From: Actinomycetota bacterium
Lineage (GTDB): Bacteria > Actinomycetota > Nitriliruptoria > Nitriliruptorales > Nitriliruptoraceae
Assembly: GCA_019347575.1 (NCBI GenBank)
Contig: JAHWKY010000004.1
Coordinates: forward strand, 62,001-126,000
Direction: 5' to 3'
Length of the DNA stretch: 64,000 bases
In this document: piece after piece, positions 1 to 64,000 of the stretch
Layout: each line of letters starts with the position of its first letter
How positions within the stretch are numbered: the first letter of the stretch is position 1
The notes under the pieces: model-generated
What the model was told of the DNA's origin: nothing
The model's database searches: none
Seen by the model: only the letters and a program-made list of their open reading frames with translations
Program-made: the position numbers and the translations under genes

Positions 1-859
1 TCGCGGCGAGGATGAGCGCCGCCCCGACGCCCTCCCGCAGCCCGAAGACCTCGCGCTCGAGCCCCGTGATGCCCAACGCGATCAGCAGGGGCACGCCCAG
101 CCACGCCGTGGCCCAGGCGAAGACGGGCTCCATCACGAGGATGATCGCGGCACGCGTCGGCGGCAGGACGGCTTGAGCCGCCGTCTGGACGGCGAAGGCG
201 ATCGCCGACGCGAACACCGCGGTGAAGACGACCGCGGCCCACACGTAGAGGTCGGACGTCAGCCAGGGGTGATCCGACGTCGTGGCGACGTCCTGCACGA
301 TCCCGCCCACCGCGTGCAGCAGGGCGCCGACGCCGAGCTGGACCGTCGCCAGCGCCGCTGCGTCGTACCGGTGGCTCCACAGTCCGAGACCGACGATGTG
401 GAAGGCGAACGCGATCGCACACAGCAGCACGAGTCCGTCGCCGAGGCCCGGGACCAGCGACCCCTCGAGCGACAGCAGGCCGAGCCCGAGGAACGACAGC
501 AGCGCACTCGCCGACGCGGTCGCTCCTGGAGGCTCGCGCACGACGAGCGCCTGGAGCAGCGGAGTGAACACGACGAACATGCCGGTGATGAAGCCGGCCT
601 TCGCTGCCGTGGTGAGCTGCAGACCGAACGTCTGGAAGGCGTAGCCGCTCCACAGCGCCACCCCGAGGAGGGCGCCGTGCCACAACCCCGAGCGGCCGAG
701 CCGCCGCAGGCGAGGTCCGGCCACGAGCGCGAGTGCGACGGTCGCGATCGCGAACCGCCAGGCGTTGAAGACGAAGACCGGGAGGCGGTCCACGGCCTCC
801 TTGACGACGACGAACGTCGCGCCCCAGACGAACGTGATCGCGATGAGCGCGAGGGTCAT
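1..859 (-). CDS. EamA/DMT-family transporter, C-terminus cut by window edge
   Basis: This is a multi-pass inner-membrane transporter of the drug/metabolite (EamA) type; the substrate is unknown. Read on the minus strand from ATG 859 it gives an open frame of about 286 residues that runs off the window. The start TLALIAITFVWGATFVVVKE is the typical first EamA helix, with the conserved W-G-x-T/S-F and a Lys-Glu after it. It is followed by a second repeat with GFITGMFVVFTPLLQAL and, near the visible end, AAIILVMEPVFAWATAWLG, the conserved E-P-V of the second EamA half. A TTG at 880 is a possible alternative start; ATG 859 lies 22 bases behind the kinase stop, so the gene may share its transcript. 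The family is clear, the transported compound is not. Confidence 0.85.
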   Translation of the reverse strand, partial: MTLALIAITFVWGATFVVVKEAVDRLPVFVFNAWRFAIATVALALVAGPRLRRLGRSGLWHGALLGVALWSGYAFQTFGLQLTTAAKAGFITGMFVVFTPLLQALVVREPPGATASASALLSFLGLGLLSLEGSLVPGLGDGLVLLCAIAFAFHIVGLGLWSHRYDAAALATVQLGVGALLHAVGGIVQDVATTSDHPWLTSDLYVWAAVVFTAVFASAIAFAVQTAAQAVLPPTRAAIILVMEPVFAWATAWLGVPLLIALGITGLEREVFGLREGVGAALILAA

Positions 860-881
860 CCTCGCCGCGCGCGAACCCAAG

Positions 882-2852
882 TCAGTCCCAGACGAAGATC
901 GTGACCTCGTCGCCCGCCTTCACCTTCTTGCCCGGTGCCGGATCCTGCTCGGCGACGACGCCCGGCGGTCGGAAGAACGCGCGGACCCGTTCCACCTCGA
1001 CCACGAGGTCGAGGCCCTGCAGGATCTCGAGCGCGCGCTCCTCGGTCTCGCCGCGCACCTCGGGCATGTCGAACTGCTTGGGCCCCAGCGAGACCGTGAG
1101 CTGGACCTGGTCACCGCGGAACAGGACGGCGCCAGGTTCCGGGTTCTGTTCCACGACCCACCCCTCGGGGACCTCCTGGTGGTTGACCTCGTCGACGACG
1201 ACGGCTTCGAGGCCGAGCGCCTCGAGCCGCTCGATGATGTCGTCACTCGGGGCGTTGAAGACGTCGGGAACGGTGATCGGCTCGCGTCCCCGGCTGATCA
1301 GCACCGTCACCGGCTCGCCCTCGCGTCCGACCGTGAACGCCGGTGGCAGCGTCCCGACCACCTGGTCCACGGGCACCGTCTCGCTGAAGGCGTCGCGGAC
1401 CTCGGGCTCGAACCCCGCCTCCCGGATCACGTCCAGCGCGGTCGCCTCGTCAGCGCCCGCGACCTGGGGCACCTCGGCGCGCCGTGGGCCGGCGGACAGC
1501 GTCAACGTGACCGTGCTCCCGCGACGGGCGCGGTCGGCGGGTTCGCTCTGCAGGACGTGATCCGCCGGGGTATCCGCTGAGTACACGTAGAGCGGCGCGA
1601 CGCGGACGTCGAAGCCGGCGGCCTCGAGCTCGGCGCGGGCGCTGTCGAGCGTGCCACCGGACACCTCCGGGACGTCCCGGAAGGGGGCGATCACGGTCGC
1701 CCACAGTCCACCCGCGACGAGCATGACGAGCAGTCCGATGAGCAGTGCGCGAGTGGCGATAACCACGGGGCGACGCGGCGGACGCAGCGCCTTGCGTCGC
1801 TTCCGCCGCTGCCGTCGGCTCGGGCCGGGCGCTCGGGCGTCGGGCTCGTCCGCCGTCCGCTTTCCCTTGCCCGGCTCAGACTCGTGGTCGCGGCGGCGGC
1901 GGGGCGCGGGGACCTCGGTGATGACCGACTCGGTCGGCAGCACGACGGTGTGGTGCTCGCCGTTGCGCAGGTCAACCGCGACGGGGCCCTCGGGGACCGC
2001 GGCGCCCAGAGCCTGCGCCAGTTCCCAGCCGTCGGCGAAACGATCGTCGGGGTCGGTGGCGGTCGCTCGCACGACTAGCGCATCGAGTGCCGGAGACACG
2101 CCGGCGATGTCGCGCGACGGTCGGGGGACCTCGTTGGCGATGTGCTGCAAGGCGGTCGCGGTAGGGGTCTCGCCCTGGAACGGCGTCTCGCCCACGATGG
2201 CCTCGTAGAGCACGACACCGAGGCTGTAGACGTCGGCGCGCGCATCGAGTTGAGCGCCGGCCACCGCCTCGGGGGCGACGTAGTGCGGGGAGCCGACGAT
2301 CACGTCGGAGCCGAACGTGCTGCCGCTCTCGGCTGCGGCGCGCGCCAGGCCGAAGTCGGCGAGCTTGACCGTACCGTTGGCCGCGAGCAGGACGTTCTCG
2401 GGCTTGACGTCCCGGTGGATCATGCCGCGGTCGTGGGCGGCGGACAGCGCGGTGGCGACGGGGCCGATCAGGGAGAGGATCTCGCGGGCGGTCAACCGCC
2501 CGCGCATGCGCAGCACGTCGCGCAGGCTCATCCCCACCACCAGCTCCATCACGAGGTAGGTGGTCTCGTCGGTCTCGCCCCAGTCGTAGACCGCGACGAT
2601 GTTGGGATGGTTCAGGGCAGCCGCGGCTCGCGCCTCCCGCCGGAACCGGTCGAGGAAGGCGGGGTCATCCGCGAGATGGGGGTGGAGGATCTTGATGGCG
2701 ACGTCCCGCTCGAGGACCTGGTCGTGCCCACGGTGCACCGTCGCCATGCCTCCGCTGGCGAGCTTGTCGATGATGCGGTAGCGACCACCGAGGAGCTCGC
2801 TGGTCGCGCCGGCGGTGCCGCCGGAGGAGGAGGGGGAGCGGGCGTCAGGCAC
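882..2852 (-). CDS. pknB: PASTA-domain Ser/Thr protein kinase (PknB/Stk type)
   Basis: A 656-residue membrane kinase that phosphorylates cell-wall and division proteins in response to muropeptides in this family. The kinase domain covers about residues 24-280: glycine loop LASGGMATV, Lys54 in VAIK, catalytic Asp148 in [11 protein letters not shown] Asp167 and an APE motif. A basic, Pro-rich juxtamembrane stretch and one membrane helix (about 358-385) follow. Four extracellular PASTA repeats fill residues 388-656 up to the end, as in mycobacterial PknB. The start is GTG 2852, three bases after the stop of the upstream lipoprotein, so translation is probably coupled. Unlike the usual actinobacterial arrangement it is not beside pbpA, rodA or a phosphatase here. 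No key residue is missing. Confidence 0.96.
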
Positions 2853-2855
2853 GCA

Positions 2856-3305
2856 TCAGCCGCCGTGGTCTTCGACGTGGTTCTCGAACTGCGTTCGCAG
2901 CAGGGCGTGATCGTCAGCGAGCTGCTGCAGCTCCGCGCGGAGCGTGTCGAGGGTCGTCTGGACCGTCTGCAGCACCGACTCGAGGTTGCTCAGGGCAGCC
3001 AACTGTTCGGCGTCACCGTCCTCGCGAGCGGTTCGCTCCTCGTCAAGTCGTGTCGTGAGATCGCTGAGCGTCGTCTCGAGCGCGGTCAGACGCTCGTCGA
3101 GACCCGCGAGGACCTGCTCGTCGTCGTTGCCGACCGCCCCGAGTGCCGCTTCGAGGTCCGCGATGCGGTCGCGGAGCGCCGTCTGGGCCTGGGCTTGGGC
3201 GTCGAGGTCGTCCTGGAACCGGGACACGTCGGCATCGCCGCCGCCGCACGCGCTGAGCAGGAGCGCGGACGTCAACGTCGCGGTGGTCAGGCGGGATGGG
3301 GTCAT
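2856..3305 (-). CDS. Coiled-coil lipoprotein, unknown function
   Basis: A 149-residue predicted lipoprotein: a short basic start, a hydrophobic stretch and the lipobox LLSAC at about residues 16-20, followed by Gly-Gly-Gly. The mature part is almost entirely heptad-like (repeated Leu/Ala with charged residues, e.g. LAALSNLESVLQTVQTTLDTL), so it should form a long coiled coil outside the membrane. The start is ATG 3305. Its stop lies three bases before the PASTA kinase, and the two very probably form an operon. I infer that it could be an extracytoplasmic partner of the kinase or a spacer protein of the envelope; no family is recognised. Confidence 0.75.
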   Translation of the reverse strand: MTPSRLTTATLTSALLLSACGGGDADVSRFQDDLDAQAQAQTALRDRIADLEAALGAVGNDDEQVLAGLDERLTALETTLSDLTTRLDEERTAREDGDAEQLAALSNLESVLQTVQTTLDTLRAELQQLADDHALLRTQFENHVEDHGG

Positions 3306-3368
3306 GACGGCACGAGACTACCCTGGTCCGTGGATGGGACATCTCAGCGCACACGGCGAGGAGCGAGC

Positions 3369-3719
3369 GTGGTCGGCAACGGTGACCGCTCGACTGCGCT
3401 GGCTGAAGAGCTGAGCGATCTGGGGTTCGTCCGTCAGGGTGAGTCTCGGCGTGGCGGCACGATGTGGGAACTGGTGTTCAACTCCTACCTCACGTTCACG
3501 CTGCACGACTACGGGGACCACGTGGTGCTGACCTGGCGCTTCGAACTCGGCGACTACCTCCTCACACGCGGCCTGCAGGTCGGTGCCGGCGAGACGAGCT
3601 TCCAGGAGCTGTACCCGCAGCGGGACAGCCGATTGGAGCGCGAGCCCGACGCGCTCCGTGCTGAGATCACCCGCGTGCTCTCGACCCTCCGTTTCGACCT
3701 CGCCGATCCCGCGCTCTGA
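3369..3719 (+). CDS. Hypothetical protein, about 116 aa
   Basis: A small soluble protein with no recognised family. I choose GTG 3369 because GAGGAG lies 5-6 bases upstream; the open frame continues further upstream only as antisense to the lipoprotein and kinase. The centre (MWELVFNSYLTFTLHDYGDH, then a V-V-L-T-W-R-F-E-L stretch) looks like antiparallel beta-strands, and the C-terminus contains a charged helix ending LADPAL. It is divergent to the lipoprotein gene and is followed by the TPP riboswitch, so it probably forms its own unit. Confidence 0.6.
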   Translation: MVGNGDRSTALAEELSDLGFVRQGESRRGGTMWELVFNSYLTFTLHDYGDHVVLTWRFELGDYLLTRGLQVGAGETSFQELYPQRDSRLEREPDALRAEITRVLSTLRFDLADPAL

Positions 3720-3786
3720 CGCCGACCCGCCGCCCGGAGGAACGGTCCGGCACCCTGCGATGGTCGTCCTCGGCCGGTACCGTGGA

Positions 3787-3882
3787 GGGTGCACGGGAGC
3801 CCTCGAACGCAGGGCTGAGAGGGCGGCAGCGGGCCGCCGACCGTCGAACCTGATCCGGCTCGTACCGGCGGAGGGAGCACCC
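3787..3882 (+). ncRNA. TPP (THI-box) riboswitch
   Basis: Aptamer ahead of the thiamine genes. P1 is closed by GGGTGC (3787-3792) pairing with GCACCC (3877-3882). The conserved core is present: GGGAGCCC, then GGGCTGAGAGG, then GAACCTGATC and the P4/P5 part with CGTACCGGCGGAGGGA. The purine block GGAGGG at 3870-3875 is the only good ribosome binding site for thiO, whose GTG lies 11 bases further on. This suggests translational control, with ligand-bound P1 and P5 hiding the ribosome binding site. No terminator hairpin with a T-run is visible. Confidence 0.95.
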
Positions 3883-3886
3883 GACC

Positions 3887-5040
3887 GTGGATCGTGGCAC
3901 CAGGACACCCACCTTCAGGGGTACCGACGTTGCGGTCGTCGGGGCGGGGGTCATCGGACTCGGCGTCGCGTGGCGGCTCGGGCAGCGCGGTGCCCGGGTC
4001 ACCTTGATCGATCCCACGCCGGGGCGTGGCGCCTCCTGGGCTGCGGCGGGGATGTTGGCGCCCGTCACGGAGGTGCACTTCGGCGAGGAGACCTTGCTCG
4101 AGCTGAACCTGGCCTCGCAACGGCGCTGGCCAGCCTTCGCCCAGGAGCTGGCAGACGTCGCCGATCGCCCGTCGGGCTACCGCGAGTCGGGGACCATCCT
4201 CGTGGCTCGCGATCGCGATGACGTCGCGGCGATCGACCGCCTCACGGCCTTCCAGCGCGAGCTGGGTCTGCAGGTCGAGCGGCTCACCTCCCGCGAGCTG
4301 CGGCAGCTCGAGCCGTTCCTCGCCCCGACCGTGGTCGGCGGTTCCTACGTGCCTGGCGACCACCAGGTGGACAACCGTGCACTCATCGAGGCGCTGATCG
4401 TCGCGTGCGAACGCACCGGTGTCGTCTTCGAGCACCACATGGCGGTCGGGATCGCACACCGCGGTGAGTGTGCCACCGGCGTCAGGTTGCTGGACGGCCG
4501 CCTGATCGCGGCCGACGTGACCGTGCTCGCCGCCGGGCACGCCAGCGCGTCGCTCGAGGGTCTGCCGCCGGCCTGGCTGCCTGTGCGGGCGGTGAAGGGA
4601 CAGCTGTTGCACCTCTCCGGCCCGGAGGGCCTCGCGCCCTCCGCGCGCAGCATCCGCAGCCTCGATGTCTACGTCGTCGCTCGCGGTGACGGTCGTCTGG
4701 TCGTCGGGGCGACGATGGAGGAACGTGGCGACGACACGTCGGTTACCGCCGGAGCGGTGCTCGACCTGCTGAGGTACGCCTACGAGCTGCTACCTGGCCT
4801 GGCCGAGCTGGAGTTCTCCGAGGCGACGGCGGGCTTGCGGCCGGGAACGCCCGACAACGCCCCGTTGCTCGGCCGCGGCCACCTTGACGGCCTGATCGTG
4901 GCGACCGGCCACTTCCGCAACGGGATCCTGCTCGGCCCCGTGACCGCGGACAGCATCGCCGAGCTCGTCGCGACCGGCTCCGTGCCCGACGTCATCGCTC
5001 CTTTCGACCCCCACCGCTTCGTCCGTGAGGAGGTGGCGGG

Positions 5041-5044
<4 letters not shown>
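3887..5044 (+). CDS. thiO: Glycine oxidase ThiO
   Basis: FAD-dependent oxidase that converts glycine to the dehydroglycine (iminoacetate) needed for the thiazole half of thiamine. It has 385 residues. The dinucleotide-binding motif VAVVGAGVIGLGVAWRLG is near residues 14-31, followed by an acidic residue after the second strand and the family motif GRGASWAAAGMLAP. The C-terminus has the DAO-type signature GLRPGTPDNAPLLG and ATGHFRNGILLGPVTA that closes over the flavin. It starts at GTG 3887 only four bases after the riboswitch, from which its ribosome binding site is borrowed. It overlaps thiS by 4 bases. Confidence 0.95.
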
Positions 5045-6369
<1,325 letters not shown>

Positions 6370-6373
<4 letters not shown>

Positions 6374-7053
6374 GCGAGCCCTTCCCGAGCCTGTCCGCGA
6401 CGGGTACGCGGCGTCAGGCTCGGCTCGCGGACGCGCGACTCTACGTGGCGACCGATGCGCGCCGCGACCGTGGTGACCTCGAGGAGTTCCTCGACGCCAT
6501 CTGCGACGCCAGCGTGGACATCATCCAGCTGCGCGACAAGACCGCAACGGAGGACGAGCTGCGGGCGGCGTCCGACGCCTTCCGGCGGGTGGCTGAGCGC
6601 CGCGGGGCGCTGTTCATCCTCAACGATCTCCCAGGTCTCGCCGTGCAGGTCGGTGCCGATGGCGTGCACCTGGGCCAGGAGGACGTCCACCCCGATCACG
6701 CCCGGAGCGTGGTCGGTCCCGATCTGCTGATCGGCCGGTCGACGCACGACGTTGCGCAGATCGACGCGACCGCTGACGAGGACGTCGACTACTTCGCCGT
6801 CGGGCCAGTCCACGCGACGCCGACCAAGGCGGGGCGTCCGGCAACCGGCCTGCAGCCCCTGCGGCACGCCGATCGGCACGCGAGCCATCCTTGGTTCGCG
6901 ATCGGAGGCCTCGACGACGAGACCGTCGGGCCGGTGCTCGACGCCGGGGCGCGCCGCATCGTGGTCGTACGTGCTGTCTGCGACGCTGACGATCCGGCGG
7001 ACGCCTGCTGGCGGCTGCGTCGAGCGCTCGCCACCTACCACCTGGATACCTAG
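6370..7053 (+). CDS. thiE: Thiamine-phosphate synthase ThiE
   Basis: Joins the pyrimidine diphosphate and thiazole phosphate moieties to thiamine monophosphate. It has 227 residues and a TIM-barrel. Family motifs in order: [18 protein letters not shown] (diphosphate/Mg binding), [56 protein letters not shown] (the G-P-x-x-x-T-x-T-K loop) and [20 protein letters not shown]. The start is GTG 6370, overlapping the preceding membrane gene; the 15 residues before the barrel are a non-conserved extension. Last gene of the riboswitch-controlled operon; thiC, thiD, thiF and thiL are not in the window. Confidence 0.95.
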
Positions 7054-7091
7054 GCCGGAGGAGGTGCCGCGGCCGCCCATGGCGAATAGAG

Positions 7092-7117
7092 GTGCTCAAG
7101 TAGCGAAGCGGTAGCAC
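7092..7117 (+). repeat. 26-nt dispersed hairpin repeat, copy 1
   Basis: Begins GTGCTCAAG, has the core AGCGAAGCGG and ends GTAGCAC. The ends GTGC and GCAC pair, and an inner TAGCG/CGGTA stem closes an AAG loop with one G-G mismatch. It lies in the gap between thiE and the protease gene, 13 bases before the protease ATG and on its coding strand. Same family as 25145-25302, 31718-31743, 51366-51391 and 57658-57683. Confidence 0.85.
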
Positions 7118-7130
7118 AGAAAGATCGGCC

Positions 7131-8684
7131 ATGAGACGACTTCTCCTTACCTGCGTGGCCCTCACCCTGCTGGTGGCCGCCGCGCCCGCCGCCGACTCAG
7201 GCACGGACCGCGATGTCACCGACGTCGCTGCGCAGCTCCTCGCCGAGCACGGTGACCGCCTCGGGGTGGATGCCGCGGCGTTCACGCTCGACCTGGTCCG
7301 CACCAGCCCGATCGGCACCCACGTGCGCGGTCGCCAGATCCGTGACGGCGTCCCCGTCGCAGAGACCTTCGCCGCGGTCCACCTGCTGGACGACGGCACG
7401 GTGCTGGTCGATGCCCGCGCGACGGACGCGACCGGCGAGCCTGCCCGCGGGGCCGTGCTCGCCGCCGACGCGGAGCGTGCAGCGCTCGCGACGCTCGGTG
7501 CGGCGCAGCACGTCGTCGACGTCGCCACCGAGCGGACGTTGGTCGAGCGGGGCGCTCGTCTGCACGACACCTTCCGCGTGACCGTCCTCGCGCCGCGTGT
7601 CGCCGCCCGCGTCGACGTCGACGCCGCCACCGGCGAGGTGGTCGCGATCGACGACACGCGGACGTTCGCCGACGGCACCGCGAGCGTGTTCGATCCCAAC
7701 CCGGTCGTGACGCTGCAGGACAACAGCCTGCGTGAGTCCGGTGTCGATGTGTTCGGCGTCGACACCGACCTCAACGACGCCAGGCTGACGGCCGCACTCG
7801 TCGCGCTGCCGATCCGCGACGTCGACGTACCGCAGACGGTGGCGGGACGGCTGGTCGGACCGTGGGTCAGCGTTCAGGGCCCGGCCCCGTTGCCGCCGAC
7901 CCTCGACCTGGCGTTCACCCGCAACGACCCTCGGTTCGAGACGGCCATGGCGTACGCCCACCTCGATCGGCTCCAGCGCTACTTCCAGGATCTCGGCTTC
8001 ACCGACGTGAACGCCGAACCGCAGGACGTCTACACCCTGCCGATCCTGGGATTCGACAACAGCTTCTACCTGCCCGTGGGTGACCTCATCGCGTTCGGTG
8101 CCGGAGGGATCGACGACGCCGAGGACGCTGAGGTCATCGTGCACGAGTACGGCCACGCCGTGCAGCACGCCCAGGTGCCGGGATGGGGTGCCACCCACGA
8201 GGGCGGCGCCATGGGTGAGGCGTTCGGCGACTGGCTCGCTGCCGCCTACTACGCGCGGGAGGTCAGCGGGGGCTTCCAGGACGCCTGCGTCGCTGACTGG
8301 GACGCCGTCAGCTACTCGGGCGCGAACCCCCCGTGCCTGCGGCGCACCGATACCCAGAAGGTCTACCCGGGCGACATGACCAACAGCAGCGTCCACGCCG
8401 ACGGTGAGATCTGGTCGCGCTTCCTGTGGGACCTGCGCGAGGCTCTCGTGTCCGACGTCGAGATCGAGGAGCAGGAGCTCACGCCCGAGGAAGCCGCTGC
8501 GCTCCGCACGGACCGGTCGATCACGCTCGTCCTCGCGCACCACGAACTGCTGAGCCCGACGGCGACCTTCGCCGACGCGGTGGCGGCGCTGCGCGTGGCC
8601 GCGACCGCCCTCGGGCATCCCGAGTACGTACCGCTCATCGACGCCGCAGCGCAGGCCCGAGGCCTCCCACTCACGTCGGGGTGA
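7131..8684 (+). CDS. Secreted zinc metallopeptidase, thermolysin/fungalysin-like
   Basis: A 517-residue exported protease of the gluzincin clan. A signal peptide is clear (MRRLLLTCVALTLLVAAAPA, cut near 20). A propeptide resembling an FTP/PepSY region follows to about residue 190. The zinc site is H-E-Y-G-H in EVIVHEYGHAVQHA (about residue 336) with the third ligand Glu in GEAFGDWLAAAYY about 25 residues later. The later region IWSRFLWDLREAL resembles the C-terminal helical lobe of M4/M36 enzymes. It probably digests external peptides or matures wall proteins. The start ATG 7131 follows a hairpin repeat and has no clear ribosome binding site, only AGAAAGA. Confidence 0.88.
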   Translation: MRRLLLTCVALTLLVAAAPAADSGTDRDVTDVAAQLLAEHGDRLGVDAAAFTLDLVRTSPIGTHVRGRQIRDGVPVAETFAAVHLLDDGTVLVDARATDATGEPARGAVLAADAERAALATLGAAQHVVDVATERTLVERGARLHDTFRVTVLAPRVAARVDVDAATGEVVAIDDTRTFADGTASVFDPNPVVTLQDNSLRESGVDVFGVDTDLNDARLTAALVALPIRDVDVPQTVAGRLVGPWVSVQGPAPLPPTLDLAFTRNDPRFETAMAYAHLDRLQRYFQDLGFTDVNAEPQDVYTLPILGFDNSFYLPVGDLIAFGAGGIDDAEDAEVIVHEYGHAVQHAQVPGWGATHEGGAMGEAFGDWLAAAYYAREVSGGFQDACVADWDAVSYSGANPPCLRRTDTQKVYPGDMTNSSVHADGEIWSRFLWDLREALVSDVEIEEQELTPEEAAALRTDRSITLVLAHHELLSPTATFADAVAALRVAATALGHPEYVPLIDAAAQARGLPLTSG

Positions 8685-8694
8685 TGGCGAGCGC

Positions 8695-9279
8695 TCAGCC
8701 GTGCCCCGGTGCGCTCGGTAGGTGTGCCTCGATGAACGACGCGATCACGTCCGCGTCCACCTCCTGGCAGGCCTGACGCACGCCCCACCCGTTCAGAACG
8801 AGCGGAGCGCCCTGGTCCCGCGCCGTGAAGGGGGTCACGGTCAGCGTGCCCTCGTGCTCCGTCGCCGCGAGCTGTTCGAGCTCCGTCACCTCGTCCGCGC
8901 CGAGCGTCGCCGGGTCGTAGCTCGCGACCATCTGTCCGACCTCGAGGGCGAGGACGATGCGGGGCTCGCTCAGCTCCTCGTCGGGCCCGAACACGCCCGT
9001 CTGCGGCGCCCCGCCCGCGTGCCAGCCCGAGGTGCCGGGGGTCGAGCTGTACGGGACCGGCGGGTCAGCACCTTCGAGCAGGTGGCCACCCTCTTGGAGG
9101 CTGGGGAACTCGGTTCCCGCGCAGCCGGTCGCCGGCGTCGGGGAAGCGGTCGCGGTGGCGGTCGGCGGGGGGGAGACCGCGGGCTGGGGGGACGTGTCGT
9201 CGGCCGCGGTCTGTCCTCCGTTGCCGCACGCCGAGAGGAGGGTCACGGTCAGCGCCGCGATGGTCAGGCGGCCTGTCAC
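8695..9279 (-). CDS. DUF3105 lipoprotein
   Basis: A 194-residue predicted lipoprotein. The hydrophobic start ends in the lipobox LLSAC (about residues 14-18), then a Pro/Thr/Ala-rich linker to about residue 50. The rest matches DUF3105: the hallmark PYSSTPGTSGWHAGGAPQTG (Ser-x-Pro-x-Thr-Ser-Gly-x-His) is clearly visible, and a downstream segment PLVLNGWGVRQACQEVDAD carries a Cys that may pair with Cys53. The function of DUF3105 is not known. It starts at GTG 9279 inside the stop of the thioredoxin-like gene (GTGA), so the two surface proteins are co-translated. I infer a shared redox or envelope role. Confidence 0.82.
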   Translation of the reverse strand: MTGRLTIAALTVTLLSACGNGGQTAADDTSPQPAVSPPPTATATASPTPATGCAGTEFPSLQEGGHLLEGADPPVPYSSTPGTSGWHAGGAPQTGVFGPDEELSEPRIVLALEVGQMVASYDPATLGADEVTELEQLAATEHEGTLTVTPFTARDQGAPLVLNGWGVRQACQEVDADVIASFIEAHLPSAPGHG

Positions 9280-10208
9280 AGGTTGGCCTCGACCGAGGCG
9301 ACGAGCAGGTCCGTCGCCACCGGCCCGTCGAACTTGTCGATGATCGTGCCGTCGCTGGCGATCACGAACGTCCAGGGCTCGGTCGGCAGCTGCAGCTCGG
9401 TGACCAGGTCCGTCGGCGTGTTGCCGGCGTCGACGAAGACCTCGTGGTGGAGGAACACCACGTCGTCGCGCGCCACGGCGTCCCGCGCCGCGAGCACGAC
9501 GTCGACCACCGGACCGCAGATGGCGGTCTGGCAGTACTTGGGCGTGGCGATCGTGATGACCACCGGCGAGCCTTCGGCGAGCGCTTGGTCCAGCGACACG
9601 CCGTGCATGCCGCAGTCAGGATCGCGCGTGCACAGCTCCTCCAGGTCACCGGGTTGCTCCTCGGTCGGGGTCGCGACCGATGGGAACGCGGTGCCGACCT
9701 GCAGGATGGGGGAGGTCTCGGGCGTCACGACGGTCAGAGGCACCACGCCTCCGTGGCTGCCGTCCGTGGTCCGCACGACCAGGTAGTGGGTGCCCGGTGC
9801 GGTGAACTCGCTCTCGAAGACGTAGATCCCCCGCTGGCCGAGTCCCTCGTCGTGGTACGTCGGCGTGACGGGCCCCTGCACGATGCTCTGCTCGGCGTCG
9901 TCGACCAGGAACACCTCGACCTGTGCCCCGGCCAGCGGAGTCTGGGTCTCGTCGAGCAAGCCGAACTGGAAGCGCCGTCCGCTGCCGGTCAGGATCTCGA
10001 AGCTCGCGACCAGCGGGGTGTAGTCCAGCGGAGCATCGACGCCCGCGGCGGCAGCGACCTGCTGGGTGATGTCGTTCTGCGAGGTCGTCGTCGGAGCTAC
10101 CGTGCCCGCGTCGCCAGGCGGGTCGTCGTCCCCGCCACACGCGGCGAGGATGGCGGTGGCGCTCGCACCTACGAGGAAGCGGCGTCGGGTCAACCGGGGC
10201 GTGGGCAT
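9276..10208 (-). CDS. Tat-exported thioredoxin-like lipoprotein
   Basis: A 310-residue surface protein. The N-terminus has a twin-arginine motif (TRRRFLVGASA) followed by the lipobox ILAAC, so it is probably exported folded and lipidated. Residues about 60-170 look like a beta-sandwich (VEVFLVDDAEQ and a YLVVRTTDGSHGG stretch). The C-terminal half is a thioredoxin-like fold with KYCQTAICGPVVDVVLAARD, where two Cys are four apart and followed by Gly-Pro, and a final EPWTFVIASDGTIIDKFDG strand-turn-strand typical of TlpA/Sco proteins. Cys-x4-Cys rather than Cys-x2-Cys is unusual. It overlaps the DUF3105 gene by 4 bases. Confidence 0.83.
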   Translation of the reverse strand: MPTPRLTRRRFLVGASATAILAACGGDDDPPGDAGTVAPTTTSQNDITQQVAAAAGVDAPLDYTPLVASFEILTGSGRRFQFGLLDETQTPLAGAQVEVFLVDDAEQSIVQGPVTPTYHDEGLGQRGIYVFESEFTAPGTHYLVVRTTDGSHGGVVPLTVVTPETSPILQVGTAFPSVATPTEEQPGDLEELCTRDPDCGMHGVSLDQALAEGSPVVITIATPKYCQTAICGPVVDVVLAARDAVARDDVVFLHHEVFVDAGNTPTDLVTELQLPTEPWTFVIASDGTIIDKFDGPVATDLLVASVEANL

Positions 10209-10304
10209 CGGGGGCTGCTCCGTTAGGTGGGCGAGGGACCGAGCGTCGGCGTACGAGGGTAACCAGCGCTGGAGTCAGAACGAGCGTCGCGACTCCGAGG
10301 TTCC

Positions 10305-11303
10305 GTGGCACCCTTGTCCGCCGTGCAACGTCTCCTGTGGTCCGCCCTCGCCGCCGTCCTGGCGTCGGCCTGTTCGGCTGTCGGACCCGAGGCGGTGCCC
10401 ACCCCGACGCCGACGGCGACCGTCGAGCCGTTGCGCGTCGGCACCTCGCCGGAACACGAGGCCCAGCTCCTGGGGCACACCCTCGTCGCCCTGCTCGAGG
10501 ACGCGGGGTTGCCGGCGACCGTCGAGACCTTCGACGGGGCGACGGACGCGCGGCAAGCGCTGGAGCTGGGTGTCATCGACGTGCTCCCCGGGTACACCGG
10601 TGCGGCCTGGCTGGAGGTGCTGGGTCGCCCCGATCCACCTGGCGATCCGCGCACCTCCTACCGGCGCGTGCGGCAGGACGACGCCGACGGAGGCGTGGTG
10701 TGGTTGCGGCCGCGCTTCGCTCTCGAGGAGGGTCTGCACCTCCCCCCCGCCAACGCCACGTTCGCCTTCTTCGTCCAAGGACCGCCCTCGATGATGGCGT
10801 CGCTGACGACGATGTCGCAACTCGCCGCGCGGTTGGGGGAGGAGCCCGGTGCACTGCTCTGCGTCGATCCCGAGTTCGCGGAGCGCTCCGATGGGCTCGA
10901 GGCGGTGCTCGATGCCTACGCCATCGCCGACGTGCGGTCGGCACCGGCGCCTCCCGATGAGGCCATCGCCGGTGTCGGGTCGGGGGAGTGCCTCGCGGGT
11001 CTGGCGACCGCCACCGACGGCGCTGCCTGGCGTGCGGGACTGCGGCCCTTGATCGACGACCTGCGCGTGTTCCCGGCGTTCGTCGTGACCGTCCAGGTCC
11101 CCGACGGTCTGCGCGTCTCGCGTCCGGACGTGGTGACGGCGATCACGCCGTTCACGGACCACCTCACCACGGAACGGCTGGGGCGCTGGAACGCCAAGGT
11201 CGTCGCCGGTGCCGACGTCGAACAGGTGGCCGCGGACGCGGCCCGGCGCCTCGCGGAGCTTGCCGAGATCGCAGGGCCGCAGACGACAGCGGACGGTGGT
11301 TGA
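10305..11303 (+). CDS. OpuAC-type substrate-binding lipoprotein
   Basis: A 332-residue periplasmic-binding-type protein similar to glycine betaine/choline (osmoprotectant) receptors. The lipobox LASAC lies near residue 22 after a hydrophobic start. The signature LGVIDVLPGYTGAAWLEVLG corresponds to the D-x-Y-P-E-Y-T-G-T motif of the OpuCC/YehZ group, with Pro-Gly-Tyr instead of Pro-Glu-Tyr. Late segments FPAFVVTVQVPDGL and ITPFTDHLTTERLGRWNAKV fit the second lobe. It starts at GTG 10305 with GAGG five bases upstream; GTG 10323 is possible. No permease or ATPase is adjacent, so it is an orphan here. Confidence 0.8.
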   Translation: MAPLSAVQRLLWSALAAVLASACSAVGPEAVPTPTPTATVEPLRVGTSPEHEAQLLGHTLVALLEDAGLPATVETFDGATDARQALELGVIDVLPGYTGAAWLEVLGRPDPPGDPRTSYRRVRQDDADGGVVWLRPRFALEEGLHLPPANATFAFFVQGPPSMMASLTTMSQLAARLGEEPGALLCVDPEFAERSDGLEAVLDAYAIADVRSAPAPPDEAIAGVGSGECLAGLATATDGAAWRAGLRPLIDDLRVFPAFVVTVQVPDGLRVSRPDVVTAITPFTDHLTTERLGRWNAKVVAGADVEQVAADAARRLAELAEIAGPQTTADGG

Positions 11304-11312
11304 CCGTCGCGG

Positions 11313-11357
11313 TTGACCACCACCGGGTCGGCGAGTACGGTCTCGAACACATGTTCG
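11313..11357 (+). promoter_or_regulatory. Promoter with LexA (SOS) box for DUF6504
   Basis: TTGACC at 11313-11318, a 17-base spacer and TACGGT at 11336-11341 form a good promoter. The perfect palindrome CGAACACATGTTCG at 11344-11357 begins two bases later, over the expected transcription start. It matches the GAAC-N4-GTTC LexA box of actinobacteria and Bacillus. Repressor binding there would block transcription until DNA damage. Confidence 0.9.
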
Positions 11358-11385
11358 GTCAGGCCACGATCGAGACACTTGCTCC

Positions 11386-11670
11386 GTGACCAAGCGCTAC
11401 CGAGAACAGCTCGAGGACGTCGAACTGGCGCCCGACGGTGTGACCCCTGCCGGGTTCCGCTGGCGTGGTCGCTGCTACCGCGTGGAACGCGTCCTCGGGC
11501 ACTGGCGCGAGGACCCAGGGTGGTGGCGCCGCCCCGATGGCGAACCTATCCGCATCGAGCAGGCCGACCTCTGGCGGGTCGAGGCCCGCAACGGGGTGCC
11601 CGGCCACGGGGTGTACGAGCTGGTCCAGCGCGCCGATGCCGGCTGGCGGCTCGAACGGGTCTGGGACTGA
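11386..11670 (+). CDS. DUF6504 protein, SOS-controlled
   Basis: A 94-residue protein matching DUF6504, small actinobacterial proteins often found beside Y-family polymerase or dnaE2 genes. Typical features: a PAGFRWRGRCYRVERVLGHW segment, a WWRRP motif, LWRVEARNG and a final GWRLERVWD, all Trp/Arg-rich strands that could contact DNA or a polymerase. The start is GTG 11386, 28 bases after a perfect LexA box. The nearest mutasome genes, dnaE2 and dinB, are 5.7 and 11.8 kb downstream and carry the same box, so it is a strong candidate accessory factor of SOS mutagenesis. The molecular role is unknown. Confidence 0.85.
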   Translation: MTKRYREQLEDVELAPDGVTPAGFRWRGRCYRVERVLGHWREDPGWWRRPDGEPIRIEQADLWRVEARNGVPGHGVYELVQRADAGWRLERVWD

Positions 11671-11747
11671 CCCACTCCGAGCAGGAGGCGCAGGGGGCCG
11701 CGTCGAAGCTCCCTTCTGGCATCCCTCGGCCATCCTGGAGGCAGTCC

Positions 11748-14186
11748 GTGCACGCACATCCGCGCCTCAGCGAGATCGCAGCCCTCGTGACCACGCTGCT
11801 CGTCCTCGCGAGCGCCCTCGTGGCACTCACGATCGGCGGTGACGGCCTCACCGCTCCCGAGCGCCATTTGGCCGCCCAACGCCCCGTCGGTGAACCCGCC
11901 TCCGACTGGTTCCTCAGCGCACGCGGCGGCGCCGACCTCGATCCTGCCGCCGGGACCCGAGCCCGAGCCGAGGCCGCTGACGCCCGACACCGCACCGCGG
12001 CGACGGACCCCGCGCTCGCCGAAGCGCCCTGGACCTGGCTCGGCCCCCAGAACATCGGTGGTCGTGTCCTCGACATCGCCCTCGATCCGGCCGGTACCGA
12101 CACCGTCTACGTCGCCACGGCTGGCGGCGGCGTGTGGAAGAGCACCGACGCCGGCGTCACGCTCGCTCCCAGCTGGCCGGATGTCGCACCGCAGGCGGTC
12201 GCAGCCATCGCGGCGGCGCCGGACGAGACCCTCTACGCCGGGACCGGCGAGCCGCCACCCGGTGGGGGATCGATCACCTGGGCTGGCGACGGCATCTACC
12301 GCTCCACGGACGGGGCGCAGACCTGGGAGAACATCGGACTGTCCGACTCGGGCACGATCAGCGAGATCGTCGTCGACTCCCGCGGCACGATCTGGGTGGC
12401 GTCGATGGGCCACGGCTTCGCCGAAGGTGGCGAGCGCGGGCTGTACCGCTCCGACGACGGCGGCGAGAGCTGGACCGTCGCGCTGGAGGCGCCCAACGGG
12501 CGGACCGGCGCCAGCGATATCGCCATCGACCCGGCCGATCCCGATCACCTCTTCGTGACGATGTGGCAGCGGATCCGCCTGCCCGACCGACGGCTGTACG
12601 GCGGCCCCGGCTCGACCGTGTGGGAGTCGCACGACGGCGGGGCGACCTGGGAGTCGGTCGATGCCATCACCGCTCAGGACTCGCGTCGTCAGCCCGGCCG
12701 CATCGCGCTGTCGTTCGCGCCCAGCGACGCGAGCAGGGTGTACGCCATCGTCGTCGACGACCTCGGCGGCTTCGACAGCTTCTACCGCTCCGATGACGGG
12801 GGAGCGACGTGGACGCAGACCGGTGACAGCTTCCTCGACACGTCGCAGTCGAGCTACGGCTGGTGGTTCGGTCGCATCTGGGTCGACCCCGACGAGCCCG
12901 ACGTGCTCTTCGCTGGAGGCGTGGACCTCGTGTGGTCGGATGACGGCGGCGACAGCTGGCTGCCGCAGTCCAGCACCATCGCTGGAGTCGTGACGGGAGT
13001 GACGGTCGTGAACCCCCACGCCGACCAGCACGACATGGTGTGGGACGAGCGCGTGCCGGGGCGCGTCTACCTCGCCAACGACGGCGGCCTCTACCGCAGC
13101 GACGCCGATGGCCGCCTCGACTGGAAGGGCGCGCTGCAGCAGGGGTTCACCCAGCACTACTCGGTCGGGGTGAGCCAACAGCAGCCCAGCCGCGTCGTCT
13201 CTGGGCTCCAGGACAACATGTGCCAGCGCAACTACGTCGCCGGTGACCTCGGCCAACCGCAGACCTGGACCAAGTACGGCCTGTGTGGCGACGGACTGCA
13301 GACGCTGATCCACCCCACCGACGACCGCATCGTCTACGGCTGCGCCCAGTACGGCGGCAACTGCTCACGGTCCGACGACGGCGGCGGGGCGTTCGCTTTC
13401 ATGAGGATCCCGGGCGACCGGCACAACTGGTGGGCGCCGATCGCGTTCGACCCGTCCGATCCGACGGTCATGTACGCGGGGTCCAACGTGGTGTCGCGTG
13501 GCGCGACCGCCGGCGGGGTCCGACCGGGACAGACCGGTTTCGCCGTGATCAGCCCCGACCTGACCTCGACGGCGGGCGGGGCGGAACAGCCCGACCCGCA
13601 GTACGAGTTCGGCACGATCACGACCCTGGCGGTAGCCCCCTCCGACGGCAACGTGCTGTACGTGGGGACCGACGAGGGCTGGCTCTGGCGGGGCGAGCTC
13701 GCGGGACCGCAGTGGGGCTGGGAGCGGATCGACACCGAGACCGACGTCCCCGAGGACGAGCGCGTCCTCCCCGACGGACTGTCGTGGGTGTCGCGGGTGG
13801 CGGTCGACCCGGGCGATGCCGACGTCGCCTACGCGACGTTCTCGCGCTACCGCAACGGCGAGGACACGCCGCTCGTGGTGAAGACGACCGACGGCGGCGC
13901 GAGCTGGACCGACATCACCGGCGACCTCCCCGACGCGCCGGTCAACGAGATCGTCGTGCTCGACGACAGCGCGCGCCTCGTCGTGGGAACCGACGTCGGG
14001 GTGTTCCTCTCCGACGACGGTGGCACGAGCTGGAAGGCGGTCGGGACGGGGCTCCCCACGAGCCCGGTGCTCGACATCGCCACGCATACGAGCACCGATC
14101 TGCTCAGCGGGGCGAGCACCACCTACTTGACCGCCGCCACCTTCGGTCGCGGCATCATGCGCGTCGCCCTCCCGTCGGCGGAGTAG
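11748..14186 (+). CDS. Exported Asp-box (BNR/sortilin-like) beta-propeller protein
   Basis: An 812-residue secreted or membrane-anchored protein. I choose GTG 11748 because GGAGG (11737-11741) lies six bases upstream and the next 33 residues form a signal anchor (LVTTLLVLASALVALTIGG). The open frame further upstream is out-of-frame DUF6504 and leader. The body is made of propeller blades with at least eight Asp-box motifs (SDDGGESW, SHDGGATW, SDDGGATW, SDDGGDSW, TTDGGASW, SDDGGTSW and variants). It begins with WTWLGPQNIGGRVLDIALDP, the usual entry of VPS10/sortilin-like bacterial propellers. No sialidase active-site set is apparent; a binding or scaffold role is more likely than a hydrolase. 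Confidence 0.88.
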   Translation: MHAHPRLSEIAALVTTLLVLASALVALTIGGDGLTAPERHLAAQRPVGEPASDWFLSARGGADLDPAAGTRARAEAADARHRTAATDPALAEAPWTWLGPQNIGGRVLDIALDPAGTDTVYVATAGGGVWKSTDAGVTLAPSWPDVAPQAVAAIAAAPDETLYAGTGEPPPGGGSITWAGDGIYRSTDGAQTWENIGLSDSGTISEIVVDSRGTIWVASMGHGFAEGGERGLYRSDDGGESWTVALEAPNGRTGASDIAIDPADPDHLFVTMWQRIRLPDRRLYGGPGSTVWESHDGGATWESVDAITAQDSRRQPGRIALSFAPSDASRVYAIVVDDLGGFDSFYRSDDGGATWTQTGDSFLDTSQSSYGWWFGRIWVDPDEPDVLFAGGVDLVWSDDGGDSWLPQSSTIAGVVTGVTVVNPHADQHDMVWDERVPGRVYLANDGGLYRSDADGRLDWKGALQQGFTQHYSVGVSQQQPSRVVSGLQDNMCQRNYVAGDLGQPQTWTKYGLCGDGLQTLIHPTDDRIVYGCAQYGGNCSRSDDGGGAFAFMRIPGDRHNWWAPIAFDPSDPTVMYAGSNVVSRGATAGGVRPGQTGFAVISPDLTSTAGGAEQPDPQYEFGTITTLAVAPSDGNVLYVGTDEGWLWRGELAGPQWGWERIDTETDVPEDERVLPDGLSWVSRVAVDPGDADVAYATFSRYRNGEDTPLVVKTTDGGASWTDITGDLPDAPVNEIVVLDDSARLVVGTDVGVFLSDDGGTSWKAVGTGLPTSPVLDIATHTSTDLLSGASTTYLTAATFGRGIMRVALPSAE

Positions 14187-14283
14187 CCCACCCGCCCTCC
14201 GCCATGGCCGACGCGCCCCGTGACGGGAGCGCGCGTGGAGGCGTGTTCGCGTCAGCCTGGCTCGGCGGGACGGAGGCTGCGGC

Positions 14284-14556
14284 TCAGGAAGCCACCGCCT
14301 CCCAGAGCGACTCCTCGCGGACCGAGACGATCGGGCTCGTGGTGAACCCGGGCCCGTCGAAGGAGTGGCAGTGCAGCCGCAAGCCGACCGAGCCGGGGAC
14401 GATCTCCACCCGGTCGAAGTCGGCCACGAACGCCATCGGGCCGGCGGTGCCTCGGACGGGATGATCGCTGACGCGGGTCACACGGACGCGTCTACCGTCC
14501 GGTGCGCTGCTCACCAGGTAGGTCGAGGAGTTCTCGGTCTCGATCCGAAGCAGCAC
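14284..14556 (-). CDS. Hypothetical protein, 90 aa
   Basis: A small protein of unknown family, starting at GTG 14556 with GGAGGG six bases upstream on the minus strand. The sequence alternates polar and hydrophobic residues (LLRIETENSSTYLV, RVRVTRVSDHP, VGLRLHCHSFDG), suggesting a small beta-barrel. It has no export signal or membrane segment. It stands alone between two large exported proteins on the other strand. Confidence 0.65.
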   Translation of the reverse strand: MLLRIETENSSTYLVSSAPDGRRVRVTRVSDHPVRGTAGPMAFVADFDRVEIVPGSVGLRLHCHSFDGPGFTTSPIVSVREESLWEAVAS

Positions 14557-14753
14557 GTGGCACCCTCCGCCGGACGGTCCATCGTCGCACGCTGGGCCAC
14601 CTCATGGCAACGGCACGGAGCGGCGTAGCCGTGGGACTCGTGCCGGGCGTGGTTCCCGCTCCGTCGGGCGGGGACGGGCACGGCTTCGGATGACTTCCGG
14701 CGGTGGGGGCGAGGTGACCGTTACCTTCTCGGTCCGTCGTATCGAGGGTCTGG

Positions 14754-16877
14754 GTGCGGGCAACGGCAGGGCGGTTGGGGCTCGTCGTCGCGGTGTTGAC
14801 CGCGGCGCTCGTCCCCGTGCCACGGCTCGTCCCCGTGGCCCCGGCGGTCGCGGACAGCGCGCCGTCGATCCACACGCCCCGCCCGATGCCGGGCTCGATC
14901 GTGCCCACCGGTGAGCTTCTGTTGCGCGTGACGACGCAGTCCGATGCCGACACCGCCACCGTCGAGCTGTCCCTCGACGGGCGACCGGTCGTCGTGGCCC
15001 GCGGCGAGCGGGACCCCGACGGCGCTGCCTACGCGAGCGCGACGGTCACCGTGGCGCCCGGCCCCCACGAGGCGAGCGCGACGTTCACGGATACGGCGGG
15101 GCGACGGGTCCAGCGATCCTGGTCGTTCGTGGCTACCGACGTGACCGTGCGGCGCCACGCCGGACCGACACGGCTCGAGACGGCCGTCGCGATCAGCCGC
15201 GAGACGTTCCCTGAAGCGGGGAGCGCGTCCGCGGTCCTGCTCGCGAGGGCGGACGACTTCGCCGACGCCCTCGCGGGCGCCCCGCTGGCGGTGCACCTGG
15301 ATGCGCCCCTGCTGCTCACGGCGCGCGATGAGCTGGCCGAGGTCGCGCGCCAGGAGCTGCGACGCGTGCTGCCACTCGGCGGCACGGTCCACCTGCTCGG
15401 TGGCACGGAGGCCCTCTCGCGTGCGGTCGCGGACGACGTACGTGCGCTCGGCTACCTCGTCACCCGTCACGCAGGCGAGGACCGCTACGCCACCGCGGCG
15501 AGCATCGCCCGCGCCCTGCCGGGTACGGGCGGGGCTCTCATCGCGTCGGGTGTGTCGTTCCCGGACGCGCTGGCCGCGTCCGCTCCCGCGGCACGCGATG
15601 GCGTCCCCATCCTCCTCACGCGTCGCGACGAGCTGCCGCACGCGACGACCGAGGTGCTCGATGACCGCGGGGTGGCCGACCTGGTGGTCGTCGGTGGACC
15701 GGCGGTCGTGAGTGCCGCCGTCGAGGAGCAGCTCACGGACACGATCGAACGGGTCGAACGGGTCGCGGGGGCTGATCGCTACGCCACCGCCGTGGCGGTC
15801 CTCGCCCGCTACTACGACCGTCCCTCGGGTGTGTCCCTCGCGAGCGGGACCGACTTCCCCGACGCGCTCACCGGGACGCGTCACGCTGCCGCCCTCCGCC
15901 AGCCCCTGCTGTTGACGCCAGCCGACCACCCGGTAACCGCCACGGACGCAGCGCTCCGGGCGGTACGGCCCAGGCACCTCGACGTCTACGGCGGCGCGGT
16001 GGCCGTCACCGACGCCACCGCTGGCGCCAGCGTCCGCGCGGTGGTCGACGGTCCCGACGCTCCGCGCGTCGTCACAGCGACCCCGGTCGAGACCGACGAG
16101 GCCAGCTACCTCGAGCGCGTCACGGTGACGTTCGACCGGCCCGTCGACGTCGGGGCGTCGTCCGTCTACCTCGATGTCGGCGACCGCGAGATCGTGGGGG
16201 AGGTCGTCGGCGTCGACGAACGGACCCTACAGCTGCGCGTGCCCGGGGGAGTGGCGGGCCTGGAGCGCGAGCTCGCACACGCGGGGCGGGTCACGGTCGC
16301 GGGCGTCGGGGCGGGAGCGGTGGGGCACCACGACGTCGCGTTCACCTACCTCGAGCCCGATCCGTGGTTCGCCACCGTCGCTGGCGTCGACCTGCACCTG
16401 CCGTCGCGTCACGTCGAGATGATCGGCTACCACCAGTCCAGCCACGACGGGGCGAGGGAGCTCAGCCCGCGTGACACCGCCACCGCGCAGCTGACCCTCC
16501 CCAGCCGCGGACGCGGGACCGGCCGGCACACCGCAGCGGACATCGTCGCCGACCCCGAGCTCGCGGTGTACTCGCCGGTGGACGGCGTCGTCGTCCGTGC
16601 CGGGACCTACCGCCTCTACTGCGACCACTACGACCACTACCTCGTCATCGAGCCCGACGCGCGCCCCGGCTACGAGGTCAAGCTGCTGCACTTCGAGGGC
16701 CTGGCCGTCGCGACCGGCGACCGGGTCGAGGCCGGGATCACGCAGGTCGGCTCGGCGCCCCGCACGCTGCCGTTCGAGTCGCAGGTCGACGAGTACTCCG
16801 GCCCCGACGCCTGGCCCCACGTCCACGTCGAGGTCGTGGACACCGCGATCCCCGATCGGGGCGGGGGCGGCTGCTGA
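14754..16877 (+). CDS. CWB2-repeat cell-wall protein with C-terminal M23-like domain
   Basis: A 707-residue exported protein. A signal peptide covers about residues 1-33. Residues 35-125 form an Ig-like region. Three cell-wall-binding type 2 repeats follow (about 130-430), each with the R-x-x-T-A/Y-A-T-A start, e.g. RLETAVAISRETFP, RYATAASIARALP, RYATAVAVLARYY, and with DDFADALAGAPLA-type centres. A strand-rich region leads to a C-terminal domain (about 545-700) that resembles M23/LytM peptidases (YSPVDGVVVRAGTY and a late HVHVEV). The first zinc-ligand motif H-x4-D is not obvious, so it may be inactive. It probably binds wall polymers. The start GTG 14754 has GAGGG six bases upstream. Confidence 0.88.
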   Translation: MRATAGRLGLVVAVLTAALVPVPRLVPVAPAVADSAPSIHTPRPMPGSIVPTGELLLRVTTQSDADTATVELSLDGRPVVVARGERDPDGAAYASATVTVAPGPHEASATFTDTAGRRVQRSWSFVATDVTVRRHAGPTRLETAVAISRETFPEAGSASAVLLARADDFADALAGAPLAVHLDAPLLLTARDELAEVARQELRRVLPLGGTVHLLGGTEALSRAVADDVRALGYLVTRHAGEDRYATAASIARALPGTGGALIASGVSFPDALAASAPAARDGVPILLTRRDELPHATTEVLDDRGVADLVVVGGPAVVSAAVEEQLTDTIERVERVAGADRYATAVAVLARYYDRPSGVSLASGTDFPDALTGTRHAAALRQPLLLTPADHPVTATDAALRAVRPRHLDVYGGAVAVTDATAGASVRAVVDGPDAPRVVTATPVETDEASYLERVTVTFDRPVDVGASSVYLDVGDREIVGEVVGVDERTLQLRVPGGVAGLERELAHAGRVTVAGVGAGAVGHHDVAFTYLEPDPWFATVAGVDLHLPSRHVEMIGYHQSSHDGARELSPRDTATAQLTLPSRGRGTGRHTAADIVADPELAVYSPVDGVVVRAGTYRLYCDHYDHYLVIEPDARPGYEVKLLHFEGLAVATGDRVEAGITQVGSAPRTLPFESQVDEYSGPDAWPHVHVEVVDTAIPDRGGGGC

Positions 16878-16882
16878 CGGAC

Positions 16883-17026
16883 TGGCGAGCGCCCCGTCTT
16901 GACGACAACGCGCATCCACGCGTGTTTGCGTCACGGCCTGGCAGTGGCGAGCGCCCCGTCTTGACGACAACGCGCATCCACGCGTGTTTCCGTCACGGCC
17001 TGGCCGTGCAAGCGCCCCGGTTGACG
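16883..17026. repeat. 62-bp tandem repeat, about 2.3 copies
   Basis: Two nearly identical units (16883-16944 and 16945-17006) and a shortened third (17007-17026) fill most of the gap between the CWB2 gene and dnaE2. Each full unit contains AGCGCCCCGTCTTGACGAC and the hairpin ACGCG-CATCCA-CGCGT. The third copy stops just after TTGACG (17021-17026), which may serve as the -35 element of dnaE2. The hairpins could also end transcription from the CWB2 gene. Confidence 0.85.
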
Positions 17027-17042
17027 CGCGGGACCAGGGCAG

Positions 17043-17056
17043 CGAACATACGTTCG
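17043..17056 (+). promoter_or_regulatory. LexA (SOS) box of dnaE2
   Basis: A perfect palindrome CGAACATACGTTCG, 34 bases before the dnaE2 ATG. A TTGACG at 17021-17026 lies 18 bases before the weak -10 candidate AACATA, so the box overlaps the probable -10 region. It indicates repression by LexA and induction by DNA damage, as known for dnaE2 in mycobacteria. Confidence 0.92.
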
Positions 17057-17090
17057 ACCAACGTCGCCCCGACCCCGCCGAGCCCCCAGC

Positions 17091-20000
17091 ATGCGTCGTG
17101 CCACCCGCACCCCCGCCCCGCAGGAGGCGGAGGAGGATCGCGAGGAGCGTCTCGTCGAGGCGCGACGGGCCGCCGAGGCGGCGGAGGCGGTCCGTCAGCG
17201 CGGAGCAGGTGGTGGGCGTCTCCCACCGTTCGCGCACCTGGCGGTGCGGACCTGCTTCTCGCTGCGCGACGGAGCCATCCGACCACGTGAGCTCGCGGCG
17301 GCCACCGCGGCCGGCGGCATGACCCACGTGGCCATCACCGACCGCGACGGGCTCTACGGGGCGGTCCGCTTCGCGCAGGCGTGCCAGGTCGAGGGCGTCA
17401 CGCCGGTGTTCGGTACCGATCTGGCACTGCGCCCCGACCTCGAGCGCCCCGGCTGGGCCATCACCCGCGCCGGCCGACACCGCCTCCCCACCGGCCACGG
17501 CCCGCAAGGATGGGTGGATGACGCGGCATCCCGCGCCAACCACGCATCCTCGCGCGACGATCCGCGCGCGCGGCGTCCCGCCAGCGGACCGGCGTGGCTC
17601 GAGGACGACGCCCCGCGGATCACCCTGCTCGCTCGGACGCAGCAGGGGTACGGCGACCTGTGCCGCGCGGTCACCGCTGCCCACCTCGGTGCGGAGCGGT
17701 CCTCGCCGCATCTGGCCTGGGAGGACGTCCCCCGCGCGGCGGCACGCCAGGGGTGCTACCTGCTCCTCGGGGTCGACTCGCCGGTGGGGCGGCTGCTGTC
17801 GGCGGGGTTCGAGGAGGCGGCGCGTGACGAGCTGGCGCGCTGGATCGAGGTGTTCGGTCGGGGCGCGGTCCTGCTGGGCGTGCGCAACTGGCTCGAACGC
17901 GGTGACGACCGTCGCACCACCCGCACCCTGCGTCTGGCCGACGACGTCGAGGTGACCCCGGTCGCGATCAACGACGTGCGCTACCTCGTCGCGGAGGACG
18001 TCTTCGTCGCCGACGTGCTGGCGTGCATCCGCAACCAGGTCCCGCTCGGCAAGCACCACCTGGGACGCCGAACCGCCGAGGGCTGGTTCAAGACCACCGC
18101 GGACCTCGCCCCGCTGTTCGCCGAGCGCCCCGACGTGCTGAGCAACACCCAGCGCATCGCCGAGACCTGCGACGTGGACCTCGGCCTGGGCGAGCTGCAC
18201 GTGCCGCGCCTCACCGGCTTGTCGGATGAGGTGGCGGCCGGGGAACTGCACCGCCGGTGCTGGCAGGGAGTCGCGGGGCGCTACCCCCGGCTGACCCCGG
18301 CGATCCGTGAACGGCTCGAGCGCGAGCTGGCCATGGTGGACCGGCTGGGCCTGCACGACTACTTCCTGACCGCCGCCGAGGTGGTCGCCGGCATCCGGGA
18401 CATGGGGGTGCTGTCCGCGTGCCGCGGGTCGGCGGCGGGGAGCCTGGTCTGCTACGCGCTACGCATCAGCGACGTCGATCCGGTCGGCAACGGGCTGATG
18501 TTCGAGCGCTTCATGAACCCCTACCGCGACGAGCTGCCGGATATCGACATCGACGTCGAGTCCTCCCGGCGCGAGGACGTCTACCGCATGATCATGGCGC
18601 GCTACGGCGAGCAGCGCACGGCGTGCGTCGCGATGGTGGAGACCTTCCAGGCACGTATGGCCATCCGGGAGGTCGGCAAGGCGCTCGGGCTGCCGCCCGA
18701 CGAGATCGACGTCATCGCCAAGAGCTTCACCCGCACTCGCGCTCGGGACGTGCGTCAGATGCTCCGACGCGCCCCGGAGCTCGCCCGCGCCAACCTCGAT
18801 GCCGGTCAGCTCGAGCGCCTCTTCGACGTCGTCGAGCGCATCGACGGCTTCCCGCGACACCTCGCGCTGCACCCCTGCGGGATCCTGCTCGCCGACACCC
18901 ACCTGCAGGACCGCACCGCTCTCGAGCGCTCCGCTCCCCGTGGTCCCGACGACGACGGCTTCGTGATGAGCCAGTTCGACAAGGACGACGTCGCGGCTCT
19001 CGGGCTGCTCAAGCTCGACATCCTCGCGGTGCGGCTGCTCAGCTCGATGGCCCACACGGTCGAGCTGCTGCGGCACACCCGTGACGTCGACCTCGACCTG
19101 TCCGAGGTCTCCGACGACGACCCCGAGACCTACGAGCTGCTGCGGTCGACCCGCTCGATCGGGGTCTTCCAGGTGGAGTCCCCGGGCCAGCGCGAGCTGC
19201 TGGGACGGCTGCAGCCCGACCGCTTCGGTGACCTCATCGTCGAGATCTCGCTGTTCCGGCCAGGCCCCGTCAAGGGCGACATGGTCAACCCGTTCGTGTC
19301 CCGTCGGCACGGCGAGGAACAGGTCGTCTACCCCCACCCCTCGCTCGAGCCCGTGCTCGCCGAGACGCACGGGGTGATCGTCTACCACGAGCAGGTCATG
19401 GGGGTGATCGCCGCCATGACCGGGTGCGACCTCAGCTACGCCGACCTGATCCGCCGCCAGCTCGGTGACCACCAGCGGCACGCGGCGCTGCGGGCGTGGA
19501 GCATCGGCCGGGCGGTCGAGCGCGGTTTCGCCCGCCCCGTCGCCGAGCACATCTGGCACCAGCTCCTCCAGTTCGCCTCCTTCGGGTTCTGCAAGGCCCA
19601 CGCTGCGGCGTTCGCCGTGCCGACCTACCGCTCGGCCTGGCTCAAGACCCACTACCTGCCCGAGTTCGTCGCCGGCTTGTTGACCCACGATCCGGGCATG
19701 TACCCGCGCCGGCTGCTACTCGACGAGGCGCGCATGTTCGGGGTCGCGGTGCTGCCTCCGGACGTCAACCGCTCCGAGAGCGCCTACACCGTCGAGGTCG
19801 TCGATCAGGGACTCGCCGACCACCTGCTGAGGTTGCGTGCCGATCACCTCCCACCAGGCTGGCGCGCCCCGACGCCGAGCGAGCCCACCGACCGTCCCGT
19901 CCCACCCGGAGGCTGGGACGCGGGCGACGCCGGCCACGGCTACCGCTACGCGGTCCGTATCGGTCTGCAGGATCTGAAGGGGATCACCGACACCGAGATC

Positions 20001-20792
20001 GGTTCACTCGTGCAGCAGCGACCGTTCACCTCGTTGATCGACCTGCGTCGCCGCGCCGCGCTGTCCCGCCCCACCGCCGAACGCCTCGTGGACGCCGGCG
20101 CGGTGGACCAGCTCGCCGGGGTGGGACGTCGGAGCGGACCGGACCGCCGCCGCGTCCGCCTCGCGGTCGAGGAGCTGTGGTCGGGGGTCGGCCGCAAGCT
20201 CCCACCTCCTGACGCGCCGCAGCAGGAAGCGCTCGCGCTCGATGCCGACCACGACCCGCAATTGCCTGCACCCAGCCACGCCGATCTCGTCCGTGAGGAG
20301 CTCGCGGTGCTGGGGCTGGACGTGACGCGTCACGTCCTGTCGTTCTACGAGCCCCTCCTCGAGCACCTGGGCGTCATCCGCAGCTCGGACCTGGCCGGGG
20401 CGCGGGAGTGGGAGCGGGTCCGGGTCGCCGGTGTGAAGGTGGCGGTTCAGTCGCCCCCGGTGAAGTCGGGCCAGCGGGTGCTGTTCCTCACGCTCGACGA
20501 CCGCACCGGCGCCCCTCAGGTCACGTTCTTCGAGCGCGTCCTCGGGGACTGCGCCTGGACGCTGCTCCACGCGTGGCTGCTCCTGTGCGAGGGCCGGATC
20601 CGACGCCGCGGTCCCAAGGGTGTGACCGTCAACGGCGATCGGGTGTGGGATCTGTCGCGGTTGTGGCGAGCTTGGCACGAGGGCTGGCTACCCGACGCGC
20701 TCGGCGAGCACGGCACCCCGGCACCCCACGAACGCCCCGCGAGCCGCCCCGTCGGCCTGACGGCGGCCGAGTTCGGCCGCGGCAGTGCCTGA
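17091..20792 (+). CDS. dnaE2: Error-prone DNA polymerase III alpha subunit DnaE2
   Basis: A translesion replicative-type polymerase of the SOS response. It has 1233 residues, longer than the usual roughly 1080: a 40-residue charged N-terminal helix and a Pro/Arg-rich insertion near 120-165 account for most of this. The palm has Asp484 and Asp486 in LPDIDIDVESSRRE, followed by FQARMAIREVGKALGLP. Finger motifs and QFASFGFCKAHAAAFAVPTY are intact; a helix-hairpin-helix (GLQDLKGITDTEIG) and an OB fold (VRVAGVKVAVQSPPVKSGQR) follow. The PHP domain is degenerate: HLAVRTCFSLRDG replaces the H-L-H-x-H-T metal-binding motif, so proofreading is unlikely. No imuA or imuB is adjacent. Confidence 0.95.
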   Translation: MRRATRTPAPQEAEEDREERLVEARRAAEAAEAVRQRGAGGGRLPPFAHLAVRTCFSLRDGAIRPRELAAATAAGGMTHVAITDRDGLYGAVRFAQACQVEGVTPVFGTDLALRPDLERPGWAITRAGRHRLPTGHGPQGWVDDAASRANHASSRDDPRARRPASGPAWLEDDAPRITLLARTQQGYGDLCRAVTAAHLGAERSSPHLAWEDVPRAAARQGCYLLLGVDSPVGRLLSAGFEEAARDELARWIEVFGRGAVLLGVRNWLERGDDRRTTRTLRLADDVEVTPVAINDVRYLVAEDVFVADVLACIRNQVPLGKHHLGRRTAEGWFKTTADLAPLFAERPDVLSNTQRIAETCDVDLGLGELHVPRLTGLSDEVAAGELHRRCWQGVAGRYPRLTPAIRERLERELAMVDRLGLHDYFLTAAEVVAGIRDMGVLSACRGSAAGSLVCYALRISDVDPVGNGLMFERFMNPYRDELPDIDIDVESSRREDVYRMIMARYGEQRTACVAMVETFQARMAIREVGKALGLPPDEIDVIAKSFTRTRARDVRQMLRRAPELARANLDAGQLERLFDVVERIDGFPRHLALHPCGILLADTHLQDRTALERSAPRGPDDDGFVMSQFDKDDVAALGLLKLDILAVRLLSSMAHTVELLRHTRDVDLDLSEVSDDDPETYELLRSTRSIGVFQVESPGQRELLGRLQPDRFGDLIVEISLFRPGPVKGDMVNPFVSRRHGEEQVVYPHPSLEPVLAETHGVIVYHEQVMGVIAAMTGCDLSYADLIRRQLGDHQRHAALRAWSIGRAVERGFARPVAEHIWHQLLQFASFGFCKAHAAAFAVPTYRSAWLKTHYLPEFVAGLLTHDPGMYPRRLLLDEARMFGVAVLPPDVNRSESAYTVEVVDQGLADHLLRLRADHLPPGWRAPTPSEPTDRPVPPGGWDAGDAGHGYRYAVRIGLQDLKGITDTEIGSLVQQRPFTSLIDLRRRAALSRPTAERLVDAGAVDQLAGVGRRSGPDRRRVRLAVEELWSGVGRKLPPPDAPQQEALALDADHDPQLPAPSHADLVREELAVLGLDVTRHVLSFYEPLLEHLGVIRSSDLAGAREWERVRVAGVKVAVQSPPVKSGQRVLFLTLDDRTGAPQVTFFERVLGDCAWTLLHAWLLLCEGRIRRRGPKGVTVNGDRVWDLSRLWRAWHEGWLPDALGEHGTPAPHERPASRPVGLTAAEFGRGSA

Positions 20793-20799
20793 TGTTGGT

Positions 20800-20819
20800 G
20801 ACGCCGCATCCGAGGCGTC
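20800..20819 (+). terminator. Hairpin after dnaE2
   Basis: GACGCC and GGCGTC enclose the loop GCATCCGA seven bases after the dnaE2 stop. A nearly identical hairpin follows the DUF3040 gene at 26922. There is no T-run, which is common in actinobacteria; a terminator or 3'-end stabiliser are both possible. Confidence 0.6.
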
Positions 20820-20895
20820 GTCGGGCACTAGTCAGTACGAGCGGTCCCTGTCGACGTCTCTCAACTCGCGGATCGCGATGCCGACGTAGGTGGGG

Positions 20896-22302
20896 ATGAC
20901 ACGGCCCAACGACGTCGACCGCGCGGACGCCGCCCGCGTCATCGAGCCGATGCCGGATACCGACGTCGATGGGCACCGCCGCGACCTCGAGCGGCGTGAC
21001 CGCATCCTGCAGGCGGTGGCCTACGCGGCCGGTCGGCTGCTGCGTGGCGGCGATTGGGAGCGGGATGTCGACGCCGCGCTGACGTGCCTCGGCGAGGCGA
21101 CGGGGGTCAGCCGCGTCTACGTGTTCGAGAACGCCCGAGGTCCAGGTGGCGAGGTCGTCACGTCCTACCGGTTCGAGTGGACCGCGCCCGGCATCGAGCC
21201 CCAGATCGACCATCCCGCCCTCCAAGCTCTGCCCTACGAGACGATGGGGTTCGGCCGGTGGGCGCGGGAGCTGTCGCAGCAGCGCGCCATCCACGGCGAC
21301 GTGAACGATCTCCCGACCCAGGAGCAGGCCCTGCTGCGTGAGCAGCACATCCGCTCGATCATCTGCGTGCCGATCTTCCTCGCGGGGCGGTGGTGGGGGT
21401 TCATGGGCTTCGACGAGTGCGTGACCGACCGGCGGTGGTCGGAGCCGGAGGTCGACGCTCTGCGCGTGGCTGCGGACGTGCTGGGCGCCGCCATGCAACA
21501 GCAGCGCGCCCGGGAAGCACTCCTGCACTCGCGTCAGGCCTACGCGTCGGCGTACCAACGTGAGCGCGAGGCGGTCGAGAGGCTGCGACGTCTCGATGAC
21601 ATGAAGGACAGCTTCCTCGAGGCCGTGTCCCACGAGTTGCGGACGCCGCTCGCCGGGGTGCTGGGTCTGGCCGAGACGGTGCGTCAGCACCTCGACCGCC
21701 TGCCGCCTGAGCAGGTCCAGCAACTGACGACGCGCATCGCCGCGAACGCGCGCCGCCTCGACCGCATGCTCGCGAACCTGCTCGACGTCAGCCGATTGCA
21801 GCGCGGCACCCTGACGGCGAAGCGGACCTGGGTCGGGGCGGCGGACTTCGTGCGCGATGTCGTGCGCGAGTGCGACGTTATCGATGGCCGCGAGGTCGTG
21901 ATCGACGTCCAGGTCGACCGTCTCCACGTCGACCCAGCGCAGGTCGAGCGCATCCTGGACAACCTGCTCCGCAACGCTGTGCGCCACGGAGCCGACGACG
22001 AACCGGTGTGGATCCGGGTCGAGGCGGTGGGCGACGACGATGTCATGCTCGTCGTCGAGGATGCGGGTGAGGGCGTCCCCGACGAGTACAAGCGGTTGGT
22101 GTTCCAGCCGTTCGAGCGCGGTCCCGGGGTGGAGCGACACCGACCCGGTACCGGCATCGGTCTCGCCCTCGTCGCGCGGCTGGCGAGCCTGCACGGCGGC
22201 CGGGCGTGGATCGAGGACCGCGAGGGGGGCGGAGCGTCGGTCCGCGTCCGCTTCGATGCCGCCCGCCTGTCCGGTCAGGTCGAACCGGTCCGTACCTTCT
22301 GA
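20896..22302 (+). CDS. GAF-domain sensor histidine kinase, orphan
   Basis: A soluble two-component sensor of about 468 residues. A GAF domain spans about 40-190 (VSRVYVFENARG, SIICVPIFLAGRWWGFMGFDEC). A short coiled coil leads to the dimerisation helix with the phosphorylated His246 in FLEAVSHELRTPLAGVLGL. The ATPase domain is complete: N-box NLLRNAVRHGADD, G1 VEDAGEGVPDEY, F-box FQPFERG and G2 GTGIGLALVARL. There is no membrane helix, so the signal is cytoplasmic. ATG 20896 has AGGTG four bases upstream; GTG 20890 is possible. No response regulator is adjacent. It sits between dnaE2 and dinB but has no LexA box. Confidence 0.92.
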   Translation: MTRPNDVDRADAARVIEPMPDTDVDGHRRDLERRDRILQAVAYAAGRLLRGGDWERDVDAALTCLGEATGVSRVYVFENARGPGGEVVTSYRFEWTAPGIEPQIDHPALQALPYETMGFGRWARELSQQRAIHGDVNDLPTQEQALLREQHIRSIICVPIFLAGRWWGFMGFDECVTDRRWSEPEVDALRVAADVLGAAMQQQRAREALLHSRQAYASAYQREREAVERLRRLDDMKDSFLEAVSHELRTPLAGVLGLAETVRQHLDRLPPEQVQQLTTRIAANARRLDRMLANLLDVSRLQRGTLTAKRTWVGAADFVRDVVRECDVIDGREVVIDVQVDRLHVDPAQVERILDNLLRNAVRHGADDEPVWIRVEAVGDDDVMLVVEDAGEGVPDEYKRLVFQPFERGPGVERHRPGTGIGLALVARLASLHGGRAWIEDREGGGASVRVRFDAARLSGQVEPVRTF

Positions 22303-22333
22303 CCTCCCGGGGCAGCGTCACCACGGTCGTGGA

Positions 22334-23035
22334 TCAGATCTCCGCCAGCGTGATGGGTTCCACGCCTGCACCGAGGACGGGGTCGGTCGGTGCGGCAGGT
22401 GCGTCAGCGAAGCGCAGACCCATCGGCCCTGGTGGCGTGCCCTGACGGATCCGTAGCTCCAGCGGCGCGTCCTCCCACCACACCCGCAGGCCCTCGTCGA
22501 CCGGATCGACCGTCGCGCCCAGCCGTCGCCAGAGGTCGCCGGCCTCGTCGAGGTGCGGATGCTGTAGTCGTGGACCGACCAGCGTCGCGCCGCGCTCTGG
22601 TGGCGGATCCGGATCGCGAGGTGAGCGTGCCGACCAGGCGATCTGCACCACCCAGCCACCGACCTGTGAGGGGCGCAGGAAAGCCTCGTGCCAACGGGTG
22701 TCCTGGCGGATGTCGACCACGTCGAACCCCTCGGCTCGGAGGTGGCTGACCGCTTCCAGTAGGTCAGGCACGAGGAGGGTGATGTGGTGCACGCCCGCCC
22801 CGAACCGGTCGAGGAAGCCGGTGACGAAGCCTGCGGGCTGGGGAGGCGTCGGCTCGACTAGTTCGAGCTTGCCCCCTCCGCGGTAGCGGTACTGCTTCGT
22901 CGTGAAGCCGCGTCCGCTGTCGTACTGGCCGCACTGCACCCCCCCGAGCTGGTCGCGCCACCGGGGGAGGGCAGCATCGATCGACGGCACCGCCACGGCG
23001 ACGTGGTCGGGACGCGTCACGAGTGGCCGGGCCAA
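22334..23035 (-). CDS. VOC (glyoxalase-like) family protein
   Basis: A 233-residue protein with two vicinal-oxygen-chelate modules. The first (about residues 8-135) begins RPDHVAVAVPSIDAALPRW and contains GKLELVEPTPPQ and GAGVHHITLLVPDLLEAVSHL, giving possible metal ligands His11, Glu and His. The second (about 150-225) is shorter (GATLVGPRLQHPHLDEAGDLWRRLG). The pattern resembles methylmalonyl-CoA epimerase or dioxygenase-like VOC proteins; the substrate cannot be assigned. TTG 23035 has GAGGAG nine bases upstream; GTG 23020 is the alternative and fits the conserved start better. It is divergent from dinB. Confidence 0.8.
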   Translation of the reverse strand: MARPLVTRPDHVAVAVPSIDAALPRWRDQLGGVQCGQYDSGRGFTTKQYRYRGGGKLELVEPTPPQPAGFVTGFLDRFGAGVHHITLLVPDLLEAVSHLRAEGFDVVDIRQDTRWHEAFLRPSQVGGWVVQIAWSARSPRDPDPPPERGATLVGPRLQHPHLDEAGDLWRRLGATVDPVDEGLRVWWEDAPLELRIRQGTPPGPMGLRFADAPAAPTDPVLGAGVEPITLAEI

Positions 23036-23093
23036 CCGGGGGTGCTCCTCGTCGCAGCCGGGTCACCGTAGAGGTGCGACTCCCTTCGACCGC

Positions 23094-23118
23094 TACCCTG
23101 CGCACGAACAGGTGTTCG
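23094..23118 (+). promoter_or_regulatory. -10 element and LexA (SOS) box of dinB
   Basis: TACCCT at 23094-23099 is a likely -10 element, and the perfect palindrome CGAACAGGTGTTCG at 23105-23118 covers the expected start of transcription. The geometry equals that of the DUF6504 promoter. No good -35 is visible at 17 bases. Confidence 0.9.
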
Positions 23119-23147
23119 TCGTCCAGGACCGCGTCGAGGTAGCCGTC

Positions 23148-24383
23148 GTGGAGCGTCCCGCGGAGTCGATCCTCCACGCCGACATGGACGCCTTCTACGC
23201 CTCGGTCGAGCAGCGCGACGACCCCTCGTTGCGCGGCCGCCCCGTCGTGGTCGGGGGAGCCGGTACGCGTGGTGTCGTCGCCGCGGCCAGCTACGAGGCA
23301 CGACGGTTCGGGATCCACTCCGCGATGCCGATGGTGCGCGCGCGCCGGTTGTGTCCATCACTGGTGGTCGTGCCGCCGGACTTCCGCCGCTACCGCGACG
23401 CCTCCGACGAGGTGATGCGCGTGTTCCGATCGGTCACGCCGCTGGTGGAGCCGCTGTCGCTCGACGAGGCGTTCCTCGACGTGACGGGTGCCGTGCGGCT
23501 CTTCGGTCCCCCACGTGCCATCGCCGACCGCATCCGCGCCGAGGTCCGCGCCAGCGTCGATCTGCCTTGCTCCATCGGGATCGCACCGAACAAGTTCCTC
23601 GCCAAGCTGTGCTCGGCCAAGGCGAAGCCGGATGGCGTGCTGCATCTCCACGTCGACGAGGTCGAGGCGTTCCTCCGCCCTCTCCCGGTCAGCGACCTGT
23701 GGGGCGCCGGCCCGAAAACGGTCGAGCGCCTGCGCAGCTACGGCTTCCGTAGCGTGGGCCAGCTCGCCGATTGCGACCTGCGCACCCTCCAGCGCGTCCT
23801 CGGCGATGCCACCGGCAGCCACCTGTACCGGCTCGCGCAGGGTCGGGATGCCCGTGCCGTCGTGCCCGACGAGGCGGCCAAGAGCGTCTCGGCGGAGGAG
23901 ACGTTCGATGAGGACATCGACGATCCGGCGCTGCTGCGCACGCTCATCCTCGGTCTCGCCGAGCGGGTCGGGCGGCGGCTGCGTGCATCCGGCCTCGCGG
24001 GCAGGACGGTCACGCTCAAGGTCAGGTTCGCGACGTTCGACACGATCACGCGCTCGTCGACCCTCGACCTGCCCACCGACCGGACCCACGACGTGGCCGA
24101 CCTCGCTCGCGAGCTGTTCGATGGGTTGCGACTCGAGCGTGTCCGGGTCCGTCTGCTCGGCGTCGGGGTCTCCAACCTCACCGACGGTGATGCGGCCCGT
24201 CAGCTCTCGCTCGACGCGGACCCCCGCTGGGAGGATCTTGAACGCGCCAGCGACCTGGCCCGCGACCGGTTCGGGGGCGCGGCGGTCACGTTCGCATCGC
24301 TGCTCGACCACGAGCAGGAGCTTCGTTCATCCAACCGCGATGATCTTCGCGACCTGGATCGGGACTCAGGAGACGAACGGTAG
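23148..24383 (+). CDS. dinB: DNA polymerase IV (Y family)
   Basis: A translesion polymerase of 411 residues. GTG 23148 is chosen: GAGG lies eight bases upstream, and the earlier in-frame GTG (23112) is inside the LexA box. Catalytic residues are intact: Asp12 in HADMDAFYASVEQ, Asp106-Glu107 in SLDEAFLDV. Other Y-family motifs are SYEARRFGIHSAMPM, CSIGIAPNKFLAKLCSAKAKP and the helix-hairpin-helix LWGAGPKTVERLRSYGFRSV. The little-finger domain (KSVSAEETFDEDI onward) is complete. The C-terminus is acidic and lacks a clear beta-clamp peptide. It is SOS-controlled together with dnaE2 and DUF6504. Its last 18 bases overlap the convergent Cys-rich gene. Confidence 0.96.
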   Translation: MERPAESILHADMDAFYASVEQRDDPSLRGRPVVVGGAGTRGVVAAASYEARRFGIHSAMPMVRARRLCPSLVVVPPDFRRYRDASDEVMRVFRSVTPLVEPLSLDEAFLDVTGAVRLFGPPRAIADRIRAEVRASVDLPCSIGIAPNKFLAKLCSAKAKPDGVLHLHVDEVEAFLRPLPVSDLWGAGPKTVERLRSYGFRSVGQLADCDLRTLQRVLGDATGSHLYRLAQGRDARAVVPDEAAKSVSAEETFDEDIDDPALLRTLILGLAERVGRRLRASGLAGRTVTLKVRFATFDTITRSSTLDLPTDRTHDVADLARELFDGLRLERVRVRLLGVGVSNLTDGDAARQLSLDADPRWEDLERASDLARDRFGGAAVTFASLLDHEQELRSSNRDDLRDLDRDSGDER

Positions 24384-25091
24384 GAACCGCACCCGGTTGT
24401 GCTGCCGGCGGCGCCCATCGAGGTACCCCGCCAGCGCCTCGTAGACCTGGTCACCCACCATCTCGCGTAGCTCGTCCTCCATGGTGCGGTAGGCGAGCTG
24501 GCGCCCGACGAACGCTTCCGGCGCCTCGGTGCACCACCAGTGGAAGTCGGCACCGCCCTCACCCCACGTCCCGCGCTCGTAGGGCCCGATGGTGTGGACC
24601 TCGACGGTCTCACCGTCGTTGCCGACCTTCTCGTCGATGTCACGGTGCAGCGGCAGCTGCCAGCACACGGTCGGTTTGGTGTCGATCGGTCGTTCGTCCT
24701 CACGGAGAGCGAGCAGGTGCAGGGCGCAGCCGCTCCCTCCCTCGAAGCCCGCACGGTTGAGGAAGATGCAGCCGCCGTCGTGCGTGGTGGTGTGCACCTC
24801 GCCCTCGTCGTCCTCCTCGAACATCCCCTCCCGACGCGCGAGCGCGTGGAACTGCATGATCTGGGGATCGAGCCGTCGGAACTGCTTCCGTACGAGCGCT
24901 TGGTCCTCGTCGTCGACGTACGCACCGTGCTCGCAGCAGCCCACGACCTCGTCGGGGCCGTCCTCGCGCACCCCCTGGCACCCCTGGCCGTAGATGCAGT
25001 GGTACGTCGAGAGCAGGAACGACACATCGAACGAGTACCGGAGGTGGTCGTCGTCGGGGTCGGTGAGGGTGACGTACTCGCGTTCGAACAA
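24366..25091 (-). CDS. Cysteine-cluster protein (DUF3109/YkgJ-like)
   Basis: A 241-residue soluble protein. Conserved Cys groups appear in order: TYHCIYGQGCQGV, VVGCCEHGAYV, GGCIFLNRAG with GSGCALH, a PTVCWQLPL segment and HWWCTEAPEAFVG. The spacing resembles DUF3109/YkgJ-type clusters thought to bind zinc or an iron-sulfur centre. Enzymatic role unknown. It starts at TTG 25091, the only initiation codon before an upstream in-frame stop, and has no strong ribosome binding site. The start lies 53 bases from the block of five hairpin repeats, which are on its coding strand and so fall in its leader or promoter. It is convergent with dinB and overlaps it by 18 bases. Confidence 0.75.
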   Translation of the reverse strand: MFEREYVTLTDPDDDHLRYSFDVSFLLSTYHCIYGQGCQGVREDGPDEVVGCCEHGAYVDDEDQALVRKQFRRLDPQIMQFHALARREGMFEEDDEGEVHTTTHDGGCIFLNRAGFEGGSGCALHLLALREDERPIDTKPTVCWQLPLHRDIDEKVGNDGETVEVHTIGPYERGTWGEGGADFHWWCTEAPEAFVGRQLAYRTMEDELREMVGDQVYEALAGYLDGRRRQHNRVRFLPFVS

Positions 25092-25144
25092 GCGCGTGAG
25101 CCTTGGAGCGGAGCGGGTCGGACGGCACGAGCGTACCTAGTTCT

Positions 25145-25302
25145 GTGCTACCGCTTCGCTGCTCGAGCACGGTTCTCGTGCTACCGCTTCGCTGCTCGAG
25201 CACGGTTCTCGTGCTACCGCTTCGCTGCTCGAGCACGGTTCTCGTGCTACCGCTTCGCTACTTGAGCACGGTTCTCGTGCTACCGCTTCGCTACTTGAGC
25301 AC
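25145..25302 (-). repeat. Five tandem copies of the 26-nt hairpin repeat
   Basis: Copies at 25145-25170, 25178-25203, 25211-25236, 25244-25269 and 25277-25302, exactly 33 bases apart, with the same 7-base spacer GGTTCTC between them. Copies 1-3 differ from 4-5 at three internal positions (GCTGCTCGAG against GCTACTTGAG on the plus strand). They read forward on the minus strand, ahead of the Cys-cluster gene, and lie between two divergent genes. Identical short spacers exclude a CRISPR array. Confidence 0.95.
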
Positions 25303-25376
25303 GGTGCGCCGCATGGTCCGCACCTCCTCGTCGACCGGTCCGCTCCTATCCTCGCGGGTCGAGCGAGGAGCAGACC

Positions 25377-26174
25377 GTGGGAGAAGTCGTCTCGTACGAG
25401 ATCGTGGACCGCGTCGCGGTGATCACCATCGAGCGGCCCGAGAAGAAGAACGCGATGAACATGGAGGTCTTCGACGGTCTGCGTGAGCGCGCCGGTCAGG
25501 CGGCCTCCGACGAAGCCGCAGGTGCGGTGCTCGTTCGGGGGGCGGGCGGGGTCTTCTCCAGCGGCATCGACATCTCGGTCTTCTCGGGGTGGTCCGAGGC
25601 GACCGCTGGGGACGACGCCGAAGCGCTCGGGGCGGCCCTCCTCGACCGCCTGCAGGGCGCGTTCACGGCGATCGAGGAGATCGACAAGCCGGTGGTCGCG
25701 GCCATCGAGGGCTACTGCTTCGGCGGTGGACTGCAGCTCGCGATCGCGTGCCACGTTCGCGCGGTCGCTGCGTCCGCGGAGCTGTCCGTGCTCGAGGGCA
25801 AGTGGGGGATCATCCCCGACCTCGGTGCCACGCACCGCCTCGCTCGTCTCATCGGCCTGGGCCGGGCGACGGAGCTCGCGCTCACGACGCGGCGGGTCGA
25901 CGCTGACGAGGCGCTGCGCATCGGGCTCGCCGAGGTACGGCTGGATGGCGACGACCCACAGGATCGCGCGCTGAGCTACGCGGTGCAGCTCGGTTCGGGG
26001 CCCGCGGCGCTCAGGCGGATGCCGCGGCTGTTCCGAGAGAACTGGTACCGCGCCCCGAACGACGCGCTCGCCGAGGACGGTCGCGTCCAGCTCGAGGTGA
26101 TGTCGGGCCCGGACTTCCAGGAGGCCGTGGTCGCGCGCTTCGAGGGCCGCGAGCCGCGCTACACGGGACGATGA
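25377..26174 (+). CDS. Enoyl-CoA hydratase/isomerase (crotonase) family
   Basis: A 265-residue crotonase-fold protein that would act on an acyl-CoA thioester. The N-terminus VAVITIERPEKKNAMNMEVF, the oxyanion loops GGVFSSGIDISVF and VVAAIEGYCFGGGLQLAIAC, and SVLEGKWGIIPDLGATHRLARLIG match the family. The first catalytic Glu position (in VLEGKWG) is shifted and the usual GGTQ is GATH, so hydration is less certain than a related crotonase reaction. It starts at GTG 25377 with GAGGAG upstream and stands alone between the hairpin-repeat block and the flbD-like gene. Confidence 0.9.
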   Translation: MGEVVSYEIVDRVAVITIERPEKKNAMNMEVFDGLRERAGQAASDEAAGAVLVRGAGGVFSSGIDISVFSGWSEATAGDDAEALGAALLDRLQGAFTAIEEIDKPVVAAIEGYCFGGGLQLAIACHVRAVAASAELSVLEGKWGIIPDLGATHRLARLIGLGRATELALTTRRVDADEALRIGLAEVRLDGDDPQDRALSYAVQLGSGPAALRRMPRLFRENWYRAPNDALAEDGRVQLEVMSGPDFQEAVVARFEGREPRYTGR

Positions 26175-26262
26175 CCGAGAGCGCGCCCTAAACCCGTGCC
26201 ACGGCTGGCCGACGAGGGGGGAGCAAGTCGAACGGAGCTCGAACGGCACGAAGGGAGGGTCC

Positions 26263-26511
26263 GTGGTCCTCGTCCACCGCATGGATGGCGAGGCGGTGTT
26301 CCTGAACCCCGACCTCATCGAGCTCGTCGAGGTGGTCGGTCAGGCAACACGGATCACGCTCGTCGACGGTCGGTCGGTGGAGGTCAGCGAGACGCCGTCC
26401 GCGATCGCCGATCGGGTGCGTGATTTCCGTGCCGCCGTCCTCGTCGAGGCTGAACGTCAGGCTGGTATCGGGGGGGTCGCGTTGCGCGCCCTGCCCGATC
26501 TCGACCCCTGA
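26263..26511 (+). CDS. flbD: FlbD-family protein, isolated from flagellar genes
   Basis: An 82-residue protein matching the short flagellar protein family FlbD: VHRMDGEAVFLNPDLIELVE, then TRITLVDGRSVEVSETPSAI, with the characteristic L-N-x-D-L-I-E and T-x-I-T-L-x-D/N-G motifs. The length fits (65-85 residues). The start GTG 26263 has GGAGGG three to four bases upstream. FlbD genes normally lie near motA or fliL; here there are no flagellar genes in the window. The fold is secure; the flagellar function is by family only. Confidence 0.82.
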   Translation: MVLVHRMDGEAVFLNPDLIELVEVVGQATRITLVDGRSVEVSETPSAIADRVRDFRAAVLVEAERQAGIGGVALRALPDLDP

Positions 26512-26587
26512 TCACTTCGCCCCGGGCTCCGGTGGATGGTCACGTATACTCGGGTGCACGGGCCGGATCGAAGCGCGGAGCACGGGC

Positions 26588-26914
26588 ATGCCGCTGTCGG
26601 AGCACGAGGAACGGATCCTCGCCGAGATCGAACGTCGTCTCACCGAGGACGATCCCCGCTTCATCGAGCGCACACGGCGGGTCGCTGCGGCCGACGGCGC
26701 ACGCCTGCGGTGGTCGGTCGCCGGTTTCGTCGTCGGCTTACTGCTGCTGTTCGGGCTGACCTTCCACATCGGCTTCGGCTTCGTCGGCTTCGCTCTGATG
26801 CTGGTCTCGGTGATCGTCGGTGTCCGCGCCGTCAAGGGGCTGCGTGTGCAGCGCGGTGACGACCTCTTCACGCGGTTCCGGCGCGGGCTCCAGCGCGAGG
26901 ATCGCGAGAGCTGA
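26588..26914 (+). CDS. DUF3040 membrane protein
   Basis: A 108-residue protein. MPLSEHEERILAEIERRLTE is the DUF3040 signature; the frame is open further upstream, but the family begins at this ATG, which has GGAG about eight bases before it. Two membrane helices follow (SVAGFVVGLLLLFGLTFHIG and GFVGFALMLVSVIVGVRAV) and a basic C-terminus. In many actinobacteria DUF3040 genes lie near mraZ; here it is 7 kb upstream, separated by the transglutaminase operon. Function unknown. Confidence 0.88.
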   Translation: MPLSEHEERILAEIERRLTEDDPRFIERTRRVAAADGARLRWSVAGFVVGLLLLFGLTFHIGFGFVGFALMLVSVIVGVRAVKGLRVQRGDDLFTRFRRGLQREDRES

Positions 26915-26921
26915 TGCGAGC

Positions 26922-26941
26922 GACGCCGCATCCGCGGCGTC
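26922..26941. terminator. Perfect hairpin between convergent genes
   Basis: GACGCCGC-ATCC-GCGGCGTC, an 8-bp perfect stem with a 4-base loop, seven bases after the DUF3040 stop and 68 bases after the stop of the convergent transglutaminase gene. Its position suits a bidirectional terminator. Nearly the same hairpin follows dnaE2. Confidence 0.7.
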
Positions 26942-27009
26942 GATGGGTACCTCGCAGTCACTCCGCCGCGAAGAGCGCGGTCTTCGCGGCTGGGTCGCCA
27001 CGGGAACCG

Positions 27010-29355
27010 CTACCGCGCCCCACGGTGGCGTGCGCGTCGCACGACTTGACGTCCCGCACCCGCGATCCGTTCCGCCGGTAGCCGCACCGGCGATGCCAGG
27101 CGTGTACTCGTCGGGACCGATCGGGTCAGCTCCGCGACGAGGTCGTGGCCGAGCCGTTCCGATTCCTCGCCGGCGTCCGCTCCCAGCTCACCCCCGAACG
27201 CGGCCGCCTGCGCCAACTCGGCGAAGCGCCCCGCCGCTGCGCTGTCGGTGCGTCCGTCGTCGCTCCACCGTCGAGCCACGTCGCGCGCGGTCTCGTGCGG
27301 CCGTCGCCCGACGCCGACCCGCGCCGCGCTCGAGTACACGCGGCGCTGCGCTGCCAACACGCGGTCGGGAAGGTCCAGATCGGGTCGGTGCAGCCGTTCC
27401 CGGTACCGGCGCACAGCGATGGCCGCCAGCCCGACCCCGATGAGCATCAGCAGGACGAGGGGAGCATCGATGCGCCCGGCCTCCGCGCCGTCACCGGGGC
27501 CCAGGGGGGCGTCGAGCGGCCGGCCATCCGGGCCCAGGGGCTCGGGCCCAGCCAGGTCCTCTCGCGGATCGGGCTGCTCGCCCAGCTCCGGCGCGTCCCC
27601 ACCGAGGCTGGTGCGCTCGGCGATGGTGAGCAACGGGTCGAGATTCTCTTCGGTGGGAGGCTGCACGAGTCCGTCGCTGCGCGGGGTCGGATCGAACTTG
27701 AGCCACCCGTACCCCGGCGCCAGAACCTCGACCCACGCGTGGGCGTCATCGGTCGAGATGACGTAGGTGCGGATGGGGCGGCCGCTGCCGGGATCGACGA
27801 TGTCCTCTTCGATGTCGGCGGTGACGTCGGTTCCGGATAGGAAGCCCACCGCGACGCGTGCCGGGACGCCGGTCGCGCGCAACATGACGGCCATCGCGGT
27901 GGCGTAGTACTCGCAGTACCCGGTCCGGTCCTCGAGCACGAAGCGTTCGAGCGCTCCCGATCCGCGCAGTGGCTCGACGTCGGTCGTGTAGGTGAACGGC
28001 GATCCGTCTTCGATGAAGTAGTTCTGCAGTGCGAACGCCTTCTCGATCGGTGTGGCCGCCCCGCGTTCGACGTAGATCTGCTCGGCGAGGACCCCCAGCT
28101 GCTCGTACGCAGCCGGGAGCTGGAGGTGCTCGGCGAGCGCTCCGGGGTCGATCACGAGGTCGCGGACGTCGTCGGGGTCGGGTTGTGGCAGCGCGGAGAT
28201 CACGCCGTACTCGAACCCCTCGACGATCCCGGTCACGAGTCGGCCGGCCAGCTCGTTGTCGGTGAGCTCGGCGCTGGCCACGAAGCCGCCGTCGGTGGAG
28301 TAGACCATCTGGCCCCGCGCTGGTCCGGTGACGCGCAACGGCTGGTAAGGGACGGGCGCGAAGATGTTCTCGAGGTCGAGCACGCGGATCTGCGCCCGTG
28401 CCTCGACGGCCCGCTGGATCGGAACCTCAGGAGGCAGGTCGGCGTCGGCGCGGTAGAGCTGCTCGTCGTTTGGGCGGAAGCTCGTCGATCCGGATGGGCC
28501 GAGGCGCCAAGTCGTCCCGTCGAACGAGTCGAGGGCCGCGAGCCGGTAGTACATGCGCCGGTCGCTTCGCACCTCGAGCACGTCGCGAGGTTCGGGCAGT
28601 TGCAGCCGGTCACCCACGTCCACGATCGGTTGATAGCCACGCGGATCGGTGCCCGCGCCGACGTCGTACCACGGCGGCTCCTGGTACCCCGGCAGCATCG
28701 CTGGCGCCATCGCGGCGACGGCGAGCGCTACACCGCCCACCGCCATACCGGCCGAGGTGAGCCGTTGCGCGGGACGATCGCGGGACCACCCGACGACGTC
28801 GGCGTCGGGCTCGAGCAGCAGCACGAGGGCGGCACCCGCGAGGAAGGGCAGCGCCTGCGGCCACGTGCGCCCCGGTGGCAGCGGTACCGCCAGTGGCACT
28901 GCCCATAGCACGGCAGGCGGCAGCAGGCTCAAGCCGGGGCGTCGGAACCGCACCAGCAGTTCGTGGGCGGCGAACGTGACCCACCAGGCGGCCCCCGTCA
29001 CGATCACCAGCAGGCCCGGGAGCACCTCGGTGGGCGCCTCCGCTTCACGGAAGGCTCGCACCCCTTCGACGAGCAGGTCGCGGTAGGCAGCGAAGCTGGC
29101 GGTACCGGGGAACAGACCCTCGGTCTCGACGTGCGTGATGTACGAGAACGTGATGAACCCGACGAGGGACGCGATGGTGCTGGTGACGGGGCCCGCCCCG
29201 AGCCTCCGGATCGCCATCGCGAGCGCCAGGGCTAGCGCGATCGACACGAGCGTGGGTCCCTGCCACGAGCCGTCGGCGAACACTCGGGCGAACACCGTGA
29301 TCGCTCCGACCATCACGGCCCCGACCGCAGCACCGAGGACCAGATCCCGTCTCAC
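27010..29355 (-). CDS. Membrane transglutaminase-like protein (TgpA type)
   Basis: A 781-residue membrane protein. GTG 29355 is chosen: it overlaps the DUF58 stop as GTGA and has GGAGGAGG nine bases upstream. The N-terminal quarter has about six membrane helices. An extracytoplasmic region follows with a transglutaminase-like core: Cys481 in RTGYCEYYATAMAVMLRATG, His539 in DDAHAWVEV and Asp555 in WLKFDPTP form the triad. A last helix (APLVLLMLIGVGLAAIAV) and a cytoplasmic DUF4129-like tail end the protein. The order moxR-DUF58-TgpA is a conserved operon, likely an envelope-protein processing system. Confidence 0.92.
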   Translation of the reverse strand: MRRDLVLGAAVGAVMVGAITVFARVFADGSWQGPTLVSIALALALAMAIRRLGAGPVTSTIASLVGFITFSYITHVETEGLFPGTASFAAYRDLLVEGVRAFREAEAPTEVLPGLLVIVTGAAWWVTFAAHELLVRFRRPGLSLLPPAVLWAVPLAVPLPPGRTWPQALPFLAGAALVLLLEPDADVVGWSRDRPAQRLTSAGMAVGGVALAVAAMAPAMLPGYQEPPWYDVGAGTDPRGYQPIVDVGDRLQLPEPRDVLEVRSDRRMYYRLAALDSFDGTTWRLGPSGSTSFRPNDEQLYRADADLPPEVPIQRAVEARAQIRVLDLENIFAPVPYQPLRVTGPARGQMVYSTDGGFVASAELTDNELAGRLVTGIVEGFEYGVISALPQPDPDDVRDLVIDPGALAEHLQLPAAYEQLGVLAEQIYVERGAATPIEKAFALQNYFIEDGSPFTYTTDVEPLRGSGALERFVLEDRTGYCEYYATAMAVMLRATGVPARVAVGFLSGTDVTADIEEDIVDPGSGRPIRTYVISTDDAHAWVEVLAPGYGWLKFDPTPRSDGLVQPPTEENLDPLLTIAERTSLGGDAPELGEQPDPREDLAGPEPLGPDGRPLDAPLGPGDGAEAGRIDAPLVLLMLIGVGLAAIAVRRYRERLHRPDLDLPDRVLAAQRRVYSSAARVGVGRRPHETARDVARRWSDDGRTDSAAAGRFAELAQAAAFGGELGADAGEESERLGHDLVAELTRSVPTSTRLASPVRLPAERIAGAGRQVVRRARHRGAR

Positions 29356-30605
29356 GCAGGTCCTCCTCCCGTACGTGCCAGCGGGGCCGGACGCGCCCGG
29401 CGGTGGACGACGAGCTCGCGCCACCGCTCGTCGAGCCGGTCGCCCTGGCGTAGCACCGTGACGCGCCAGCCCGCGGCCCGCAGCGCTTCGGTCGTCCGCG
29501 CAGGGTCCGGAGCGGCCCCGCGCCGACGCCCGAAGGTGCCGGCATCGAGCAGCACCGCCAGCCGCGTCGCGAAGCCACGCCCCGCGCGCACCATCGCACC
29601 CAGTTCCGCAGCGTCGGGTACAGGAACGATCGACACGAGCACACCGTTCCCGATGAGCCCGTGCGAGACCTGCAACCACAGCGGTACGAGCGTCTCGGCG
29701 TCCAGCGGCTCGATCACCGCGAGCCGGTCGAGCGTGACCTCCCACGGCTGCCACGGCGGTGGACGACGCACGGGCTCGGTCACGAGGCGGACCGAGTAGG
29801 TGCGCGAGCTGAGGTGGTAGGTCACGCTCGCAGCGCAGGCCACCGCGAGCTCGAACGACGAGGTCGGACCGTGCCCGGCGTGCACGTCCCGTCGCGTATC
29901 GAGGATGACGGTCGCCTCCGGCTGCTGCGGTGCCTCGTCCTGGCGCACCATCAGCTTCCCGCGGTGCGCCGTGGTGCGCCAATGGACCTTCCGCAGATCA
30001 TCGCCGCGGACGTACTCGCGGACCCCGGCGAACTCGTCACCGGCCGCCATCGGTCGCGGCTTCGCATCGCCACCCGCTCCGTGATGGCCCCCGAGCGGGA
30101 TCCCCGATGGGAGGTGCCAGACGGGCGGGTAGATCGTGACGTGGTCGACGCTGCCGTGCCGCAGCGTCCGCACGGCGACGCCGAACGGGTCGCGCAGGCT
30201 GACCGTCAGCGGTCCGATCGGGAACCGTCCTCGCTGGCGCGCCGCGAGGCGGTAGTGGACCGCCACGCCTCGTCCGGGCATCAGCGGCGACAGGATGAAG
30301 CGACCGCCATCCGTGATCGTCGCCGGAACGCGGTCATCGACCTGGAGCGTCGCGGTCGGCAGGTGGCCCACGTTGCGCAGGTCGATACGCACGGAGCCGG
30401 TGGCGTCGTAGAACAGACGGTGGGGGTGGACGCGACGGTGGACGTCAAGCCGAGCCGACGCGAGCCGGGTGAAGACGACCGCGACCACGATCAGGACGAG
30501 CACCGCCACGGCCGCCATTGCGACCTCGGCGACACCGAACATCCGGCTCACGAGCCACAGCACCACCGCAGCAACCACGAGCCCCTTGCCGCGGTCGGTG
30601 AGCAC
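29352..30605 (-). CDS. DUF58 (von Willebrand-like) membrane protein
   Basis: A 417-residue protein with two N-terminal helices (GLVVAAVVLWLVSRMFG and VAVLVLIVVAVVF), a beta-rich region and the DUF58 core: GDEFAGVREYVRGDDLRKVHWRTTAHRGKLMVR (residues about 200-232), with ATVILDTRRDVHAG as the start of a vWA-like fold. GTG 30605 lies seven bases after the moxR stop, and the gene ends in a 4-base overlap with the transglutaminase gene. By family it is the partner of the MoxR ATPase, possibly linking it to the membrane transglutaminase. Confidence 0.92.
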   Translation of the reverse strand: MLTDRGKGLVVAAVVLWLVSRMFGVAEVAMAAVAVLVLIVVAVVFTRLASARLDVHRRVHPHRLFYDATGSVRIDLRNVGHLPTATLQVDDRVPATITDGGRFILSPLMPGRGVAVHYRLAARQRGRFPIGPLTVSLRDPFGVAVRTLRHGSVDHVTIYPPVWHLPSGIPLGGHHGAGGDAKPRPMAAGDEFAGVREYVRGDDLRKVHWRTTAHRGKLMVRQDEAPQQPEATVILDTRRDVHAGHGPTSSFELAVACAASVTYHLSSRTYSVRLVTEPVRRPPPWQPWEVTLDRLAVIEPLDAETLVPLWLQVSHGLIGNGVLVSIVPVPDAAELGAMVRAGRGFATRLAVLLDAGTFGRRRGAAPDPARTTEALRAAGWRVTVLRQGDRLDERWRELVVHRRARPAPLARTGGGPA

Positions 30606-30612
30606 GGCCGGC

Positions 30613-31608
30613 CTACTCCGTCGGGGCGGGGACGCCCGCCACGACATCGTCGATCACGTCGACCGGCTCCCGTCCGTTGAGCTGTGCCTCGGGACGGAGG
30701 ATCAGCCGGTGGGGGAGCAGATGCGGTGCGAGATCCTTGATGTCGTCAGGGACGACGTAGTCGCGTCCGCGTATCGCCGCCATCGCACGGCTCGCCCGCA
30801 GCATCATCAGGGATGCGCGAGGCGAGACACCCAGCTCGGCATCCTCGTGGTGGCGCGTCGCGCGGCACAGCGCCACGATGTAGCGCTGGACGACGTCGGC
30901 GACGTGGACCTCGCGGACGACGTGGATCGCCTCCGCCACGGTCGACGCGTCGGTCACCGCCCCGAGCGTCTCGATCCGGTCCTCGGCCCCGTGTGTCGCG
31001 AGGATCGCGAGCTCGCCCTCGACGTCCGGGTAGCCGATCGACAGCCGCAGCATGAAACGGTCGCGCTGGGCCTCCGGGAGCGCGTACGTGCCCTCGAGCT
31101 CGATGGGGTTCTGGGTCGCCATGACCATGAACGGCACGCCGAGCTCGTAGGTGATCCCGTCGATCGTGACGGTCCGCTCCTGCATCGCCTCGAGGAGCGC
31201 CGACTGCGTCTTGGGGCCAGCACGGTTGATCTCGTCGCCGACCACGATGTTCGCGAAGATCGGTCCTGGCTTGAACTCGAACTCACCCGTGTCCGGCGAG
31301 TACACGGTCACACCGGTCACGTCCGATGGCAGCAGGTCGGGCGTGAACTGGATGCGCTGCACGGAGCAGTCGATCGAGCGGGCCAGTGCCTTCGCGAGCA
31401 GGGTCTTGCCGACACCCGGGACGTCCTCGATGAGCAGGTGTCCCTCGGCGAGCAACGCTACGAGGGCGAGATCGATGGGGTCGGGCTTGCCCTCCACGAC
31501 GCTCGCGACGTTGCCGCGGATGTCGTCGAGCGTCCCGAGCGCGCTGGCGAGGTCAGGGCGACGACGGCGTGTCGCGATCCGCGCCCCGGTTGCCTTCGTC
31601 CTCGCCAC
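30613..31608 (-). CDS. moxR: MoxR-family AAA+ ATPase
   Basis: A 331-residue AAA+ chaperone-like ATPase. Walker A is in LIEDVPGVGKTLLAKALARS, Walker B in IVVGDEINRAGPKTQSALLEAMQE, and MATQNPIELEGTYALPEAQRDRF contains sensor 1 and the arginine finger region. The start GTG 31608 has GGAG six bases upstream. First gene of the moxR-DUF58-TgpA operon. A hairpin repeat lies 110 bases upstream on the same strand. Confidence 0.95.
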   Translation of the reverse strand: MARTKATGARIATRRRRPDLASALGTLDDIRGNVASVVEGKPDPIDLALVALLAEGHLLIEDVPGVGKTLLAKALARSIDCSVQRIQFTPDLLPSDVTGVTVYSPDTGEFEFKPGPIFANIVVGDEINRAGPKTQSALLEAMQERTVTIDGITYELGVPFMVMATQNPIELEGTYALPEAQRDRFMLRLSIGYPDVEGELAILATHGAEDRIETLGAVTDASTVAEAIHVVREVHVADVVQRYIVALCRATRHHEDAELGVSPRASLMMLRASRAMAAIRGRDYVVPDDIKDLAPHLLPHRLILRPEAQLNGREPVDVIDDVVAGVPAPTE

Positions 31609-31717
31609 CCGTCACTCCATGCCATCGCGGACGGCACAAGGTACCGCGGTCGGCACGGTGCGGACCCGGGGAACGCTCGGGCCGCCCCGGGCGTCGGGGC
31701 AGCCGGGCGGTCGAGTC

Positions 31718-31743
31718 GTGCTACCGCTTCGCTGCTTGAGCAC
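31718..31743 (-). repeat. 26-nt dispersed hairpin repeat
   Basis: Same family as at 7092. It reads forward on the minus strand, starting at the base directly after the stop codon of the zinc-ribbon gene (31746-31744) and 110 bases before moxR. Ends GTGCT/AGCAC are intact. Confidence 0.85.
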
Positions 31744-32004
31744 TCAGGTGTGCACGCGCTCCGAGAAGGCGCCGAGCTGACCGCCGATTGGCTCCTCGTC
31801 GGGCAGGATGATGGTCTTGAAGTCGTGGTCGTCCCACGGCGAAGCCTCGCCGATGGACGCGAACAGCTCGTCCGCGCACGGACGGCACAGCACCCACCGC
31901 TTCGCGACCTGCACGTCGACCCCGCGGGGATCGGTGGCCTCGGTCGAGATCACCACCCGTGCGGTCGCCAGCGTGCGGTCGCAAGCATCACAGTCGAACT
32001 TCAC
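31744..32004 (-). CDS. Small zinc-ribbon protein
   Basis: An 86-residue protein with two Cys pairs: FDCDACDRT at residues 3-11 and VLCRPCADELF near 43-53, a typical treble-clef or ribbon zinc site. The remainder is acidic. GTG 32004 has a strong ribosome binding site (AGGAGG five bases upstream). The promoter is TTGACA-16-TACCGT, read on the minus strand at 32094-32067, and overlaps an inverted repeat. Function unknown; it may be a regulatory adaptor. Confidence 0.75.
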   Translation of the reverse strand: MKFDCDACDRTLATARVVISTEATDPRGVDVQVAKRWVLCRPCADELFASIGEASPWDDHDFKTIILPDEEPIGGQLGAFSERVHT

Positions 32005-32066
32005 GGATCCTCCTGTACGCGGGTTCGGTCGGTCCCGTCCGACGTGTGTTCCGATGTCTCACGAGG

Positions 32067-32095
32067 ACGGTATCGACGTTGACGTCGATGTCAAC
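32067..32095 (-). promoter_or_regulatory. Promoter and palindromic operator of the zinc-ribbon gene
   Basis: On the minus strand TTGACA (32094-32089) and TACCGT (32072-32067), 16 bases apart. The perfect inverted repeat GTTGAC-GTCGAT-GTCAAC at 32078-32095 covers the -35 element. A TetR-type regulator is encoded divergently 150 bases away and is the natural candidate to bind it. Confidence 0.65.
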
Positions 32096-32244
32096 TCGAG
32101 GTCCCTCAGGGCCGCCCCCCCGATCTCGGCGTTACCCTGGCGAGCGGCGGGTGCGACAGGCTCGACGGACGTTCCCAACATGGTGCGCCGGTCGGGCGTG
32201 CCGGAGCGCCAGGCACCGTCGGGTGATCACCCGCATCCGTACAC

Positions 32245-32856
32245 GTGGAGACGAGGGGCGCGGTGGGGGAGCGAGGCGGTCGAGCCCAGGACACCGCGGA
32301 ACGGTTGCGCGACGCCGCGAAGGAGGCGTTCGACGAGCTCGGCTACAGCGCCGCCCGGGTCGAGGACGTCGTCAGCCGCGCGGGCGTGAGCCACGGCACC
32401 TTCTACACCTACTACCCCAACAAGGCGGCCATCCTCGAGGCCCTCGTGCGCGACACCGCATCCCGTCTCGAGGCGGTGGCCTCGGCGTCCTGGGAGGGGC
32501 CCGATGTCCACGCGGCGGTACGAGCCGTCATCGGCAAGTTCCTCGAGGTGTTCGCGGAGGAGGCCGACGTGGTGGCGTTCTGGCGCGAGGCGGCAGCCAC
32601 CGACGCGTCGTTCCGTGACCTGCTCCGCGAGGTGCGAGCGGGCTACGTCGAACGTGTCGCCGAGCAGCTCGCGCCGCTGACGTCGCGCGACATCGACGCG
32701 ACGGTCGCGGCCAGCGCCCTGGTCGCCATGGTCGAGGGTTACGCGGTGGAACGCTACGCGACCGCCACCTCCGTCGAGCGGCTCGCCGCGGTACGCACCC
32801 TCGCGGCGCTGTGGTACGGCGGCCTGACCGAGCTCGGCGGTGGCCCTGGACGCTGA
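32245..32856 (+). CDS. TetR-family transcriptional regulator
   Basis: A 203-residue one-component repressor. The helix-turn-helix is RVEDVVSRAGVSHGTFYTYY with the usual PNKAAILEALV continuation (about residues 38-68). The C-terminal ligand domain is helical (VHAAVRAVIGKFLEVFAEEADVVAFWREAA). The ligand cannot be inferred. GTG 32245 or GTG 32263 may start it; neither has a strong ribosome binding site. The divergent palindrome at 32078-32095 is its probable operator. It slightly precedes the HNH gene on the same strand. Confidence 0.9.
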   Translation: METRGAVGERGGRAQDTAERLRDAAKEAFDELGYSAARVEDVVSRAGVSHGTFYTYYPNKAAILEALVRDTASRLEAVASASWEGPDVHAAVRAVIGKFLEVFAEEADVVAFWREAAATDASFRDLLREVRAGYVERVAEQLAPLTSRDIDATVAASALVAMVEGYAVERYATATSVERLAAVRTLAALWYGGLTELGGGPGR

Positions 32857-32908
32857 CGGGTGCGTCGCGGGGCGTACACTCCGCACCTCCAAGGCGACCG
32901 GACGACCG

Positions 32909-33523
32909 ATGCGTCGAAGGGGTGGTGACGAGGACGCCGGCGGCGGTCCTGCGACCGCGCCGCGCCCAACCATCAGCCTGCCGGTGCTCGTCCTCAACGC
33001 CTCGATGGAACCGCTGTCGATCGTTCCCACCCGCCGTGCGGTGGTCCTGACGCTGGCCCAGAAGGCCGAGGTGATGCACGAGGACGGGCGCTGGTTGCGC
33101 TCGGAGTCGCTGCGTCTGCGCGCCCCGACTGTGGTCCGTCTGCAGCGGCAGGTGCGCGTCCCGGTGCGGCGTCGAGCCGGCCTCTCGCGTCGTGCGGTGC
33201 TGCTGCGCGACGGCCAGCGGTGTCAGTACTGCGGTGGCACCGCCGAGGACGTCGATCACGTCGTGCCGCGGTCGCGGGGTGGCGCGCACGCGTGGGAGAA
33301 CGTGGTCGCGGCGTGCCGCCGCTGCAACTCCCACAAGCAGGATCGCACGCCCCGCGAGGCCGGGCTGCGACTCGCCCGCGAGCCGGCCGCGCCGCCGTCG
33401 GCGTTCTGGCTGCTCGCGCGGGTCGGCGAGCTCGACGAGGCGTGGCGTGGCTACCTCGCGCCCTACCTCGGGGCGCGCTGGACCCCCGTGCTCGACCTGC
33501 TCCCGCTGATCGACCGTCGCTGA
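32909..33523 (+). CDS. HNH endonuclease family protein
   Basis: About 204 residues from ATG 32909 (a GTG at 32840 inside the TetR gene is a longer option). The N-terminal part begins LPVLVLNASMEPLSIVPTRR, the usual opening of this actinobacterial HNH family. The nuclease motif is complete: CQYCGG, then VDHVVPRSRGG, then N in AWENVVAACRRCNSHKQDRTP, giving two CxxC zinc pairs and the His-Asn-His catalytic set. Such stand-alone genes are common housekeeping neighbours of dcw clusters; their target is unknown. A TACACT at 32874-32879 may be its -10 element. Confidence 0.88.
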   Translation: MRRRGGDEDAGGGPATAPRPTISLPVLVLNASMEPLSIVPTRRAVVLTLAQKAEVMHEDGRWLRSESLRLRAPTVVRLQRQVRVPVRRRAGLSRRAVLLRDGQRCQYCGGTAEDVDHVVPRSRGGAHAWENVVAACRRCNSHKQDRTPREAGLRLAREPAAPPSAFWLLARVGELDEAWRGYLAPYLGARWTPVLDLLPLIDRR

Positions 33524-33650
33524 CGGAGCCTGTCTTCAACTTCGCTCCACCGTCGCTGACGCGCCGGACGGAGCCTGTCTTCAACTTCGCTCCACCGTCG
33601 CTGACGCGCCGGACGGAGCCTGGCCTCCACTTCGCTCCACCACCAGCGTC
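33523..33650. repeat. 45-bp tandem repeat between HNH and mraZ
   Basis: Units at 33523-33567 and 33568-33612 are identical in nearly all positions; a third diverged unit begins at 33613 and fades near 33650. Each contains GGAGC ... CTTCGCTCC, a 24-nt hairpin with a 5-bp stem and a 14-base loop. The last bases of the HNH gene (CGTCGCTGAC) match the end of the unit, so the array appears to have grown from the gene's stop codon. Confidence 0.85.
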
Positions 33651-33815
33651 GCGAAGCGAGGCACCGTGCGGTCACCGCTCTGACGTGACAGTAGACGCGC
33701 GTTGCTCGCTCGGTGGAGGCGCCACGGTGGGGCGTGGTGGGGGCATCCGCGGACGCGCGAGATCGAGGGTGACTGGCCCGTTCGGGCGGTATCTGGCCGC
33801 TTCCGGCACCGTACG
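33651..33815. other. Gap between tandem repeat and mraZ promoter
   Basis: No coding frame with family similarity is seen. It contains GAAGCGAGGCACCGTGC near 33655 (resembling part of the dispersed hairpin) and two TGGGG words five bases apart within 33725-33745. These could be distant MraZ sites but are not in phase with the main operator. Confidence 0.4.
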
Positions 33816-33858
33816 TTGACGTTCGGAGTGGAGTGGCGTAATGTGGCGCGTGGTGGAG
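33816..33858 (+). promoter_or_regulatory. dcw promoter with MraZ-type operator
   Basis: TTGACG at 33816-33821, a 17-base spacer and TAATGT at 33839-33844 make the best sigma-70-like promoter in the window. Four pentamers spaced by exactly five bases overlie it: CGGAG (33824), TGGCG (33834), TGGCG (33844) and TGGAG (33854). MraZ of E. coli binds TGGGN direct repeats with the same 10-bp period in its own promoter, so this is very probably the autoregulatory site. Confidence 0.85.
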
Positions 33859-33939
33859 GACATCGGTCCGCAGTGGCCCCCGGGTGGGGGCGACGGGACG
33901 GGACCGGGCTCCACGGCAGGCGGAGTCCTCGGAGCAGCG

Positions 33940-34374
33940 TTGTTCACGGGCGAGCACCAGCACACGCTGGACGCGAAGGGTCGGGTCATCCTCCCGGCCC
34001 GCTTCCGTGACCGCCTCGCGAGCGGGCTCTACGTCGCGCCGGGCCAGGACCGCTGCGTGGACGTCTACCCCGTCGGGGTCTTCGAGAAGCGCGTCGAGCA
34101 CCTGCGCTCGCTGCCGCGCGAGCACGGTGGTGCCCGCGGCTACCTGCGGGTGTTCCTCGCCGGGGCGCAGCAGGAGACCCCCGACGGCCAGGGCCGGGTG
34201 ACCCTCCCATCCCGGCTCCGGGAGTACGCCGGCCTCGAACGTGACCTCACGGTCGTCGGCAGCGACGACAAGATCGAGATCTGGGACCGCGAGACGTGGG
34301 AGGCCTACCGCGCCGCAGCGGAGGAGGCGTTCGCCACCCTCGACGTGCCGTTCGACTTCGGGACGGGTCGATGA
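33940..34374 (+). CDS. mraZ: Transcriptional regulator MraZ
   Basis: AbrB-like DNA-binding protein that represses the dcw cluster. From TTG 33940 it has 144 residues, the normal length (about 143), and begins with the family start FTGEHQHTLDAKGRVILPAR; the second AbrB half is TPDGQGRVTLPSRLREYAGL. GGAG lies five bases before this TTG. The frame is open from ATG 33841, but that codon is part of the -10 box and cannot be on the transcript; GTG 33850, which would sit at the transcription start, would give a leaderless 174-residue form. It overlaps rsmH as ATGA. Confidence 0.92.
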   Translation: MFTGEHQHTLDAKGRVILPARFRDRLASGLYVAPGQDRCVDVYPVGVFEKRVEHLRSLPREHGGARGYLRVFLAGAQQETPDGQGRVTLPSRLREYAGLERDLTVVGSDDKIEIWDRETWEAYRAAAEEAFATLDVPFDFGTGR

Positions 34375-35339
34375 CGGTGATGACCCGCCCCGATGCACCT
34401 CACGTCCCGGTCCTGCTCGATCGGGTGGTGGACCTGCTGCGGGAGGCCCCCGACGGGGCCGTGGTGGATGCCACCCTGGGCGCAGCTGGGCACGCCGTCG
34501 CGGTCCTCGAGGCGCGCGCGCAGGCTGGCCGCACCACCCACCTCATCGGCATCGATCGCGACCCTGAGGCGCTGGCGCTCGCCCGCGAGCGGCTCGACCG
34601 GTCGTCGGCGCTGGCGCGTACCGACCTCGCCCAGGTGCGTTTCGACGCCTTCCCCGACATGCTGGACGATCTGGGCATCGACCGCGTCGCGGCCGTGCTG
34701 TTCGACCTCGGCATCTCGTCCATGCACGTGGACCGCCCGGAGCGCGGGTTCTCGTACCGTCACGAGGGGCCGCTGGACATGCGCATGGATCCCACCGGCG
34801 GCCGGTCCGCTGCTGATCTGGTCAACCACGCCGATGTGGCCGAGCTACGGCGGGTGATCCGCGAGTACGGGGAGGAGCGGTTCGCCGATCGGATCGCGCG
34901 CGCCATCGTCGCGGCGCGTCCGCTGCGATCGACCACCGCGCTCGCCGAGGTCGTGCGTGACGCCGTGCCCGCCGCGGCCAGGCGCACCGGCGGGCACCCC
35001 GCGACGCGCACCTTCCAGGCGTTGCGGATCGCCGTCAACGACGAACTGGAGGCGTTCTCCCGAGCGCTCCCGGCAGCGATCGACCGGCTGTTGCCAGGTG
35101 GGGTCGCGGTGGTGCTGTCGTACCACAGCCTGGAGGACCGCATCGCCAAGCGCGCCTTCGTCGAAGCGGCTCGCGGCTGCATCTGCCCCCCCGACCTGCC
35201 CGTCTGCGCCTGCGGTCGGGTGCCGCTGGTCGAGGTGCTGACCAAGCGCCCCGAGCGCCCCGGCCCCGAAGAGATCGCCACCAACCCCCGGGCCCGCGCC
35301 GCCCGTCTGCGCGCCGCCCGTCGGAAGGAACCGTCGTGA
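34371..35339 (+). CDS. rsmH: 16S rRNA m4C1402 methyltransferase RsmH
   Basis: SAM-dependent enzyme of 322 residues that methylates N4 of C1402 in the ribosomal P site. It starts at ATG 34371 inside the mraZ stop. Motifs: APHVPVLLDRVVDLL, DATLGAAGHAVAVLE (SAM loop, Gly-x-Gly slightly degenerate as GAAGH), LFDLGISSMHVDRPERGFSY, PLDMRMD, and late HPATRTFQALRIAVNDEL and VVLSYHSLEDRIAKRAF. Full length. Confidence 0.96.
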   Translation: MTVMTRPDAPHVPVLLDRVVDLLREAPDGAVVDATLGAAGHAVAVLEARAQAGRTTHLIGIDRDPEALALARERLDRSSALARTDLAQVRFDAFPDMLDDLGIDRVAAVLFDLGISSMHVDRPERGFSYRHEGPLDMRMDPTGGRSAADLVNHADVAELRRVIREYGEERFADRIARAIVAARPLRSTTALAEVVRDAVPAAARRTGGHPATRTFQALRIAVNDELEAFSRALPAAIDRLLPGGVAVVLSYHSLEDRIAKRAFVEAARGCICPPDLPVCACGRVPLVEVLTKRPERPGPEEIATNPRARAARLRAARRKEPS

Positions 35340-35764
35340 GCGCCGTCCCCGTCCGCACCCGCGAGCCGCGTCGCCGTCCCCGCCTGCGCGTCGTGCAGCC
35401 GCAGGCGCCACCCAACACCTTGCGGTTCGTCGTGCTCACCCTCTTGCTCGGAGCAGCAGCGGTGTTCGGAGCGGTCACGCTCAACGCCCTCGCGGCGGGC
35501 GATGCGGTCGCCGCCCGCGAGCTGGAGGCACGGGTCGCGCTCGAGGAACGGCGCTACGCCGAGCTCGTGGTCGCGGTCGCTGAGCTCGAGGACCCCGGTC
35601 GGATCCGCCAGGTGGCCACCGAGCGTCTGGGGATGATCCCCGCCCGCTCGCCTCGGTTCCTCCACGTCCTGCGCCCTCTGCCAGCCGACGGCTACGTGGC
35701 GGATCTCCATCCGGTGGGCGAGGCCACCGATCCGCTGAAGCCCGTCCTGTCCGCACACTCCTAG
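35336..35764 (+). CDS. ftsL: Cell division protein FtsL
   Basis: A 142-residue bitopic divisome protein: a basic cytoplasmic part, one membrane helix (about 30-52, LRFVVLTLLLGAAAVFGAVTL), then a short coiled coil (AARELEARVALEERRYAELV) and the terminal segment RIRQVATERLGMIPARSP, the conserved FtsL/DivIC turn. It starts with GTG overlapping rsmH. Sequence conservation is low as usual, so the assignment rests on topology and position between rsmH and ftsI. Confidence 0.88.
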   Translation: MSAVPVRTREPRRRPRLRVVQPQAPPNTLRFVVLTLLLGAAAVFGAVTLNALAAGDAVAARELEARVALEERRYAELVVAVAELEDPGRIRQVATERLGMIPARSPRFLHVLRPLPADGYVADLHPVGEATDPLKPVLSAHS

Positions 35765-35777
35765 GAAGGACGGCCCG

Positions 35778-37736
35778 GTGACCCGCGCCCGCGCCCCGAT
35801 CAGCACCGCCACGAAGCGGACGCGGTTCACCCGCGATCCGGTCGGACGGCGCGCCGTGTTCCTGCTGGTGGTCTACGTCGTCGCGTTCGTGGGGATCACC
35901 GCCCGCCTCGTCCTCGTGCAGGTCGTCCGCGCCGACGAGCTCGCGCTCGAGGGCATCCGCCAGCGTGTCCGCACCGTCGAGCTGCCGCCCCAACGCGGCC
36001 GTATCTACGACCGCGAGGGCGACGTGCTCGCTACCTCCGTCGATGCCGCAACCGTGTACGCCGACCCCCGCGCCTACCGGCCCGAGGAACGTCCCGACGG
36101 GCTGATCGCCCCGCCAGCCGGGGACGTCGGCACGACGGCGGCCACGCTCGCGCCCATCCTGGGGCTGGACGCTGACGCGATCGCCACCCAGCTGCGCAAG
36201 GACGCACACTTCGTCTACCTCGCGCGCCAGCTCGACTGGCGCGTCGGCGAGCACGTCCTCGATCTCGGTCTGCCAGGGATCGGTGTGCTGACCGAGCCCC
36301 GTCGGGACTACCCGGCAGGCGGGCTGGCAGGACAGATCGTGGGCTTCACGGGTATCGACGGTGATGGTCTGCACGGGCTCGAGCTGCAGTACGACCGTCT
36401 GCTCCGGGGTGAGCCCGGGACACTCGCACTCGAACGCGCGCCCGGGGGACTGGCGATCGCATCAGGCACCCGTCAGCTCGAGCCGGCCACGGCGGGCACC
36501 GATCTCGTGCTCACGATCGACCGCGAGATCCAGCACGTGGCCGAGACCGCGGCGCAGGGGGCGGTCGAGGAGTTCAACGCCGTCGGGGCGTCGGTCGTGG
36601 TGCTCGAGGTGCGGACCGGAGACGTGCTGGCGATGGCGAGTGCGCCGGGCTTCGACCCCGACGCGCTCGACGGATCCGACCCCGCGACCTGGCGCAACCG
36701 CGCGGTGACCGACATGTTCGAACCCGGATCGGTCCAGAAGGCCCTCACCGCCGCGGCGGCACTCGAGGAGGGGGTCGTCACCCCCGACACGGTCTTCGCG
36801 GTCGAGGACCGCATCCGGGTGGGCAACAAGACCTTCTCCGACAGCCACGACCATCCCACCGAGGACCTCACGTTCAGCGAGATCATCGCCGCATCGTCCA
36901 ACGTCGGGACCATCAAGGTCGCGCAGCTGCTCGGGCCGGAACGCCTCGCGACGTACCTCGAGGCCTTCGGTTACGGCCAGCCGCTGGGGACCGGCTTCCC
37001 AGGGGAGGCGCCCGGGATGGTGCTCCCCGTGGACCAGTGGTGGACCACGAGCCTGCCCACGATCGCGATCGGCCAGGGTGTCGCAGCGACCTTGCTGCAG
37101 GCGGCCCACGCGTACGCCACGATCGCCAACGACGGCCTGGCCGTGCCGCCTCGCATCGTCCGCGGCACGGTCGCCGAGGACGGTCGGCTCCACCCGACCG
37201 TGGAGGGTGACCGACGCCGCGTGATCGGTGCCAAGACGTCTCGGGCTCTGCGCGAGATCCTCGCCGGAGTCGTCGACGAGGGCGGGACGGGCGGCAACGC
37301 CGCGGTCGCGAACTACGACGTCGCCGGCAAGACGGGAACGGCACGCAAGCCGCTCCCGGACGCCCGCGGCTACTCCACTGAGTACGTGGCGGCGTTCGTG
37401 GGCTTCGCGCCGGTCGACGACCCGCAGGTCGTGGTCGCCGTCATGGTCGATGAACCGCGGCCGATCTGGGGCGGTGTCGTCGCGGCTCCGGTGTTCGCCG
37501 AGGTCATGGAGTTCGCGCTGCTGCACCGACAGGTCGCTCCGACCGGGGGACCCGTCGGACTGCAGGAGCGGTTCGATGCGGCGGCACGCGAGGCCGCCGA
37601 GGCCGCGGCTCGCCAGGAGGGGCCGGCCACGCTGGCGGACGAGCCTGGGTCACCACCGGGGGGCGACCCCGTCGAGACACCGGACGCTTCCACCCCCGCT
37701 GACGGGGCCGGCTCCGAGACCGATCCCGCGACCTGA
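35778..37736 (+). CDS. ftsI: Penicillin-binding protein FtsI (PBP3)
   Basis: Septal transpeptidase of 652 residues. An N-terminal membrane helix (RRAVFLLVVYVVAFVGITARLVL) precedes the dimerisation domain (RGRIYDREGDVLATS). The acylated Ser318 is in FEPGSVQKAL, giving S-V-Q-K rather than the usual S-T-F/M-K; Ser373-Ser-Asn375 and Lys518-Thr-Gly complete the active site. A Pro/Ala/Glu-rich C-terminal tail of about 60 residues follows the catalytic domain. GTG 35778 has GGAAGGA eight to ten bases upstream. The 124-base gap to murE is the largest inside the early cluster. Confidence 0.95.
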   Translation: MTRARAPISTATKRTRFTRDPVGRRAVFLLVVYVVAFVGITARLVLVQVVRADELALEGIRQRVRTVELPPQRGRIYDREGDVLATSVDAATVYADPRAYRPEERPDGLIAPPAGDVGTTAATLAPILGLDADAIATQLRKDAHFVYLARQLDWRVGEHVLDLGLPGIGVLTEPRRDYPAGGLAGQIVGFTGIDGDGLHGLELQYDRLLRGEPGTLALERAPGGLAIASGTRQLEPATAGTDLVLTIDREIQHVAETAAQGAVEEFNAVGASVVVLEVRTGDVLAMASAPGFDPDALDGSDPATWRNRAVTDMFEPGSVQKALTAAAALEEGVVTPDTVFAVEDRIRVGNKTFSDSHDHPTEDLTFSEIIAASSNVGTIKVAQLLGPERLATYLEAFGYGQPLGTGFPGEAPGMVLPVDQWWTTSLPTIAIGQGVAATLLQAAHAYATIANDGLAVPPRIVRGTVAEDGRLHPTVEGDRRRVIGAKTSRALREILAGVVDEGGTGGNAAVANYDVAGKTGTARKPLPDARGYSTEYVAAFVGFAPVDDPQVVVAVMVDEPRPIWGGVVAAPVFAEVMEFALLHRQVAPTGGPVGLQERFDAAAREAAEAAARQEGPATLADEPGSPPGGDPVETPDASTPADGAGSETDPAT

Positions 37737-37860
37737 CGTGGCCCTGCGCGGCGGGAGCGGTCGGACGGCCGGATGCGCATCCAACAGGTCACGGAGAGCG
37801 ACCGTTACCCTCTGCCGGACAGCGGTCCAGCCGACCGAACGTGACCCCGGGGCCACCGTC

Positions 37861-39405
37861 GTGACCAGCAACCACCCCTGGCCGCCGGCCACGTCGGCGC
37901 GCGAGCCCGTAGCCCTCGCGGGTCTCGCCGGCGACCTCGCGACCCGAGGTCTCGGCGGCGAACTGCGCGGCGAGGGTGCGGTGACCGACGCCACCCACGA
38001 CAGCCGCCAGGCAGGGCCCGGGTGGCTCTTCTGCTGCGTCCGCGGCGAACACGCCGACGGCCACGACTTCGCCGCCGATGCGATCGCCCGGGGCGCGAGC
38101 GGACTGCTCGTCGAGCGGTGGCTTGCCCACGACGTGGCCCAGGTGCGTGTGCCGGACGTCCGTGCCGCCATGGGACCGGCGGCGGCACGCATCCACGATC
38201 ACCCCTCGCACCGTCTCCGCGTGGTGGGTGTGACCGGCACCAACGGCAAGACCACCACGACCTACCTCCTCGAATCCGCCTTCGGCGCTGCCGCCCTCGG
38301 GACCGGACTCATCGGCACGGTCGAGACCCGCATCCACGGCGAGGCGCAACCCGGCGTGCGCACGACCCCCGAGGGCACCGACCTGCAGCGGACGTTCGCG
38401 CACATGTACGACCGGGGCGTCGACGCGGTCGCGATGGAGGTCTCGTCACACGGGTTGGACCTGCGTCGCGTGGACGGTACTCGTTTCGAGGTCGTGGCCT
38501 TCACCAACCTGAGTCGCGACCACCTCGACCATCACCACACGATGGAGGCCTACTTCGCCGCCAAGCAGCGCCTGTTCACCTCGCGGTTCGCCGAGCGGGC
38601 CGTCGTGGTCGTCGATTCGATCTGGGGGCGGCGGCTGGCAGCCCGAACCAGCCTCGGGACCACGACGTTGGGCTTCCAGACCGGTACGTACCGCCTCACC
38701 GACGTACGCGTCGACGCTGAGGGGACCCGCCTGCGGTTGCGCGGGCCCGACGCCGACCGCGAGCTGCGGACCCGTCTGATCGGTGCCCACAACGGCCTGA
38801 ACGCCGCAACGGCGTACCTGGCCGCGACCGTGGCCGGGATCGAGCCCGACGCCGCAGCCTCCGGGATCGCGACCGCCCCTCCCGTCCCCGGCCGGCTCGA
38901 GCCGGTCGCCGCGGGACACGAGTTCGCCGTGCTGGTGGACTACGCCCACACACCGGACGCGCTGCAGCACGCGCTCGCGGCCTGTCGGGCGATCGCTGAG
39001 GGTCGAACCATCGTCGTCGTCGGCTGCGGAGGCGACCGCGACCGTGACAAGCGGCCGCAGATGGGTGCCGTTGCCGCTACCGCAGACGTCGCGGTGCTGA
39101 CCTCCGACAACCCCAGGTCGGAGCCACCCGAAGCCATCGTCGCGGCGGTCGAAGCGGGCGCGCGCGAAGCCGCACGCGCCGGTGCGCCCGCCGACATCAC
39201 CGTCCGCCTCGATCGCCGCGAGGCGATCGCTGCGGCGTTGGACCGGGCCGAAGCTGGTGATGTCGTCCTCATCGCCGGGAAGGGGCACGAGACCGGGCAG
39301 GAGATCGCCGGTCGGACCGTGCCCTTCGACGACCGCCTCGTCGCCGCCGACCTGCTCGCGGACGCGACCGGCCGTGGCCGTCACGTGGCGGGGGGCACAG
39401 CGTGA
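37861..39405 (+). CDS. murE: UDP-MurNAc-tripeptide ligase MurE (meso-DAP type)
   Basis: Mur ligase of 514 residues adding the third amino acid of the stem peptide. The ATP loop is VVGVTGTNGKTTTTYLLE; the centre has MEVSSHGLDLRRVDGTRFEVVAFTNLSRDHLDHH; the C-terminal domain has VLTSDNPRSEPPEAI, and DNPR is the specificity motif for meso-diaminopimelate. LVDYAHTPDALQHAL is conserved. I choose GTG 37861, as the family start is near; the frame extends upstream without similarity. The ribosome binding site is weak. It overlaps murF by 4 bases. Confidence 0.95.
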   Translation: MTSNHPWPPATSAREPVALAGLAGDLATRGLGGELRGEGAVTDATHDSRQAGPGWLFCCVRGEHADGHDFAADAIARGASGLLVERWLAHDVAQVRVPDVRAAMGPAAARIHDHPSHRLRVVGVTGTNGKTTTTYLLESAFGAAALGTGLIGTVETRIHGEAQPGVRTTPEGTDLQRTFAHMYDRGVDAVAMEVSSHGLDLRRVDGTRFEVVAFTNLSRDHLDHHHTMEAYFAAKQRLFTSRFAERAVVVVDSIWGRRLAARTSLGTTTLGFQTGTYRLTDVRVDAEGTRLRLRGPDADRELRTRLIGAHNGLNAATAYLAATVAGIEPDAAASGIATAPPVPGRLEPVAAGHEFAVLVDYAHTPDALQHALAACRAIAEGRTIVVVGCGGDRDRDKRPQMGAVAATADVAVLTSDNPRSEPPEAIVAAVEAGAREAARAGAPADITVRLDRREAIAAALDRAEAGDVVLIAGKGHETGQEIAGRTVPFDDRLVAADLLADATGRGRHVAGGTA

Positions 39406-40793
39406 TCGAGATGTCGCTTCAGGAGGTGGCGGCAGCCACGGACGGGGACGTCGACGCGGCCGACGCGGCACGCCTGGTCCGCACGGTGACGACCGATTCT
39501 CGCGACGTGGGGACCGAGGCGTTGTTCGTGGCGCTGCGGGGCGAGTCCGCCGACGGTCACGACTACATCGAGGCGGCACTCGCCGCCGGAGCCACGGGCT
39601 ACCTCGCCGAGACACGCGAGGGTGACCGCGCGCCAGGAGGTGTGCTCGTAGCCGACACGTGGACCGCGATCGCCCGCCTCGCCGGCGCCGTCCGCGATCG
39701 GGTCGACCCGACGGTCGTGGCGGTGACCGGCTCGGTGGGCAAGACCACGACCAAGGACCTGACCGCAGCGGCGCTTCGAGCCCAGCTGCGCACCGTCGCT
39801 GCTCGAGGGTCGTACAACAACGAGCTCGGGGTACCGCTGACGCTACTCGACGTGGAGTCCCGGACACAGGCGGTCGTCGTCGAGATCGGCGCGCGTGGTA
39901 TCGGCCACATCGCCGCGCTGACACCGTACGTGCGTCCCGACGTGAGCGTCGTGACCGCGGTCGCGGCAGCCCACACGGAACAGTTCGGTGACCTCGACGC
40001 GGTCGCCCAGGCCAAGGGCGAGCTGATCGAGGCCACGGCGGTCGGTGGGGCAGCGATCCTGAACGCCGATGATGAACGCGTTGCGGCTATGGCGACCCGC
40101 ACCCGTGCCACCATCATCCGCTACGGCTGGCGCGAGGCGCGCGACGCTGACGTCCGCGCGGAGTCCGTCGAACTCGATGACCACGCTCGCGCGTCGTTCC
40201 GGGCACGCACCCCCTGGGGCGACGCCGATGTGACCGTGCCCGTGGCCGGGGTACACCACGTCGGGAACGCGCTGGCCACGCTGGCAGTCGCAGGTCACCT
40301 CGGCGTGGACGTGGCAGCGGCCGCGGACGCACTGCGGTCTGCCACCGTGTCACCGTGGCGCTCGCAGCTCGCGGAGGCCGGCGGCGTCGCGGTGCTGAAC
40401 GACGCCTACAACGCCAACCCGACCAGCGTGATCGCCGCCCTGCGCACGCTCGTCGAACTCAGCCGCAGACGCGGGGGGCGGGCGATCGCCGTGCTGGGAC
40501 AGATGGCCGAGCTGGGAGCGGTCTCACGCGGGGCGCACGAGCAGGTCGGGCGTGAGGCGGGCGAGTTGGGCGTGGACACGCTCGTCGTCGTTGCGGGAGG
40601 GGACGCCGACGCCCTCGCCTCGGGAGCCGGCTCGTTGGCCGAGAGCGTGGCGGACGTGGATGCCGCCCTGGCGGTGGTCGTGGAGGTGGTGCGACCGGGT
40701 GACGTCGTGCTGACGAAGGCCAGCCGGGTCGCGGGTCTCGAACAGGTCGCCGATGGCCTGCTGACGCACCTCGGCGGGGAGCCGGGGCCGTGA
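39402..40793 (+). CDS. murF: UDP-MurNAc-tripeptide-D-Ala-D-Ala ligase MurF
   Basis: Adds D-Ala-D-Ala to the stem peptide; 463 residues. Motifs: RTVTTDSRDVGTEALFVALRGESADGHDY, ATP loop VVAVTGSVGKTTTKDLTAAA, SYNNELGVPLTLLDV, EIGARGIGHI and NDAYNANPTSVIAALRTL. In Gly-Ser-Val-Gly-Lys-Thr the usual Asn-Gly is Val-Gly, frequent in this family. It starts with GTG overlapping murE and overlaps mraY by 4 bases. Confidence 0.95.
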   Translation: MIEMSLQEVAAATDGDVDAADAARLVRTVTTDSRDVGTEALFVALRGESADGHDYIEAALAAGATGYLAETREGDRAPGGVLVADTWTAIARLAGAVRDRVDPTVVAVTGSVGKTTTKDLTAAALRAQLRTVAARGSYNNELGVPLTLLDVESRTQAVVVEIGARGIGHIAALTPYVRPDVSVVTAVAAAHTEQFGDLDAVAQAKGELIEATAVGGAAILNADDERVAAMATRTRATIIRYGWREARDADVRAESVELDDHARASFRARTPWGDADVTVPVAGVHHVGNALATLAVAGHLGVDVAAAADALRSATVSPWRSQLAEAGGVAVLNDAYNANPTSVIAALRTLVELSRRRGGRAIAVLGQMAELGAVSRGAHEQVGREAGELGVDTLVVVAGGDADALASGAGSLAESVADVDAALAVVVEVVRPGDVVLTKASRVAGLEQVADGLLTHLGGEPGP

Positions 40794-41824
40794 TCTCGAT
40801 CCTCATCGCGGCCGCCGTGGCCGGCACGTTGACCCTGATCGGCACGCCGCTGCTGATCCGCGAGTTCCGTCGCCGTGGTTTCGGTCAGGCGATCCGCGAC
40901 GAGGGGCCCGGCCACCACCACGAGAAGGCGGGCACCCCGACCATGGGTGGAGCCGCGATCGTCCTCGCGGCGCTCGCCGGCTACGTCGTCGCGCGGATCG
41001 TGGGCGTCCGGGTGACACCCGCGGGCTTGCTCGTGCTCATCACGTTCGTGGGCATGGGGCTGGTCGGCTTCGCCGACGACCTCATCAAGCTGCGGATGCG
41101 TCGGAACCTCGGACTGAGCAAGACCGCCAAGTTCGTCGGCCAGGCGTCGGTTGCCGCGACGTTCGGCTTCCTCGGGCCCGCCTTCGCCGGCGTTCCCCAG
41201 CACGTCTCGACGGCCGGGATCAGCGGCTGGGACATCGCCACCCCGGCCTTCCTGGTCTGGATGTTCCTGCTGTTCGCCGGCTCGTCCAACGCCGTCAACC
41301 TCACGGATGGGCTCGATGGCCTCGCCGCCGGGTCGGGCGCGATGGTGTTCGGGGCGTACACGATCGTCGCGTTCTGGCAGTGGCGCCATCCGGCGGACTA
41401 CATCATCGACCCGGCGGCGGGGCAGGACGTCGCCGTGATCGCGGCGGCTGCGACCGCGGCGTGTGCCGGGTTCCTGTGGTGGAACGCACCTCCGGCACGG
41501 ATCTTCATGGGCGACACCGGGTCGTTGGCGCTCGGTGGCCTGCTGGCTGGCCTGGCGACCGTCACGAACACCCAGTTGCTGCTGGCCGCCTTCGGCGGGT
41601 TGTTCGTGCTCGAGACGCTGAGCGTGATCGGCCAGGTCTTCACCTTCCGCGTGTTCGGTCGTCGGGTCCTGCGCATGGCTCCGTTGCACCACCACTTCGA
41701 ACTGGGAGGTTGGCACGAGACGACCGTGATGGTGCGGTTCTGGATCCTCGGGGCGCTGGGGGTCTCGCTGGGCCTGGGGATCTTCTACGCCGAGTACCTC
41801 GCGAGGGTGGGGACCGGTGGCTGA
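40790..41824 (+). CDS. mraY: Phospho-MurNAc-pentapeptide transferase MraY
   Basis: Forms lipid I at the membrane; 344 residues with ten helices. Family motifs: GHHHEKAGTPTMGGAAIVLA (H-x-x-K-x-G-T-P-T-M-G-G), FADDLIKLRMRRNLGL with the Mg-binding Asp pair, AVNLTDGLDGLAAGSGAMVF, FMGDTGSLALGGLLA and the final APLHHHFELGGWHETTVMVRFWILG. All catalytic Asp and His residues are visible. It overlaps murD by 8 bases. Confidence 0.97.
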   Translation: MISILIAAAVAGTLTLIGTPLLIREFRRRGFGQAIRDEGPGHHHEKAGTPTMGGAAIVLAALAGYVVARIVGVRVTPAGLLVLITFVGMGLVGFADDLIKLRMRRNLGLSKTAKFVGQASVAATFGFLGPAFAGVPQHVSTAGISGWDIATPAFLVWMFLLFAGSSNAVNLTDGLDGLAAGSGAMVFGAYTIVAFWQWRHPADYIIDPAAGQDVAVIAAAATAACAGFLWWNAPPARIFMGDTGSLALGGLLAGLATVTNTQLLLAAFGGLFVLETLSVIGQVFTFRVFGRRVLRMAPLHHHFELGGWHETTVMVRFWILGALGVSLGLGIFYAEYLARVGTGG

Positions 41825-43202
41825 GCCACGTCTCGACGGCGTCCGCCGTGCGCTGGTCATCGGACTCGGTCGGTCCGGTGTCGCGGCCGTGAACGCCCTC
41901 ACCAGCCGCGGCATCGAGGTCGTGGCGACGGAGCGGCAACCGGATGCCGATGGCATCGCGCGAGCGCGTGCGGCCGGTGCCGACGTGCGGCCGGCGACCG
42001 ATCCTGCCCCGATCGTCCCGACCGTCGACGTGGTCGTCCCCTCGCCGGGTGTCGCAGAGCACGCCCCCGCCATCGAGCGCGCTCTCGGCGAGGGCGTGCC
42101 GGTCTGGTCCGAGCCGGAGCTCGGCTGGCGTCTCGTGGCCAGGGATGTGGTGGGGATCACCGGCACCAACGGCAAGACCTCGGTCACCGAGCTGACGGCG
42201 GGGATGCTCAGTGCCGGTGGCGTCCGGGCCGAGACCTGCGGCAACATCGGCCGGCCCTTCACCGAGGTGGCCCTGGCCAGCGAGCCGGGCACGACGCTCG
42301 TCGCCGAGCTCAGCTCGTTCCAGCTGCGGTTCACCCACACCCTCCGTCCGCGCATCGGGACCCTGCTGAACCTGGCTGAGGACCATGCCGACTGGCACGG
42401 CGACGCCGCGGCCTACGCCGACGCCAAGGCACGCCTGTGGCGATCGCAGACCGCCGAGGACTGGGCGGTGATCAACCGCGACGACCCCCGCGCCCGCGGA
42501 CTCGCTGACCGTGCTCCCGGACGCCTGGCGTGGTTCGGACACGCCGGGGTGACCGACGGCCCCGGGGTCGTGCTGACCGGCGACGCCATGATCGCGACCG
42601 CGCCCGACGGGGCCGTGGTCGAGATCGCCCTCCGCGAGCTCACGAGCACCGCTCCGCACCACGTCAGCAACGTGGCGGCGGCCACGCTCACAGCTCTGCT
42701 GGCTGGGGCGGGTGCGGATGGGATCGTCGAGACCGCGCGCGCGTTCCGGCCGGGGAGACACCGGATCGAGACCGTCGTCGAGCGTGACGGCGTGAGGTGG
42801 GTCGACGACTCCAAGGCGACCAACCCCCACGCGGCGGCGGCGGCCCTCGAGGCGTTCGATCGGATCCTGTGGATCGCCGGGGGCCTCGCCAAGGGAGTGG
42901 ACCTCAAGGTGCTGGGCGATCACCTCGGTGCGGTCCGTCACGCCTTCCTCATCGGGAGCGCAGCGGACGAACTCGCCAGCGTCTGCGAGTTGGGCGGAGT
43001 GCAGGCCACGCACCACACGACGCTCGAGGGCGCCGTCCGCGCTGCGGCCACGATGGCACAGCCGGGCGACACGGTGCTGCTCGCCCCCGCGTGTGCCTCG
43101 TTCGACATGTTCCGCGACTACGCCGAACGTGGGGACCGGTTCGCAGCGAGCGCCCGCGAGGTCACCGATCCCCGACAGACCCCGGAGGCCGTCGATGGCT
43201 GA
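41817..43202 (+). CDS. murD: UDP-MurNAc-L-Ala:D-Glu ligase MurD
   Basis: Mur ligase of 461 residues adding D-Glu. The N-terminal Rossmann part is ALVIGLGRSGVAAVNALTSRG, the ATP loop VVGITGTNGKTSVTELTAGML, then AELSSFQLRFTHTLRPRIG, LLNLAEDHADWHGD and WVDDSKATNPHAAAAAL with LIAGG-like LWIAGGLAKGVD. The C-terminus has APACASFDMFRDYAERGDRF. Overlaps both neighbours (8 bases each), as expected of a tight operon. Confidence 0.95.
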   Translation: MAEPRLDGVRRALVIGLGRSGVAAVNALTSRGIEVVATERQPDADGIARARAAGADVRPATDPAPIVPTVDVVVPSPGVAEHAPAIERALGEGVPVWSEPELGWRLVARDVVGITGTNGKTSVTELTAGMLSAGGVRAETCGNIGRPFTEVALASEPGTTLVAELSSFQLRFTHTLRPRIGTLLNLAEDHADWHGDAAAYADAKARLWRSQTAEDWAVINRDDPRARGLADRAPGRLAWFGHAGVTDGPGVVLTGDAMIATAPDGAVVEIALRELTSTAPHHVSNVAAATLTALLAGAGADGIVETARAFRPGRHRIETVVERDGVRWVDDSKATNPHAAAAALEAFDRILWIAGGLAKGVDLKVLGDHLGAVRHAFLIGSAADELASVCELGGVQATHHTTLEGAVRAAATMAQPGDTVLLAPACASFDMFRDYAERGDRFAASAREVTDPRQTPEAVDG

Positions 43203-44385
43203 GAGCACCATCCAACGCCCCGGCGTGGCAGCCGTCGTCCGTGCACTCCTGCCGCAACGGGGCGCGCGCTGGACGTCGGAAGCGATCGCCCTGACGACCG
43301 TGGTCGGCGCGCTCACGGTGATCGGGCTGGTCATGAGCTTCTCCGCGTCGTTCGTGGACGCTGCCGAGACCGGCGATCCCTTCGGGGTCTTCCTGCGCCA
43401 GCTGCTGTGGGCGGGCGTGGGCGTCCCGGTGTTCCTCATCGCCGCCAACCTCGACCACGGCGTCTGGCGGCGGCTCTCGTGGCTGCTGATGGCCGGAGCA
43501 CTCGGCGGGCTGGTCGCGGTCCTGACCGGTCTGGGCATCACCGAGGGTGGCTCGACCCGCTGGCTGGCGCTGGGGCCGCTGGTCGTCCAGCCGTCCGAGA
43601 TCACGAAACTTGCGACCGTTCTGTGGCTCGCGGACGTGTTCACGCGCAAGCGGGCGCAGGGCATCGATCCGTCGACCGATCCCCGGCACGCGTTCCTGCC
43701 CGCGGTGCCCTTGTTGGTGGTCCTGTCCGTGCTCGTGATGGCCCAACCGGATCTCGGCACGACGCTCCTGCTCGGGTTGATCGTCGGACTCGTCCTACTC
43801 GTAGAGGGCGCCCCCCTGCGGCACATGGGCACGCTCTTCGTGGCTGGAGGGACGTTCGCGCTGGTGGCCGCCGTTGCCGCCCCCTACCGGTTCGCCCGCA
43901 TCGCTGGTTGGCTCGATCCCGAAGCCGATCCGCTCGGCAACGGCTACCAGCTGTTGCAGTCGATGTACGCGCTGGGATCGGGGGGGTGGTTCGGACTCGG
44001 TCTCGGTTCCAGCCGCGGCAAGTGGAACTTCGTCCCGAACCCCGAGACCGACTTCATCTTCGCCATCATCGGCGAGGAGCTCGGTGTGGTCGGTGCCGTG
44101 CTGGTGCTCACCCTCTTCGCCGCGATCGTCGTGCTCGGGCTCCGGGTCGCCCGGACCGCACGCGACCCCTTCGGACGGACCGTCGCGTTCGTGGTGACCG
44201 GCTGGATCACAGGCCAGGCGCTCGTCAACGTGGCTGCGGTGACCGGACTGCTCCCCATCACCGGCGTGACGTTGCCGCTCGTCTCGGTCGGAGGGTCGTC
44301 GTTGGTGAGCACCCTGCTCGCGTTGGGCATCCTGGTCGCGATCGCCCGTGCTCGGGCACGTCCCCACCGGAAGGTCCCACGATGA
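43195..44385 (+). CDS. ftsW: Lipid II polymerase FtsW (SEDS)
   Basis: Septal glycosyltransferase of the SEDS family; 396 residues with about ten helices. I start it at ATG 43195, eight bases before the murD stop. Motifs: GLVMSFSASFVDA, GSTRWLALGPLVVQPSEITKLATVLWLADVF, VLVMAQPDLGTTLLLGLIVG with the catalytic Asp in Q-P-D-L-G-T, GNGYQLLQSMYALGSGGWFGLGLGSSRGKWNFVP, and ETDFIFAIIGEELGVVGAVL. It overlaps murG as ATGA and works with FtsI. Confidence 0.95.
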   Translation: MAESTIQRPGVAAVVRALLPQRGARWTSEAIALTTVVGALTVIGLVMSFSASFVDAAETGDPFGVFLRQLLWAGVGVPVFLIAANLDHGVWRRLSWLLMAGALGGLVAVLTGLGITEGGSTRWLALGPLVVQPSEITKLATVLWLADVFTRKRAQGIDPSTDPRHAFLPAVPLLVVLSVLVMAQPDLGTTLLLGLIVGLVLLVEGAPLRHMGTLFVAGGTFALVAAVAAPYRFARIAGWLDPEADPLGNGYQLLQSMYALGSGGWFGLGLGSSRGKWNFVPNPETDFIFAIIGEELGVVGAVLVLTLFAAIVVLGLRVARTARDPFGRTVAFVVTGWITGQALVNVAAVTGLLPITGVTLPLVSVGGSSLVSTLLALGILVAIARARARPHRKVPR

Positions 44386-45533
44386 CGCGCACGATCCTGT
44401 TCGCAGGCGGTGGCACCGCCGGGCACGTGTACCCGGCTCTGGCGGTCGCCGCTGCGGTGGCGGAACGCGAGTCCGACCTCGAGCCCGTCTTCGTCGGGAC
44501 CGAAGGTCGTCTCGAGGGGCGGCTCGTGCCGGCGTCGGGGTACCGGTTCCACCACATCGATGCGTTGCCGCTGCCCCGGCGGCCGTCGTTGGGGCTGTTC
44601 AAGCTGCCCGCGGCGCTGCGGGGCGCGATCCGTCGGTGCGAGGAGATCATCACCCAGGAACGCGCCGTGGCGGCCGTGACGTTCGGCGGGTACGTCAGCT
44701 TCCCGCTGGACTGGGCCTGCGGTCGTACCGACATCCCGCTCGTGATCCACGAGCAGAACTCGGTACCTGGTATCGCGAACCAGTTCGCCGCTCGATGGGC
44801 CGACCGCATCGCCGTGACGTTCCCCGGTTCGGCTGAACGCTTCCGCCAGACCGAGCGGGTATCGGTGACCGGCAACCCCGTGCGTGCGGACATGCTCAAC
44901 CTCGATCGGGAGCGTGAGCGCGCCGAGGCGCTGCGCCACTTCCGTCTCCACCAGCGCCGGCGCACCGTCCTGGTGTTCGGTGGTAGCCAGGGTGCGCGGT
45001 CGTTGAACCGCGCGGCGGTCGCCAGCTACACCCACTGGGGAGATCCGAGCCGGGTCCAGATCCTCCACGCCGCGGGGCGCGCGCTCTACGGCGAGGCCGC
45101 ATCGGCGTGGGAGCGCGCGCGAGCCGGAGGGGAGGGTCCACTCGTTCGCTGCGTCGACTACATCGACGACATGCGTGCGGCCTACTCCGCCGCCGACGTC
45201 GTCGTCTGCCGCGCCGGCGCGACCTCGATCGCCGAGATCACCGCCCTGGGCTTGCCCGCGGTACTGGTGCCCTATCCCCACGCGACCCGCGACCACCAGC
45301 TCGTCAACGCTCGCTCGCTGGCCGAGATCGGCGCCGCCCGGATCATCGAGGACGCCGAGCTCGACGGGAAGCGGCTCGCCAGTGAGGTCCAACCCCTCCT
45401 CGACGACCAGGACGAACGTGACGCCCTCAGCCGGGCGGCGCGGGCGTTCGGTCGGCGTGATGCTGCCGAGGTGCTCGCCCGCATCGTCCTCGAGGTCGTC
45501 GGGCAGCACCAGACCTCAGGGGTGCGAACGTGA
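44382..45533 (+). CDS. murG: Lipid II synthase MurG
   Basis: GT-B glycosyltransferase of 383 residues that adds GlcNAc to lipid I on the inner face. The start TILFAGGGTAGHVYPALAVA holds the first G-loop; GGYVSFPLDWACG and VIHEQNSVPGIANQFAARWAD are conserved; SVTGNPVRADM, LVFGGSQGARSLNRA, DDMRAAYSAADVVVCRAGATSIAEITALGLPAVLVPYPHATRDHQLVNA form the UDP-GlcNAc site. ATG 44382 overlaps the ftsW stop; a long open frame upstream is a shadow of ftsW. Confidence 0.96.
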   Translation: MTRTILFAGGGTAGHVYPALAVAAAVAERESDLEPVFVGTEGRLEGRLVPASGYRFHHIDALPLPRRPSLGLFKLPAALRGAIRRCEEIITQERAVAAVTFGGYVSFPLDWACGRTDIPLVIHEQNSVPGIANQFAARWADRIAVTFPGSAERFRQTERVSVTGNPVRADMLNLDRERERAEALRHFRLHQRRRTVLVFGGSQGARSLNRAAVASYTHWGDPSRVQILHAAGRALYGEAASAWERARAGGEGPLVRCVDYIDDMRAAYSAADVVVCRAGATSIAEITALGLPAVLVPYPHATRDHQLVNARSLAEIGAARIIEDAELDGKRLASEVQPLLDDQDERDALSRAARAFGRRDAAEVLARIVLEVVGQHQTSGVRT

Positions 45534-46894
45534 CGTTCGACCTCTCGCGATCCCGGCACGTCCACCTCGTCGGTGTGGGCGGCGCCGGGATGAGCGCCAT
45601 CGCCCGCGTGCTCCTGCAGCGAGGCCACCGCGTCACCGGGACCGACCTGCACGATTCGCGCACACTCACGTCGCTGTCGGCGATGGGTGCGGAGCTGCGG
45701 GTCGGGCACGATCGCGATGCGCTCGGGGACGCGGAGGCGGTCGTCGTCTCGACCGCCGTCCCGGCGGAGAACCCGGAGGTCCTCGCCGCGGTGGAACGAT
45801 CCATCCCGGTGCTCCAGCGTGCCGAGATGCTCGCGGCGCTGATGGACGAGCACCGTGCTCTGCTGGTCGCGGGCACGCACGGCAAGACGACCACGACGAG
45901 CATGGTGGTCGTGGCGTTGCAGAGCGCTGGCCTCGACCCCAGCTTCGCTGTGGGTGGTGCGCTCAACGAGGCGGGTTCGAACGCGCACGCAGGCGAAGGC
46001 GATGTGTTCGTGGCCGAGGCCGACGAGTCGGACCGTTCGTTCCTCGCTTACCGGCCCGATGCGATCGTCGTGACCAACGTCGAGCTCGACCATCCCGACC
46101 AGTTCCACTCGCTCGCGGACGTCATCGATGCGTTCACGGAGTTCGCGCAGCGGCGTACGGAGGGGGCGCCGGCGATCCTCTGTCGTGACGACCCGGGAGC
46201 ACGTGAGCTCGCCGACCGCATCCAGGATCCCGTGCTGGGGTACGGCGAGGATCCGCGGGCGGATGTCCGGCTGGTCATCGAGCGGGGGAGCACCTCCGTC
46301 CGGGTCGGCGACGAGGCCGTGCCGCTGGAGCTGTCGGTCCCCGGGCGCCACAACCAGCTCAACGCCACGGCCGCGCTCGCTGCTTGTCACTGGGCGGGCG
46401 CCGACCTCGACGTCGCGGCGCGCGGATTGGGCGTATTCCGCGGGGCGCAGCGCCGTTTCCAGGACCTCGGCATGGCGCAGGGTGTGCGCGTGGTGGATGA
46501 CTACGCCCACCATCCCACCGAGCTGCGCGCCACCCTCGCCACCGCGCGCGCCTCGACCGACGGGCGTATCGTGCTGGTCGTCGAGCCCCATCGCTACACG
46601 CGGACCGAGGTGTTCGGCGCCGAGCTGGGACGTGCGGCCGCCGGAGCCGACCTCGTGATCGTCACCGACGTGTACGCGTCGAACGAGGACCCCATCCCCG
46701 GGGTGACCGGCCGACTCGTCGCCGACGCGGCACGCGATGCCGGTGCGAAGGTGGTGTGGGAGCCCCACCTCGCCGCCGTGGGGGAGCGCCTCGCCGGACT
46801 CGTCCGGCCCGGCGACCTGGTCCTGACCACGGGCGCGGGCGATGTCACCAGCGTGGGACCCGAGCTGCTCGACCGGCTCGGGGGCACGACGTGA
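45530..46894 (+). CDS. murC: UDP-MurNAc:L-alanine ligase MurC
   Basis: Mur ligase of 454 residues adding the first stem residue. HVHLVGVGGAGMSAIARVLLQRG opens it, the ATP loop is LLVAGTHGKTTTTSMVVVAL, followed by FVAEADESDRSFLAYRP, TNVELDHPDQFHSL, and VVDDYAHHPTELRATLATAR with EPHRYTRTEVFGAELG. All ligase residues are present. GTG start overlapping murG, and 4-base overlap with murB. Confidence 0.96.
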   Translation: MTFDLSRSRHVHLVGVGGAGMSAIARVLLQRGHRVTGTDLHDSRTLTSLSAMGAELRVGHDRDALGDAEAVVVSTAVPAENPEVLAAVERSIPVLQRAEMLAALMDEHRALLVAGTHGKTTTTSMVVVALQSAGLDPSFAVGGALNEAGSNAHAGEGDVFVAEADESDRSFLAYRPDAIVVTNVELDHPDQFHSLADVIDAFTEFAQRRTEGAPAILCRDDPGARELADRIQDPVLGYGEDPRADVRLVIERGSTSVRVGDEAVPLELSVPGRHNQLNATAALAACHWAGADLDVAARGLGVFRGAQRRFQDLGMAQGVRVVDDYAHHPTELRATLATARASTDGRIVLVVEPHRYTRTEVFGAELGRAAAGADLVIVTDVYASNEDPIPGVTGRLVADAARDAGAKVVWEPHLAAVGERLAGLVRPGDLVLTTGAGDVTSVGPELLDRLGGTT

Positions 46895-47826
46895 GCGACG
46901 ATCGGCTCGTGGCGCAGCTCCGCGCAGCCTGCACCGGCGAGGTGAGCGCCGGTGCGACCATCGCCGACCTGACGACGCTGCGGGTCGGTGGTCCGGCGCG
47001 GGTCCTGGTCGAGGCGGAGAACGACGAGGACATCGCGGCGGTCGGTGCGGCCGCGGCGGAGCACGGTGTCGGCTGGCTCGTCGTGGGGCGCGGTTCCAAC
47101 CTGCTCGTCGCCGACGAGGGCTGGGGCGGCATCGCCCTGAAGCTGGGGCGGGGGTTCCGCGGACTCGAGGTGCTCGATTCGGGGGACGTCCGGCTCGGCG
47201 CAGCTGAGCCGCTGCCGGTGGTCGCGGTGAAGCTCGCGAACGAGGGACTGACCGGCTTCGAGTTCGCTGCAGCCGTCCCAGGATCGATCGGGGGAGCGGT
47301 GCGGATGAACGCCGGAGCACACGGGAGCGAGATGGCCGACGTGCTGGTCGCGGCCGAGGTCGTCACGCCACAGGATGGCCACCGTCACCGGCTCGCGGCG
47401 TCGCAGCTCGGCCTGTCGTACCGGCACAGCGAGCTGCCGCCCGGGGGTGTCGTGGTCGCGGCGGAGCTGGCGCTGCGCCGAGCTGATGCCGCCACGATCC
47501 GTGCGGCCATCGACGAGATCAAGCAGTGGCGGCGCGAGCACCAGCCCATCAACGAGCCCAACTGCGGCTCGGTGTTCACCAACCCAGAGGGGGACTCGGC
47601 GGGTCGGCTCGTGGACGCCGCTGGCCTGAAGGGAACCGTCGTCGGGGGCGCTCGTATCTCACAGCGGCACGCGAACTTCATCGTCACCGAACCCGAGGCG
47701 ACCGCGGCCGACGTCACCGCCCTGATCAGACGGGTGCGGATCGAGGTCGCCGAGCGGTTCGGGATCGATCTCATCCCCGAGGTGGTGACCGTCGGCGTGG
47801 ATGTGGGTGAGGAGGGTCCGTCGTGA
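46891..47826 (+). CDS. murB: UDP-MurNAc dehydrogenase MurB
   Basis: FAD enzyme of 311 residues reducing enolpyruvyl-UDP-GlcNAc. It begins at GTG 46891 inside the murC stop. Motifs: TTLRVGGPARVLVEAE, LVVGRGSNLLVADEGWGGIALKLG (FAD site), GLTGFEFAAAVPGSIGGAVRMNAGAHG, LSYRHSELPPGGVVV, and the substrate/proton-donor region NEPNCGSVFTNPEGDSAGRLVDAAGLKG. The Ser donor lies in CGSVF. Full length. Confidence 0.96.
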   Translation: MSDDRLVAQLRAACTGEVSAGATIADLTTLRVGGPARVLVEAENDEDIAAVGAAAAEHGVGWLVVGRGSNLLVADEGWGGIALKLGRGFRGLEVLDSGDVRLGAAEPLPVVAVKLANEGLTGFEFAAAVPGSIGGAVRMNAGAHGSEMADVLVAAEVVTPQDGHRHRLAASQLGLSYRHSELPPGGVVVAAELALRRADAATIRAAIDEIKQWRREHQPINEPNCGSVFTNPEGDSAGRLVDAAGLKGTVVGGARISQRHANFIVTEPEATAADVTALIRRVRIEVAERFGIDLIPEVVTVGVDVGEEGPS

Positions 47827-48578
47827 CCAGGGTCGATGAACGGATCGCCCGGCGGCGTCGTGAGGTTCGCGACGAGGCCCGTCGGCGCCGCCTCCGCCGC
47901 ACCATCACGTTCCTCGTGTTGCTCGTGCTCGTCGTCGTCGCGTTCCTCATCGAGCGCAGCTCCCTGGTCGCGCTGGACGAGGTCGAGGTGGCGGGAACGG
48001 TCCGGCTCGACCCCGACCTGGTCCGCGAGGCCGCCGACCTTCCGCTCGGGACGTCGACGCTGCGGCTGCGTCTGGGCGCCGCCGAGAGGCGCGTCGAGGA
48101 GCTGGCGCTGGTCGCGGACGCGGACATCCGCCGCGTCGACCCGCTGACGGTGCGCATCTCCATCACCGAACGACGTCCGGTGGTCGTCGCCGTGGGTGGC
48201 GGCAGGGACGCCTTGGTCTCCGAGGAGGGCGTCGTCATCGCGCCCGGCAGCGAGCCGGGTCTCCCCGTCGTCGAACTCCTCGCCGGTGGGATCCCGGCGG
48301 TGGGAGAGACGGTCGAGACCTCCCCTCCGCTGCACGCTGCCCTCGCGATCCACCGCGGCATCTCCGGGCCCCTGCGCACCGAGGTCGTGCGCTACGTCGC
48401 TCGCGCTGATGACGACGTCGACGCGGTGCTCGCCTCCGGCATCACCGTGCGACTGGGCAGCGCCGACCGGCTGGACGAGAAGTCACGCGCCCTCGGCGCG
48501 GTCCTCGAGGACCTCGCGGGTGCGGTCGTCGGCACGGTCGACGTGCGTGCGCCCCGAGCCCCCGTCGTCCGTCCGTAG
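47823..48578 (+). CDS. ftsQ: Cell division protein FtsQ/DivIB
   Basis: Bitopic divisome protein of 251 residues: a basic Arg-rich cytoplasmic part (about 1-32), one helix TITFLVLLVLVVVAFLI, then the POTRA domain starting SLVALDEVEVAGTVRLDPDLVREAADLPLG and the beta domain (LTVRISITERRPVVVAV). Typical length and position just before ftsZ. It starts with GTG in a 4-base overlap with murB, so it ends the overlapping operon; ftsZ has its own promoter downstream. Confidence 0.93.
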   Translation: MTRVDERIARRRREVRDEARRRRLRRTITFLVLLVLVVVAFLIERSSLVALDEVEVAGTVRLDPDLVREAADLPLGTSTLRLRLGAAERRVEELALVADADIRRVDPLTVRISITERRPVVVAVGGGRDALVSEEGVVIAPGSEPGLPVVELLAGGIPAVGETVETSPPLHAALAIHRGISGPLRTEVVRYVARADDDVDAVLASGITVRLGSADRLDEKSRALGAVLEDLAGAVVGTVDVRAPRAPVVRP

Positions 48579-48587
48579 CCGGCGGGC

Positions 48588-48770
48588 TTGACGACTCCGG
48601 CGGTCGTGTCTACCTTCCACCCTTACCAGAGGTTTACATAAGTATAGACCTGAAGTAGAGGTTCAGGCCTCAGCGGTCGAGCCCGAACCGCCGCCGACCG
48701 AGCGGTTGGCGGCGCTCCGTGCGCCAGGACGGACCAGGAACGGTGCTCTCGGGCACCAGGAGGAACCAGG
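48588..48770 (+). promoter_or_regulatory. ftsZ promoter and structured leader
   Basis: TTGACG at 48588-48593, a 17-base spacer and TACCTT at 48611-48616 form a clear promoter just after ftsQ. The leader of about 150 bases starts with an unusually AT-rich stretch (48628-48662) containing the imperfect palindrome GGTTTACATAAGTATAGACC (48631-48650). A second stem AACCGC ... GCGGTT lies at about 48686-48707. AGGAGG sits seven bases before the ftsZ ATG. Confidence 0.82.
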
Positions 48771-49922
48771 ATGGCGGCAGCACCAGCCCCACAGAACTAC
48801 CTCGCGGTCATCAAGGTCGTGGGGATCGGCGGTGGCGGCGTCAACGCGGTGAACCGGATGATCGACGCCGGTCTGCGTGGCGTGGAGTTCATCGCCGTGA
48901 ACACCGACGCGCAGGCGTTGCTCATGTCGGACGCGGACGTGAAGCTCGACATCGGCCGCGACCTGACCCGTGGCCTCGGTGCGGGCTCCGATCCCTCGGT
49001 CGGTCTGCAGGCGGCGGAGGATCACCGGGAGGAGATCGTCGAGGTCCTCAAGGGCTCCGACATGGTGTTCGTCACCGCCGGCGAGGGTGGGGGTACCGGG
49101 ACCGGCGGGGCGCCGATCGTGGCACAGGTCGCCAAGGAGCTCGGCGCCCTGACGATCGGCGTCGTCACCCGACCGTTCATGTTCGAGGGACGCAAACGGG
49201 CCGTGCAGGCCGAGGGCGGGATCGCCGAACTGAAGGACGAGGTCGACACCCTCATCGTGATCCCGAACGATCGGCTCCTGCAGATCGCCGACGGCGAGAC
49301 GTCGGTGGTCCAGGCGTTCCGTCTCGCCGACGAGGTGCTGCTCCAGGGCGTGCAGGGCATCACCGACCTGATCACGACCCCCGGTCTGATCAACCTGGAC
49401 TTCGCCGACGTCCGCACGGTCATGAGGGACGCGGGATCGGCGCTGATGGGGATCGGCCAGGCACGCGGAGACAACCGCGCGCTCGAGGCCGCGAAGAGCG
49501 CGATCTCGTCCCCGTTGCTCGAGGCCTCGATCGATGGGGCTCGCGGCGTGCTCCTGATGATCGCCGGCGGCAGCGACCTCGGGCTGTTCGAGGTCAACGA
49601 GGCGGCCGATGTCATCACGAAGGCGGCTCACCCGGACGCCAACATCATCTTCGGTGCTGTGATCGATGACAGCCTCGGCGACGAGGTGAAGGTCACCGTC
49701 ATCGCCGCCGGCTTCGACAAGTGGGAGGGCCTCGTCGAGCAGGAGGGCGCGTTCCTCCGCGAGGTCGACGAGGACGACGACCTCGCGAGCGTCTCTCCAC
49801 TCATCGATGACGACGAGGACGAGGAAGCCGACGAGGTGTTCCGGCCACTGGTCGAACCGGATCGCGAGTCGGTGACGGCGGAGGCGGACGACGACCTGGA
49901 CATCCCGTCGTTCCTACGGTGA
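48771..49922 (+). CDS. ftsZ: Cell division GTPase FtsZ
   Basis: Tubulin homologue of 383 residues that forms the Z ring. Start [24 protein letters not shown], tubulin signature [35 protein letters not shown], and T7 loop [13 protein letters not shown] with the GTPase Asp residues. A flexible acidic linker ([20 protein letters not shown]) ends in the conserved partner-binding peptide [13 protein letters not shown] 48771 is preceded by AGGAGG. It overlaps pgeF by 4 bases. Confidence 0.98.
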
Positions 49923-50626
49923 CGGTGCCGCTGGCGGAGGTGGATCTGCTCCCCGGCGTGGGAGCCTGGTTCACCACTGCCCGCGCCGGCAACCTGTCGC
50001 ACCGCCGACCGCACCAGCCGCTCTTACTGGCGGCCGCCCGTCGTGCGGTCCGGCAGGCCGCTGGCGTGTCATCACTGCACCTGATGCGACAGGTCCACGG
50101 CGCCGACGTCGGACGCGTGACCGCCGCCACCGTGCCCGGGGCCGAGGTCCGTGGCGTCGACGCGCTCGTGACGGCGGAGCCGGAGCGGGCGCTGGCGGTG
50201 CAGGTCGCGGACTGCGTGCCCGTCCTGCTCGCGTCGACGGACGGTCCGGTCGGTGTCGTCCACGCCGGTCGACGGGGTCTCGAAGCGGGCGTGATCGACG
50301 CGGCGCTGCACGCGCTCGCCGTCGAGCCCGCGACCGTGCACGCCGCCATCGGTCCCGCCATCGGTGGCTGCTGCTACGAGGTCCCTACCGCGCTGCACGA
50401 CGAGGTCGTCGCGAAGCACCCCGTGGCCAGCGCGACGACCACGTGGGGGACGACCTCACTCGACCTCCCAGCGGCTGCCTCGGCCGCGTTCGAGGAGCGC
50501 GGCGTCGCGACCATCACACCGACGCCGGGCTGCACCCGTTGCGATCCGGAGGGCCGCTGGTTCAGCCACCGTGCGGACCCCAACGCGGGACGGCAACTGG
50601 GGATCGTCGTGAGGCGTGGGGGGTGA
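49919..50626 (+). CDS. pgeF: Purine nucleoside/laccase-domain protein PgeF (YfiH)
   Basis: A 235-residue copper/zinc laccase-domain protein; the family edits mis-incorporated L-Ser in muropeptide precursors and has purine nucleosidase activity. Motifs: [52 protein letters not shown] and [14 protein letters not shown] supply the metal-binding His-Cys-His set; the end has [19 protein letters not shown] start in the ftsZ stop; overlaps yggS by 4 bases. Standard in this position. Confidence 0.93.
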
Positions 50627-51414
50627 GCGTGGACGCGACCACGCACGACGCGACCGCCGATCGGACGATCGCAGCCCGCCTGCGGACCGTGCGGCGACGG
50701 ATCGAGGCGGCCTGCGACCGCGCCGGTCGCCGAGCGAGTGCGGTCGTGCTCATCGGCGTCACGAAGACGCATCCGCCGTCGGTCGCGCGCACCCTGGTGA
50801 CCGCCGGCGTGGGCGACCTCGGCGAAGCCCGGGTCGGGGAGTTGCTGGCCAAGGCGCCACACGTTCCCGACGCCAGGTGGCACCTGGTCGGGCGTCTCCA
50901 GAGCCGCAAGGCACGGGACGTGATCGGCGAGGCCGTCCTCGTCCACTCCGTCGATCGCCACTCGCTGATCGACGAGCTGTCCCGGCGAGCCGAGAGCGCC
51001 GGCGTCGTGCAACGGATCCTCGTGCAGGTGAACGTCGGTGACGACCCCGCGAAGGGCGGGTGCGAGGTAGACGGGACTCTGGACCTCGTCGCGTACGCTC
51101 GCAGCCGACCGAACTTGGCGGTCGAAGGGTTGATGACCATGCCACCGCTGCCTCCGGACGACGCCGATCCGGTCGAGGCTGCCCGCCCCCACTTCGCGCT
51201 GCTCCGTCGCCTCCGCGACGAAGCCCGCGAGAGGTGGCCGGAGGTGACCCACCTGTCGATGGGGATGAGCGCTGATCTCGAGGCGGCGGTCGAAGAGGGG
51301 GCGACGATGGTGCGAGTCGGGACCGCTCTGGTCGGTCCGCGGCGTCCGCATGCCTGGGAACCGGGGCGCTCAGGTAGCGGAGCGGTAGCGCGACCGGAAG
51401 GTGACCCCCGATGA
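50623..51414 (+). CDS. yggS: PLP-homeostasis protein YggS, tail encoded by a repeat
   Basis: A 263-residue pyridoxal-phosphate-binding TIM-barrel protein. The PLP lysine is Lys48 in LIGVTKTHPPSVARTL; DLGEARVGELLAK, WHLVGRLQSRKA, ILVQVNVGDDPAKGG, GLMTMPPLPPDD and LSMGMSADLEAAVEEGATMVRVGTALVG are the family motifs. The family normally ends there; the last 17 residues (PGRSGSGAVARPEGDPR) are coded by a hairpin repeat (51366-51391) and its flank. GTG 50623 overlaps pgeF; GTG 50629 is an alternative. It overlaps sepF as ATGA. Confidence 0.93.
   Translation: MSVDATTHDATADRTIAARLRTVRRRIEAACDRAGRRASAVVLIGVTKTHPPSVARTLVTAGVGDLGEARVGELLAKAPHVPDARWHLVGRLQSRKARDVIGEAVLVHSVDRHSLIDELSRRAESAGVVQRILVQVNVGDDPAKGGCEVDGTLDLVAYARSRPNLAVEGLMTMPPLPPDDADPVEAARPHFALLRRLRDEARERWPEVTHLSMGMSADLEAAVEEGATMVRVGTALVGPRRPHAWEPGRSGSGAVARPEGDPR
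51366..51391 (+). repeat. 26-nt hairpin repeat inside the yggS 3' end
   Basis: Variant beginning GCGCTCAGG and ending GTAGCGC. Compared with the copy at 7092, both outer arms change (GTGC to GCGC and GCAC to GCGC), so pairing is kept. It is translated as part of yggS and ends 19 bases before the sepF ATG. Confidence 0.85.
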
Positions 51415-51905
51415 GCGGCCTGTGGCGCAAGACCCTGATCTACCTCGGCCTGGTCGAGGAACCGGAGGACCACGACGATCTCCACGACCACTACGAGCCC
51501 GTACCCGCCCAGCAGGTGAGCGTTCCGCAACCCGAGCCCGTGCCGACGCGGCCCTCGAACGTCCGACCGCTCCGCGGGGCACCCGAGCCCGGGGCGGCGC
51601 ACGTGCGCCCCGTCCCGGCCGGCGGTGACCTCCGCATCAGCGTGGTGACCGTGCGAGAGTTCGACGACGTCGAGCAGGTCGGGGCGCGGTTCCGCAACGA
51701 CCAGCCCGTCGTCATCGATCTTCGCCTCGCCGACACGACCGTGGCGCGACGGGTGCTCGACTTCGTCAGCGGGATGACCTACGCCATGCGAGGACGCCTC
51801 ACCGGGGCGGGGAACCGTACGTTCTTGCTGACGCCGGACGGCGTCGAGCTCACGCCAGAGGAGCGCCGCCGCATCGAGGACCTGGCGCTCCGAGGTGAGG
51901 CGTGA
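51411..51905 (+). CDS. sepF: Cell division protein SepF
   Basis: FtsZ membrane anchor of 164 residues. The N-terminus MSGLWRKTLIYLGLVEEPED is the amphipathic membrane-binding helix; an acidic, Pro-rich linker follows; the core (about 78-160) shows ISVVTVREFDDVEQVGARFRNDQPVVIDLR, ARRVLDFVSGMTYAM and a GNRTFLLTPDGVEL end. GGAAGG lies about nine bases upstream, directly behind the hairpin repeat. It overlaps yggS and yggT. Confidence 0.95.
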   Translation: MSGLWRKTLIYLGLVEEPEDHDDLHDHYEPVPAQQVSVPQPEPVPTRPSNVRPLRGAPEPGAAHVRPVPAGGDLRISVVTVREFDDVEQVGARFRNDQPVVIDLRLADTTVARRVLDFVSGMTYAMRGRLTGAGNRTFLLTPDGVELTPEERRRIEDLALRGEA

Positions 51906-52159
51906 GGGAACTGCTGTGTCTGGTCGTCTGGGCGTACTTCATCATCCTCCTAGCTCACGTGGTCTTCTCCTGGGTCCCGCGCCCACCCGAGCCCATCCAG
52001 CCGCTGGTGCGTGGCGTGCGGGCGCTCGTCGAACCGGTCGCGGCCCCGTTGCGACGCCTCATCCCCCCGGCGCAGATGGGGACCGTGGCGTTGGATCTGT
52101 CGATCCTGGTGCTGTTCTTCGCGGTCATCCTCCTCCGGGCCGCCGTGTGCGGATCCTGA
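51902..52159 (+). CDS. yggT: YggT family membrane protein
   Basis: An 85-residue protein with two helices (LLCLVVWAYFIILLAHVVFSWV and VALDLSILVLFFAVILLRAA) joined by the conserved loop PPEPIQPLVRGVRALVEPVAAPLRRLIPP. YggT proteins are constant neighbours of sepF and divIVA; their role in envelope or division processes is poorly defined. GTG start in the sepF stop (GTGA). Confidence 0.92.
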   Translation: MRELLCLVVWAYFIILLAHVVFSWVPRPPEPIQPLVRGVRALVEPVAAPLRRLIPPAQMGTVALDLSILVLFFAVILLRAAVCGS

Positions 52160-52172
52160 CGGAGGTGGTGAC

Positions 52173-52805
52173 GTGGCCCTGACCCCCAACGAGATCGTCA
52201 ACTACCCCCTGAAACAGGCGGTTCGCGGGTACTCGGTCCCGCAGGTCGATGAGCTGCTGGACCGCGTCGCGGACGAGCTCGAGCGTGTGCACAGAGACCT
52301 CGCGGAGACGCACGAGCGGCTGCGGCGGTGCGAGGAGCAGTTCGCCGCCGCCTCCGAGACCGAGATGACGTTGAAGCGCACCCTCGTCACCGCGCAGCGC
52401 GCGGCCGAGCAGTCCATGGAGGAGGCGAAGGCCCGTGCGGCCGAGATCATCGACGAGGCGCGCCGCGAGTCGATGGCCATGGTCGAGCAGAGCCGCATCG
52501 ACGCGGAACAGCTCAAGATCGACGCGCTGCAGACCGCGCGTGCCGAGGAACACGAGATCCGTCAGCGCCGCCAGTCGCTCGAGTCGCACGTCGAGGCGTT
52601 GCGCGTTTTCGAGCGTGAGTACCGGACGCGGCTGCGCCGGCACCTCGAAGAGCAGATCCGCGCGCTCGACGATCTCGACGCGCGGCCGCCCCAGGCCCCC
52701 GCCGTGGAGCCCCCTGGAGAGGCGGCGAGCAACCTCCAGGTGCGGGTCCGGGGTGACGAGGGGCCGCCTCCGGCAGCGCCTCCGGCCGATACGGAGACCG
52801 GCTAG
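52173..52805 (+). CDS. divIVA: DivIVA/Wag31 polar scaffold protein
   Basis: Coiled-coil protein of 210 residues that marks poles and recruits growth machinery. The N-terminal membrane-binding domain is ALTPNEIVNYPLKQAVRGYS with VPQVDELLDRVADEL; the R-G-Y motif is intact, but the exposed Phe of B. subtilis (F-R-G-Y) is Val here. A long coiled coil (about 40-175) and a Pro/Ala-rich tail follow. GTG 52173 has a strong ribosome binding site GGAGGT six bases upstream. The upstream part of the frame overlaps yggT and is not used. Confidence 0.95.
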   Translation: MALTPNEIVNYPLKQAVRGYSVPQVDELLDRVADELERVHRDLAETHERLRRCEEQFAAASETEMTLKRTLVTAQRAAEQSMEEAKARAAEIIDEARRESMAMVEQSRIDAEQLKIDALQTARAEEHEIRQRRQSLESHVEALRVFEREYRTRLRRHLEEQIRALDDLDARPPQAPAVEPPGEAASNLQVRVRGDEGPPPAAPPADTETG

Positions 52806-52906
52806 GTAGGGTTGGCCGGTCGGCCCGTCGGATCGGGGAGGTGACTTCCGGTCGGTCCGGTCGCCTGGCTACAGTGCGCCCGCCGCGACAAGAGGGGTAC
52901 GTGCAC

Positions 52907-53653
52907 GTGATCGTCCTCAGCTTCATCCTCGTTCTGGTGGCTGCGGTCACCCTCATCGTCGGTTTCTTCCAGGACACGCTCGCCTGGATCTACGTGTCCA
53001 TCGGTGCCTGCGTCGCGGCGATGGTGTTCCTCGCCATCGGCTGGATGCAGCGTCGCTCCGCCACGGCTCCGTCGGCCGCCGAGACCGGCTATGGCCCCGG
53101 CGCCACGACCGCCCCGACCGCGCGCCCCGCGACCACGCCCGCCGCCACGCGAGGCGAGACCGCTGCGCCGACCGGCCGCAAGGATGTGAAGGTCGTGCCG
53201 AAGAAGAGCACCGGCGAGGCGGCGGCTCCCGCTGCCTCCGAGGGCGCGACCACGGTCGTGCGGAAGAAGGCCACCGCGAGCACCACCGCGGAGGCGGAGC
53301 CGCAGGAGCCCGCTGCCGAGAAGACCGCGAAGAAGAAGGCCACCAAGAAGAAGGCGACCGCCAAGAAGACCACCAAGAAGGCGCCCGCGAAGAAGGCCGC
53401 GAAGAAGAAGGCGGCGAAGAAGAAGGCGGCGAAGAAGAAGGCACCCGCCAAGAAGGCCGCCGGTGGCAAGACCACGGGCAAGGCGGCGCGCGAGGCGCTC
53501 GGTTCCGTGAAGGGTCTGGGACCTGCGAAGGTCGACGCGCTGCTGAAGGAGTTCGGCTCCCTCGAGGACATCAAGGGCGCCAGCGAGTCCGACCTCGCCA
53601 AGGTCAAGGGCGTGGGCGACACGCTCGCCAAGCAGATCCAGAAGGCCCTGTAG
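52907..53653 (+). CDS. Membrane-anchored Lys-rich helix-hairpin-helix protein
   Basis: A 248-residue protein of composite build. Two membrane helices at the N-terminus (about 2-21 and 26-44), then a Pro/Ala/Thr linker, then a histone-H1-like tail of KKA/KKK repeats (about 125-190; units such as KKATKKKATAKK and KKAAKKKAAKKK), and a C-terminal helix-hairpin-helix domain (LGSVKGLGPAKVDALLKEFG and KVKGVGDTLAKQIQKAL). The parts suggest a membrane tether that binds DNA without sequence specificity. GTG 52907 has GAGGGG nine bases upstream; GTG 52901 is possible. It directly follows divIVA and ends at a strong hairpin. I know of no named family for it. Confidence 0.8.
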   Translation: MIVLSFILVLVAAVTLIVGFFQDTLAWIYVSIGACVAAMVFLAIGWMQRRSATAPSAAETGYGPGATTAPTARPATTPAATRGETAAPTGRKDVKVVPKKSTGEAAAPAASEGATTVVRKKATASTTAEAEPQEPAAEKTAKKKATKKKATAKKTTKKAPAKKAAKKKAAKKKAAKKKAPAKKAAGGKTTGKAAREALGSVKGLGPAKVDALLKEFGSLEDIKGASESDLAKVKGVGDTLAKQIQKAL

Positions 53654-53671
53654 ACCGCTGCCAGCTCCGAC

Positions 53672-54274
53672 TCACGCCCCGGGCTCGCCCGGGGCGTCGT
53701 CGTCCAGCGACCGCCGCGCCCCGACTCGCGCGGCCCGCTCGAGGGGGTTGTCGCGGTAGCCGTGGCGCGCCCACCACCACGCGTACAGGGGGATCAGCAG
53801 CGGACCGAGCCGTTCGGCTTGACGTACGTGCGTCGCCTCGTGCGCCAGCAGCAGAGCAGACGGCTGATCGTGGCGCGTGAGGATCACCTGACCGACGGCG
53901 TTCGCTGTGGTCGGCACGATGCGGAACAGCCACGACGCGCCGCCGTCCGCCGATCGGAACACCCAGCAGCCCAGGTCGTGATCGCGTTCGGGGCGCCGCC
54001 CGGAGGCGAACCCGATCACCGCCCCGACGAGGGTCAGCGGGGCCGACCAGGCCGCGGCGAGCACACGCCCCGTCCGGGTCCTCGGCCTACCGGGGATCCA
54101 AGCAGCGGTGGCCCGCGCCAGCGGGCCCTCACGGGCCGGCGGGGTGGTCCGGGTCGCGGCCGTGACCGGCGCGAGCAGGCCCCGGTCGACCAGTGACGCC
54201 TCGTGACGTTGCCGCAGGATGCCCACGACCCCGGCGGTGACCAGGGCGGCAACGGCGAGCCGGGCGGGGGGCAC
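53672..54274 (-). CDS. Zincin-like (HExxH) membrane protein
   Basis: A 200-residue protein with two predicted helices (LAVAALVTAGVVGIL and APLTLVGAVIGFA) and a metal site H-E-A-T-H in LLLAHEATHVRQAERLG, followed by a downstream NPLERAAR whose Glu could be the third ligand (as in DUF4157/M48-like zincins). It lacks the rest of known peptidase families, so activity is unsure. GTG 54274, four bases after the ileS stop, is preferred to an upstream ATG at 54334 that would overlap ileS by 56 bases. Its last codons form part of the terminator hairpin. Confidence 0.72.
   Translation of the reverse strand: MPPARLAVAALVTAGVVGILRQRHEASLVDRGLLAPVTAATRTTPPAREGPLARATAAWIPGRPRTRTGRVLAAAWSAPLTLVGAVIGFASGRRPERDHDLGCWVFRSADGGASWLFRIVPTTANAVGQVILTRHDQPSALLLAHEATHVRQAERLGPLLIPLYAWWWARHGYRDNPLERAARVGARRSLDDDAPGEPGA
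53675..53696. terminator. Strong bidirectional terminator hairpin
   Basis: A perfect 10-bp stem: CGCCCCGGGC, a 2-base TC turn (so the loop opens a pair or two), then GCCCGGGGCG. It lies 22 bases after the HhH gene stop, and its minus strand codes the last residues (APGEPG) of the convergent gene, so it serves both directions. Confidence 0.85.
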
Positions 54275-54278
54275 GAGC

Positions 54279-57200
54279 TCAGGCCCGTACGTCGACGGTG
54301 GCGTGCCCGAGCTCGCCGAGGTCGACCGCGACACCGCCGGTGACCGCCTCCCTCCGCACCTCGTCCGCCAGGACCTCGGCGGCGACCACGTCGTACCAGC
54401 CTCCCTCAGCCAGCAGGCGGTCGAGGTCGGGGCTCGACACCTCGACGATCACCTCGATGCGGTCGTTGAGCGCGAGGTCGAGCGCCTTGCGGCGGTCGTT
54501 CAGTGCCCTCACGAGCTCACGTGCGGCGCCCTCGGCGAGCAGCGTGTCGTCGAGGTCGAGGTCGAGCGCGATAGAGGTGCTCGCCTCCGCCGCGAGCTCC
54601 CAGCCCGTCCGAGGGGTCTCCACCACCTCGACCATCTCCGGTGTCAGCGACCAGGACACGCCGCCCACGCTCAGTTCGGCCGTGCCCGCTGTGCGCAGCG
54701 TCTCGACGACACGCGCGACGTCCGCGGGATCGGCGCCCGAGATCGCCTCCGCCACACGGGGGGCATCCTTGCCGAACACCGGCCCCAGGCCGCGGAAGTT
54801 GGGCTTGAGGGTGCGATCCACGAGCTCGTCGGAACCGGTCGCCAGTTCGATCGTCTTGACGTTCAGCTCATCCGCGATCTCGTCGACGAGCGTGGCCAGA
54901 CCCTTGCGCTCCTGCTCGGGGACCGTGACGAGCGCCCGGCGGAGCGGCTGGCGTACCTTCACCCCGGAGCTGTTGCGGGCCTGGCGACCCAGCTCGACCA
55001 CGCGCCGGGCGGTGCTCATCGCAGCGCGCAGCTCGTCGTCGCGCCACGCCGCCTCGGCGGCCGGGAAGTCGGTCAGGTGCACCGAGACGGCGGCGTCCGC
55101 GTCCCAGGAGGCCACGAGGTCGTACCACAGGCGGTCGGCGATGAACGGGGTGAACGGGGCGAGCAGTCCCGCGAGCGTCCGTAGCGAGGTCCAGAGCGTG
55201 TGGTAGGCGGCGGACTTGTCCGCTGGGTCGTCGTCGATGGCGCGCCAGAAGCGCCTCCGGCTGCGCCTGACGTACCAGTTGGAGAGGTCGTCGACGAAGC
55301 TCTCGATGCGCCGACACGCCGTCGTCACGTCGTAGCGGTCCATGGCCGCGTCGACCGTGTCGGCGAGGTCGGCGAGCTCAGCCAGGATCCAGCGGTCCAG
55401 AAGGGGGCGGTCACCGACCACCGGCGCGGAGTTGCGTGGATCGAAGCCGTCCAGGCGGGCGTAGGTCATGAAGAAGTAGTGCGTGTTCCACAGGGTCAGC
55501 AGAAAGCGGCGGACGACGTCCTCGACGGTGTGGTGACCGACGCGGCGGTTCACCCACGGGTTGCCCTCGGCGAGCATGAGCCAACGCAGGGCGTCGGCCC
55601 CGTGGGCCTCGATCAGCTCGAACGGATCGATCACGTTGCCGAGCGACTTCGACATCTTCTTGCCGTCCTCGTCCACGATGTGGCCCAGGCACAGCACCGT
55701 CCGGAAGCTCGAGGTGTCGAACAGCAGCGTGGACTCTGCGAGCAGCGTGTAGAACCACCCCCGCGTCTGGTCGATGGCCTCGGCGATGAAGTCGGCGGGG
55801 AAGTGGCGTTCGAACTCCTCGTGGCCCTGGTGGGGATAGCCCCACTGGGCGAAGGGCATGCCGCCGGAGTCGAACCAGGCGTCCGCGACCTCGGGTACAC
55901 GGCGCTGGGCGCCTCCACACTCGGGGCAGGTCAGCTCGATCTCGTCGACGTACGGTCGGTGCGGGTCGAGCTGCGACAGGTCGCGCCCCACCAGCTCCCC
56001 GAGGTGGGCACGTGACGAGGCCACGGTCACGTGCTCGCAGCTGTCGCAGCGCCAGAACGGCAGGGGCGTGCCCCAGTAGCGGTCCCGCGACAGAGCCCAG
56101 TCGACGTTGTTCTCGAGCCAGTTGCCGAAGCGGCCCTCGCGGATGTGCTCCGGGTGCCACGAGATCCCGGCGTTGTTGGCGAGGAGACGGTCGCGCTGCG
56201 CGGTCGTGCGGATGTACCACGACGGCTTCGCGTAGTACAGCAGCGGCGTGCCACAGCGCCAGCAGAACGGGTAGGTGTGCTCGTAGCGGCCGCTCTTGAC
56301 GAGCACCCCGAGCGCGTCGAGTTCCTGGGTGATGGCGTCGTCGGCGTCCTTGACGAACCGGCCTTCCTGCGACCCCCTCGTGAACCGTCCCTCGAGGTCG
56401 ACGGCGGAGACGACGGGCAGGTCGTGCGCGCGCCCGATCGCCATATCGTCGGCACCGAACGCCGACGCCGAGTGGACCAGCCCGGTCCCGTCGGTGGTCG
56501 TCACGAAGTCGCCGGTCACCACGTAGCGGTAGTCCGTGTCGACGTCGACGAACTCGAACGGCGCCTGGTAGTGCAGACCCACCAGCTCATCGGCCGTGAC
56601 GTCGCGGACCACCTCGGTCTCGTCGCCCAGCACCGGGGCGCGCAGGTCGGCAGCGATGACCAGCAACCGTCCCTCGTGGCGGACGAGCTGGTAGGCGATG
56701 TCGACCCCGACCACCACCGCGTTGTTGGCGTGGAGGGTCCACGGCGTCGTCGTCCACACGAGCAGCGAGGCGCCCTCGTCCGCCAGCGGTCCGTCGAGGA
56801 GCGGGAACCGCACGTACACGCTGGGATCGGAGGCGGTCGCGTACCCCTGGGCGACCTCGGCGTCCGACAACGCGGTCCCACAGCGCGCGCAGTAGGGCGT
56901 GACCCGGTGGTCCTCGTGGATCAGGTCCCGGTCCCACAGCTCCGCGAGTGCCCACCACAGCGAATCCACGTAGCTGGCGTCCATGGTCCAGTAGGCGTCA
57001 TCGAGGTCGACCCAGAACCCGATCCGCTCGGTGAGGTCTGCCCAGACGTCGACGTACTGGGTGACCGAATCCCGGCACCGCCGGTTGAACTCCTCGATGC
57101 CGAAGCGCTCGATGTCGGACTTCGAGTTGAGCCCGAGCGCTCTCTCGACCTCCAGCTCGACCGGGAGCCCGTGGCAGTCCCACCCGCCCTTCCGGAGGAC

Positions 57201-57452
57201 GAGGTGACCCTTCATCGTGCGGTAACGCGGGAAGACGTCCTTGAAGGTGCGCGACTCGACGTGGTGGGTACCGGGCCTGCCGTTGGCGGTCGGAGGGCCC
57301 TCGTAGAAGGTCCACACGGGCCCTTCGGCGCGCAGGGCGACGCTGCGGTGGAACACGTCGTGCTCGCGCCACCGGGAGAGCACCTCGGCCTCGAACGCCG
57401 GCAGGTCGGGGCGGTTGGGGACGTCGGGCCAGACGGTCTCGGGGTCGGTCAT
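54279..57452 (-). CDS. ileS: Isoleucyl-tRNA synthetase
   Basis: Class Ia synthetase of 1057 residues charging tRNA-Ile. The HIGH-like motif is in PPTANGRPGTHHVESRTFKD (HHVE form of the type-2, actinobacterial/eukaryote-like enzymes); KMSKS is in DEDGKKMSKSLGNVIDPFE. CP1 editing segment LLVWTTTPWTLHANNAVVVG and zinc-type pairs (YCARCG, CWRCG, CDSC, CPECGG) are visible. The long C-terminal tRNA-binding part is complete. ATG 57452. The type-2 form is often associated with mupirocin resistance. Regulated by the T-box upstream. Confidence 0.97.
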   Translation of the reverse strand: MTDPETVWPDVPNRPDLPAFEAEVLSRWREHDVFHRSVALRAEGPVWTFYEGPPTANGRPGTHHVESRTFKDVFPRYRTMKGHLVLRKGGWDCHGLPVELEVERALGLNSKSDIERFGIEEFNRRCRDSVTQYVDVWADLTERIGFWVDLDDAYWTMDASYVDSLWWALAELWDRDLIHEDHRVTPYCARCGTALSDAEVAQGYATASDPSVYVRFPLLDGPLADEGASLLVWTTTPWTLHANNAVVVGVDIAYQLVRHEGRLLVIAADLRAPVLGDETEVVRDVTADELVGLHYQAPFEFVDVDTDYRYVVTGDFVTTTDGTGLVHSASAFGADDMAIGRAHDLPVVSAVDLEGRFTRGSQEGRFVKDADDAITQELDALGVLVKSGRYEHTYPFCWRCGTPLLYYAKPSWYIRTTAQRDRLLANNAGISWHPEHIREGRFGNWLENNVDWALSRDRYWGTPLPFWRCDSCEHVTVASSRAHLGELVGRDLSQLDPHRPYVDEIELTCPECGGAQRRVPEVADAWFDSGGMPFAQWGYPHQGHEEFERHFPADFIAEAIDQTRGWFYTLLAESTLLFDTSSFRTVLCLGHIVDEDGKKMSKSLGNVIDPFELIEAHGADALRWLMLAEGNPWVNRRVGHHTVEDVVRRFLLTLWNTHYFFMTYARLDGFDPRNSAPVVGDRPLLDRWILAELADLADTVDAAMDRYDVTTACRRIESFVDDLSNWYVRRSRRRFWRAIDDDPADKSAAYHTLWTSLRTLAGLLAPFTPFIADRLWYDLVASWDADAAVSVHLTDFPAAEAAWRDDELRAAMSTARRVVELGRQARNSSGVKVRQPLRRALVTVPEQERKGLATLVDEIADELNVKTIELATGSDELVDRTLKPNFRGLGPVFGKDAPRVAEAISGADPADVARVVETLRTAGTAELSVGGVSWSLTPEMVEVVETPRTGWELAAEASTSIALDLDLDDTLLAEGAARELVRALNDRRKALDLALNDRIEVIVEVSSPDLDRLLAEGGWYDVVAAEVLADEVRREAVTGGVAVDLGELGHATVDVRA

Positions 57453-57657
57453 CTCGGGCTCTCGTCTCGCCCCGCTCCCCGGAGCGGCGGGTGGTCACCG
57501 TGCCCCGAGGGACGACTCCGCCGGGGCGCGAGCCGCGGTACCACCCTCGTTGACGGCTCGTGGGAACCGTCCGCTCTAGGAGGCCTGTGCGCAACCCTCC
57601 TGGCGGCTGTCGGGCCGCGCGGCCGGAGCCGCATCCGTCCGGACCTACTTCCGATCT
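57453..57657 (-). ncRNA. T-box leader of ileS
   Basis: On the minus strand the T-box sequence AGGGTGGTACCGCGG is at 57547-57533, inside a CGAG ... CTCG antisequestrator helix. A stem GACGG ... CCGTC (stem III-like) precedes it. Strong hairpins follow: GCCCCG ... CGGGGC and CCGCTCC-GG-GGAGCGG, the latter about 30 bases before the ATG, so control is probably translational, as described for actinobacterial ileS. Stem I seems very short; I could not place the AUC specifier with confidence. Confidence 0.92.
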
Positions 57658-57683
57658 GTGGTACCGCTTCGCTGCTTGATCAC
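57658..57683 (-). repeat. 26-nt hairpin repeat upstream of the ileS T-box
   Basis: Reads forward on the minus strand (GTGATCAAG ... GTACCAC) and ends at the 5' edge of the T-box leader. The outer pair is GTGA/CCAC, with one mismatch; core AGCGAAGCGG unchanged. Confidence 0.8.
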
Positions 57684-57935
57684 TCTCGGTTCGGCCCGGC
57701 CGCTCGGAGGGGATGACGTCGGGGGCTCCACCCGCCGGCTCCCACCGTCCCGGCTCGCTCGTGGGGGAGTGGTCCCCGCGCCGTGTCCTCGTCGACGCGT
57801 TGCGCGACATCCTACGCTGTCCGACACGCCGTCTCGCGATCGCGGGCGGGGAGCCGGGGCGCTCAGCGGGTGATCGGTACCCGAGCTTCACGCGGCTGGA
57901 ACCTGGCGGTAACCCGGACCCCGTACCATGAGGAC
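57684..57935. other. Divergent gap between ileS leader and 61-aa gene
   Basis: GC-rich stretch with no gene I can support. TAGGAT on the minus strand (57814-57809) could be a -10 of ileS but has no -35. TACCAT at 57924-57929 is a possible -10 for the downstream small gene. Confidence 0.4.
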
Positions 57936-58121
57936 ATGACCACCACCACCGAGACCACCATCCGCCCCGGTACCGACCCAGATGCCGGACTCGTCCGGCT
58001 CCGAGCCCGTCTGCTGGACCAGGCCTACCTGTTCGACGACCCCGCGGCGTACGCGGCCGGCGTCGAGGACACCCTGCGAGCGCTCGAGCCGCCCGCGGAC
58101 ACCGCCCCGCAGCACGTCTGA
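57936..58121 (+). CDS. Hypothetical 61-residue protein
   Basis: Small acidic protein starting at ATG 57936 with GAGG close upstream. A Thr-rich start is followed by a helix-rich part (LVRLRARLLDQAYLFDDPAAYAAGVEDTLRALE). Unknown family; it precedes the DksA-like gene by 46 bases on the same strand and may be co-transcribed. The reading frame is open further upstream without coding character. Confidence 0.6.
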   Translation: MTTTTETTIRPGTDPDAGLVRLRARLLDQAYLFDDPAAYAAGVEDTLRALEPPADTAPQHV

Positions 58122-58167
58122 CGCCCCACCATCGGTGACGCGGGCGCCGTGGTAGCGTTCGCGCCCC

Positions 58168-58575
58168 ATGGCGACCACCAAGAAGACCTCCTCCAAGCCC
58201 AAACGGGCCCGGAAGCCGACGAAGACGCAGCTGAAACAGCTGCGTGCGCGGCTCGAAGAGGAGCGTGATGAGCTCGTCGCACAGAGCGACGAGCTCGAGG
58301 CTGCCGCGGACGTGACCCAGTGGCGCGACGCGGGCTTCGATGACGACGCCGCGGACACCGGAACGGCGACGTTCGAGCGCGAACGGGCTCAGTCGCTGGC
58401 GCTGAACGCTCGCCGCCTCCTCGAGCAGATCGAGGACGCGCTGAGGCGGATGGACGAGGACGCTTACGGTCGCTGCGAACGGTGCGGCAACTACATCGAG
58501 TTCGCACGGCTCGAGGCCATCCCCTACGCGACGCTGTGCATCGAGGACAAGCGGCGGGAAGCGCACGGCTACTGA
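58168..58575 (+). CDS. dksA: TraR/DksA-family RNA-polymerase-binding protein
   Basis: A 135-residue protein: Lys-rich start (TKKTSSKPKRARKPTKTQL), coiled coil (LKQLRARLEEERDELVAQSD), then DDDAADTGTATFERERAQ and the zinc-finger end YGRCERCGNYIEFARLEAIPYATLCIEDKRR. The second zinc pair reads Cys-x-x-Asp instead of Cys-x-x-Cys, so the site has three Cys. By family it binds in the RNA polymerase secondary channel. ATG 58168. Position between ileS and lspA matches Streptomyces. Confidence 0.9.
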   Translation: MATTKKTSSKPKRARKPTKTQLKQLRARLEEERDELVAQSDELEAAADVTQWRDAGFDDDAADTGTATFERERAQSLALNARRLLEQIEDALRRMDEDAYGRCERCGNYIEFARLEAIPYATLCIEDKRREAHGY

Positions 58576-58578
58576 TCC

Positions 58579-59226
58579 ATGCCCGTCCTCAGCCCGCTCT
58601 CCGGTCCGCCACTCCGTCCGTCCGCCGGCCCCGGCTGGCCCGGTGAGGGCGACCGTGGCGCGTTCGCGCGCGTGCTCGCGCGGGTGGAAGCCGCCGGTGC
58701 GGGACGCAGCGCGGTGTTCCTGGGTCTCATGACGGCGGCCGTCGCGTTCCTGTTCGACCAGCAGACCAAGCACCTCGCGGTGAACCAGCTCAGCCGGACG
58801 CGCCCCGTCGAGGCGCTCGGGCCGCTGCGCTTCCACCTGACCTTCAACGAGGGCGGGGCGTTCGGGACCACGGTGCCCGGGGGGCGCTGGTTCTTCCTGA
58901 TCGTGACCGTCGTCGTCGTCGTGATCGTCGTGCGCAACCTGCCGACGGTCGAGCGCGGCGGCCAGGCGGTCGCCTACGGGTTGCTCCTCGCGGGCGCGCT
59001 CGGGAACGCCGCGGATCGCGTGTTCCGTGGCGATCACCGCGTCGTGGACTTCCTCCAGCTCCCCGGTTGGCCCATCTTCAACATCGCCGATGTCGCCATC
59101 ACTTCCGGTTTCCTGCTGCTGCTGCTCCTGCTGTGGCAGCACGATCGCGCCACCGCCGCTGAGCAACGTCCGCAGCCGCCTCCGCCGCTGGGCTCCGCCC
59201 CGCCGGGACAGCGGCCGAGCCGGTGA
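58579..59226 (+). CDS. lspA: Lipoprotein signal peptidase LspA
   Basis: Aspartic membrane protease that cleaves prolipoprotein signal peptides; 215 residues, with an unusual N-terminal extension of about 45 residues and a Pro/Gln-rich tail. Four helices. Motifs: AFLFDQQTKHLAVNQL, FHLTFNEGGAFGTTVPGG, LAGALGNAADRVFRGDHRVVDFLQL and IFNIADVAITSGF hold the catalytic Asp pair (in N-A-A-D-R and N-I-A-D-V). It starts three bases after the DksA-like stop and overlaps rluD. It would process the several lipoproteins in this window. Confidence 0.95.
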   Translation: MPVLSPLSGPPLRPSAGPGWPGEGDRGAFARVLARVEAAGAGRSAVFLGLMTAAVAFLFDQQTKHLAVNQLSRTRPVEALGPLRFHLTFNEGGAFGTTVPGGRWFFLIVTVVVVVIVVRNLPTVERGGQAVAYGLLLAGALGNAADRVFRGDHRVVDFLQLPGWPIFNIADVAITSGFLLLLLLLWQHDRATAAEQRPQPPPPLGSAPPGQRPSR

Positions 59227-60182
59227 GCGAGCACGCCCCTCCTCGGCGCTTCCGCGTGGACAGCGGCCAGGACGACGAGCGTCTCGACGTCGTCGTCAGC
59301 GCCCTGCTCGGTGACTCGCGGACCTCCGTCGCGGCGCGGATCCAGCGGGGCGACATCAGGGTCAACGGACGCCAGCCCGCCAAGTCAGAGCGGCTCCGGG
59401 AGGGCGACGTGATCGAGGTCACCGCCCCCGCCCCCGAACCGACCGGTGCGGCCGGCGTCGCCCCGCCACCGGTTCGCTACGAGGACGACCACATCCTCGT
59501 GGTCGCCAAGCCCCCGGGGCTCGTGATCCACCCCGGAACGGGACACCCGGCGGGGACCCTCGTGCAAGCGCTCGCGGAGGCGGGCTACGACCTCGCACCG
59601 GCTGGCGGCCCCACGCGTCCGGGGATCGTTCACCGCCTCGACCGTGACACTTCCGGTCTGCTCGTGGTCGCCAAGACCGACGGCGCGTACCACGGACTGG
59701 TCGAGGCGCTGCGCGAACGCGCGGTTGAACGCCGCTACGTCGCCCTCGTGCAGGGCGTGCCAGGGGCATCGACGGGGCGGATCGACGTCCCCATCGACCG
59801 CGACCCCCGCGACCGCAAGCGCTTCGCTGCGCTGTCGCACGGCAAGCCGGCCGTGACGCGGTGGCAGGTGCTCGGCGAGGGCACCGTGCCTGGCCTGGGG
59901 GCAGGACGGGACACGGTGACCCTGGTGGCCTGCACGCTCGAGACCGGCCGGACCCACCAGATACGCGTCCACATGGCCTACGCCGGTCACCCGATCGTGG
60001 GCGACCCCGTCTACGGCGCCACCGGGGACGTGGCGTCAGCGCTGGGTCTGCAGCGACCCTTCCTCCACGCCGCGCGGCTGGGTCTCGACCACCCCATCAC
60101 GGGGGAACGCGTCGAGTTCGAGGAGCCGCTCCCCGATGACCTCCGCGCTGCCGCACGGCGCGCCTCGTTAGAACCCGGTTGA
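59223..60182 (+). CDS. rluD: 23S rRNA pseudouridine synthase RluD type
   Basis: A 319-residue RluA-family enzyme. An S4 domain (RLDVVVSALLGDSRTSVAARI ... IRVNGRQPAKSERLREGDVIEV) leads to the catalytic domain with the Asp in PGIVHRLDRDTSGLLVVAKTD. ARTHQIRVH-like TGRTHQIRVHMAYAGHPIVGDPVYG is conserved. GTG start overlapping lspA (GTGA), the usual actinobacterial pair. Confidence 0.94.
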   Translation: MSEHAPPRRFRVDSGQDDERLDVVVSALLGDSRTSVAARIQRGDIRVNGRQPAKSERLREGDVIEVTAPAPEPTGAAGVAPPPVRYEDDHILVVAKPPGLVIHPGTGHPAGTLVQALAEAGYDLAPAGGPTRPGIVHRLDRDTSGLLVVAKTDGAYHGLVEALRERAVERRYVALVQGVPGASTGRIDVPIDRDPRDRKRFAALSHGKPAVTRWQVLGEGTVPGLGAGRDTVTLVACTLETGRTHQIRVHMAYAGHPIVGDPVYGATGDVASALGLQRPFLHAARLGLDHPITGERVEFEEPLPDDLRAAARRASLEPG

Positions 60183-60371
60183 AGGGGTCAGCCGGACGAG
60201 TCCGAGGGCTCAACCGCGTCTACGGACCGTACGGGACCGCTGCCCCGCCCCACACCGCTCACGACCCCGAGGGATGCGGCGAGCACGCGGACGCTCGCAC
60301 CGATCACGGGCAGCGGACCGCCGCGGCACCGCCCGGTCCGCGATCAGGGGCTGGGCGCCATCGACGACCGT

Positions 60372-61274
60372 GTGGTGCCCCGGATGCAGCTCGCCGCACG
60401 GCGCGCCGCCACCCGACTCGCCGCTCCGATCCGAGCCCTCGACCGCCTCGATCGTGCCGTGCTCGGCGATCGCGCGGTGCGTCGCATCTACCGGGCACGC
60501 GGCGCGGTGACGCTGCTGCTCGTGGCGATCGCGTTCACCGGCACGCTCGTGCACCTCGATCGACTGCCGGAGCAGCGTGAGCAGGAGCGTGCGCGGCGGG
60601 AGGCCGCCTCGGAACAGGACGTGCGTCGCCCTGGCCAGGGTCCGTCCGGGCCCGAGGACGCGCTCGCCGGCGGGGCGCAGGTCATCGGCCCCGGCCTCGG
60701 CCAGCCGCTGGAGGAGTACGTCGCGCAGCGCCGCGCGGCGCTGTCGCAACTCGACCCCGCGAGCGAACCCCGTGTGGCGGTGGTGTCGTTGCGGGAGTAC
60801 GTCACCCCCGAGCAGGTCCTCGAGCTGCTCCCCGACGACGCGTCGCTCCGCTTCGCGCAGATCCGCCTGCCGGCCGAGGGTCTGACGCCGGTCGAGACCG
60901 AGGTCATCGGGGGTGACCTGGCCGGCAGCATCGAGCGGGCGATCGAGGTGCCGATCGCGGAGCTCGCAGCCGAGGAGGAGGACGCACGCACGCTCCTGGA
61001 GTCCGGCACGGTCGAGGACGAGGAGTTCCGGCGCGACCTGCAGCTGCGGGTCGAGGAGCTCGCTGCGGTGCGCAGCCTGGTCAACTCGGGTTCGGGTCTG
61101 ATCTTCGCCGTCGTGATCGAGGCGTCCGTGGAGGACCTACTGGCGCTCTCGGAGGCCGAGAGCGTCCGACTGGTCGACGTCGGGGCGCCCGAGACCGATC
61201 CGGACAACTCGGGCTTCTTCGGGTTGCTCCCCGAGGACGCCGAGGTCGCCACCTACGGGGAGGAGGGCTGGTAG
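60372..61274 (+). CDS. Single-pass membrane protein of unknown function
   Basis: About 300 residues (GTG 60372; ATG 60384 also possible; no strong ribosome binding site). A basic N-terminus leads to one helix (AVTLLLVAIAFTGTLVHLD), then a charged external part: Arg/Gln/Glu-rich linker, RVAVVSLREYVTPEQVLELLP (beta-alpha start), AQIRLPAEGLTPVETEVIGGD, a helical EEED-rich stretch and GLIFAVVIEASVEDLLALSEAESVRLVDVG. It looks like a bitopic envelope protein with two small alpha/beta modules. No family recognised; it sits between rluD and dnaE. Confidence 0.75.
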   Translation: MVPRMQLAARRAATRLAAPIRALDRLDRAVLGDRAVRRIYRARGAVTLLLVAIAFTGTLVHLDRLPEQREQERARREAASEQDVRRPGQGPSGPEDALAGGAQVIGPGLGQPLEEYVAQRRAALSQLDPASEPRVAVVSLREYVTPEQVLELLPDDASLRFAQIRLPAEGLTPVETEVIGGDLAGSIERAIEVPIAELAAEEEDARTLLESGTVEDEEFRRDLQLRVEELAAVRSLVNSGSGLIFAVVIEASVEDLLALSEAESVRLVDVGAPETDPDNSGFFGLLPEDAEVATYGEEGW

Positions 61275-61362
61275 TCTCGCGGTGAACCACATCCGTGTGA
61301 CTTCCCCCGCACGGGCACCGAACCGCTGACCGCCGTTGACCACCGCACCACCGGAGCCGTAC

Positions 61363-64000
61363 GTGGGGACCGTTACGACCGCCCAGGATCCCGACCAGCC
61401 GGGCGGGCCCTCGGAACCGTTCGTCCACCTGCACGTCCACACCGAGTACTCGATGCTGGACGGAGCGTCGCGCATCGACGAGCTCATCGGGGCGGTCGCC
61501 GCGGCCGGGCAGCCGGGGGTCGCGATCACCGACCACGGGGTGCTGTTCGGGCTCGTGGACTTCTACGAGACCGCCACGGCCGCAGGCGTCAAGCCCATCC
61601 TCGGATGCGAGCTGTACCAGGCTCCTCGCTCACGGCACGACCGCGCCGCCCGCTCGAGCGGCGGCGACCCCTACTACCACCTGGGTGTCCTGGCGATCGA
61701 CGATGCCGGTTACCGCAACCTGGTGCAGTTGTCCACGAAGGCCTACCTCGAAGGCATGTGGTACAAGCCGCGCATCGACCGCGAGCTGCTGGCGCAGCAC
61801 AACGAGGGGCTGGTCGTCCTGTCCGGTTGCCTCGGTGCCGAGGTCAACCAGCACCTGCTGCACGACGACCGGTCCGCGGCGCGGCAGGCCATCGGCGAGT
61901 TCGTCGACATCTTCGGGCGAGATCGCTTCTTCGTCGAGCTGCAGGACCACGGGATCCCGGAGCAGCAGCGCACGAACCCGCTCCTCATCGAGCTCGCTCG
62001 CGACTTCGGTCTTCGGCTCGTCGCCACCAACGACACGCACTACACCGCTCCTGAGGACGCCGAGGCTCACGATGCCCTGCTGTGCATCCAGACCAACGCG
62101 CAGATCGACGATGAGGATCGGTTCCGCTTCAAGGGCAGCGACTTCTACCTCAAGTCGGCCGCGGAGATGCGTCAGCGGTTCCGCGAGATCCCCGAGGCCT
62201 GCGACAACACCCTCCTGATCGCCGAGATGGCGGACGCGAGGCTCGAGTTCGGGCTCGACCTGTTGCCGGCGTTCCCCTGTCCCGACGGGATGGACGAGGC
62301 TGCGTACCTGCGCCACACGGTCTACGAGGGCGCGCGACGCCGTTACGGCGATCCCCTGCCCTCCGAGGTGGCTGACCGTCTCGAGCACGAGCTCCGGGTC
62401 ATCGTGCAGATGGGCTTCCCGGCCTACTTCCTGATCGTCGCCGACCTCTGCGACCACGCCCGCGCCAACGGGATCCGTGTCGGCCCCGGCCGCGGCTCCG
62501 CGGGCGGCAGCGCCGTGGCGTACTGCACCGGCATCACGAACATCGACCCCATCGAGTACGGCCTGATCTTCGAGCGCTTCCTGAACCCGGAGCGCATCTC
62601 GATGCCCGATATCGACATGGACTTCGACGATCGGCGCCGGGCCGAGGTGATCCACTACGCGGCCGAGAAGTACGGTCACGACCACGTGGCGCAGATCGTC
62701 ACGTTCGCCACCATCAAGGCCAAGTCCGCCATCCGTGACGCTGCCCGCGTCCTCGGCTACCCGTTCCAGGTCGGCGACAAGCTGTGCAAGGCGATGCCGC
62801 CGCCGGTCCTCGGCAAGGAGCCGCCGCTCGAGCAGGCCTTCGAGCACTCCGCCGAGCTCCGCGACGCCTACGAGGCTGACCCCGACGCGCGGCGCGTGCT
62901 CGATACCGCCAAGAAGCTCGAGGGCCTCCGCCGGCAGCACGGCATCCACGCGGCCGCGGTCGTCATCGGGGCACGACCGCTCACCGAGACGGTGCCGCTG
63001 CTGAAGACCGACCGCGACGAGATCGTCACGCAGTACGAGATGGGGGCGGTTGAGGCCATCGGCCTGCTGAAGATGGACTTCCTCGGCCTGCGCAACCTGA
63101 CCGTCATCTCCGACACCGAAAGGCACATCCGCGACAACCGCGGGATCGAGGTGGACGTCGATGGCGGTCTAGCGCTCGACGATGCCGCCGCCTTCGAGAT
63201 GCTCGCGCGGGGCGAGACGCTCGGGGTGTTCCAGCTCGACAGCTCCGGCATGCAGAGCCTGGTGCGCCTGATGAAGCCCGACAGCTTCGATGACATCATG
63301 GCGCTCGTTGCGCTCTACCGACCGGGTCCTCTGGGCGAGCACATGCACGTCGAGTACGCCGAGCGCAAGCACGGCCGCAAGGAGGTCGTGTACGACCATC
63401 CCGATCTCGAGCCGATCCTGGCCGAGACCTACGGGATCATCGTCTACCAGGAGCAGGTGCTCCGGATGGCCGTCGACATCGCCGGGTACACGATGGGTGA
63501 GGCCGACAAGCTGCGCAAGGCCATGGGGAAGAAGGACCCCGAGGTCATGGCCCAGCAGCGCAGCAAGTTCGTGGACGGTGCTGTCGCGAAGGGCTACGAG
63601 CGTCCGTTCGCGACCCAGCTGTTCGACCAGATCGAGAGGTTCGCCGGGTACGGCTTCAACAAGTCGCACTCGTGCGGCTACGGCCTGGTCGCGTACCAGA
63701 CGGCGTGGCTCAAGGCCAACTACCCGGTCGAGTACATGGCGGCGCTGCTCACGTCGGTCAAGAACAACAAGGACCGTCTCCCCCTGTACCTCAACGAGTG
63801 CCGCCGGATGGGCATCACCGTCCTGCCGCCCGATGTCAACGAGTCCGACGTGGACTTCTCGCCCCGCGGCGAGCAGATCCGGTTCGGGCTCTCCGCCGTC
63901 CGCGGTATCGGCGAGACCGTCGTGGAGCAGATCATCGCGGCGCGGCGTGAGCACGGCCGGTTCGAGGGGTTCCGTGACTTCTGCGACAAGGTCGATGCGG
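61363..64000 (+). CDS. dnaE: DNA polymerase III alpha subunit DnaE1, 3' end beyond window
   Basis: Main replicative polymerase; 879 residues are visible, the OB and tau-binding parts are beyond the edge. I start it at GTG 61363, with GGAG seven bases upstream; an in-frame TTG at 61336 lies in a possible -35. The PHP domain is intact: FVHLHVHTEYSMLDGASRI and VAITDHGVLFG, the metal-ligand form absent from the dnaE2 of this window. Palm Asp416 and Asp418 are in MPDIDMDFDDRRRAEV; RQHGIHAAAVVIG, KMDFLGLRNLTVI, YRPGPLGEHMH and FAGYGFNKSHSCGYGLVAYQTAWLKANYPVEY follow. Confidence 0.96.
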   Translation, partial: MGTVTTAQDPDQPGGPSEPFVHLHVHTEYSMLDGASRIDELIGAVAAAGQPGVAITDHGVLFGLVDFYETATAAGVKPILGCELYQAPRSRHDRAARSSGGDPYYHLGVLAIDDAGYRNLVQLSTKAYLEGMWYKPRIDRELLAQHNEGLVVLSGCLGAEVNQHLLHDDRSAARQAIGEFVDIFGRDRFFVELQDHGIPEQQRTNPLLIELARDFGLRLVATNDTHYTAPEDAEAHDALLCIQTNAQIDDEDRFRFKGSDFYLKSAAEMRQRFREIPEACDNTLLIAEMADARLEFGLDLLPAFPCPDGMDEAAYLRHTVYEGARRRYGDPLPSEVADRLEHELRVIVQMGFPAYFLIVADLCDHARANGIRVGPGRGSAGGSAVAYCTGITNIDPIEYGLIFERFLNPERISMPDIDMDFDDRRRAEVIHYAAEKYGHDHVAQIVTFATIKAKSAIRDAARVLGYPFQVGDKLCKAMPPPVLGKEPPLEQAFEHSAELRDAYEADPDARRVLDTAKKLEGLRRQHGIHAAAVVIGARPLTETVPLLKTDRDEIVTQYEMGAVEAIGLLKMDFLGLRNLTVISDTERHIRDNRGIEVDVDGGLALDDAAAFEMLARGETLGVFQLDSSGMQSLVRLMKPDSFDDIMALVALYRPGPLGEHMHVEYAERKHGRKEVVYDHPDLEPILAETYGIIVYQEQVLRMAVDIAGYTMGEADKLRKAMGKKDPEVMAQQRSKFVDGAVAKGYERPFATQLFDQIERFAGYGFNKSHSCGYGLVAYQTAWLKANYPVEYMAALLTSVKNNKDRLPLYLNECRRMGITVLPPDVNESDVDFSPRGEQIRFGLSAVRGIGETVVEQIIAARREHGRFEGFRDFCDKVDA

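Follow-up and report, generated by a model that had tools for sequence, protein, structure and literature searches.

Three genes of a Nitriliruptoria genome, within a 64,000-nucleotide stretch of DNA (the window), raise the question of whether a small protein of family DUF6504 works together with two DNA polymerases, DnaE2 and DinB, encoded kilobases away from it. An earlier note had placed all three in a common DNA-damage regulon lacking imuA and imuB, and had suggested that DUF6504 may be a missing mutasome partner.

LexA boxes and gene content of the window

Matches to the LexA box, the 14-mer CGAACN4GTTCG, occur three times in the window, none with a strand assigned: at 11344..11357 (CGAACACATGTTCG), beginning 42 bp ahead of the DUF6504 start codon; at 17043..17056 (CGAACATACGTTCG), upstream of dnaE2; and at 23105..23118 (CGAACAGGTGTTCG), upstream of dinB. 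These positions confirm the three perfect boxes described in the earlier note, and the 14-mer is found 25 times across the 4.89-Mb genome, compared with once for the reversed-pattern control. Some of the 25 copies adjoin genes without a known repair role. The same 14-mer is present at lexA (two boxes), recA (one) and uvrA; a box common to lexA, recA, and the three window genes supports their proposed membership in one LexA regulon. The shorter pattern GAACN4GTTC occurs four times in the window, where 0.41 occurrences would be expected, and four was reached in 1 of 100 shuffles. No fourth copy had been noticed previously; the additional site, GAACTGGTGTTC at 3468..3479 (strand unassigned), lacks the C and G at the two ends of the 14-mer and is probably not a LexA box. 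The suggestion that the boxes sit at or just after -10 elements was dropped, since a promoter scan, at its threshold, detected no promoter of the sigma-70 type near any of these boxes.

The DUF6504 gene (11386..11670, + strand) has a GTG start. Between it and dnaE2 (17091..20792, + strand, 1233 aa) are genes for a Sortilin/BNR-repeat protein (11745..14186, + strand) and a cell-wall-binding repeat 2/M23 peptidase protein (14754..16877, + strand), both outside the module, and a GAF-domain histidine kinase gene (20890..22302, + strand) with no sign of a module role separates dnaE2 from dinB (23148..24383, + strand). The dnaE2 product is a DnaE2B-type error-prone C-family polymerase by top family and tree. 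NF004225 is its top-scoring family, yet the score is under the cut-off (737 versus 939 bits). In the DnaE2 tree, ImuAB-linked and DUF6504-linked sequences are split with a support of 1.0, and the window protein falls into the DUF6504-linked clade, its B-group assignment being made by this tree rather than with the published group alignments. An ordinary DnaE1 gene is located separately, near window position 61600.

The dinB gene, the sole Y-family gene found in the genome, encodes a DinB-type polymerase with the catalytic D and DE present, and judging from these residues the enzyme looks catalytically active. Its tail contains QLSLDA (24201..24218, + strand), a sequence pattern that we take to be a beta-clamp-binding-like motif; a comparable motif is present in all 28 complete Nitriliruptoria PolY tails. 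A RecA-NT-like motif follows (RWEDLERASDLARDRFGGAAVT, 24225..24290, + strand), a pattern built by eye rather than tested as a profile, which recurs in 27 of these 28 tails. This type of motif has been described in PMC6511836.

Homology of DUF6504 to the C-terminal domain of ImuB

The 94-residue DUF6504 protein scores 43.7 bits against PF20114 (cut-off, 24.2 bits) and is the single PF20114 protein, a standalone one, that a profile search finds in this genome. Pfam lists the family by name but assigns it no function, and the protein matches nothing in NCBIfam. In an alignment of 46 sequences, an N-terminal TKRYRE, central WRG and HWRE, and a C-terminal W.LERVWD are conserved, with W87 and W93 invariant, and an AlphaFold2 model predicts an all-beta fold of nine strands (pLDDT 89.9). 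Searches with this model gave nothing at E ≤0.001 in Foldseek and a best Z of 6.5 in VIA-align, to an unrelated, nonspecific structure; a PDB sequence search returned chance matches only (best E, 0.12), so that no solved relative was seen.

Profile comparison (hhalign) between DUF6504 and ImuB gave a score of 29.0 (E of 2.1e-4, though a probability of only 46%), and the match stops exactly at the ImuB C-terminus. Column shuffling reached a maximum of 18.3, with none of 200 shuffles scoring as high as the real match, and among seven sliding windows along ImuB six score at most 14 while the C-terminal one scores 23.9. In another genome (G291), an ImuB-like frame of 582 residues also has a sub-cut-off PF20114 match in its C-terminal portion. 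PF20114 was not among the matches in a Pfam scan of two Nitriliruptoria ImuBs, so that it is the profile comparison that ties their tails to DUF6504. ImuB-C received its name in 2013, when the domain was described as occurring standalone as well (PMC3765255). It is small and mostly beta-stranded, with about 80 residues and a conserved C-terminal tryptophan, and the 94-residue protein has these properties. On the profile evidence, DUF6504 is homologous to ImuB-C and not an orphan family, which provides a lead for what the earlier note had called a family of unknown function. It is very probably a mutasome component, as had been suggested. Given this homology, and a mutasome of DnaE2, an active Y-family polymerase, standalone ImuB-C, and RecA already proposed in 2026, it is better viewed as the tail of ImuB in detached form than as a partner that is missing.

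Distribution of DUF6504, ImuB, and LexA boxes

The reported absence of imuA and imuB holds at the genome level: profile and protein searches of this genome, which is 98.77% complete, found neither gene beside dnaE2 or elsewhere, and no match to ImuA'. The ImuB protein search reaches only an E of 4e-10 in this genome, a value of the order that DinB genes give. The genome thus has one DinB-like Y-family gene and a standalone PF20114 protein, with neither an ImuA partner nor an inactive Y-family-ImuB-C fusion found.

Among 66 Nitriliruptoria genomes, DUF6504 is present in 52, ImuA' and ImuB occur together in the same 5, and none has both DUF6504 and ImuA'-ImuB (Fisher p of 2.2e-4, in a test that ignores phylogeny). 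Nine genomes have neither, and all except one were rejected as true absences, because the dnaE2 match starts at a contig edge (G044, G051, G054, G055, and G058) or the genome is incomplete or short of sequence (G017, G038, and G053). Only G026, with adjacent dnaE2 and polY and no detectable DUF6504, appears to be a real absence. In a phylum-wide sample of 396 Actinobacteria, 104 genomes contain DUF6504, 99 contain ImuB, and 1 contains both.

In all 52 DUF6504 genomes of the class, the 500 bp ahead of the gene contain a LexA box with no more than one mismatch, a perfect one in 46; elsewhere in the same loci, 185 kb contain 4 perfect boxes, a background at which 0.56 of 52 loci would be expected to have a perfect one. 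Across 30 dnaE2 loci read, the gene has its own box (20) or stands directly behind a box-DUF6504 pair (4) in 24 of the 25 assessable loci; in G053, the 489 bp available at dnaE2 contain no box. Collinear box-DUF6504-dnaE2-polY arrangements make up 6 of 31 phylum loci read. The LexA box is kept when the genes separate, which is regulatory evidence, beyond neighborhood, that the three parts work jointly.

The association is not universal. Among the DUF6504 members examined from beyond the class, 27/27 with DnaE2B have the box versus 3/19 without DnaE2B (29 of the 76 outside-class loci in the sample lie beyond this count), so that the expectation of boxes at DUF6504 genes elsewhere stood for the former and was dropped as a general rule. 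Co-occurrence across Actinobacteria is similarly partial, with DnaE2B in 69 of the 104 DUF6504 genomes and no match at the threshold used in the other 35. Also abandoned was the view that DUF6504 invariably goes with DnaE2, as some loci combine lexA, DUF6504, and a Y-polymerase without DnaE2, suggesting that DnaE2 may not be the sole partner.

A proposed dispersed translesion complex and its alternatives

We consider it probable that the products of the three genes, although encoded apart, make up a single SOS-induced translesion complex standing in for ImuA-ImuB-DnaE2. Repression of the genes by LexA at each of the observed boxes would be lifted upon damage, when RecA would trigger LexA cleavage, such that all three are made together. 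DinB would serve as the Y-family body, with its tail motifs potentially binding the clamp and RecA. The DUF6504 protein, a free ImuB-C beta domain by homology and predicted fold, may dock on the DnaE2 PHP domain, where published AlphaFold models of ImuB place ImuB-C, and so couple DnaE2 to a Y-polymerase bound to clamp and RecA. In relatives with ImuB, one fused, inactive protein together with ImuA' would do the same work. A more specific scheme, which we put forward tentatively, is a mutasome with two active polymerases, in which free ImuB-C is a detachable adaptor joining DinB and DnaE2 on RecA/clamp, one inserting opposite the lesion and the other extending. ImuB could then be a later, fused, and inactivated form, and the boxes may have been kept or gained singly during the break-up of an ancestral box-imuB-C-dnaE2-polY operon.

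Alternatively, DUF6504/ImuB-C could mainly be an accessory of Y-family polymerases, comparable to small regulatory subunits such as UmuD' or YolD, with DnaE2 merely coregulated. The lexA-DUF6504-polY loci whose stretch has no DnaE2 match (G079, G105, G135, G173, and G191), the Geobacter lexA-imuB-C-polY operon (PMC6511836), and G386, which has an ImuB with its own DnaE2 and, apart from these, a DUF6504 gene with a box close to a DinB gene, are consistent with this. However, DUF6504 is next to dnaE2, not polY, in several class members, and the frequency of DnaE2B among DUF6504 genomes and the PHP-domain placement of ImuB-C also make an accessory role unlikely. Still less likely is a damage-recognizing DNA-binding protein that generally recruits repair enzymes, as proposed for ImuB-C in 2013 (PMC3765255); the conserved basic TKRYRE would suit such a role, but the tight DnaE2B link and near-exclusion with ImuB are unexpected for a general recruiter, and the searches for solved relatives, themselves weak evidence, revealed no DNA-binding one. 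That the boxes are chance palindromes or sites of another regulator is very improbable despite the several copies beside genes of no known repair role, given the boxes at lexA, recA, and uvrA and their presence in every DUF6504 genome of the class.

These results identify the Pfam family DUF6504 concretely as ImuB-C and show that it and ImuB nearly exclude each other. The gene set also offers a naturally dissected system, with one Y-polymerase, one DnaE2, and a putative 94-residue adaptor, for probing what ImuB-C contributes to damage-induced mutation.

Comparison with known mutasomes

A mutasome of DnaE2, an active Y-family polymerase, standalone ImuB-C, and RecA has been proposed (Nucleic Acids Res. 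2026, PMC12926913), and the DUF6504-dnaE2-dinB set fits this predicted DnaE2B-PolY-[ImuB-C]-RecA type, judged by protein features. As in its Tessaracoccus lapidicaptus example, the set belongs to Actinobacteria and has a DnaE2 of the non-ImuA/ImuB type, standalone ImuB-C, and an apparently active PolY with a RecA-NT motif, whereas here the genes are spread over 12 kb with one LexA box each. The terms "LexA" and "Nitrilirupt" are absent from the main text of that paper; new here are the identification of DUF6504 as ImuB-C, the Nitriliruptoria gene set, and LexA boxes staying with the individual genes through operon break-up. The Streptomyces DnaE2B-iPolY-RecA system (PMC12926913, section 20) shares the DnaE2B clade but has an inactive Y-polymerase, and no DUF6504 was found in 18 large genomes with DnaE2B that we take, by inferred taxon, to be Streptomyces. 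The Geobacter sulfurreducens lexA-imuB-C-polY operon (PMC6511836) is similar in its standalone ImuB-C, apparently active Y-polymerase, and DNA-damage control but is without DnaE2. The ImuA'-ImuB-DnaE2 mutasome of Mycobacterium tuberculosis, for which the three-gene set is a likely substitute, also combines SOS control, DnaE2, a Y-family body, and an ImuB-C domain; here, in contrast, the searches found neither ImuA' nor ImuB, the ImuB-C domain forms a protein of its own, DnaE2 belongs to another clade, and the Y-polymerase has kept its catalytic residues.

DUF6504 and the LexA boxes of the window

The palindrome CGAACN4GTTCG occurs exactly three times in the window, at 11344, 17043 and 23105, upstream of the genes for DUF6504 (11386-11670; 94 codons; PF20114, 43.7 bits), dnaE2 (17091-20792) and dinB (most likely start GTG 23148; an alternative GTG at 23111 falls within the box), as proposed in an earlier note. 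Its statement that there is no fourth copy holds for the 14-mer and fails for GAACN4GTTC, which is also present at 3468 without the flanking C and G. The boxes had also been placed at or just after -10 elements; a promoter scan gave no sigma-70-type promoter at them. The genome (4.89 Mb, 98.77% complete) contains 25 such palindromes versus one match to the reversed pattern, and since lexA (two), recA and uvrA are among the sites, the 14-mer is taken as its LexA box. In recA (L035:6-1313, minus strand, contig C2), the P-loop GPESSGK runs straight into a LAGLIDADG-containing intein, and a LexA-boxed gene (L069:5-1516, minus strand, contig C9), presumably encoding a SplB/Rv2578c-like radical-SAM protein by its appearance, has an intein-like insertion in the cysteine motif. 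By eye, an imperfect direct repeat (GGCGAGCGCCCCGTCTTGACGACAACGCGC...) lies at 16870-17010, just 5' of the dnaE2 box. A short tandem repeat (approximately 25137-25270; minus-strand translation CSSSEAVAREP) lies beside a DUF3109-like gene.

DUF6504 had been regarded as a family of unknown function, and a literature search under that name found no paper. Comparison of profiles from 70 DUF6504 sequences and 27 actinobacterial ImuB C-termini points instead to the C-terminal domain of ImuB (score 29.0, E 2.1e-4, probability 46%), with the match reaching the last residue of ImuB. Controls scored lower (maximum 18.3 in 200 column shuffles; 16.5 for the reversed alignment), and among seven sliding windows along ImuB, solely the one holding the C-terminus exceeded 14 (23.9). 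One genome of the phylum (G291) encodes a 582-residue ImuB-like frame that itself holds a sub-threshold PF20114 match; a LexA box precedes this frame and a DnaE2 match follows it. We conclude that DUF6504 is the ImuB-C domain, a name used in PMC3765255. The 46 standalone members aligned from the class Nitriliruptoria (of 52; fragments and odd N-termini excluded) share the motifs TKRYRE (N-terminal), F.WRG, GHWRE, DLWRVE and W.LDRVWD (C-terminal), and the AlphaFold2 model is an all-beta domain (mean pLDDT 89.9). Five loci of family f25 (L260, L263, L269, L270 and L271) encode a weaker subfamily (ERPRAFE...KKTWQEE). The stretches read around them gave no match to a polymerase or a LexA box, and the function of this subfamily may perhaps differ.

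Survey of LexA boxes and gene order

All 52 class DUF6504 genes have a box within 500 bp upstream (46 perfect, six with one mismatch), against background expectations of 0.56 loci for perfect boxes and 3.8 for up to one mismatch; outside these upstream windows, the same loci contain four perfect boxes in 185 kb. Outside the class, 47 of 76 DUF6504 loci were examined, one being the fused G291. Whether DUF6504 genes elsewhere lack boxes depends on the group: the box is present in 27/27 with DnaE2B, the DnaE2 type found without ImuAB (24 perfect), and in 3/19 standalone genes without it (two perfect), a comparison in which family strength and DnaE2B are confounded because 25 loci were chosen as best-scoring and the 19 are mainly weaker. 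Several boxless genes adjoin a lexA gene, which may read another site, and in G103 and G179 a more distant DnaE2 adjoins boxless DUF6504.

Thirty class dnaE2 loci were read, of which five are cut at the 5' end. Of the 25 that could be assessed, 20 carry a box of their own (in one case with a single mismatch) and four lie directly behind a boxed DUF6504; in G053 none was found in 489 bp. The Y-family polymerase (PolY; DinB in the window) has a box within 500 bp in 23/30 class loci (21 perfect), and the seven boxless genes follow dnaE2 in the same orientation, either closely or at a distance of 1-2 kb.

Six of the 31 loci read across the phylum (G074, G102, G120, G150, G193 and G219) have the order box-DUF6504-dnaE2-polY on one strand, with a DUF6504-dnaE2 gap of about 1 kb in G074 and G150. 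In some relatives, G042 and G045 among them, DUF6504 and dnaE2 are neighbors preceded by just one box. In the window the genes are fully scattered, with DUF6504 and dnaE2 separated by 5.4 kb containing a sortilin-like and a cell-wall-binding gene. The ancestral order is one that we infer.

Co-occurrence and proposed function

DUF6504 is present in 52 of 66 class genomes and ImuA' in five, which also carry a divergent Y-family ImuB; the two sets never coincide (0/66; Fisher p 2.2e-4, shared ancestry ignored). Nine genomes have neither, mostly because the assemblies are broken or incomplete. A 2.1-Mb class member (G026, L138) has boxed, adjacent dnaE2 and polY, and DUF6504 was not found in it; this genome may reveal whether ImuB-C is dispensable. 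Among 396 Actinobacteria genomes, DUF6504 occurs in 104 (G291 included) and ImuB, hand-picked among the matches listed, in at least 99; among those matches they coincide only in G386 (p 2.4e-14, shared ancestry ignored). DnaE2B, defined as a match to the window's DnaE2 with E no higher than 1e-140, occurs in 91 genomes, 69 of them with DUF6504 (p 1.7e-31, shared ancestry ignored). Family f23, whose large genomes are taken to be Streptomyces, accounts for 18 of the other 22; the published partner of Streptomyces DnaE2B is an inactive Y-polymerase (PMC12926913). In a tree of 27 DnaE2 and three DnaE1 sequences, the window's DnaE2 groups with DUF6504-linked and f23 sequences, apart from ImuAB-linked ones (support 1.0); G389, DnaE2B by score, falls inside the ImuAB clade.

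The suggested co-occurrence with dnaE2 is seen, for DnaE2B, in those 69 genomes; the other 35 of 104 DUF6504 genomes have no DnaE2B match at this threshold. ImuB-C is predicted to dock on the DnaE2 PHP domain, where models published for the complex of M. tuberculosis place it (PMC12926913). The main alternative is that ImuB-C serves the Y-polymerase rather than DnaE2, and lexA-DUF6504-polY clusters without a DnaE2 match favor it. So does G386, a genome with a complete ImuB in which DUF6504 (L254, approximately 454591-454866, contig C1; perfect LexA box) is kept near DinB, away from the ImuB locus. All three genes would be induced on DNA damage, and the PolY tail is predicted to bind RecA and the clamp. 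The genome's single Y-polymerase retains the catalytic D and DE, as in 30/30 class loci; a clamp-like QLxL motif is present in 28/28 complete tails and a RecA-NT-like helix in 27/28 by pattern, the last (L122) fitting by eye.

Comparison with known systems

Literature searches found no paper on Nitriliruptor with DnaE2, and none combining ImuB-C, LexA and Actinobacteria except PMC6511836. Standalone ImuB-C next to SOS genes is already described in PMC6511836 and PMC3765255. New here are the identification of DUF6504 as ImuB-C, the Nitriliruptoria set, the replacement by ImuA'-ImuB inside the class and the LexA-box survey. In composition, the window's set is the same as the DnaE2B-PolY-[ImuB-C]-RecA type, which PMC12926913 states is limited to Actinobacteria.

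Follow-up and report, generated by a model that had tools for sequence, protein, structure and literature searches.

The gene immediately downstream of divIVA in the window (the whole stretch of 64,000 nucleotides analysed here) encodes, as judged by sequence comparison, a member of an unnamed family of small divIVA-linked membrane proteins that spans the phylum. The conserved part of this family, on the same evidence, is a membrane hairpin, whereas the cytoplasmic end is exchanged. A preliminary description of the window protein missed that the hairpin, and not the tail, is the conserved part; we regard the family with its exchangeable tails as a more interesting finding than the reading of the window protein as a tether between membrane and nucleoid. 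In many actinobacteria, among them the mycobacteria, the gene is a neighbour of divIVA (wag31), and the swapping of its tails provides a concrete hypothesis for how the division or polar machinery contacts the nucleoid. For the window protein itself, we consider a role as a membrane-to-nucleoid tether near DivIVA to be evenly poised between right and wrong.

Table 1. Coordinates of the hairpin gene, its segments and its neighbours within the window.
Feature	Coordinates	Strand	Remarks
Hairpin/K-tail/HhH protein	52907..53653	+	248 aa; GTG start, TAG stop, frame open
Transmembrane hairpin, residues 1-52	52907..53062	+	Conserved family core; predicted N-in/C-in
Disordered Ala/Thr/Pro/Glu linker	53063..53314	+	Low AlphaFold confidence; poorly alignable
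KKA/KKT/APAKK repeat tail, H1/HU-tail-like	53315..53491	+	22 Lys in best 40-residue window
(HhH)2 domain, residues 197-248, hairpins GLGPAK and GVGDTL	53495..53650	+	HHH_5 match and predicted fold
sepF	51411..51905	+	In conserved neighbourhood
yggT/ylmG (sepG homologue)	51902..52159	+	In conserved neighbourhood
divIVA, 210 aa	52173..52805	+	PF05103, 1.7e-22; directly upstream of hairpin gene
ileS	54279..57452	-	Convergent; downstream boundary of conserved neighbourhood

The preliminary description had recognized two membrane helices, a KKA-repeat tail and a C-terminal helix-hairpin-helix (HhH) joined in one protein, and hydropathy, an AlphaFold model and a Pfam scan agree with this plan (Table 1). 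The GTG codon at 52907 is the likely start because, in four homologues (L118, L119, L130 and L132), a stop lies two codons ahead of the aligned residue and leaves that codon as the sole possible start. By mean Kyte-Doolittle hydropathy, residues 1-17 (3.2) and 28-44 (2.5) form two hydrophobic stretches that precede a QRR. The AlphaFold model, with ten homologues, places helices at residues 2-20 and 24-52 and folds the C-terminal HhH confidently (blocks about 90), whereas its confidence is low between about residues 51 and 190. Residues 197-248 matched Pfam HHH_5 with an E-value of 8.8e-12, and the score of 45.8 bits clears the cut-off of 27. The predicted fold of this domain matches PDB entries 2nrv, 1x2i and 2bgw and superposes on the HhH structures of UvrC, XPF/ERCC1 and Hef at 1.1-1.4 Å over 52-59 columns; its best Foldseek E-value is only 3.6e-3, which is modest because the domain is short. 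The PDB sequence matches of the HhH part include UvrC, Hef, XPF, DisA and LigA, headed by the HhH of the archaeal ribosomal protein eL32, and for residues 193-248 UvrC ranks among the top scorers in both curated families and structures. These residues resemble the C-terminal (HhH)2 of UvrC, although the window protein lacks nuclease domains and carries the domain on a membrane anchor. The proposed kinship of the tail with those of HU and H1 holds for its KKA, KKT and APAKK repeats but goes no further than composition, as the histone H1-like HC2 model reached 14.6 bits against a cut-off of 40 in the Pfam scan. Comparison across the family indicates that the architecture is a real feature and not chance, since the hairpin, and frequently the HhH as well, is retained by homologues from other genera.

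Averaged across 65 family members, the segment ahead of helix 1 has a net charge of about 0, the loop between the helices one of -1 and the segment following helix 2 one of +2.6. This pattern fits the positive-inside rule, and by this charge rule the tail is therefore predicted to be cytoplasmic, with both ends of the protein inside the cell. Values of pN/pS come from the same-genus pair L118/L119, because all other pairs have diverged too far or have no HhH; the hairpin stands at 0.22, the linker at 0.46 and the last 54 residues at 0.35.

The hairpin profile (A1) was built from 17 rows, one of which is the window protein itself, matched at an E-value of 1.0e-28. It found homologues in 31 of the 66 genomes of the window's class and in at least 57 of the 396 genomes sampled from the phylum, the latter count being a lower bound because 15 candidates were scored per genome. 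The surroundings of the homologues were marked for YggS, SepF, YggT, DivIVA and IleS, and the gene order yggS-sepF-yggT-divIVA-hairpin gene recurs across Actinomycetota. As the preliminary description had noted for the window, the hairpin gene directly follows divIVA, here in the ftsZ-sepF-divIVA cluster and after a gap of 101 bp; in 61 of the 65 accepted homologues, a same-strand DivIVA gene lies at most 400 bp upstream, a fraction that is somewhat flattering compared with 61 of 71 over all hits, since the accepted homologues are those lying in this neighbourhood. The remaining four are found at contig edges or beside yggT/ileS. Six profile matches outside the cluster (L094, L106, L108, L109, L111 and L112) were left out after inspection; five of them are weak, and the stronger L094 (9e-10) may, by its sequence match, be a real paralogue. 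A full-alignment scan of named genomes returned one locus only, from Euzebyales bacterium MGR_bin271. Within the 101-bp gap, no sigma-70-like promoter and no terminator on the + strand were found, which makes co-transcription of the hairpin gene with divIVA plausible; a search for Rfam RNAs between 51000 and 55000 found none.

The cytoplasmic ends vary greatly, from almost 0 to about 400 residues in length. A lysine-rich tail (K-tail) together with HhH occurs in the window protein and in L118, L119, L121, L123 and L127; HhH without K-tail in L115, L122, L130, L132, L134 and L138; and K-tail without HhH in L079 (counted under K-tail only), L081, L082, L091, L092, L093 and L124 (partly masked). 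At least eight families (f1, f2, f5, f11, f14, f44, f67 and f74) combine this hairpin with a basic Lys/Ala/Pro tail, the tail is proline-rich (poly-proline) in family f3 and acidic in mycobacteria and two f6 genomes, and it is nearly absent in f4, f12 and others. The combination described for the window protein extends to its homologues in part: the hairpin recurs phylum-wide, but the K-tail/HhH end is not constant. No homologue without the membrane part was encountered; instead, many homologues retain the membrane part and lack the DNA part. Since many homologues have no DNA-like tail at all, the conserved function of the family, so far as sequence conservation indicates, resides in the hairpin. 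In L126, L128, L129 and L131, the C-terminal end consists of about eight or nine prolines plus alanine and is conserved across one genus. L079 and L082 carry copies of a PIxxYDxLxxxEIxPLLPxL module before the K-tail, related to the C-terminus of Rv1109c; L082 matched this lipid-droplet protein in NCBIfam at 9e-5, below the cut-off.

Among the homologues, HhH is present in 12 proteins of three families, all within the window's class. The second hairpin of the domain reads GxG in five of the six K-tail proteins and GxS, GxT or GxD in all six without K-tail, in a comparison of sequences that are not independent. UvrC of the same genome has GVS at this position, so the GxS type does not signify a loss of DNA binding. 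Another recurrent end is an Ada-like HxxxC...CxxC segment, found in L075-L078, L080, the second copy of L093, L096, L099 and L103 and present on the same hairpin in families f6, f11, f14 and f57. Pfam Ada_Zn_binding matches seven of the nine segments, with a best E-value of 4.5e-5 that lies below the Pfam cut-off, and a profile of the segments retrieved Ada alone from the PDB at insignificant E-values of 0.4-0.9. From this sequence resemblance, the Ada-like end is possibly a second nucleic-acid module on the same hairpin.

The DivIVA N-terminus of family f29 equals that of Wag31 in PDB entry 6lfa at 58 of 59 positions, and this near-identity is why we take f29 to be mycobacteria. Its hairpin protein, directly after wag31, has about 107-121 residues, an acidic tail and no HhH, and matches the hairpin profile at E-values of about 3e-6 to 2e-9. 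From position and length, we presume that this is the gene Rv2144c. It is described as an exported or transmembrane protein of unknown function (PMC5405230), in the only paper that our literature search found for the wag31-adjacent gene; no assigned function was found. The Rv2144c-type protein shares the hairpin and the place after wag31 with the window protein but has an acidic tail without HhH instead of a basic tail with HhH. Its identification as SepX/GlpR or SCO2097 was rejected; the NCBIfam matches (about 4e-4) are far below cut-off and were taken to reflect membrane and acidic composition.

In the tether reading, the hairpin would hold the window protein in the membrane with both ends in the cytoplasm, and the cytoplasmic end would act as an exchangeable effector. 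The flexible lysine-rich tail would bind DNA electrostatically, the UvrC-type (HhH)2 would grip the DNA backbone or junctions, and through the protein nucleoid DNA would be held loosely at the membrane, probably at the sites where DivIVA and the division proteins assemble. We infer DNA binding, co-localization with DivIVA and tethering from the HHH_5 match above cut-off, the fold match to the DNA-binding HhH of UvrC and XPF/ERCC1, the charge topology, the retained order next to divIVA, the Lys/Ala/Pro tails in eight families, the rarity of a KKxxKK-type pattern in this genome, the Ada-like ends and the pN/pS values of L118/L119. Against it stand the many tails that are acidic, poly-proline or almost missing, the Ada-like match below the Pfam cut-off, HhH domains and K-tails on proteins of the same genome without obvious DNA role, and a ParB_N protein. 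Because many homologues keep the membrane part without the DNA part, tethering cannot be what the family does in general; the best reading would confine it to lineages with such tails rather than make it ancestral. More broadly, several lineages of the divIVA-coupled hairpin family, which includes the Rv2144c position, may independently have made a chromosome-membrane tether through K-tail, HhH or Ada-like ends, and thereby a ParB-independent attachment of bulk DNA at the pole or septum; we offer this only tentatively, at well under an even chance.

RacA is a soluble DNA-binding protein of specific sites with a helix-turn-helix and is not known to have membrane helices, HhH or K-tail, and in the Pfam scan of the window protein no RacA-type helix-turn-helix was matched. 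The proposed role had been thought to be without precedent in a known family; however, RacA attaches the chromosome to the pole via DivIVA in Bacillus subtilis, and Rv3852 of M. tuberculosis, a KAAK/PAAK-repeat protein anchored by a membrane helix, binds both DNA and Wag31 and influences where Wag31 localizes (PMC8233713). The window protein is like Rv3852 in its Lys/Ala/Pro HU/H1-like repeats, membrane anchor and link to DivIVA (Wag31), DNA binding having been shown for Rv3852. Nevertheless, Rv3852 has a single C-terminal membrane helix and no reported HhH, while the window protein carries its membrane hairpin at the N-terminus and an HhH at the C-terminus and is encoded adjacent to divIVA; Rv3852 is also confined to M. 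tuberculosis and close relatives. The window protein would be a membrane-anchored kind of nucleoid protein that may work like Rv3852, but its architecture sets it outside the Rv3852 family. The KPAA tails of AlgP/PhaF bind DNA and presumably link granules to the nucleoid (PMC9239181); they share the lysine-rich repeats, but these proteins are granule-associated rather than integral to the membrane and have no HhH. In Corynebacterium, ParB is the link by which DivIVA tethers the origin (PMC8872289). With precedents in Rv3852, AlgP/PhaF, DivIVA-ParB and YlmG/SepG, the tether step is reasonable. SepG/YlmG of the YggT family, a small membrane protein that affects nucleoid compaction in Streptomyces (PMC4852450), belongs to the same cluster and is here the neighbour upstream of divIVA; it is of a different family, has no DNA-binding tail, and YggT was not matched in the Pfam scan of the window protein.

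Both modules occur elsewhere in the genome (4.9 Mb in 120 contigs). K-tail frequency was taken from a KKxxKK-type DNA pattern, which appears in only about five genes genome-wide; among the K-tailed proteins are an acyl-CoA ligase-like protein and a phasin-family protein (PF05597, 1.4e-7; L160:1066-1578 (+), G000:C9 near 11667) with a KKT/KKA tail. The closest relative of the window-protein HhH in its own genome, at 51%, belongs to a 508-aa protein (L167:3650-5173 (-), G000:C1 near 74164), a second membrane-anchored HhH protein, in which a signal-like N-terminus and a large outer part precede a single-pass membrane helix and a C-terminal HhH; UvrC, initially a candidate for this place, was wrong. 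A very long coiled-coil protein (L168:651-3983 (+), G000:C1 near 20785) has an acidic linker and HhH at its end, and one frame (L169:3499-7497 (-), G000:C2 near 8567) joins Liv-type ABC permease parts to an ATPase ending in HhH, a DNA-binding-type domain on a transporter. The plan of L160 resembles that of PhaF, the presumed granule-to-nucleoid tether. Since HhH and K-tail both sit on proteins without obvious DNA role, neither proves a nucleoid role. The ParB_N protein means that another route of origin attachment to DivIVA is available, and ordinary attachment via ParB may be present alongside.

These occurrences also favour the possible, though doubtful, alternative that the hairpin is a DivIVA/divisome partner or membrane organizer whose tail is a generic arm for polyanion or protein contacts (anionic lipid, RNA, acidic proteins or HhH-mediated protein contacts), with DNA attachment not its role. 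It is favoured by a hairpin that is conserved beneath tails that may be basic, acidic, proline-rich or missing; the repeated appearance of strongly basic tails across many families and the GxG retained in five of six K-tail forms speak against it. The natural tail variants permit direct comparison and tail swaps.

UvrC, XPF/ERCC1, DisA and RuvA, the closest HhH relatives of the domain, act on branched or damaged DNA. Together with the location in the ftsZ-sepF-divIVA cluster, this suits a septal or polar DNA-structure sensor, in which the (HhH)2 would read junctions or trapped or damaged DNA and signal to the division machinery as a checkpoint rather than a tether. We find this unlikely: the protein has no signalling or catalytic domain, its long K-tail suits bulk DNA over structure-specific recognition, and homologues at the same position lack HhH. 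Equally improbable is a largely neutral tail, made of GC-rich Ala/Lys/Pro low complexity and a shuffled HhH on a short membrane protein; the fast-evolving, unalignable linker and the wide range of tail lengths agree with it, but HhH is kept in 12 homologues of three families and is under purifying selection in L118/L119. Finally, a ComEA-like surface receptor for DNA uptake, suggested by the membrane segment, the C-terminal HhH and a ComEC-family protein in the genome, is highly improbable and was rejected on topology, as two helices and positive-inside charges put the HhH in the cytoplasm, and on a comE score of 15.2 bits against a cut-off of 152.35, and there is no link to competence genes.

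Two minor observations concern the surroundings of the hairpin gene. At L093:2980-4152 (+), tandem hairpin genes, one K-tailed and the other with K-tail and Ada-like end, lie between yggT and ileS, and divIVA was not recognized at this locus. In the window, positions 53672-54334 (-), between the hairpin gene and ileS, encode a protein of 220 aa that contains a membrane helix and the motif AHEATHVRQ, and frames resembling it occupy the same site in relatives where the hairpin gene was undetected.
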